Shown: one piece after another, positions 1 through 23,666 of the stretch
How positions within the stretch are numbered: the first letter of the stretch is position 1
How the letters are laid out: the number at the start of each line of letters is the position of its first letter
From: a virus
Virus record (IMG/VR): IMGVR_UViG_3300031952_000150
Coordinates: 1-23,666 of that record
DNA length: 23,666 nucleotides
Direction: 5' to 3' (one strand)
Program-made: the position numbers and the translations under genes
Notes under the pieces: generated by a model
Databases searched by the model: none
What the model saw: the letters and a program-made list of their open reading frames with translations, nothing else
Told to the model about the DNA's origin: nothing

Positions 1-34
1 CATCGGGCAGGGCATCGGGCAGGGCATCGGGCGG
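1..34. repeat. 12-bp tandem repeat CATCGGGCAGGG
   Basis: About 2.8 direct copies of CATCGGGCAGGG lie at the extreme left edge and may continue beyond the window. Related fragments (ATCGGGCAGGGC, GGGCAGGGCAGGGCATCC) recur near 264-278 and 355-372, so the unit is dispersed as well as tandem. Confidence 0.85.
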
Positions 35-153
35 ACCCCGACAACTGTTTCAACCCGCAAGATTGATACTGCTACTATTTTAGGCACAACCAACTTATAC
101 TGTGTAACCATTACTATTAGCATAACTGAATCTTGCAGGTGGCAACGATTATG

Positions 154-169
154 GCGCAAGCGCTTGCGC
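154..169. repeat. Perfect 16-bp palindrome
   Basis: GCGCAAGCGCTTGCGC equals its own reverse complement. It sits in otherwise AT-richer repeat DNA, 14 bases after the first TCTTGCAGGT copy. It could be a protein-binding site or a cruciform or hairpin seed. No adjacent gene assigns it a role. Confidence 0.8.
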
Positions 170-600
170 TAACAGTAGTTACGTCTGGACACATTGCAGC
201 GAGAAGGTGGAATTTAACAGACACGGTTATGGCCATGATTATGCGGGATTTGACGATTGCCCGGAATCGGGCAGGGCGTGCCTAAATAATAGGCATAACC
301 CCGACAACCCGCAAGATGCAAAGAATCATTACAATCATTACAATCATACTCATGCTGGGCAGGGCAGGGCATCCGATACAATCATCGGACAACAATTAAA
401 CGTAAGTAGTTCTGATTATAACAGTTATAACGACAGAATCTTGCAGGTTATGCCGGTTATCGGGGTCCGGCCATGCCGGGTGGGGTCAAATCCGGCACGA
501 CCGATACAACCGGCACAACCGGCAAACCGCCATGCTCCTTCGACCGTGGTATACCACCTTAGAGGGAGTCTGACGCGGCAGTGAAAACTGACGCGAGGAA

Positions 601-633
601 TACCCCCCAGGTGAATTAGGGGTCAAATCCCTC
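601..633 (+). repeat. C-rich/G-rich hairpin repeat, copy A
   Basis: This copy and the one at 1045-1078 share TACCCCC, then GGTGAATTAGGGGTC, then AATCCC, with few differences. ACCCC can pair with the following GGGGT, or GGGGTC with the following CCC run, giving alternative hairpins. A partial third match (GGGGTCAAATCC) lies at 482-493. Confidence 0.75.
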
Positions 634-1044
634 ATAAGTAGTAAGTGAGAAAACTGACAAATTCCTCACCAAGCAGTTACCCGTCCCAAGTGTAATCTGG
701 TGAACCATAAAGGAGGGGGATCAGGAAAAGTGATTTACCGGAAGTCCTTCACACGATTCAGGTTATGTCAATTTGGAATCGTTGGTATTTTGGTGAACTT
801 CACCCTCTCCTTTATATGTACATAGTGGACCCAAATGGTGAAGAAATCTTAGAAATCATCACAAATTACAAATCCTATAATACAGATAATGGCGCGCTGG
901 TAGTTCACCTAACCAGGTTTGCCGGAGCAATTTGTCATAACCAGCAAGCTGCAATATACTTAGGACAATCTTTGTCAAAACAACTCGTCTGGGGTACTGG
1001 TGTCTTGCAGGTATAAGTCGTTTGTACTAAGTGACTTGCAACAT

Positions 1045-1078
1045 TACCCCCTCGGGTGAATTAGGGGTCGAATCCCCC
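1045..1078 (+). repeat. C-rich/G-rich hairpin repeat, copy B
   Basis: This is the second copy of the element at 601-633. Its 3' half, GGGGTCGAATCCCC, resembles a tRNA T-arm. The loop is one base too short and no acceptor or anticodon arms surround it. It lies about 80 bases upstream of the recombinase start and could mark a recombination or regulatory site (inference). Confidence 0.75.
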
Positions 1079-1095
1079 GTCAGAGGCGAGGGCGT

Positions 1096-1140
1096 CTTGC
1101 AGGTGAAATTGCAAGGCGTTTACACGATTCTTGGTCCAAG
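1096..1140. promoter_or_regulatory. Inverted repeats just upstream of the recombinase
   Basis: Two small dyads precede the recombinase start: CTTGCA/TGCAAG (1096-1101 and 1110-1115) and CTTGG-T-CCAAG (1130-1140). Dyads here could be operators or a recombinase-binding site. No sigma70-type -35/-10 pair is obvious in this stretch. Confidence 0.35.
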
Positions 1141-1160
1141 GCCGTTTGAGTGTCGCTTAG

Positions 1161-1910
1161 ATGGGTATGACCGACTACATTGTTTACTATCGTGTGAGCA
1201 GTCCAAAACAGGACAAACGGAAGGGCAGCAAGATTCGTTTTACCGGTCTCGGTCTGGAAGCCCAACGGACGATGGTAGACCGATTCCCGAAGGAAGGCCC
1301 CATCCTCGCTACGTATACCGAGGTCGAGACCGGGAGACACAATAATCGTCCTGAACTGCAAAAGGCCCTGGCTCATGCGAAGGCCGTGGGAGCGACATTG
1401 CTCATTGCGAAGCTCGACCGGCTGGCCCGGAATGTCGCTTTCACGGCCAATCTCATGGATTCGGATGTTCCCTTTATCTGTTGTGACCATCCGAGTGCGA
1501 CCAGATTGACTCTACATATTCTGGCGGCCGTCGCCGAAGAGGAGTCCCGTCTCATTTCAGAAAGAACAAAAGCCGCTTTGGCTGAGGCGAAGAAACAGGG
1601 CGTGAAACTGGGAAGCGCCAGACCGGGGCATTGGGACGGAAAGGAACGCGGCTGGAAGAAGGCTGTGGCTGCGGCGACAGAAAAGAGACGCCGGGAGATG
1701 GCGAGCCAGTACGAGATTCTCATTCCCATGATCCGCGAGCAAAGAGAAGCCGGGCAGACGATGGCTCAAATCCGGGATTGGCTCAATGAACGGGGATTCA
1801 AGACTACCCGCAAGCTGCCATTTACCGAGGGGCGGGTGTGGTGCATCATCAATCGTTATCTTGGAAAGGAATATCTTGGGAAGTCCAAGAAACTGGGAGT
1901 CATGCGATGA
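1161..1910 (+). CDS. Small serine recombinase (resolvase/invertase family)
   Basis: The 249-residue protein has the resolvase-type catalytic core. YYRVSSPKQ at residues 9-17 holds the active-site arginine (R11) and nucleophilic serine (S13). KLDRLARN (84-91) supplies the second arginine pair, and [15 protein letters not shown] (126-140) is the start of the long dimer helix. The C-terminal part (about 185-235) contains [15 protein letters not shown] and [11 protein letters not shown], a helix-turn-helix of the recombinase type. It would cut and rejoin DNA through a phosphoserine intermediate. At this size it is closer to resolvases and invertases than to large serine integrases, so it may be the integrase of the element, a resolvase or an inverting enzyme. 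The start is ATG at 1161 or 1167, with no strong ribosome binding site. Its stop overlaps the next start (ATGA). Confidence 0.92.
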
Positions 1911-2215
1911 ACCCTAAGTATGTTTGTTTTGAGTGTGGTCGGCATTTATGGGGTGCCTCAAAGTGTCCAAAGTGTCAGACCTGCACGCTTGTTGGGCAAT
2001 ACTTTAAGACGCCGGGAACAAATCTGGCTTGGCAAGGTGCGAAAGAACTTGCTCAAATGGGTGAGATGTTCGAGGCAAAGAATCTTTCATTTATGCGAAT
2101 CCGCCGCTTTGTCAAGGCGATGGCATCTCCGGCTGTTCGGGAGTACCTGAAACTATGGCCGGTCTGGTATCGGCATTTTGAGTATTTTGTCACACACCCG
2201 GAGGAGACGCCATGA
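1907..2215 (+). CDS. Small zinc-ribbon protein
   Basis: This 102-residue protein starts at the ATG of the ATGA overlap with the recombinase stop. The N-terminus has CFECG at residues 7-11 and then CPKCQTC, a four-cysteine zinc ribbon. The rest is predicted helical, with aromatic residues near the C-terminus ([12 protein letters not shown]). I do not recognise the family. Its coupling to the recombinase and to the deaminase that follows places it in the same operon. A DNA- or protein-binding accessory role is possible, but that is inference. Confidence 0.75.
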
Positions 2216-2676
2216 AACCCTATGACTGGATTCAAATTGCGATCAAGGATGCCAGCCAGAGTCCGGGCGGGCCGTTCGGAGCAATTATCATCAAAGATGA
2301 CAAATTGGTTGCCCGAGCCACCAATCTGGTTGTCCCGAACCGTGACCCGACCGCCCATGCCGAGATCAATGCGATTCGGGCCGCCTGTCAGATTCTCGAA
2401 ACATACAACCTGCAAGGCTGCACACTATACAGCAGTTGCGAGCCGTGCCCGATGTGTCTGGCCGCCATCCTGTGGGCAAACGTGAGCGAGTTGTACTTTG
2501 CGGCCACGCGGAAAGATGCCAGTTCCATTGGATTTCAGGACGGCGCACTCCACGATCTTTTCCGAATCAAGCCGAGAACGAAGTGGCCGCTTCCGACAAA
2601 TCCACAGTGGCCGAGTTGGCGGGCAAGAAATGAGGCTGTCGCCATGATGCGAAATTGGAAGGGAGAGACATACTGA
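2212..2676 (+). CDS. GuaD-like guanine/nucleoside deaminase
   Basis: This is a 154-residue member of the zinc-dependent cytidine deaminase superfamily. GGPFGAIIIKD at residues 19-29 is the substrate-pocket strand. TAHAE (47-51) supplies the zinc-ligand H49 and proton shuttle E51, and CEPCPMC (76-82) supplies C79 and C82. The overall sequence, including DPTAHAE, LYSSCEPCPMCLAAI and the C-terminal PSWRARNEA segment, is closest to bacterial guanine deaminases (about 156 residues) rather than dCMP or cytidine deaminases. Guanine deaminase converts guanine to xanthine. A tRNA-adenosine-deaminase-like activity cannot be excluded. It overlaps its upstream neighbour by 4 bases and its downstream neighbour by 1 base, and a second deaminase lies two genes on. 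Confidence 0.85.
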   Translation: MKPYDWIQIAIKDASQSPGGPFGAIIIKDDKLVARATNLVVPNRDPTAHAEINAIRAACQILETYNLQGCTLYSSCEPCPMCLAAILWANVSELYFAATRKDASSIGFQDGALHDLFRIKPRTKWPLPTNPQWPSWRARNEAVAMMRNWKGETY

Positions 2677-3164
2677 TGTATCCAATCTATCATGTCAAGG
2701 TACGTTGGTCCGAACGGTATCCGCCCGAGACGGCGGCGCACAACATGCGTGCGTCTGAGTTGCCTGCGGGTCGATTTTGGAATGGCAGTAGTTGGGATAC
2801 AATGGAACGTGAAGAAACGGACGTTGTTGAACGGCTGTTGCGGGATTGGTGGCCGGAGTATTCCAAGAAACTCTTAGAACCGGCCGACCTGACGCTTATC
2901 GTCGAGTTGCGTTGTCGAGATACTTGGTGCTCGGGCTGGTTTTCGCATTGGACCTTTGATACAGGCCAATCAGATCAAGAAGTGTTGGACAGTTTCCGGG
3001 AGTACGTGGATCGTATTCAATACTCTGACCGGCCAGAGGACGAAATTGGCAGTCTTCTCATGGGTGCCGAGGATGAATGGCGCTGGCATGGTGGTGAGCG
3101 AACCGAGGCACCTTGCCGGTGTCCGGTCTGCAAGGAACGTGGCGTGGTGAGGATCGACCATTGA
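2676..3164 (+). CDS. Hypothetical protein with C-terminal Cys pair
   Basis: This 162-residue protein starts at the ATG of a TGATG junction with the deaminase. It begins MYPIYHVKVRW and is rich in Trp and acidic residues. A CRCPVC cluster near the C-terminus could bind metal. DTWCSGWFSHWTF in the middle has further Cys and His residues. The family is unknown. It lies between two deaminase genes with overlaps at both ends, so it may act with them (inference). Confidence 0.7.
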   Translation: MYPIYHVKVRWSERYPPETAAHNMRASELPAGRFWNGSSWDTMEREETDVVERLLRDWWPEYSKKLLEPADLTLIVELRCRDTWCSGWFSHWTFDTGQSDQEVLDSFREYVDRIQYSDRPEDEIGSLLMGAEDEWRWHGGERTEAPCRCPVCKERGVVRIDH

Positions 3165-3508
3165 ACCGTGTAAACAGATACTTCCGACTTGCTAAAGTGG
3201 TTGCTGAGAAAGGTGACTCGAAAGACGCCCGGCGGCATTTTCGCTTTGGGGCGGTCGGTGTCCGAACGGATGGAGCCGTCGTCACGGCGAGCAATGTCCC
3301 GGTGCGCGGGCCGGAGAGACGCGCACATGCGGAAGTCCGCGTGACTCGGAAATTGAATTTTGCCTCGGTGGTCTATGTCGTCAGAATCCTACGAAATGGA
3401 CGACTGGCAAATGCCCGGCCGTGTTCCAAGTGCCAGGCGGCAATGCAACAGCGTGGCGTTATTTGTTACTACTCGATCAGTGAGAATGAATACGGAGTCC
3501 TGCAATGA
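3161..3508 (+). CDS. Second, short cytidine-deaminase-superfamily protein
   Basis: Starting from the TTG of a TTGA overlap with the preceding stop, this encodes 115 residues. FRFGAVGVRTDGAVV (27-41) matches the substrate-binding strand of deaminases. AHAE (55-58) gives the histidine ligand and catalytic glutamate, and PCSKC (87-91) gives the paired cysteine ligands. The zinc site is therefore complete in a very compact protein. It is not obviously similar to the GuaD-like protein at 2212. Short HAE/PCxxC proteins are known from phages, usually with untested substrates (free nucleotide, nucleic acid or tRNA). The TTG start is supported by the coupling pattern, but it is the least certain start in this operon. 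Confidence 0.78.
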   Translation: MNRVNRYFRLAKVVAEKGDSKDARRHFRFGAVGVRTDGAVVTASNVPVRGPERRAHAEVRVTRKLNFASVVYVVRILRNGRLANARPCSKCQAAMQQRGVICYYSISENEYGVLQ

Positions 3509-3711
3509 TTCTCTGCGTTGACGTGACAAAAGTGATTGTTCTGACTGGCCGGGGAGCCGATAAGGTTTCTCTTTTCACGACTGAGGATAGTTCGTTCTTC
3601 GGGGATGGACCCCTGGTGCTGAACTTTGCTGTGTCGGCTGGACAGGGATTCAAGTATGTAACCGAGGTTCTGAGGATTGATGACGAGTACGTGGAGGTCA
3701 TCAATGCCTAG
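3505..3711 (+). CDS. Small hypothetical protein
   Basis: This 68-residue protein overlaps the deaminase stop by 4 bases (ATGA). It begins MILCVDVTKVIVLTGRG, a pattern of beta strands. No catalytic motif or membrane segment is visible. The coupling on both sides supports it as a real gene. The function is unknown. Confidence 0.65.
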   Translation: MILCVDVTKVIVLTGRGADKVSLFTTEDSSFFGDGPLVLNFAVSAGQGFKYVTEVLRIDDEYVEVINA

Positions 3712-4072
3712 CAAGATTTGCCCGAGTTGCAATACAGCACATGGCGCACGCAAACTGGTCTGTGAGTGTGGCCACGACTTCGGCTGCAAGCACAAAACGA
3801 CGCCTGGTACGCATGACTTCCCCTACCCCGAGCCTGGAAAGTGGGTCTGGGTGTTGCCAAAAGGGATGCCGCCGATTCATTCACCCGACGTACCGCCTGG
3901 TCCGTTGTCGGCAAGCGTGGTCAAGGAACAAATTTCATACGAAGGACTTGGCTTTTGCGTCTATAGTCTCATTCCACCCGATCATGTTGCGGATGAACGC
4001 CTGCGGGAATTGTGGGTGGCGGCGCGGGCCGCGATGCGGGAAATCGTTGATTACCTGGATCAAGTAGAATGA
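3704..4072 (+). CDS. Zinc-finger hypothetical protein
   Basis: This encodes 122 residues from ATG 3704, inside the preceding gene. The N-terminus has CPSC, then CECGHDF and CKH, a Cys/His-rich zinc-binding module in the first 35 residues. The C-terminal half is helical and acidic. It overlaps the GIY-YIG endonuclease start by 4 bases. It is one of several small zinc-binding proteins in this operon. The function is unknown. Confidence 0.7.
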   Translation: MPSKICPSCNTAHGARKLVCECGHDFGCKHKTTPGTHDFPYPEPGKWVWVLPKGMPPIHSPDVPPGPLSASVVKEQISYEGLGFCVYSLIPPDHVADERLRELWVAARAAMREIVDYLDQVE

Positions 4073-4923
4073 ATGACTACTACGTCTACTGCTACTGGGA
4101 CGGCGATGTACCCATTTACATTGGGGCGGGCCGTGGGAGACGTGACGTGCGGCATGGTCGTTCAAGTGAACGAGGTTGTCGCTACTTTTGTTGGAGACTT
4201 TGTAGGATACGACAAGAAGGCCGCAAATCAAGTATGTGTCACTTGCTCGACAATCTCACACGTCAAGAATCACGTCGTTGGGAACGGTTCTTCATTGCCG
4301 CCATTGGTCGTGAAGATTTACAAACAGGCCCACTTTGTAATTTAACCGGTGGTGGCGATGGGGTGACAAATGTGTCGATTGCTACAAGACAACGGATGTC
4401 TGCGTCAAGGAAGGCAGTGATGATGCAGCCTGAAATGAAAGAACGATACTCCAAAGCAATAAAAGCGGCGAGTGCTCGACCGGAAGTGAAACAACGGCAG
4501 TCAGAGGCGGCGAAAGTGGCATTGGCGCGTCCAGGTGTGAAGCAGCAGAGGATTGCAGCACAACATGCAGCGTCGATTCGTCCTGATGTGAAACTGCGAC
4601 GATCAATGGCACAGAAAGTAGCTCACAATCGGCCCGAAGTGAAGCAGCACCAGTCTGAGGCGGCAAAAGCGGTTTCTGCTCGACCCGAAGTGAAACAACG
4701 AAGGTCTGAGGCTGCAAAAGCGGCAAATCGTTATAAACCACCTAAAGGGCGATTCAAGGGTGTGTTTCCAAAACGAAAGAAATGGTTTGCCCGAATTGAT
4801 CGTCAATATTTTGGTACTTTTGGGTCGCCAGAATTAGCCGCTCAAGCCTATAATGATGGGGTGGATAAATACTGGGGCGGTGATGGGTACAAGAATCAGA
4901 TTCCAGTTGTGGAGAAACAATGA
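4069..4923 (+). CDS. GIY-YIG homing endonuclease with NUMOD3-like repeats and AP2 domain
   Basis: The 284-residue protein has three parts. Residues 3-95 form a GIY-YIG nuclease: YYVYCY and IYIGAG give the signature pair, RRDVRHGR the conserved arginines, QESRRWERFF the metal-binding glutamate region, and CNLTGGGDG the C-terminal motif. Residues 120-221 are six near-identical 17-residue repeats of the RPEVKQRQSEAAK type, resembling an expanded NUMOD3 DNA-binding array. Residues about 228-270 form an AP2 DNA-binding domain (FKGVFPKRKKWFARI, FGTFGSPELAAQAY). It would nick or cut DNA to promote its own spread. No intron is evident, so it looks like a free-standing homing gene tucked between two coupled genes. 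Confidence 0.9.
   Translation: MNDYYVYCYWDGDVPIYIGAGRGRRDVRHGRSSERGCRYFCWRLCRIRQEGRKSSMCHLLDNLTRQESRRWERFFIAAIGREDLQTGPLCNLTGGGDGVTNVSIATRQRMSASRKAVMMQPEMKERYSKAIKAASARPEVKQRQSEAAKVALARPGVKQQRIAAQHAASIRPDVKLRRSMAQKVAHNRPEVKQHQSEAAKAVSARPEVKQRRSEAAKAANRYKPPKGRFKGVFPKRKKWFARIDRQYFGTFGSPELAAQAYNDGVDKYWGGDGYKNQIPVVEKQ
4426..4731 (+). repeat. Six tandem 51-bp coding repeats
   Basis: Six consecutive 17-codon units encode variants of RPEVKQxxSEAAKxxxx inside the GIY-YIG endonuclease. The units diverge at third positions and at several residues. They are therefore an established protein repeat rather than a very recent slip expansion, although units 2, 5 and 6 are close enough to allow recombination. 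Confidence 0.85.
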
Positions 4924-5567
4924 TCCCTGTATTTCTCTCGATAGATTTAGACTATTGGGCACATGGCCGGAAGCATCAGTGTGATGTTTTCTTCAAGAAA
5001 GTGTACGCATTGGGTCTTCCGATTCATGCTGCATACGAGCATGACCACTTGCTAGATGTGATAAATTCATCCCAATGCACAACCTTAATCAATGTGGATT
5101 TCCACTCGGATTTGTGCGACACGCCTGCTGAGGGCTGGGAGTTAAGCGATCTTAATGAGGGCACTTGGGGCAACTTTGTGTCATGGCGGGAGCGGGGCAC
5201 CTTCATCTGGCGGTATCCGAGTTCACTTTGCTTGAAGCCAGGCAACGGATATTGCCACAATGATGTCAACCCGTTCGAGAAACCGGCATCCGGGTGGCGT
5301 GAGGCACGAAAGCGACAGGGTGTGGCGGGCATCCCGTGGGACAGCATCAAGGCGGTTGGTGTGTGCTTGAGTCCTGACTGGATTGGTCGAACGTCCGTGA
5401 TTCGGGAGCCGATTGACCGACTTGGGATGCAGGATTGGCTTGATCTTGACGAGATCGGGTTGTGTTTATCCGGTGTGACCGTCAAAATCGTGCAATCACG
5501 CGAGAAAAACACACACAAAATGAGAAAAATGCTTGCAAAACGCCAGGGACGTGGTAGGATTAAGTAG
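4920..5567 (+). CDS. UPF0489 / ureohydrolase-like metal-binding protein
   Basis: This encodes 215 residues, coupled by ATGA to the endonuclease stop. SIDLDYW near residue 7 and LINVDFHSDL near residue 56 are acidic/histidine motifs that resemble the UPF0489 family. The DFHSD part also resembles the DAHxD metal-binding motif of arginase-type ureohydrolases. WGNFVSWRERG and the later VGVCLSPDWIG are further segments typical of such a fold. A hydrolase acting on guanidino or amide bonds is possible but unproven. The C-terminal tail is strongly basic (KMRKMLAKRQGRGRIK). The promoter for the next unit lies inside its last 12 codons. Confidence 0.55.
   Translation: MIPVFLSIDLDYWAHGRKHQCDVFFKKVYALGLPIHAAYEHDHLLDVINSSQCTTLINVDFHSDLCDTPAEGWELSDLNEGTWGNFVSWRERGTFIWRYPSSLCLKPGNGYCHNDVNPFEKPASGWREARKRQGVAGIPWDSIKAVGVCLSPDWIGRTSVIREPIDRLGMQDWLDLDEIGLCLSGVTVKIVQSREKNTHKMRKMLAKRQGRGRIK
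5533..5560 (+). promoter_or_regulatory. Promoter P1, 16-bp spacer
   Basis: TTGCAA (5533-5538) and TAGGAT (5555-5560) are separated by 16 bases and followed by TAAGTAG. The same layout precedes 8878 and 12585. It lies inside the end of the upstream gene, 21 bases before the ATG at 5581. An AAAGGGAG ribosome binding site lies between. Confidence 0.6.
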
Positions 5568-5580
5568 AAAGGGAGACACG

Positions 5581-5721
5581 ATGACAAACTACTGGCCGAT
5601 TGCAATGCAGCCGACATCTCAACAGCGAGCCACGGCCGCTGCGGTTGCCGACTGGTTTGATACTGTGGTCAATACTATCCTGGTCCTGTCAGTCCTGACC
5701 TTGGGAGTGCTGCTGTGGTAG
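5581..5721 (+). CDS. Small single-pass membrane protein
   Basis: This encodes 46 residues with a strong ribosome binding site (AAAGGGAG) a few bases before ATG 5581. The C-terminal half, TILVLSVLTLGVLLW, is a hydrophobic membrane helix reaching the last residue. The N-terminal half is polar. The function is unknown. It is the first gene after promoter P1. Confidence 0.7.
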   Translation: MTNYWPIAMQPTSQQRATAAAVADWFDTVVNTILVLSVLTLGVLLW

Positions 5722-5909
5722 TTGCAAGCGAACATACTGAAACCATCCGGTGTGAGACCTTGGCGCGAATCTCCGGGTTGCCGGTGACGTGTTACATCCG
5801 ACTTGGCGTGCGGTTCTTTGTCTTTGGAACCGTCATGACAGTCTGCACCTATCGAAAGGCCAAAGTCTTTGCCGAGGGAGTGGCGGTCGGGAGACAATTA
5901 TGTTCGTAG
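5715..5909 (+). CDS. Small hypothetical protein (GTG start)
   Basis: This 64-residue protein starts at a GTG that overlaps the upstream stop by 7 bases. It has three cysteines and a beta-strand-like pattern (CYIRLGVRFFVFGTV). No recognised motif is present. Operon position and overlap are the main support. Confidence 0.5.
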   Translation: MVVASEHTETIRCETLARISGLPVTCYIRLGVRFFVFGTVMTVCTYRKAKVFAEGVAVGRQLCS

Positions 5910-5930
5910 CAACACATACTGGCTTTCTTC

Positions 5931-6107
5931 ATGGTGACGCACGAGTCGGCGACTAGCGGCCGAAAGTTTTACTGCGTGAAACGAAGTGCTACTGGGTTTC
6001 ACGGCAGGGAACGAAGTATCGTAAGACGACAGGCAGACCAGCCGGTGACGATCATTGGCCGTTGTGGACACTCGACATCAAAACGGTGGCAAAGATATGA
6101 ACGCTGA
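5931..6107 (+). CDS. Small basic hypothetical protein
   Basis: This 58-residue frame (MVTHESATSGRKFYCVKRS at the start) fills the gap between 5909 and the next gene. It ends 11 bases inside that gene, matching the overlap habit of the operon. It is rich in Arg and Lys, with Cys and His in CGHSTSKRW, which suggests nucleic-acid binding. No good ribosome binding site is visible before the ATG. Support is the frame and spacing only. Confidence 0.45.
   Translation: MVTHESATSGRKFYCVKRSATGFHGRERSIVRRQADQPVTIIGRCGHSTSKRWQRYER
5972..6007 (+). repeat. Inverted repeat inside the 58-residue gene
   Basis: CTGC plus GTGAAAC (5972-5982) pairs with GTTTCAC plus GCAG (5996-6007) with a single bulged G and a loop of about 13 bases. 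The stem has 11 base pairs. It is not followed by a T run, so it is not a normal terminator. It may be an RNA structure or a binding site. Confidence 0.6.
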
Positions 6108-6375
6108 ACCAGGCAAACTGTATCTTGCCATCATGCACCATTGGCTCTGGCGGCCTTCGGCCATCCGGGGTAGCAACTTGGAACAACGTGAGTGTAAGAT
6201 TGCCCGAGTGTTCGATTCCACCACGGCAAACTTAATCGGCGTCAAAGTGACGGACCTGCAAGAAATCGCGGAGTTCGTTATCACTCTTGCAAATTCGTGG
6301 CAGCCAATCAACAAAGAACAACGCATCCGACTGGAAGTATACGAAGTCACCAACCCTATTCTGGTATCATGTTAA
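6097..6375 (+). CDS. Small hypothetical protein
   Basis: This encodes 92 residues from ATG 6097; an in-frame TTG at 6055 is a weaker alternative. It begins MNAEPGKLYLAIMHHW and reads as a compact alpha/beta protein with no catalytic motif. Its end overlaps the following gene by 7 bases. The function is unknown. Confidence 0.6.
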   Translation: MNAEPGKLYLAIMHHWLWRPSAIRGSNLEQRECKIARVFDSTTANLIGVKVTDLQEIAEFVITLANSWQPINKEQRIRLEVYEVTNPILVSC

Positions 6376-7520
6376 TCCCATCTTTCAATCTACCGCATCT
6401 GCAAGACGCAATCGAAGCGATGAATCGTCGTTGTCGTAAACTCGGTCAATCTGAGATCAGATTGACGACTGGCGCGACGATTTTCGAGGAACGTCGGCAT
6501 GAAACGGGTGTGAAGTACAAGATCGAGATGGTCAATGTTGATGTCGTCGGCGAATCTCCGGTTCTTGACGGTTGGAAACTGGTTGGCGTCATTGAGAGGA
6601 TCGAAGAAGAGAACATGGTTCGTTGTGTGCCGGGCGAGACGGTGCCATCTGATTATCGACTCGCCGATAATCACTGCGATCATTGCAAGACGAGTCGGAT
6701 GCGGAAAGAAGTCTTCGTACTCAGACACATTGATGGAAGGCACGTTCAGGTTGGCCGCCAGTGTATCGCCGACTTCCTTGGGCATGTCAGCGTTGAGTCG
6801 ATGATCGCGCGTGCCGAGTGGGAAATCTCAGCCGTGAGTGAAGTGCGGGATGCGTGCGACGAGAACTATGGGCATGTCGAAAGAACCATTCCACTTGGCT
6901 TGTTTGTCGCCACGACTGCTATCGTGATTAGGCGTCTCGGCTGGGTCAGCCGGAAAATGGCAGAGGATGCCACGCGGGAGACACTGACAACGGCCCATCT
7001 CGTGTGGCAGGTGCTCACGTCGAATGATAAGTTCACCAAGGAATTGGTTGAGAGCAATCAACTTTATGTTGAGTCACGCGATGAAGAATTGGCCGAGAGG
7101 GCAACAGTATGGGCCGCGAGTCTGCCGACTGATGAAGGTGACTACCTCTACAACCTGGGTGTGGCCTGCCGGTGTGCGAGTGTCACGTATCGAACGCGGG
7201 GCACCGTGGCAAGCGTGATTGCTGCCTATAACCGCGTCTTGGATTCGGGAAAGAAGACGCCTTGTGTCCACGTCGGCACAGTCGGGAAGAGAGAGGAATT
7301 TGCGGTCACGGTCAAGAAACTTAGCTACTTTGATTCCCAGTATGGGGTCAAAACGCTTGTGCGATTTGATGCTGCTGGCAACGTGTTGATATGGTGGGCC
7401 AGCGGTAACACGGATTGGCTGCATGAGGGTGACGAGTTGAAGATCGTCGGCACCGTTGCCAAGCACGACGACTACAAGGGCACACCACAAACCGTCTTGA
7501 AGCGCGTGAGGAAAGCATGA
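6369..7520 (+). CDS. Zinc-finger plus OB-fold-like nucleic-acid-binding protein
   Basis: This encodes 383 residues from ATG 6369, which overlaps the upstream stop by 7 bases. Residues 103-138 carry CDHC, a basic segment, then VGRQCIADFLG, a zinc-finger pattern common in phage proteins. The last 90 residues look like an OB-fold: VGTVGKREEFAVTVKKL, then LVRFDAAGNVLIWWAS, then GDELKIVGTVAKHDDYKGT. The GTVxKHxxYKGxxQTVLxR ending is typical of a widespread phage family. Binding of single-stranded DNA, or a replication accessory role, is inference from the fold. Its stop overlaps an HNH endonuclease start (ATGA). Confidence 0.7.
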   Translation: MLIPSFNLPHLQDAIEAMNRRCRKLGQSEIRLTTGATIFEERRHETGVKYKIEMVNVDVVGESPVLDGWKLVGVIERIEEENMVRCVPGETVPSDYRLADNHCDHCKTSRMRKEVFVLRHIDGRHVQVGRQCIADFLGHVSVESMIARAEWEISAVSEVRDACDENYGHVERTIPLGLFVATTAIVIRRLGWVSRKMAEDATRETLTTAHLVWQVLTSNDKFTKELVESNQLYVESRDEELAERATVWAASLPTDEGDYLYNLGVACRCASVTYRTRGTVASVIAAYNRVLDSGKKTPCVHVGTVGKREEFAVTVKKLSYFDSQYGVKTLVRFDAAGNVLIWWASGNTDWLHEGDELKIVGTVAKHDDYKGTPQTVLKRVRKA

Positions 7521-8224
7521 AGAAGGGCGACAGGTTTGGACGGTTGACTGTTGTTGTGACACCACAAGGACGCGCTGTTTCTGTGGTGTGTTCTTGTGGT
7601 GTCTGTAAAGTGGTTAATTGTGATAAACTTGTGACCGGGCATACTCGTTCATGTGGTTGTTTGAGAAATGAAAAGATAGGTGCTGTGAATCGGCGGCATT
7701 GTCTCACAGGTTCAAGACTTTATGCTTGCTGGAAAAGTATGAAGTACCGATGTAGCAATCCTCGGGCCGCCGGTTGGCATAATTATGGTGGCCGAGGGAT
7801 ATGTGTCTGTCGGGAATGGCAGTCATTTGACGTTTTTGCTTACTGGGCGTTTGCGAATGGATACAATGATGAATTAACATTGGATCGTAAACGGACAAAT
7901 CGAAATTATTGTCCATCAAATTGTCGGTGGGCAACATACAAGCAACAGTCCCAAAGCCGACGAAAACGACGTGGAATGTCAACACCCTATCTTGGTGTCT
8001 GTCGATGTGTGGGTGAGACTTTATATTCAGCCTATGCTAATCGAAAACGTCTTGGACGTTTTGTTGATTCTTTCTCAGCGGCTTGGGTTCGGGATGTATA
8101 CGTGAAACAACATAGTGATCCGTATGTCACACTCAATAGTTTGAGGGATCGACGTAAGAAACAAAAGCGAGTAAAATTGGAGCGGCGCGGAACTTTTGAT
8201 TGGGACATGCTTCTAAACAAGTAA
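7517..8224 (+). CDS. HNH homing endonuclease with AP2-like C-terminus
   Basis: The 235-residue protein begins MKKGDRFGRLTVV. Paired cysteines at C25/C27/C30 and C46/C48 form a zinc module (CSCGVC, SCGCL). RLYACWKSMKYRC and NYGGRGICVCREW are conserved blocks of phage HNH proteins. TLDRKRTNRNYCPSNCRWAT (residues 121-140) is the catalytic beta-beta-alpha metal segment. Residues 155-195 (TPYLGVCRC, SAYANRKRLGRFVDSFSAAW) resemble a divergent AP2 domain. The DNA looks AT-richer than its neighbours, which suggests separate acquisition. It is a relative of the gene at 13997. Confidence 0.88.
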   Translation: MKKGDRFGRLTVVVTPQGRAVSVVCSCGVCKVVNCDKLVTGHTRSCGCLRNEKIGAVNRRHCLTGSRLYACWKSMKYRCSNPRAAGWHNYGGRGICVCREWQSFDVFAYWAFANGYNDELTLDRKRTNRNYCPSNCRWATYKQQSQSRRKRRGMSTPYLGVCRCVGETLYSAYANRKRLGRFVDSFSAAWVRDVYVKQHSDPYVTLNSLRDRRKKQKRVKLERRGTFDWDMLLNK

Positions 8225-8231
8225 TACTGAT

Positions 8232-8247
8232 ATAATATGAGGAAGAC
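8232..8247 (+). promoter_or_regulatory. Extended -10 promoter and ribosome binding site before 8248
   Basis: TGATATAAT provides a consensus TATAAT with an extended -10 TG. No good -35 is visible upstream, which is allowed for extended -10 promoters. GAGGAAG immediately follows and serves as ribosome binding site for ATG 8248. If transcription starts at the usual distance from this -10, the leader would be very short or absent, so the promoter call is tentative. Confidence 0.45.
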
Positions 8248-8829
8248 ATGAAGTACACTTTGACTATTGACGATGCACAGGTTCGCACGATTCTTCACGC
8301 CTTGGACCTGTATTCGCGGATTGGTTGCGGCCAGTTTGATGAAATCCGGCGTCTCTTTCAGTTTGATTCGCGCAAGCGCGAGGGCGCGGATAAGGTGGAC
8401 ATTGGTTGGACGTTGGACGCAATCAAACAGTCATTACTCCCGCTTGAACGGGGCGTCGGTTACAGTATCAACAATCGTGACGTGCCACAAACCTATCGGA
8501 TGGCTTACGACATTCTCCAAGTGCTTCGGCATTGTAAAGCCTGGCACGATAGACCCGAGGGTGGCCCCTTTGTGCAATTCGATTCACCGTTCCAGACTGG
8601 CGACCATGAATTTTGTACCGTAGAGGCTGTGGTGGACACACGCAAGGAACTGGAAGGACTTCGGGTTTCGATGGCACGGGTCGCTCAAGTTGTCGGGGTT
8701 GAGACGACGGAGTGCCCCGTCTTGGACAAGGGCTACTCGGACCTGTGCAAGATGGCTGCACAGGATCGGGGTTGGAACAATCTTGCGGGCGCGATCTGTG
8801 AGAAGGCGGGCGAAAATCTCGACCGTTGA
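8248..8829 (+). CDS. Phage-type hypothetical protein
   Basis: This encodes 193 residues starting MKYTLTIDDAQVRTI with a GAGGAAG ribosome binding site. The opening, with LDLYSRIGCGQFDEI, is a pattern I associate with a common phage family of unknown function. TYRMAYDILQVLRH forms a second helical block. No catalytic residues are evident. It lies 23 bases after the HNH gene and just before promoter P2, so it may be a single-gene unit. Confidence 0.7.
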   Translation: MKYTLTIDDAQVRTILHALDLYSRIGCGQFDEIRRLFQFDSRKREGADKVDIGWTLDAIKQSLLPLERGVGYSINNRDVPQTYRMAYDILQVLRHCKAWHDRPEGGPFVQFDSPFQTGDHEFCTVEAVVDTRKELEGLRVSMARVAQVVGVETTECPVLDKGYSDLCKMAAQDRGWNNLAGAICEKAGENLDR

Positions 8830-8830
8830 C

Positions 8831-8858
8831 TTGACTTTCTACGCCTGTGATGTATAGT
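8831..8858 (+). promoter_or_regulatory. Promoter P2, 16-bp spacer
   Basis: TTGACT (8831-8836) and TATAGT (8853-8858) are separated by 16 bases and followed by TGAATAG. The ribosome binding site AGAAAGGGA and ATG 8878 follow within 20 bases. This is the best match to the shared promoter pattern in the window. Confidence 0.75.
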
Positions 8859-8877
8859 TGAATAGAAAGGGACACTG

Positions 8878-9462
8878 ATGTTAAGAGAACAGTGGTTACT
8901 GACGCTGATTGAAAAGTTGCGGCCGGTCTTTGAGGGGAAGGGTGCAACCCTACCTGCAAAGATTCGTGCGTCGTGCAGTTTTCCGTCGAAGATGGCTCTC
9001 GCCAACAAGAACAAGCGAATCGGCGAAGCGTGGAGCGACAAGAACAGCGAAGATCAGACTTTTGAGGTTTTTATCAGCCCGTTGCTGAAAGACCCTATCG
9101 AGGTCGGCGGTGTCGTGGTTCACGAGTTGGTTCACGTTGCAGTCGGTCTTGAGTGCGGTCATCGGGGCGCGTTCAAGCAACTGGCAAAGTCAGTCGGTCT
9201 TGAAGGCAAGATGACGGCTACGACGGTCGGTGACGAGTTGAAGATCAAACTTCAAGTGTTGACGGACGAGATCGGGGAGTATCCACATGCCCGGCTTGTC
9301 GCCAGCAATCGGCCAAAGACACAGACTACCCGCATGTTGAAAGTCACCTGCAAAGAGTGTGGATGCGTTGTTCGCATGACGCGCAAGTGGCTTGAAGAAG
9401 CAGGCGCACCGACTTGCGCTTGTGGCGGCGAGATGGTTGAGGGTGATGGCGATGCTGACTGA
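8878..9462 (+). CDS. SprT-like zinc metalloprotease domain protein
   Basis: The 194-residue protein has HELVH at residues 82-86 followed by LECGHRGAFKQLAKSVGL. That is the HExxH...GH zinc-protease arrangement of the SprT/Spartan family, with H95 as the likely third ligand. The C-terminus carries a zinc ribbon (CKECGC near 158-163 and CAC near 180-182), as in SprT proteins. Spartan-type enzymes cut proteins crosslinked to DNA. Bacterial SprT is poorly characterised. In a phage this could clear host or phage protein-DNA adducts or act on a host factor (inference). It is driven by promoter P2. Confidence 0.85.
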   Translation: MLREQWLLTLIEKLRPVFEGKGATLPAKIRASCSFPSKMALANKNKRIGEAWSDKNSEDQTFEVFISPLLKDPIEVGGVVVHELVHVAVGLECGHRGAFKQLAKSVGLEGKMTATTVGDELKIKLQVLTDEIGEYPHARLVASNRPKTQTTRMLKVTCKECGCVVRMTRKWLEEAGAPTCACGGEMVEGDGDAD

Positions 9463-9775
9463 CGCAAAGGTTGGGGACGTGTTATTGGTTGGTGGCAGTA
9501 ACCCGTATCTGTCCACAGTGACCAAGACAACTAAGACGTTAGTGTGTTGCGGGAGCACGAAGTTCAATCGACAAGGGAGGTTGACCCCGCGACAGAAATG
9601 GGACTATACGCACGCACGGATTGCAACAGAGATTGATGTTGCTCAAGTGAAGGAGGAAATCCACAGGCGGCAGTGCATCAATGTTATCCTGGCGAAGACT
9701 GGGAACATCAATGACTTGCGGGCGTTCAGTACGAAGAAACTCATTTGTTTGGTTGCAGTTTTGGAGAATGACTGA
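9452..9775 (+). CDS. Small beta-rich hypothetical protein
   Basis: This encodes 107 residues from ATG 9452, preferred over ATG 9446 because GAGGG lies at a good distance. It overlaps the SprT gene end. AKVGDVLLVGGSN and STVTKTTKTLVCC suggest a small beta-barrel, and the rest is helical. Similar GD-V-L barrel proteins occur in phages without known function. Confidence 0.65.
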   Translation: MLTDAKVGDVLLVGGSNPYLSTVTKTTKTLVCCGSTKFNRQGRLTPRQKWDYTHARIATEIDVAQVKEEIHRRQCINVILAKTGNINDLRAFSTKKLICLVAVLEND

Positions 9776-10038
9776 TGAATAGTCTGGTTGCTATCTTCCA
9801 GAAAGTGCTCATGGAGGCTCAGAAACTCCGGCCACAGAAATCCAAATGGATCGGTGACGAGTTGGAGTGGATCATCTACGAGCGCAAGATTATGCTGGAT
9901 GTGGTCAACGCTGAGCGTTTTCGTCGGGGTCTGCCAGCCGTGGTGGACGTGGGCAAGGCAGAACGATGTGCGATGGGGCATATCGACTACACACAGAAGT
10001 TCGCGCTGTATTGCGCGGAGTTGGCGGTGCAACCATGA
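9775..10038 (+). CDS. Small phage hypothetical protein
   Basis: This 87-residue protein starts within the upstream TGATG junction and ends in an ATGA overlap. It is predicted mostly helical (KSKWIGDELEWIIYERKIML, then VNAERFRRGLP). No catalytic motif is seen. It is supported by coupling on both sides. Confidence 0.7.
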   Translation: MNSLVAIFQKVLMEAQKLRPQKSKWIGDELEWIIYERKIMLDVVNAERFRRGLPAVVDVGKAERCAMGHIDYTQKFALYCAELAVQP

Positions 10039-10220
10039 TTATCCGGCCGACCGAAGTGCATGAGAACTGGGACAAGGCATTGATGGGTGTCTTGCAGACC
10101 GCCAAGGATTTGGGCATTGAGTGCAACTGCAAGTTGTCGTCGCAGTGGCTCGTCAAGATCGACGGCAACGAGCGGGAAACTTTCCTGGCATTAGCACGCG
10201 AGGCGGCAAATGCTTCATAG
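10035..10220 (+). CDS. Small hypothetical protein
   Basis: This encodes 61 residues starting MIIRPTEVHENWDK from the ATGA overlap. Two cysteines (CNC) precede SSQWLVKIDGNERETF. The predicted helix-strand layout suggests a small domain. The function is unknown. Confidence 0.6.
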   Translation: MIIRPTEVHENWDKALMGVLQTAKDLGIECNCKLSSQWLVKIDGNERETFLALAREAANAS

Positions 10221-10494
10221 TGAAGACTTGCAAGGCCGCTCGAAGCAGTGGATTGCTAACCGACTCGGCCAGAAGGTTGAGACCTACGCCGCCGGAATCG
10301 GTACACTGGTCATCATCAAAGATGGCGGGTGGGCGATTTGCGTGCGGCTGCAATGCACTCACGGCTGCAAGCGCACGCACACTGTCTACCTGCGGCGTGG
10401 TTGCGGCGGCCCGGATCATTATGCACACAACTTCAAGGGCGAGTACGTCGCCGATCTACGGGACCAGGTATTCAACTGTGGCAACCACGCATGA
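10210..10494 (+). CDS. Small Cys/His-rich protein
   Basis: This 94-residue protein overlaps the upstream gene by 11 bases. CTHGCKRTHTVYLRRGCGG in the middle carries Cys and His residues that could bind zinc. GTLVIIKDGGWAICVRL forms a preceding hairpin. The function is unknown. Confidence 0.65.
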   Translation: MLHSEDLQGRSKQWIANRLGQKVETYAAGIGTLVIIKDGGWAICVRLQCTHGCKRTHTVYLRRGCGGPDHYAHNFKGEYVADLRDQVFNCGNHA

Positions 10495-10627
10495 ACGATT
10501 GGTGAAGGAAGCCGAGGCGGCGATCAGCCGACTCCATGCTGATACTTCGGTCTCACGGGAGCAAACGTTGGACTCGTTGGAGAACGTGCGGGAGTTGATC
10601 CTTGACTTGATTCGAGACTTGAAATGA
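10478..10627 (+). CDS. Short coiled-coil phage protein (GTG start)
   Basis: This encodes 49 residues in the frame that ends ATGA-coupled to the next gene. The likely start is GTG 10478, giving a 17-base overlap with the gene before it. HADTSVSREQTLDSLENVRE and the following ELILDLIRDL form a pattern I associate with many short phage proteins. The remainder is an amphipathic helix, probably a dimeric coiled coil. The start is uncertain. Confidence 0.6.
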   Translation: MATTHERLVKEAEAAISRLHADTSVSREQTLDSLENVRELILDLIRDLK

Positions 10628-11151
10628 AGATCGAACGGTGGAAGGATGTTCCGGGTTACGAGGGTTTGTATCAGGTCTCAGACAAGGGACGTGTTCGCAG
10701 TGTTGATAGGGTCGTTGAATACGTTGACGGGCGTGTTCCATTCTTGGCCGGACGCATTTTACGTCAACGAATGGCTGGGTCGCGTCGGGATTATGCTGTG
10801 GTCAATTTGTGGCGAGGCAAACAACGGCGCACACGGTATGTTCACGATTTGGTACTTTCGGCGTTTGTAGGCTTGAAACCAATAGGTAAAGAGGTTTGCC
10901 ACGGGCCGCAAGGGCAGGGTGATAACCATTTGCGGAATCTTTCCTATGGGACACATTCACAGAATATGCGTGATTGTCGTCGAGATGGGACGGGTATAAA
11001 TAAACCCGTCCGCCGTTCGGACGGGAAGGAGTATGATAGCATTGATGAAGCAGCAAGAGACATAGGCGCTTGTCCGCAGAATATCACTCACGTACTTCAT
11101 GGCCGCCTGAAACAATGTAAGGGGTTTACTTGGGAGTTCATCAATGACTAA
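10624..11151 (+). CDS. NUMOD4-HNH-NUMOD1 homing endonuclease
   Basis: The 175-residue protein has three modules. NUMOD4 covers residues 5-50, with ERWKDVPGYEGLYQVSD and GRVRSVDR. An HNH nuclease covers about 73-116, with YVHDLVLSAFVG, VCHGPQGQGDNHLRNLSYGT and HSQNMRDC. A NUMOD1 DNA-binding tail covers 131-172 (DSIDEAARDIG, HGRLKQCKGFTW). It is intact by motif and would act as a site-specific DNA nicking or cutting enzyme for its own spread. It is a different HNH lineage from the genes at 7517 and 13997. It overlaps both neighbours, by 4 and 8 bases. Confidence 0.92.
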   Translation: MKIERWKDVPGYEGLYQVSDKGRVRSVDRVVEYVDGRVPFLAGRILRQRMAGSRRDYAVVNLWRGKQRRTRYVHDLVLSAFVGLKPIGKEVCHGPQGQGDNHLRNLSYGTHSQNMRDCRRDGTGINKPVRRSDGKEYDSIDEAARDIGACPQNITHVLHGRLKQCKGFTWEFIND

Positions 11152-12037
11152 GATTTGTTATGTTCCGAAGTCGTTTCGTGCGGTCGCGTTGGAACGCATC
11201 GCTCAAGCCAACAAGATTATTGTTGAGTACCAGGCACAAGGATTCAAGTTGACTTTACGCCAACTTTTTTACCAATTTGTTTCGAGAGACTTGATTCCCA
11301 ACACCGTGCAATCGTACAAGGGTCTTGGTGAGATCATCAACGATGGTCGTTTGGCGGGTTTGATTGACTGGGATGCGATTGAAGACCGCACACGGAACTT
11401 ACGTGGTTTGTCACATTGGTCCAGTCCACGCAACATCATACGTGCTTGTGCGAATCAGTACACCGAGGATTTGTGGGCCGGTCAAGAAAATTATGTGGAA
11501 GTTTTCATTGAGAAGGACGCTTTGATCGGTGTGATTGAAGGCGTCTGTACTCAGATGGATGTACCATACTTTTCTTGTCGTGGATATGTGAGCCAGAGTG
11601 AGATGTGGGGAGCATCTCAACGCCTGATTGGGCGCGAAGAGGCGGGCAAACGGACGATCATCATTCATCTTGGCGACCACGACCCAAGTGGTATCGACAT
11701 GTCGCGCGACATCCAGGATCGCTTGAATCTGTTTGGTTCGACGGTCTCTGTCAGACGCATTGCGTTGAACTTCGATCAGATTGAGAATTTGCCACCGAAT
11801 CCTGCCAAAGTCACGGACTCCCGCTACGAGGGATACCGGGCGTTGTATGGTGACGAGTCGTTCGAGTTGGATGCTTTGGAACCGCGCGTCATTGTTGCCT
11901 TGATTCAGGACAACATTGACGACTTGATCGACACTGATCTGTGGGAGGCGGCAGTCGCCCGACAACAACTCGGACGCGATCAATTGGAGAAGGTGTCAAA
12001 ACGATGGGATGATGTAACGGAGTTTCTAAATGGCTGA
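11144..12037 (+). CDS. TOPRIM-domain protein, Spo11/Topo VI-A-like
   Basis: In this 297-residue protein the N-terminal part (about 34-85) has LTLRQLFYQFVSRDLIPN, then SYKGLGEIINDGRLAGLI. This resembles the winged-helix part of Topo VI-A/Spo11, where a tyrosine (here Y43) is catalytic. The TOPRIM part has EVFIEKDAL (E123) and HLGDHDPSGIDM (D178 and D180), the acidic metal-binding triad. PPNPAKVTDSRYEGY and FELDALEP are blocks common in phage homologues of unknown function. A DNA cleavage/strand-passage role, or a nuclease role, is plausible. The large protein at 12585 has GHKL-like motifs and could be a partner. Confidence 0.72.
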   Translation: MTKICYVPKSFRAVALERIAQANKIIVEYQAQGFKLTLRQLFYQFVSRDLIPNTVQSYKGLGEIINDGRLAGLIDWDAIEDRTRNLRGLSHWSSPRNIIRACANQYTEDLWAGQENYVEVFIEKDALIGVIEGVCTQMDVPYFSCRGYVSQSEMWGASQRLIGREEAGKRTIIIHLGDHDPSGIDMSRDIQDRLNLFGSTVSVRRIALNFDQIENLPPNPAKVTDSRYEGYRALYGDESFELDALEPRVIVALIQDNIDDLIDTDLWEAAVARQQLGRDQLEKVSKRWDDVTEFLNG

Positions 12038-12233
12038 CGTGCCTAAGATGCGCTGCAAGAAGCGAGACGGTGAGTGGTGGATACTCGGTGTGCCTGAGAT
12101 GGACCCCGAAGGTTGTGGTCCTTACGGCACGAAGGCGGACGCAGAAGATGACATGCACGGCATGGAGCGGTTTTATGAACATTATGACGAACCGGGTTAC
12201 TTTACAGTGGACCCGCCACGGGAGAAACAATGA
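12030..12233 (+). CDS. Small acidic hypothetical protein
   Basis: This 67-residue protein overlaps the TOPRIM gene by 8 bases and is ATGA-coupled to the next. RCKKRDGEWWILGVP and then GPYGTKADAEDDMHG match the style of small phage proteins that follow replication genes. It has no catalytic motif. Confidence 0.7.
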   Translation: MADVPKMRCKKRDGEWWILGVPEMDPEGCGPYGTKADAEDDMHGMERFYEHYDEPGYFTVDPPREKQ

Positions 12234-12526
12234 GTCCAGTTGAAATTCAAGTTGGCGTGACATACGTGAATCGTGGGGCCGGGCGCACGCAGCGCACCGT
12301 TCTGGCGATTGGTGACGAGCATCGGCCGCCGCATTGGCTCGGGGCGTGGGGGACCAAACCGCCGGATGAACCGGGCGTCCTTTTCGAGCAGAAGGGGAAA
12401 CAGTACACCCTCTACCTCTCGTCTTTTGCCCAGTGGGCAAAGCGGCCGGTGGAGTGCGATCATCCGTGGCATCGGAATCCTGGCCTGATTACGGATTGCC
12501 CTGGGTGCGGGGCAAAATTGATTTGA
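12230..12526 (+). CDS. Small zinc-ribbon protein
   Basis: This encodes 98 residues. VEIQVGVTYVNRG and TVLAIGDEHRPP are beta strands. The tail has CDHPWHRN and CPGCGA, a likely zinc-binding site. The TTGACT of promoter P3 overlaps its stop codon. The function is unknown. Confidence 0.65.
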   Translation: MSPVEIQVGVTYVNRGAGRTQRTVLAIGDEHRPPHWLGAWGTKPPDEPGVLFEQKGKQYTLYLSSFAQWAKRPVECDHPWHRNPGLITDCPGCGAKLI

Positions 12527-12550
12527 CTTCTCCGAAACACATGGTATGAT
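12523..12550 (+). promoter_or_regulatory. Promoter P3, 16-bp spacer
   Basis: TTGACT (12523-12528) and TATGAT (12545-12550) are 16 bases apart and followed by TGAGTAG, matching P2 almost base for base in the core elements. The gene at 12585 follows, with GGAG about 10 bases before its ATG. Confidence 0.75.
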
Positions 12551-12584
12551 TGAGTAGGTTCAAGAACAAACCGGAGAACAAACG

Positions 12585-14000
12585 ATGTATCTGATGGTCC
12601 AAAATCCTGGGATTGCGTGTGTCGAGGGTTTCATATTACTGGGTGTTAGCACAACCCGTGACTGTGGAGTATCCGGTACAATCGGACAATTCGGCAGCGG
12701 GGCGAAGCACGCCATCAACACGTTGCTTCGGGCTGGGTTGACGGTGACGATTTACTGCGGTAAGACGAAGTTGGACTTCCAGACGCGCGATGAAGTGATT
12801 GACGATGGCCTGGTGAAGACGCCGATCAAACGAGTGTACTGTAAGCTGGGTGGCACCAGTACCCGGACGGTTGATACTGGTTGGGTCTTGGACTTTGGGG
12901 CACTCGACTGGACGAACCTGGCGATGGCCTTGCGGGAGTTTGTCAGCAACGCCATCGACCGAACGATCCGCGAGAAGGGCGACATCGGACCAGCCATATT
13001 GAGTGAGGATTTGCGAGTGTCCTTGGTTGATGAACCACGGGCACGCGACGGCTACACGCGAGTCTACGTGCAAGTCAATGAAGACGTGCAACGCTATTAT
13101 GGTGAACTGCCTCGGCGGTTCTTGCATTTTTCGTCTGATCCTTCGCAAGTCAAGAAGTCGATTCTGCCGAAGACCAACCGTAATATCGGGGACGGTCAGA
13201 CAGCGATGATCTACCGCGAGGGCGTCTTGGTGCGCGAGGTTGGCGAGTGCAAGAAGCGATCTTTGTTCGACTACAATTTCCGGGCGTCAGAGTTGCACAT
13301 CGACGAGAGTCGCAACAGTAGTGAGTACGAGGTCAAGGCGGCTTGTTCCCGACTCATGGCCGGGGCTGATTCGGGTCTCTTGGCGGCCGTTTTCAAGAGT
13401 CTGACGGATGGTGAAGAGACGTTCGAGGCTGAGTTGGACCCTTACTACATCTGCCCGTCGTGGCAGACACCGAAACCCGAACAGAAGAAAGCCTGGCAGC
13501 AAGCCTGGCAGGTAACGGCTGGGGACGCCGTACTGGTGCGTGATGTGGGGCAGATTGACTTCGTGCAACGCAAGGGACGCCCGGCCGCTGTGGTCAAGGC
13601 CCCTGGTTGGGCTGAGGTCGCTGAACGCTTCGAGTTGCCGACTGCCAAGCGCCTTCTCTCTGAGAACGAACAGAAGGGCCGCGAGATTCTGCCCGCGACC
13701 GACTATGCTCAGCACGCCGTTGACATGGCGTGGGGCTGGTTGGAAGGTTTGAATCTGACAAACGGCAAAACGAAACCGCCGGTGGGTTGTTTCCGAGATA
13801 TTATGGATGCAGGCAGCCGAGTGTTTGGGTTCTGTGACAGCACAGGAGTCTACCTGGCGGACGACCACGCGAGCGGCATGAGCAAGACGCTGGTGAAGAC
13901 GGCCCTTGAAGAGTGTGTGCATTGGTGTACAAAAGCGACAGATTGTAGTCGGGATTTTCAAGACTTTTTACTGCGGATGGTGGTGGAGATTGCATTGTGA
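12585..14000 (+). CDS. Large protein with permuted GHKL-ATPase-like motifs
   Basis: In this 471-residue protein, GTIGQFGSGAKHAINTLLR (residues 31-49) resembles the glycine-rich ATP-lid box of GHKL ATPases. LREFVSNAID (116-125) matches the N-box (E118, N122, D125). In Hsp90, gyrase B and Topo VI-B the N-box comes first, so the order here is reversed, as in a circular permutation. The middle (DSRNSSEYEVKAACSRLM, residues about 250-270) is helical. The tail has KTALEECVHWCTKATDCSRDFQDF, which looks conserved in phage relatives. It could be an ATPase acting with the TOPRIM protein at 11144. The assignment rests on motifs only. An HNH gene is coupled to its stop. Confidence 0.55.
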   Translation: MYLMVQNPGIACVEGFILLGVSTTRDCGVSGTIGQFGSGAKHAINTLLRAGLTVTIYCGKTKLDFQTRDEVIDDGLVKTPIKRVYCKLGGTSTRTVDTGWVLDFGALDWTNLAMALREFVSNAIDRTIREKGDIGPAILSEDLRVSLVDEPRARDGYTRVYVQVNEDVQRYYGELPRRFLHFSSDPSQVKKSILPKTNRNIGDGQTAMIYREGVLVREVGECKKRSLFDYNFRASELHIDESRNSSEYEVKAACSRLMAGADSGLLAAVFKSLTDGEETFEAELDPYYICPSWQTPKPEQKKAWQQAWQVTAGDAVLVRDVGQIDFVQRKGRPAAVVKAPGWAEVAERFELPTAKRLLSENEQKGREILPATDYAQHAVDMAWGWLEGLNLTNGKTKPPVGCFRDIMDAGSRVFGFCDSTGVYLADDHASGMSKTLVKTALEECVHWCTKATDCSRDFQDFLLRMVVEIAL

Positions 14001-14503
14001 CGCAAGGCGACCAGTTTGGACGTTTGACCGTGCTTGCTAAACCCTATTGGGTTCCAGGTGTTCACTATAAAGTGAAAGTTCGGTGTGCGTGTGGTGTGGT
14101 TAAAGACGTGTGGGCAAGTGACTTGCGGTGTGGGAAGATTGTTTCATGTGGCGGTTTGGCGTGCCGACGATTGGGTAAGACAACTCGTACACATGGTCGG
14201 TCGCACACAAAGTTGTATCGACTTTGGCAAGATATGTTCACACGTTGCTATAATCCAAACTTTAAGCAGTTTAAGGATTATGGCGGCCGTGGAATAAGGG
14301 TCGCTAAAGTGTGGTGGGATTTCGTGTCATTTTATCAATGGGCGATGGCTAATGGATACGTGGAAAGCAAATTCCTGTTGGATCACATCAATAATGACGG
14401 GGATTACAAACCATCAAATTGTCGGTGGGCGACACGTTCACAATCAAATAAGAATCGTCGGAGTAACGGACTTTTAGGAACTAAACGTTCACGGGGTCAG
14501 TAG
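13997..14503 (+). CDS. HNH homing endonuclease (GTG start)
   Basis: This 168-residue protein starts at the GTG of a GTGA overlap. It opens MTQGDQFGRLTVL, like the HNH protein at 7517. Cysteines at C30, C32, C51 and C56 form the zinc module. YRLWQDMFTRCYNP and DYGGRGIRVAKVWWDF are the conserved central blocks. LLDHINNDGDYKPSNCRWAT (127-146) is the HNH core, with H130 and N141. It lacks the AP2-like tail of its relative. Its stop codon lies inside the tRNA-like element that follows. Confidence 0.9.
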   Translation: MTQGDQFGRLTVLAKPYWVPGVHYKVKVRCACGVVKDVWASDLRCGKIVSCGGLACRRLGKTTRTHGRSHTKLYRLWQDMFTRCYNPNFKQFKDYGGRGIRVAKVWWDFVSFYQWAMANGYVESKFLLDHINNDGDYKPSNCRWATRSQSNKNRRSNGLLGTKRSRGQ

Positions 14504-14563
14504 CCCAATGTAGAGGCGCGCAGACAATGCAGTCCAGTGTGAGTTCGAGTCTCACCTGACCCC
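14494..14563 (+). tRNA. tRNA-like element, degenerate anticodon arm (Cys-like)
   Basis: GGGTCAG (14494-14500) pairs perfectly with CTGACCC (14556-14562), and a G-C pair (14493 with 14563) can extend it to 8 bp. The D-arm is GCC/GGC with TAGCCCAA-type sequence. The T-arm is perfect: GTGAG, TTCGAGT, CTCAC at 14539-14555. The anticodon arm is poor: only GAC/GTC (14523-14525 with 14532-14534) pairs, around a six-base loop AATGCA. If T14528 is position 33, the anticodon would be GCA (Cys). No CCA is encoded. It overlaps the HNH stop by 10 bases. It may be a decayed or atypical phage tRNA. Confidence 0.5.
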
Positions 14564-14577
14564 TTTCTTGAAAGAAA
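14564..14577 (+). repeat. Short hairpin before 14581
   Basis: TTTCTTGAAAGAAA can fold as a short AT hairpin between the tRNA-like element and the next ATG. It is too weak for a confident terminator call and also carries the only purine-rich segment before the start. Confidence 0.35.
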
Positions 14578-14580
14578 CCA

Positions 14581-14901
14581 ATGACACCCGCCCAAGAACT
14601 ACTTGAGTCAATCAAAGCGAAACGGGCCGAACAAGCGAAGTTGCTTGCCGAGTTGGACCTGTGGGCGGCGGTGCAGGCGCAGGGAATTGACATCAGTACC
14701 GTGGCGACCTTTGGGTTCAAGCCCGAGTGGCTGACGCGAATTGAGCGGTTGCAACGTGACAATGCTATGCGGGCGCGGCGGCCGGACCCATTTGACGGCC
14801 CGCGTGATGTCAATGGGCATTATGCGTGCATGGTATACAACTTTGTGCGGCACAAGGATGGGACAACCACGAGACTTCAACCTTCACTGAGAGCACCATA
14901 A
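14581..14901 (+). CDS. Small helical hypothetical protein
   Basis: In this 106-residue protein an N-terminal amphipathic helix (TPAQELLESIKAKRAEQAKL) suggests a coiled coil. RIERLQRDNAMRARR is basic. The start has only a weak AAAGAAA ribosome binding site. It overlaps the next gene at TAATG. The function is unknown. Confidence 0.6.
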   Translation: MTPAQELLESIKAKRAEQAKLLAELDLWAAVQAQGIDISTVATFGFKPEWLTRIERLQRDNAMRARRPDPFDGPRDVNGHYACMVYNFVRHKDGTTTRLQPSLRAP

Positions 14902-15206
14902 TGGATACGATACGAGATGCGGTAGCCCGCCACAATAATCTGCAAGGCGTGAAACGGGTTCAGGATTTGCGCCGTTACCTGCGTCAACGGATGGATTTGG
15001 AGACACAGGAACGCCATGACCGATGGCGGTTAGGTTGCCGTATTGTGGCCGCGAGCATCGCGTTGTTGGTGTGGTGTGCTGGATACCCGACGACGGCTCT
15101 TTTCGTTGGTGTCTTGATTTATGCCAGCGGGTATAGTGCTGTGGACCCATATCGGTTGGCGGTACGGCGCTGGCAGGCTGAGTTGGACGAGGAGTTATGC
15201 CGGTGA
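14901..15206 (+). CDS. Small two-pass membrane protein
   Basis: This encodes 101 residues. After a basic helical N-terminus (RRYLRQRMDLETQERHDRWR), two hydrophobic stretches follow: CRIVAASIALLVWCAGY and ALFVGVLIYASGY, separated by a short turn. A charged C-terminus ends DEELCR. The layout would fit a hairpin-like membrane protein. A holin role is conceivable but unsupported by location. Confidence 0.6.
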   Translation: MDTIRDAVARHNNLQGVKRVQDLRRYLRQRMDLETQERHDRWRLGCRIVAASIALLVWCAGYPTTALFVGVLIYASGYSAVDPYRLAVRRWQAELDEELCR

Positions 15207-15433
15207 GAGTCTATTCGGCTTTCTACAAAGACGATCATTCTGAGATTATCTTTCGTTTCGTGCCGCGTGGGGACGTTCGGAAGCGTTTGCCACTGGGCAC
15301 CCGTGTCCATGTGGATGGGCACAGTACCCTTGGCCGTCTTGACGGCGGGGACGAGTTCGAGCACGCTTACTTTGAGTTGGGCGGCCGGATCATCGTGGTT
15401 CAAGGCTTTGACCGCGATACTCAGTGCGTGTAA
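15197..15433 (+). CDS. Small beta-rich hypothetical protein
   Basis: This encodes 78 residues from ATG 15197, overlapping the membrane protein gene by 10 bases. IIFRFVPRGDVRKRLP and GTRVHVDGHST form strands. It is the last gene before the structured 15434-15567 intergenic region. The function is unknown. Confidence 0.6.
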   Translation: MPVRVYSAFYKDDHSEIIFRFVPRGDVRKRLPLGTRVHVDGHSTLGRLDGGDEFEHAYFELGGRIIVVQGFDRDTQCV

Positions 15434-15447
15434 ACGCATCTTCTTTT

Positions 15448-15487
15448 GCCATCTCTTAACCCATTAGATGGGTATTTCTTGGATGGC
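15448..15487 (+). terminator. Nested hairpin, possible terminator or leader structure
   Basis: ACCCAT and ATGGGT (15459-15473) form a tight inner stem with a TAG loop, followed by ATTTCTT. An outer pair, GCCATC (15448-15453) with GATGGC (15482-15487), can enclose it. The T run is short, so termination would be weak. The position, between one gene cluster and promoter P4, fits a boundary. Confidence 0.4.
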
Positions 15488-15526
15488 GTATAAACCAGCG
15501 CGATTTTGCTAGATTCGATGCAGGTT

Positions 15527-15554
15527 TTGACGCTTTTGGCCGATATTGTATGTA
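15527..15554 (+). promoter_or_regulatory. Promoter P4, 16-bp spacer
   Basis: TTGACG (15527-15532) and TATGTA (15549-15554) are 16 bases apart, as in P1-P3. GAGAGG follows directly and serves as ribosome binding site, leaving almost no leader before GTG 15568. The -10 is weaker than in P2 and P3. Confidence 0.5.
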
Positions 15555-15567
15555 GAGAGGATTATGT

Positions 15568-16137
15568 GTGGACCACGTTACCGACTTAGCTGACCCCCGG
15601 CGTTGTAAGGCAGGCACTCGTGCCGGGCAATGTGTGTGCGTGGCCCCGGATGGGTCAGAATTTTGTGTACTACATTCAGGGGTAGACCGGGCACCTAGTC
15701 GTAGTCTGCGACAGTATCTTCTCGCCAAGGCTGATGATCGAACGCGGTTGGCTCAGTTTGCTGAACACGAGGATGTCAAGTCACTCCGGGACGAGATCGC
15801 ACTTGCTCGGATGTTGATTGAACGACGTTTCAACTTGATCCAAACAGACGCCGACTTACTCAATGCTTGTGGCTCACTTAACCAACTTTTCATTACGGTT
15901 GAACGCCTCGTCAAGTCCGCTCACGCCATCGAGCAAAGTCTTGGTGCTCTTTTGGCTCGTCAATCCGTGCTTCGATTAGGTCAACAAATTTGTCAGATCA
16001 TCGTGGATCGGTTGGAAGGCGTCCCGAATTACGAACAGTTGGTGGACACGATTATTCTTGACATCATTGCAACGATTCAACACGCGGGCAACACTGAGAC
16101 TTCAACACCCCGCGCTTTGTCCGCACCAATTGAGTAA
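15568..16137 (+). CDS. Zinc-binding helical protein, possible packaging-associated protein
   Basis: This encodes 189 residues from GTG 15568 with a GAGAGG ribosome binding site. Near the N-terminus, RCKAGTRAG, QCVCVAPDGS and FCVLH give four Cys/His ligands. The rest is nearly all helix: SLRDEIALARMLIERRFNLI, then LFITVERLVKSAHAIEQSL. Similar Cys-rich plus helical proteins sit upstream of terminase genes in other phages, and one possibility is a small-terminase-like or DNA-packaging accessory protein. The large terminase is about 3.8 kb downstream, so this remains speculative. Confidence 0.5.
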   Translation: MDHVTDLADPRRCKAGTRAGQCVCVAPDGSEFCVLHSGVDRAPSRSLRQYLLAKADDRTRLAQFAEHEDVKSLRDEIALARMLIERRFNLIQTDADLLNACGSLNQLFITVERLVKSAHAIEQSLGALLARQSVLRLGQQICQIIVDRLEGVPNYEQLVDTIILDIIATIQHAGNTETSTPRALSAPIE

Positions 16138-16140
16138 AGA

Positions 16141-16353
16141 ATGTCATTGAATCCGGTTTGGTGTGAGATTTGTACCATCCATCCGGCAATGTTCAATGAG
16201 CGACGTTGTGAGGATTGTTGGGCATCCGATCAAGCTGTGAGTGATAAAAGGCGTGTTGCCAACATCAATACACTGGTTCAATCGAGTCGAGTGACGAATG
16301 ATCTTTCGATACCGCCCACAACTCGCAAGCATCGACCAACTCGCTCCGGGTGA
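16141..16353 (+). CDS. Small zinc-finger protein
   Basis: This 70-residue protein starts three bases after the upstream stop. WCEICTIHPAMFNERRCEDCW in the first 27 residues gives two CxxC pairs. The tail is basic. The next gene starts inside it, 56 bases before its end, which is a large overlap for this window. The end of the frame may therefore be less constrained. Confidence 0.5.
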   Translation: MSLNPVWCEICTIHPAMFNERRCEDCWASDQAVSDKRRVANINTLVQSSRVTNDLSIPPTTRKHRPTRSG

Positions 16354-16921
16354 CATTGTTGGGTACTCGGGCGACCATTGGTTGAGTTGGATAATCAACA
16401 TTGCGACGTATGGCGTGCCGTGGTGGGGTTTGAGTCATATCGGGATTGTTGGAGAGTACACATTTCCAGGTAAAACCGATCCTGAACTTTTGCTCTTTGA
16501 GTCTACTGAATCAACATCCGACTTGCCATGTGCAATCAACGGTAAACCATTTCGCGGGTCACAGGCGTTTCATATTGGCCCTCGATTACAGGAATACCGA
16601 GGGAAGGTTTGGCACTATCCACTTTACCGGCCACTCTATGATTTTGAGCGTGTGCGGCTTAATAAGTTTTTGTTGGACACACTTCACACACCATACGATG
16701 AAATGGGCGCATTTCGTTCGGCCGGTGTTGGTTTGTCATGGATCGAGGGTCTTTTGCGAGAGCAGGATTTGACTTCGATTTTTTGTTCCGAAATGGTAAT
16801 GGCGGCATATTCGGTCGTGGGTTTGTGTGCGACGGATAATGTTTCGCGTTGGTCGCCTAATCGACTGGTTCGACATTTACGTCACCATGAGATTTTGCGA
16901 AAACGTCGGAGACTGAAGTAG
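16298..16921 (+). CDS. YiiX-like permuted papain-fold cysteine hydrolase
   Basis: In this 207-residue protein, LAPGDIVGYSG (15-25) and LSHIGIVGEY (45-54) supply the histidine (H47) of the YaeF/YiiX-type permuted NlpC/P60 fold. LLFESTE follows with an acidic residue. TPYDEMGAF and IFCSEMVMAAYSVVG (161-175) supply the cysteine C163. The His-before-Cys order is the hallmark of the permuted family, whose members are amidases, peptidases or acyltransferases. Cell-wall or lipid substrates are possible. No signal peptide is visible. The start is ATG 16298, inside the previous gene. Its TAG overlaps the GTG of the following homing endonuclease by one base. Confidence 0.75.
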   Translation: MIFRYRPQLASIDQLAPGDIVGYSGDHWLSWIINIATYGVPWWGLSHIGIVGEYTFPGKTDPELLLFESTESTSDLPCAINGKPFRGSQAFHIGPRLQEYRGKVWHYPLYRPLYDFERVRLNKFLLDTLHTPYDEMGAFRSAGVGLSWIEGLLREQDLTSIFCSEMVMAAYSVVGLCATDNVSRWSPNRLVRHLRHHEILRKRRRLK

Positions 16922-17409
16922 TGAAGACAGTCCAATTGGTCGGTGGCGAGACCGTGTTAGTTGATGATTGTGACTATGCAGATTTGTCACAATGGAAATG
17001 GCAATTTCACCGTCGCCGACGAACGGGTTACGCTGAGCGAATCCAATAAACGGGTAAAGTACGTCGGCATATTTTCATGCACCGACTTATTGTTGAACGG
17101 CGTGGCTTAAATGTTCAGGGTGTGGACGTGGATCATGTGGATGGCAATGGGTTGAACAATCAATTTTGTAACTTGCGTGTTGCAACGCGGTCACAGAATA
17201 ATGTGAATTCAAATAAGCCGGACACAAATACGTCAGGTTACAAGGGTGTGTATCCGCACAGTACCGTGAATAAATGGGTCGCACAAATAGGTGTTGATGG
17301 CCACCGACAATATTTTGGCTACTTTGACGATCCACAGGCTGCCGCAAGAGCCTATAACGAAGCTGCCTTGAAACATTACGGAGAATTTGCATGTCTAAAT
17401 TCATTGTAG
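16921..17409 (+). pseudogene. AP2-HNH homing endonuclease split by an in-frame TAA
   Basis: From GTG 16921, which overlaps the upstream TAG by one base, the frame encodes KTVQLVGGETVLVDDCDYAD and onward to RTGYAERIQ. It then meets TAA at 17047-17049. The same frame continues with TGKVRRHIFMHRLIVERRG, VDVDHVDGNGLNNQFCNLRV (HNH core) and an AP2 domain (SGYKGVYPHS, YFGYFDDPQAAARAYNEAA) to TAG 17407. The uninterrupted homology on both sides shows a single nonsense change. An internal ATG at 17077 could still make the 110-residue HNH-AP2 part. The front is therefore lost, or rescued by readthrough or reinitiation. Confidence 0.8.
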
Positions 17410-17948
17410 CTTTTTTCCTGTTTGTGTCCTTAATAGGATGCGACGGGATGTTATCCGGGGTATCTCGTCCGGTCACGAAGGAGTATCCCACAGTCAATGT
17501 GCCTCTTGGTATGCGACAGAGCAATTGGCTCGGGAGTCAAGGTGAGGGTTCATGCGTCCATGCCACAATGATCTCACTCTTTCGCTGGCAAGGTCGCTAT
17601 AAGACGGCTGATCGCTGGCGGCAGACGCAGGGGAATGGTGAGTGGCCGGATGATTTGGCCGCCAAGTTTGACCACGAAAAAATCCGTTACGCATACACGA
17701 TCAATGGAGACGTGAGGTTCCTGGAATGGGCCTGTCAAACACGCCGAGGTTGCGGAATCACGGTCATGGGGGGTGCCCACATGATCGCTCTTGTCCACCT
17801 GGACGCAAAGTGGGCTGCAATTTTGGATAATAACAATGTCTCCAAGTACCGCTGGGTTCCGCGTGAAACCCTGATAGCTGAGTGGAAAGCCAGCCACGGT
17901 TGGGCCGTGACGCCGATCTATACTCCGGCGGCTCCACTCTCACAGTAA
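17391..17948 (+). CDS. Lipoprotein with cysteine-peptidase-like fold
   Basis: The 185-residue protein begins with a signal peptide ending in the lipobox LIGC (C17), so it should be lipid-anchored. GEGSCVHATMISLF (52-64) gives a nucleophile-like C55 at a helix start. GGAHMIALVHLDAKWAAILDN (127-147) gives H130 and D146, the Cys-His-Asp order of papain and C39-type peptidases. It may act on proteins or peptidoglycan outside the cytoplasmic membrane. The start overlaps the broken HNH gene by 19 bases. It opens a cassette of exported proteins before the terminase. Confidence 0.72.
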   Translation: MSKFIVAFFLFVSLIGCDGMLSGVSRPVTKEYPTVNVPLGMRQSNWLGSQGEGSCVHATMISLFRWQGRYKTADRWRQTQGNGEWPDDLAAKFDHEKIRYAYTINGDVRFLEWACQTRRGCGITVMGGAHMIALVHLDAKWAAILDNNNVSKYRWVPRETLIAEWKASHGWAVTPIYTPAAPLSQ

Positions 17949-17978
17949 CAGTTAAACTCCTAACAAAGAGGAAAACCC

Positions 17979-18665
17979 ATGAATCGACTGATTCTGCTTG
18001 TGTGTGTGTTGCTCGCTTCGTTTGCGAGCGTCTATCCGTGTGTTGCGGATGGTGTGAATGGTGTGATCTGCGAAGAGCGCGTCATCAATCTGCCCCAAGA
18101 CCAGGGTGGATGGTATATCAGTGTGGTTGGTGCCATCGGTGATGCCAACTACCAGCGCGTGCTGGGGTGGTTCAATACCGACGCCAAGATGAAGAAATTG
18201 CGTGACACCGTTCATTTTTGCCCGGTCGCTACGGATACGGCCATTTACCGCGAACGGTATGCGATGACCACTGGCTTGTACAAGATTACGGCTCTGCCTT
18301 GCGTGCGTTTGCAACGTTCGGACGGCTCCGTGGTTTATCAGGCTTGTGGTAAGAATATCCCGATGACTTCACAGGGCCTTTACGGTGCGCTTGCTAACGG
18401 TGTCCAGATGTCGGAAGGTATCTTCCCTATTCTGCCGTGGCGGCGAGAGATGGAACGACGTTGCCCGTGTCCGCAACCGAATCCCAATCCCAATCCCAAT
18501 CCTGATCCTGATCCTGAACCGCAACCGATTGGACCGCCCGATGCGCCGGACGTTCCCGAAGTGGAATCCGACCTACCGCCTGTTTGGCTGATTGTTCTCA
18601 TGCTCGTTGCCGGGGTTGGCGCGGGCGTGGCGTATCAGTGGAAGAAAACTTACGCGAAGAAGTAG
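17979..18665 (+). CDS. Exported Trx-like protein with Pro-rich linker and C-terminal membrane anchor
   Basis: This 228-residue protein has an AGAGG ribosome binding site. Residues 1-23 are a signal peptide (LILLVCVLLASFASV). The domain from about 30 to 145 has GGWYISVVG, FNTDAKMKKLRDTVHF and ITALPCVRLQRSDGS. That is compatible with a thioredoxin-like fold with a cis-proline but no CxxC. A linker of PNPNPNPNPDPDPEPQP follows (about 168-184), then a membrane helix (WLIVLMLVAGVGAGVAY) and a basic tail. The layout predicts a domain facing the periplasm and a short cytoplasmic tail. The function is unknown. Confidence 0.65.
   Translation: MNRLILLVCVLLASFASVYPCVADGVNGVICEERVINLPQDQGGWYISVVGAIGDANYQRVLGWFNTDAKMKKLRDTVHFCPVATDTAIYRERYAMTTGLYKITALPCVRLQRSDGSVVYQACGKNIPMTSQGLYGALANGVQMSEGIFPILPWRREMERRCPCPQPNPNPNPNPDPDPEPQPIGPPDAPDVPEVESDLPPVWLIVLMLVAGVGAGVAYQWKKTYAKK
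18480..18520 (+). repeat. 6-bp tandem coding repeat (Asn-Pro / Asp-Pro linker)
   Basis: AATCCC repeats and then GATCCT-type repeats encode alternating Asn-Pro and Asp-Pro in the linker of the exported protein. Such a hexamer run can expand or contract by slippage, so linker length may vary between relatives. Confidence 0.8.
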
Positions 18666-18731
18666 TCCACTGCTGCCGGTCCCGTGTCTCCACGTTCCTT
18701 TCAACTGTCCGAAACAAACTGAGGTACAAAC

Positions 18732-19142
18732 ATGATCTCTCTCGTGCATCTTGTCATTCTTGTTCTCGTCGTGGCTGTGGGCTTTCTGGCTGCCAAGTGG
18801 TTCTTTCAGAAGGACACCGAAGTCGAGGATCGTCGGCGCGGTGCAGCCCATCTGGCTGCCGCTCTGACCAATTACGGTCTCGTGCAGATTCCGAACTTTC
18901 TGATCGACTATTCGGTCGGCGACTACTCTGGCATGGCTGAAAAGATGAAGCAGCTTGCCAAGATGTTTCTGACTGGTGAAGACGCCGTGGTCAAGGAATT
19001 TGACCAGGTGTTCGAGCGCGTGTTGGTCAAGAAGTTGCAGACCGAAGCCGGTCGTGCATTGATCGCCGCGAAGTTGGCCGACGCCGTGAAACCGAGTGAT
19101 CCGACTGCGGTCCAAACCGCGCCGGTCGCCAAGGTTTCGTAA
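18732..19142 (+). CDS. Membrane-anchored helical protein
   Basis: This encodes 136 residues. The N-terminus ISLVHLVILVLVVAVGFLAA is a membrane helix, followed by a charged helical body (EVEDRRRGAAHLAAAL, then KEFDQVFERVLVKKLQTEAG). TGAGG lies before the ATG. It could be a holin-like or structural membrane protein, but it has only one clear membrane segment. It lies between two exported proteins, and the strong hairpin at 19161 follows. Confidence 0.6.
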   Translation: MISLVHLVILVLVVAVGFLAAKWFFQKDTEVEDRRRGAAHLAAALTNYGLVQIPNFLIDYSVGDYSGMAEKMKQLAKMFLTGEDAVVKEFDQVFERVLVKKLQTEAGRALIAAKLADAVKPSDPTAVQTAPVAKVS

Positions 19143-19160
19143 GCGACTCAAAGCATCTTC

Positions 19161-19188
19161 GTCCCGGCACAAGAAATTGTGCCGGGAC
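19161..19188 (+). terminator. Strong hairpin with GAAA loop
   Basis: GTCCCGGCACAA and TTGTGCCGGGAC form a perfect 12-bp stem around a GAAA tetraloop, 19 bases after the stop at 19142. The following GTTCTCTCTT is only moderately T-rich. It is a likely intrinsic terminator or mRNA 3' end stabiliser. Confidence 0.75.
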
Positions 19189-19192
19189 GTTC

Positions 19193-19222
19193 TCTCTTGA
19201 CTTCCGAAAGCAAGTCCAGAGA
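19193..19222 (+). promoter_or_regulatory. Second hairpin in the leader of the thioredoxin gene
   Basis: TCTCT-T-GACTT pairs with AAGTC-C-AGAGA around CCGAAAGC, directly after the terminator-like hairpin. TTGACT inside it could be a -35, but no good -10 follows. The GGAG ribosome binding site (19231) lies just downstream, so the fold may influence translation of the next gene. Confidence 0.4.
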
Positions 19223-19240
19223 AAACGGTAGGAGATTCCA

Positions 19241-19612
19241 ATGAAACAATTCCGAACATTCACTTGTTTGTTTGTATTGCCAATGTGTTTTGTGTTGGCA
19301 GCCGTGTTGTGGGCAGGTGGTTGTATCCGGCCGTCTCCTGTGGCTCCAATACCGATTGATAATAGGTGTGCGCAGGTCAAAGTGCTTGTGTTTTCAGCGT
19401 CATGGTGTGCCCCATGCCAACGTGATAAGGCGGTCTTGGTTCAAGTGGCGGCGATGGGCGTTGAAGTTCAAGTCGTTGACATCGACGCACGCCCTGATTT
19501 AGCACGAAAGTATGGTGTGACCAGTGTGCCGACTTATTTCGTCTATGTTGGCGGTCGCAATGTTCAACGGACGAATGACATATCGGTGGTGGTCAACATC
19601 GTGCGGCGGTAA
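19241..19612 (+). CDS. Lipoprotein thioredoxin
   Basis: In this 123-residue protein the N-terminal hydrophobic segment runs to AGGC (C28), a slightly unusual lipobox. The mature part has LVFSASWCAPCQRDKAVL with the redox motif WCAPC at 55-59. VQVVDIDARPDLARKYGV and TSVPTYFVY contain the cis-proline (P97). It should catalyse thiol-disulfide exchange at the outer face of the membrane. The domain is short but has all core strands. A GGAG ribosome binding site precedes it. The gene at 19615 begins two bases after its stop. Confidence 0.85.
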   Translation: MKQFRTFTCLFVLPMCFVLAAVLWAGGCIRPSPVAPIPIDNRCAQVKVLVFSASWCAPCQRDKAVLVQVAAMGVEVQVVDIDARPDLARKYGVTSVPTYFVYVGGRNVQRTNDISVVVNIVRR

Positions 19613-19614
19613 CT

Positions 19615-19965
19615 ATGAGACGCAAACGTCGTTGTCGCAATTGTCCTGAGAAACCAGAACCAGTGAAACCCGATCCGGTGGTGTCTGCCAGCTTCTTGGA
19701 GACGGAGAGTAAACGACTTTGGCAACAAGCCATCATGGGATGCAATGCGACAATTGATATGCTCGGAAATTACGCGACGGTCGGCGTACCGGGCGCACCG
19801 GTGTCGCAAATGCAACGGCTGGTGACAAAATTACAAGAGACTATTGTGACTTGCAAGTCGCAAAGTGAGGCCGATGGGGCGAACGCCAAGCAACCAGCCG
19901 CATCGCCGCCGCTGACCAACGCGAACCCAAACGGCCTCTTAAACCATGAGCAATCTTCTGGATGA
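19615..19965 (+). CDS. Hypothetical protein before the terminase
   Basis: This 116-residue protein starts two bases after the thioredoxin stop. The N-terminus is very basic (RRKRRCRNC), then come Pro-rich and helical segments (ETESKRLWQQAIMGC, then QRLVTKLQETIVTC). It ends 20 bases inside the terminase gene. Its position directly before the large terminase would fit a small terminase or packaging partner, but I see no clear DNA-binding motif beyond the basic start. Confidence 0.55.
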   Translation: MRRKRRCRNCPEKPEPVKPDPVVSASFLETESKRLWQQAIMGCNATIDMLGNYATVGVPGAPVSQMQRLVTKLQETIVTCKSQSEADGANAKQPAASPPLTNANPNGLLNHEQSSG

Positions 19966-21622
19966 ATTGAAACAGAGTATTGCCGAGGGGTTGAAAAGCA
20001 AGACTCTTACGTCTTGTAGTCGGTGGGCTGAAAATCGTCGCGTGATGGGATCACCATTTGAGGGGCCGTATAGTTTCAAGTGGCATCCGTGGTGCCGTGC
20101 AATCCATGACAGCCATGCGGCGTACACGATTGCGATGAAGGCGGCACAGTTGGGAATCACGGAAGTAGGAATCAATCGGGCATTTTTTACACTCGACCAG
20201 TCAAAGAGGGATGTGCTTTACGTCTTGCCGACAACGATCAATGCGAGTGATTTTTCCAAGGCGAGGTTCACGACTGCATTGAAGTTGAGTCCCCACTTAA
20301 AAAATCTGTTTGTGGACACGAATACGGTGGGGTTGAAATCGACGGGTACGAATGTCCTGTATATCCGTGGGAGTCGAGGCGATAGTAACCTGAAATCCAT
20401 CCCGGTGTCCGAGTTGATCTTGGATGAATTGGACGAGATGGATACTCATGCGGTGTGGTTGGCCCTGGAACGACTTTCAGGGCAGATTGAGAAACACGTT
20501 GTTGCAATCTCCACACCGACTGTTCCGAAGTATGGTGTTCACAAACTCTTTCTGACAAGTACGCAAGAACACTTTTACTTCCAATGTCCGCACTGTAACC
20601 GATGGACAGAGTTCACTTGGCCGGATTGCATTGAGATCATTGGGGAGTCCGTCAATGATCCACGGTGTTATGAGTCGTTCTTGAAATGTCGGGAATGTAA
20701 GGTCCGACTTGAACACAAAGAGAAACCGATCTTTCTGGCAACAGGTGAATGGAAAGCAACTGAACACACGACATCAGCGGATGAAGCACGGGGCTTCTAC
20801 ATCAATCAGATGTATTCGTCAACTGTGTCGCCGGGTGAGTTGGTGATCGCCTATCACCGTGGGTTGGGTGACGAAGCGGCAAGTAAGGAGTTTAACAATA
20901 GCAAGTTGGGACTTCCATTTGTTGGGGAAGGCGCGCAAGTTACGGATGCAATGATTGATGCCTGTGTTCGGGGACATACAATCAACGATCAGCGGCCAAT
21001 GATTGGTGGCCACCGCTTGATAACGATGGGCGTGGATCAAGGAAAGACAGGATTCATTTCGGTTGTGGAATGGTTGTTTGACCAACATCCGGGTGCAGAC
21101 ATTAGTGCGGCAGCCATCGGTAAGTTGTTGTGGTTTGGCAAATTTCAGGAGGATGACTGGGGTTATGTTGGGGAGTTGATGCGGGAGTGGCAGGTATTGG
21201 CGGCTGTGGCGGATGCGGACCCGAATGTTAATGACGCTCGCCGGTTTGCTCGGAAGTTTCATGGCTATGCGTGGTTGACACGATACCGACGTGGAATTAC
21301 AGCGAAGGAAATCTCGATTCAGGAGGAAGAATCAGGGGCACCATTCGCCATCGTAGATCGAACCAGTTGGTTGTCGTGTTCACTTGGGCGCTTTAAGACG
21401 AATCCCCCTCGAATCTTGTTGCCTCGTGATATTACACTCGAATACCGAGAACACATTAAGAACTTGGTGCGGACTTACGAGAAGGATGACACTGGCAACC
21501 CGGCCGCAGTGTACGTAAATACTGGCCCGGATCACTTTGCCCATTCATTGGTGTACGCTGATATTGGTTTGGTGTTAGCGGCTGTCACGCCTGGTGGGGA
21601 AGACATCGGCAAGGTAACATGA
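19946..21622 (+). CDS. Phage terminase large subunit, GpA type
   Basis: In this 558-residue protein, YSFKWHPWCRAIHDS and then MKAAQLGITEVGINR (residues 64-78) form the Walker-A-like region of lambda GpA-type terminases. LILDELDEMD (157-166) is Walker B with the catalytic acidic pair. CPHC (214-217) and CREC (248-251) form the zinc-binding insert typical of GpA. ITMGVDQGKTGF (359-370) begins the nuclease domain with D364. VNTGPDHFAHSLVYA near the end matches the conserved GpA tail. It would power DNA packaging and cut the concatemer. It marks the start of the morphogenesis block. Confidence 0.93.
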   Translation: MSNLLDELKQSIAEGLKSKTLTSCSRWAENRRVMGSPFEGPYSFKWHPWCRAIHDSHAAYTIAMKAAQLGITEVGINRAFFTLDQSKRDVLYVLPTTINASDFSKARFTTALKLSPHLKNLFVDTNTVGLKSTGTNVLYIRGSRGDSNLKSIPVSELILDELDEMDTHAVWLALERLSGQIEKHVVAISTPTVPKYGVHKLFLTSTQEHFYFQCPHCNRWTEFTWPDCIEIIGESVNDPRCYESFLKCRECKVRLEHKEKPIFLATGEWKATEHTTSADEARGFYINQMYSSTVSPGELVIAYHRGLGDEAASKEFNNSKLGLPFVGEGAQVTDAMIDACVRGHTINDQRPMIGGHRLITMGVDQGKTGFISVVEWLFDQHPGADISAAAIGKLLWFGKFQEDDWGYVGELMREWQVLAAVADADPNVNDARRFARKFHGYAWLTRYRRGITAKEISIQEEESGAPFAIVDRTSWLSCSLGRFKTNPPRILLPRDITLEYREHIKNLVRTYEKDDTGNPAAVYVNTGPDHFAHSLVYADIGLVLAAVTPGGEDIGKVT

Positions 21623-21804
21623 GTCTTAAGTGGTGCGCGAAGTGTGATACTGAGAAGTTGTTGAGTGAGTTTCACCGGGCATCAAATCAACAGGATGGTT
21701 TTCAACGATACTGTAAGAGTTGTCAATTGACATACAAACGTCAGCGGCAACCATTGTCTGAGAAATACCGACAACGTGAGTGTGAGACAGATTCAACGAC
21801 TTGA
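21619..21804 (+). CDS. Small zinc-finger protein, possible endonuclease remnant
   Basis: This encodes 61 residues, ATGA-coupled to the terminase. WCAKCDTEKLLSEFHR and YCKSCQLTYKRQRQ give a CxxC-CxxC zinc finger of the kind found at the N-terminus of endonuclease VII or HNH-like phage nucleases. No nuclease core follows before the stop. It may be a truncated homing gene or a genuine small DNA-binding protein. Confidence 0.6.
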   Translation: MSLKWCAKCDTEKLLSEFHRASNQQDGFQRYCKSCQLTYKRQRQPLSEKYRQRECETDSTT

Positions 21805-21847
21805 AGTTGCTGCCCGGTATCTTCGCGCGTTCAAGAGGGAATAAACG

Positions 21848-23623
21848 ATGGCGAATCAAACAGTCAATCTGGTAGACAGCCGACATCCCGGCTACATCAG
21901 TGGGATGACGGATTGGGCCAAGTGGCGGTTGACTTATGAAGGCGGGGATATGTTCCGGGAAACGTACCTGGAAAAGTTCTCCGGGCGGGAAGACCCGACT
22001 GATTATGCCACGCGCAAGAACATGACGCCGGTGCCGAAGTTTGCTGGTGCTGCCATCAACGATATTCGGAACGCGATCTATCAACGGATGCGAGACATCA
22101 CACGTAAGGGCGGCAGCAAGACATACCAGAACGCAGTCAACGGGTTGGACCTTGGTGTAGACCGCCGGGGTGCGACCATGAACGCATTTGTCGGTGTTAA
22201 GGTTTTGACTGAACTGTTGGTCATGGGACGGGTTGGGATTTTCGTGGATTCCCCGCCAGTTCCGGCAGTGGCAACCTTAGCGGATGTTGGCGCGGCGTTG
22301 CCGTATCTTTACAAATATGACATTGAAGACATCCTCTCGTGGACGTGCAACAAACCGGATGAACCGAGTGAGTTTCAAGCGGTCCTATTGCGTGATACAG
22401 TCATGCAATATGACCAGGCAACGTTGCTTCCGACATTGGAAGTCAAACGGTATCGGCATCTTTGGATCGAGAATAGCAAGGTCAATTTGCAATTCTACAA
22501 CCCGAAAGGTGAAACTGTCAATCAATTTGACGCGCCGGGCGGCCCAATTCAGTTGGAATTGACGCGCATCCCATTCGTATTGTTGGATATTGGCAGTGGA
22601 TTGATTAAGGACGTATGCCAACAACAGATTGCACTCTTGAATTTGGGTTCAAGTGATGTAAGTTATGCGTTGCGGTCAAACTTTCCGTTCTACGTTGAAC
22701 AAAAGGATTTACGAGCGGTTGGTTCACACTTGAAACAAGTAGCGACAGCCGATGGTACGGCCACCACAGGTGGCCAAGGCGCGGCTGAGACTGACATCAA
22801 GGTTGGTGCAACCCACGGTCGAGCCTATGATAAGGGAATGAATACGCCGTCATTCATCAATCCATCCTCTGAACCGTTGAGGGCGAGTTTAGAGTTACAA
22901 GCACGACTCAAAGGGGACATCCGCGAATTGGTTAATTTGGCGGTTTCGGCATTGGCCGTGCGGGTGTCGGCTGAATCAAAACAGATGGACAACCAAGGTC
23001 TTGAAGCCGGGTTGTCATATATCGGTCTGTTATTGGAAAGTGCCGAACGACAGGTCGCTGGGTACTGGTCGGCTTATGAGGAACGGCAACCAAGTAAACG
23101 CGAAATTGCAACAATCAAGTACCCGGATCGGTACAGCTTGAAGTCAGACGCAGATCGGGTCAAGGAGGCTCAAGACCTGACGAAACTGATGTCGGCCGTA
23201 CCAGGTCGCAGAGTGAAACGTGAGTTGGCGAAGGGTGTGGTTCAGGCGTTATTGGGTGGGAAGATCAGTGTTGATGATTTGGACGCCATCCATAAAGAGA
23301 TTGATGCAGCACATTATACAACCAGTGACCCAGTGACGATAACGGCTGCGGTGGAAGCTGGACTGGTTGGTGAACAAACGGCATCGGTTGCACTTGGTTT
23401 TGACGAGGATGAATACAAGAAAGCACGGGACGACCATGCGGCACGTTTGGCACGGATTGCTGAGTCACAAGGCGCGAAAGGGGATATGGGAGCACGCGGC
23501 ATCGGTGATCTGTCAGCCAATCCCAAGGCCGGGGAGGAAGAGAAGGCAGCCAGCCGTGACACCACATTGCAAGGGTCCGTCGCTCCGCGTGTGCGTGGCG
23601 CAGGCAAACCAAAGTTGGTGTAA
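21848..23623 (+). CDS. Portal-like phage structural protein
   Basis: This 591-residue protein has an AGAGGGA ribosome binding site. GAAINDIRNAIYQRMRDI, then GVDRRGATMNAFVGVKVL and LLVMGRVGIFVDSP match a portal family of the DUF4055 kind, where this part forms the clip and stem region. SSDVSYALRSNFPFYVEQ and DNQGLEAGLSYIGLLLESAE are later conserved blocks. The C-terminus is charged and low-complexity. Its place directly after the large terminase supports portal function, the ring through which DNA enters the capsid. Confidence 0.75.
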   Translation: MANQTVNLVDSRHPGYISGMTDWAKWRLTYEGGDMFRETYLEKFSGREDPTDYATRKNMTPVPKFAGAAINDIRNAIYQRMRDITRKGGSKTYQNAVNGLDLGVDRRGATMNAFVGVKVLTELLVMGRVGIFVDSPPVPAVATLADVGAALPYLYKYDIEDILSWTCNKPDEPSEFQAVLLRDTVMQYDQATLLPTLEVKRYRHLWIENSKVNLQFYNPKGETVNQFDAPGGPIQLELTRIPFVLLDIGSGLIKDVCQQQIALLNLGSSDVSYALRSNFPFYVEQKDLRAVGSHLKQVATADGTATTGGQGAAETDIKVGATHGRAYDKGMNTPSFINPSSEPLRASLELQARLKGDIRELVNLAVSALAVRVSAESKQMDNQGLEAGLSYIGLLLESAERQVAGYWSAYEERQPSKREIATIKYPDRYSLKSDADRVKEAQDLTKLMSAVPGRRVKRELAKGVVQALLGGKISVDDLDAIHKEIDAAHYTTSDPVTITAAVEAGLVGEQTASVALGFDEDEYKKARDDHAARLARIAESQGAKGDMGARGIGDLSANPKAGEEEKAASRDTTLQGSVAPRVRGAGKPKLV

Positions 23624-23625
23624 GT

Positions 23626-23666
23626 ATGGCCTACGCAAAACCACAATTTCCTGTCCAAGTTTGGGA
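23626..23666 (+). CDS. Start of a further phage gene (truncated by window)
   Basis: ATG at 23626 begins MAYAKPQFPVQVW and runs off the right edge. It starts 3 bases after the portal-like gene. In this position one would expect a head protein, but too little is visible to say. Confidence 0.4.
   Translation, partial: MAYAKPQFPVQVW

Follow-up and report, generated by a model that had tools for sequence, protein, structure and literature searches.

Two different deaminases within a run of overlapping phage genes, probably a hypervariable accessory block

Two different deaminases lie in one run of overlapping phage genes, a combination seen only here among the records searched. Do they form a functional unit, or are they separate acquisitions that happen to share a locus? 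The DNA analysed (the window) is the whole of an IMG/VR virus record, 23,666 bases long. Its right end carries a terminase-like gene, which matches phage large-terminase genes, and a gene that we take to be portal-like. Guanine deaminase, the kind to which the first enzyme is closest, offers no obvious benefit to a DNA-building virus in degrading guanine, and it is rarely reported in phages: our literature searches yielded just a passing mention, for predicted cyanobacterial prophages (PMC5177637). The viral family of the second enzyme has no experimentally tested function that we found and no close relative that we found in sampled bacterial genomes; one biochemical assay of this enzyme would provide an annotation for its many relatives in algal viruses and large phages.

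Nine genes follow one another on the plus strand from 1161 to 5567, and all eight of their junctions overlap, by 1-8 bases. Elsewhere in the window, 7 of 21 junctions overlap (p = 0.0015, one-sided Fisher test, for gene models partly chosen by the analyst). A sequence-only reading of this DNA had described an operon at 1907-4072 in which two different deaminases are interleaved with small zinc-binding proteins. All of those genes were found in place, with overlaps of 4, 1, 4, 4 and 8 bases in order from zinc-ribbon-like protein A through zinc-ribbon-like protein B, and the run proved to extend on both sides of them. Each frame of the run had the best codon score among the six, using codon use trained on conserved genes, and homologues elsewhere also confirmed the gene status of the GuaD-like deaminase, the 162-aa protein and the second deaminase. 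Searches of the window for tRNA genes and Rfam families gave no match.

The first gene of the run encodes a serine recombinase (1161-1910; resolvase N-terminal domain, Pfam PF00239, E 2.9e-25) whose homologues are found at the equivalent position in related phages. Upstream of it were observed two tRNA T-arm-like repeats, GAATTAGGGGTCRAATCCC, at 603-638 and 1048-1083 (445 bases apart), and four copies of TCTTGCAGGT, at 131-140, 439-448, 1003-1012 and 1095-1104. They might act as sites of recombination or have a regulatory role.

A chimeric assembly was rejected as an explanation, the recombinase, p407, HNH and sprT genes keeping the same order in related phages. A second metagenome contig (L049, IMGVR_UViG_3300032164_000058) is 99.99% identical over window positions 7463-23666; it stops just inside the variable region, before the deaminase cluster, and so gives no direct confirmation of the left part of the window.

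The GuaD-like deaminase (2212-2676, 154 aa) was called complete in the sequence-only reading, and all of the zinc, guanine-site and C-terminal Tyr residues checked are indeed kept. It matches Pfam PF00383 with 83.8 bits. In the PDB it is matched best by guanine deaminase of B. subtilis (118 bits, E 2.9e-33), while plant guanosine deaminase scores 94 bits and TadA 73; against the TadA equivalog model NF008113 it reaches 66.8 bits, the cut-off being 150. In an alignment with the B. subtilis enzyme and six viral relatives, the protein shows the HAE zinc/acid motif and PCxxC, and the key residues are kept throughout the relatives. Its zinc and catalytic residues H49, E51, C79 and C82 align with B. 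subtilis H53, E55, C83 and C86, and N38, W88 and D110 correspond to Asn42, Trp92 and Asp114, which serve in the guanine pocket of the B. subtilis enzyme; F108 is likewise kept. Tyr154, the final residue, is invariant in all relatives aligned. The B. subtilis row of this alignment agrees with the chain from the PDB search over residues 13-119; its terminal Tyr is presumed. In the homologous plant enzyme GSDA, the active site is capped again by the terminal Tyr185, whose free carboxylate is important (PMC9739398).

Guanine deamination is the likely predicted activity of this protein, and the bit scores (118 versus 94) suggest guanine rather than guanosine as the substrate. A 360 kb phage contig offers a setting for such a gene: there (L005:3385-5857), GuaD lies directly 3' of a ThyX-family gene, and the group also holds a dCMP-deaminase-like gene on the upstream side and a NUDIX gene on the downstream side, an arrangement that supports nucleotide metabolism as the context of GuaD. 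Other recognised nucleotide-synthesis genes were not found in the window, a 23.7 kb fragment.

The second deaminase (3161-3508, TTG start) is minimal at 115 aa and carries HAE and PCxxC. It had been read as a deaminase distinct from the first; it passes Pfam PF00383 (35.1 bits, cut-off 25), and its AlphaFold2 model (pLDDT 90.7) has the deaminase fold. A scan with the single sequence returned no relatives in the viral or bacterial collections. A two-sequence profile recovered eight other viral contigs, seven of them 157-485 kb in size, and PF00383 matched all nine members of the resulting family with E 0.01 or better. The profile found none in sampled bacterial genome contigs, which were scanned with a single peptide pattern, and the bacterial side consisted of two weak matches on Streptomyces plasmids. 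Among predicted viral structures the closest was a deaminase of an uncultured tailed phage (BFVD A0A6J5RT59, TM-score 0.84, 34% identity), followed by an unnamed 153-aa protein and then by Feldmannia virus FirrV-1-A29 (27% identity). The protein thus belongs to a viral family of deaminases that has no name as yet.

Where hairpin-type enzymes have a tight turn, a helix is present in guanine, dCMP and tRNA deaminases; in the phage dCMP deaminases of T4 and S-TIM5 this helix connects final strands that run parallel. The model of the second deaminase has predicted strands at 101-107 and 110-114 with two residues between, forming a C-terminal beta-hairpin; because of these two final strands and their tight turn, it matches the hairpin division of deaminases as defined in PMC7901873. 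The top Foldseek matches were blasticidin-S and cytidine deaminases. Structural realignment gave Z 12.8 to cytidine deaminase (108 residues, 2.5 A), then 10.9 to blasticidin-S deaminase, 10.7 to guanine deaminase, 10.5 to dCMP deaminase (both human and S-TIM5, below cytidine deaminase) and 10.2 to TadA. The first zinc ligand is His56, and it is His in all relatives. The ribose-binding residues conserved in cytidine deaminase (CDA) are Asn42, Glu44, Ala46 and Tyr48 (PMC9897663). In the second-deaminase family Asn alone is kept, and the Glu44 column holds Pro, Ala, Arg or Tyr. Membership in the homotetrameric cytidine deaminases is out by sequence, given the His first ligand and one of four ribose-binding residues. 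As its substrate, some small cytosine compound is our best guess.

Between the two deaminases lies a 162-aa protein (2676-3164), with homologues on 21 viral contigs (loci L020-L040). An alignment of this phage family shows a near-invariant C-terminal motif, LMGAEDxWRW...CRCxxC...IxH. Its model (pLDDT 86) gave no confident match to known structures. The first ~80 residues of the model resemble PurS-like ferredoxin folds weakly (Z 5.6), and because the match is weak no claim about purine synthesis is made.

The proposal that zinc-ribbon proteins flank the deaminases held on one side. Zinc-ribbon-like protein A (1907-2215, 102 aa, CxxC-x9-CxxC) is directly 5' of GuaD, but protein B (3704-4072, CxxC...CxC) is parted from the second deaminase by a 68-aa protein (3505-3711, an open frame with coding-like codon use). 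Neither ribbon has a Pfam match, and the zinc-binding label is drawn from CxxC motifs. Protein A also had no PHROGs match, and no viral relative of it was found; the C-terminal part of protein B (residues 73-119) is matched by an unnamed phage family, PHROG 17752 (E 1.5e-6). The 68-aa protein and the 215-aa protein that ends the run (4920-5567, an open frame) had no family match in Pfam or PHROGs. The best explanation of the 162-aa protein and the zinc ribbons is that they are separate phage genes and not partners of the deaminases.

Overlapping zinc ribbon B is a GIY-YIG/AP2-like homing endonuclease gene (4069-4923), with matches to PHROG 314 (homing endonuclease, E 2.1e-8) and PHROG 99 (HNH endonuclease, E 2.3e-6). 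Five homing-endonuclease-like genes (GIY-YIG/AP2, HNH) were noted in the window, this one and those at 7517-8224, 10624-11151, 13997-14503 and 17077-17409, most of which are presumably of this kind. Most overlap their neighbours, by 4-19 bases, and the five may shuffle adjoining cargo.

In order to determine whether the cluster is a unit, its distribution was compared across records. Homologues of GuaD, the second deaminase or the 162-aa protein are encoded in 34 records, which are fragments or of uncertain completeness and were scanned with peptide patterns that miss distant relatives, and none of the 34 has two of the three genes. Weak cross-matches between the two deaminases were counted here as superfamily similarity and not as homologue pairs. 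A conserved 471-aa protein served to find relatives of the window phage, and about ten distinct ones (duplicate contigs removed) carry a sprT-like gene. Their common gene order is recombinase, a variable stretch, sprT, the 471-aa protein and terminase, and several reach the recombinase; no PF00383 gene is present anywhere in the records of these roughly ten relatives. The 162-aa protein is near terS in four relative contigs (L020/L021, L022, L023) and, where the 471-aa gene is covered, lies between that gene and terS. The nearest second deaminase, 54% identical, is on the opposite strand of a more distant relative (L012, a 14.7 kb fragment), adjoining the small terminase gene, and this fragment has no GuaD.

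The gene order of the window, which the sequence-only reading had suggested seeking in other phages, was therefore not found in the records examined. With no other record examined holding two of the three genes, and relatives lacking the deaminases, the view of the deaminases and their neighbours as a functional unit fails. The separate distributions point to three genes with separate histories, which meet only in the window among everything searched. The cluster lies in a hypervariable interval, which holds different genes in different phages.

A further protein is encoded upstream of sprT in one relative (L058:1899-2651, IMGVR_UViG_3300032070_000001). It has 250 aa, made up of two repeats that are 37% identical; no recombinase match was found on this stretch. 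Each repeat aligns with the C-terminal part of the GuaD profile near the zinc motif (hhalign probability 92, 45 columns), and the protein scores 19.1 bits against this profile, the maximum in 20,000 shuffles being 10.8. The repeats have EPGTDV or EPDVRT where GuaD has EPCPMC, and HAE is absent. No PDB match and no other viral relative of the tandem protein were found. As judged from its sequence, it may be a zinc-less deaminase relic, or pseudo-deaminase.

The reading that we favour, at a probability of roughly 0.6, is that the deaminases are independently acquired accessory genes in a co-transcribed hypervariable block, each acting alone on small-molecule nucleotide pools. The 54% identity of the nearest second deaminase, in a related phage, indicates that this gene may be older in the lineage than independent acquisition implies. 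A tailed phage would have gained the accessory block downstream of its serine recombinase, and polycistronic expression would supply both enzymes. The GuaD-like enzyme would hydrolyse guanine to xanthine and ammonia with a water on the zinc held by His49, Cys79 and Cys82; Glu51 would act as the proton shuttle, Asn38, Asp110 and Trp88 would line the guanine pocket, and Tyr154 would cap the site. By the same chemistry (His56, Cys88, Cys91, Glu58), the second enzyme would deaminate a small cytosine-type nucleoside or nucleotide. Each would separately drain or recycle one small metabolite, shifting the nucleotide pool of the infected cell. Guanine removal might benefit the phage through nitrogen release, by relieving guanine feedback on purine synthesis, or by clearing guanine from degraded host nucleic acid. 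Among the roles raised by the sequence-only reading, a predicted role in nucleotide pools or salvage is the likelier; neither the window nor the family searches gave any sign of the others, base modification and interference with defence signalling.

Overlapping gene runs can share a function, and a unique cluster can be a recent, working pair. The deaminases might then serve one pathway, such as the stepwise conversion of purine and pyrimidine precursors for a modified base, or coordinated salvage. Their place in one overlapping run fits this, as does the 360 kb contig, where GuaD and a dCMP-deaminase-like gene sit in one nucleotide-gene group, and phage deaminases are known to produce modified bases, dU-DNA phages being an example (PMC12697855). 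However, the combination was found in no other record examined, no base-modification gene was recognised in the window, and the dU-DNA enzymes are of the dCMP deaminase family (PMC12697855), whereas the second deaminase is of the hairpin type. A working pair is accordingly considered unlikely.

Smaller still is the chance of a defence or counter-defence function, in which the deaminases would deplete a nucleotide or signal used by host immunity. The superfamily includes an anti-phage dCTP deaminase, and GuaD weakly matches the catalytic stretch of the PADLOC dCTPase model (E 1.4e-4 over 48 residues), but this match is confined to the shared zinc motif and reaches 17.6 bits against a 400-bit cut-off; the remaining genes of the block have no defence-model match above noise. 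Similarly doubtful is a reading in which the second deaminase's family, in large phages and algal giant viruses, has a new substrate, and in which the lineage repeatedly recruits deaminase-fold proteins upstream of sprT, the zinc-less tandem relic included, to serve one common end, for example to alter or sense nucleotide signals of the host. Least probable is editing of nucleic acid (tRNA, mRNA or DNA) by the second deaminase, or by both enzymes, in the manner of TadA-like or toxin-like deaminases: the family matches of GuaD include TadA, and the hairpin topology is common to the DNA-editing enzyme SsdA (PMC7901873), but GuaD is best matched to guanine deaminase and falls far under the TadA cut-off, and the second enzyme is nearest in fold to deaminases of free nucleosides and of blasticidin-S and carries no nucleic-acid-binding domain.

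The two enzymes were also compared with known systems. The GuaD-like protein is 39% identical to B. subtilis GuaD (CDA superfamily, PDB 1WKQ/1TIY) and has in common with it the zinc and catalytic residues, the guanine-site Asn/Trp/Asp and the C-terminal Tyr; it differs in being phage-encoded within a mixed accessory run and in having Gln in place of B. subtilis D113. Unlike the anti-phage dCTP deaminase, it does not match the defence model over its full length. The second deaminase shares its fold with homotetrameric CDA and blasticidin-S deaminase, down to the hairpin made by the final two strands. It has 115 aa and is about 16-18% identical to CDA, and its first zinc ligand is His, whereas the CDA ligands are three Cys (C53, C86 and C89 in B. 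subtilis). Phage dCMP deaminases (T4, S-TIM5) have the same superfamily and zinc chemistry with a weaker structural match (Z 10.5). The second deaminase belongs with a group of unnamed CMP/dCMP-type deaminases found in algal viruses and large phages, and differs from them in its combination with GuaD, which was seen in no other record examined.
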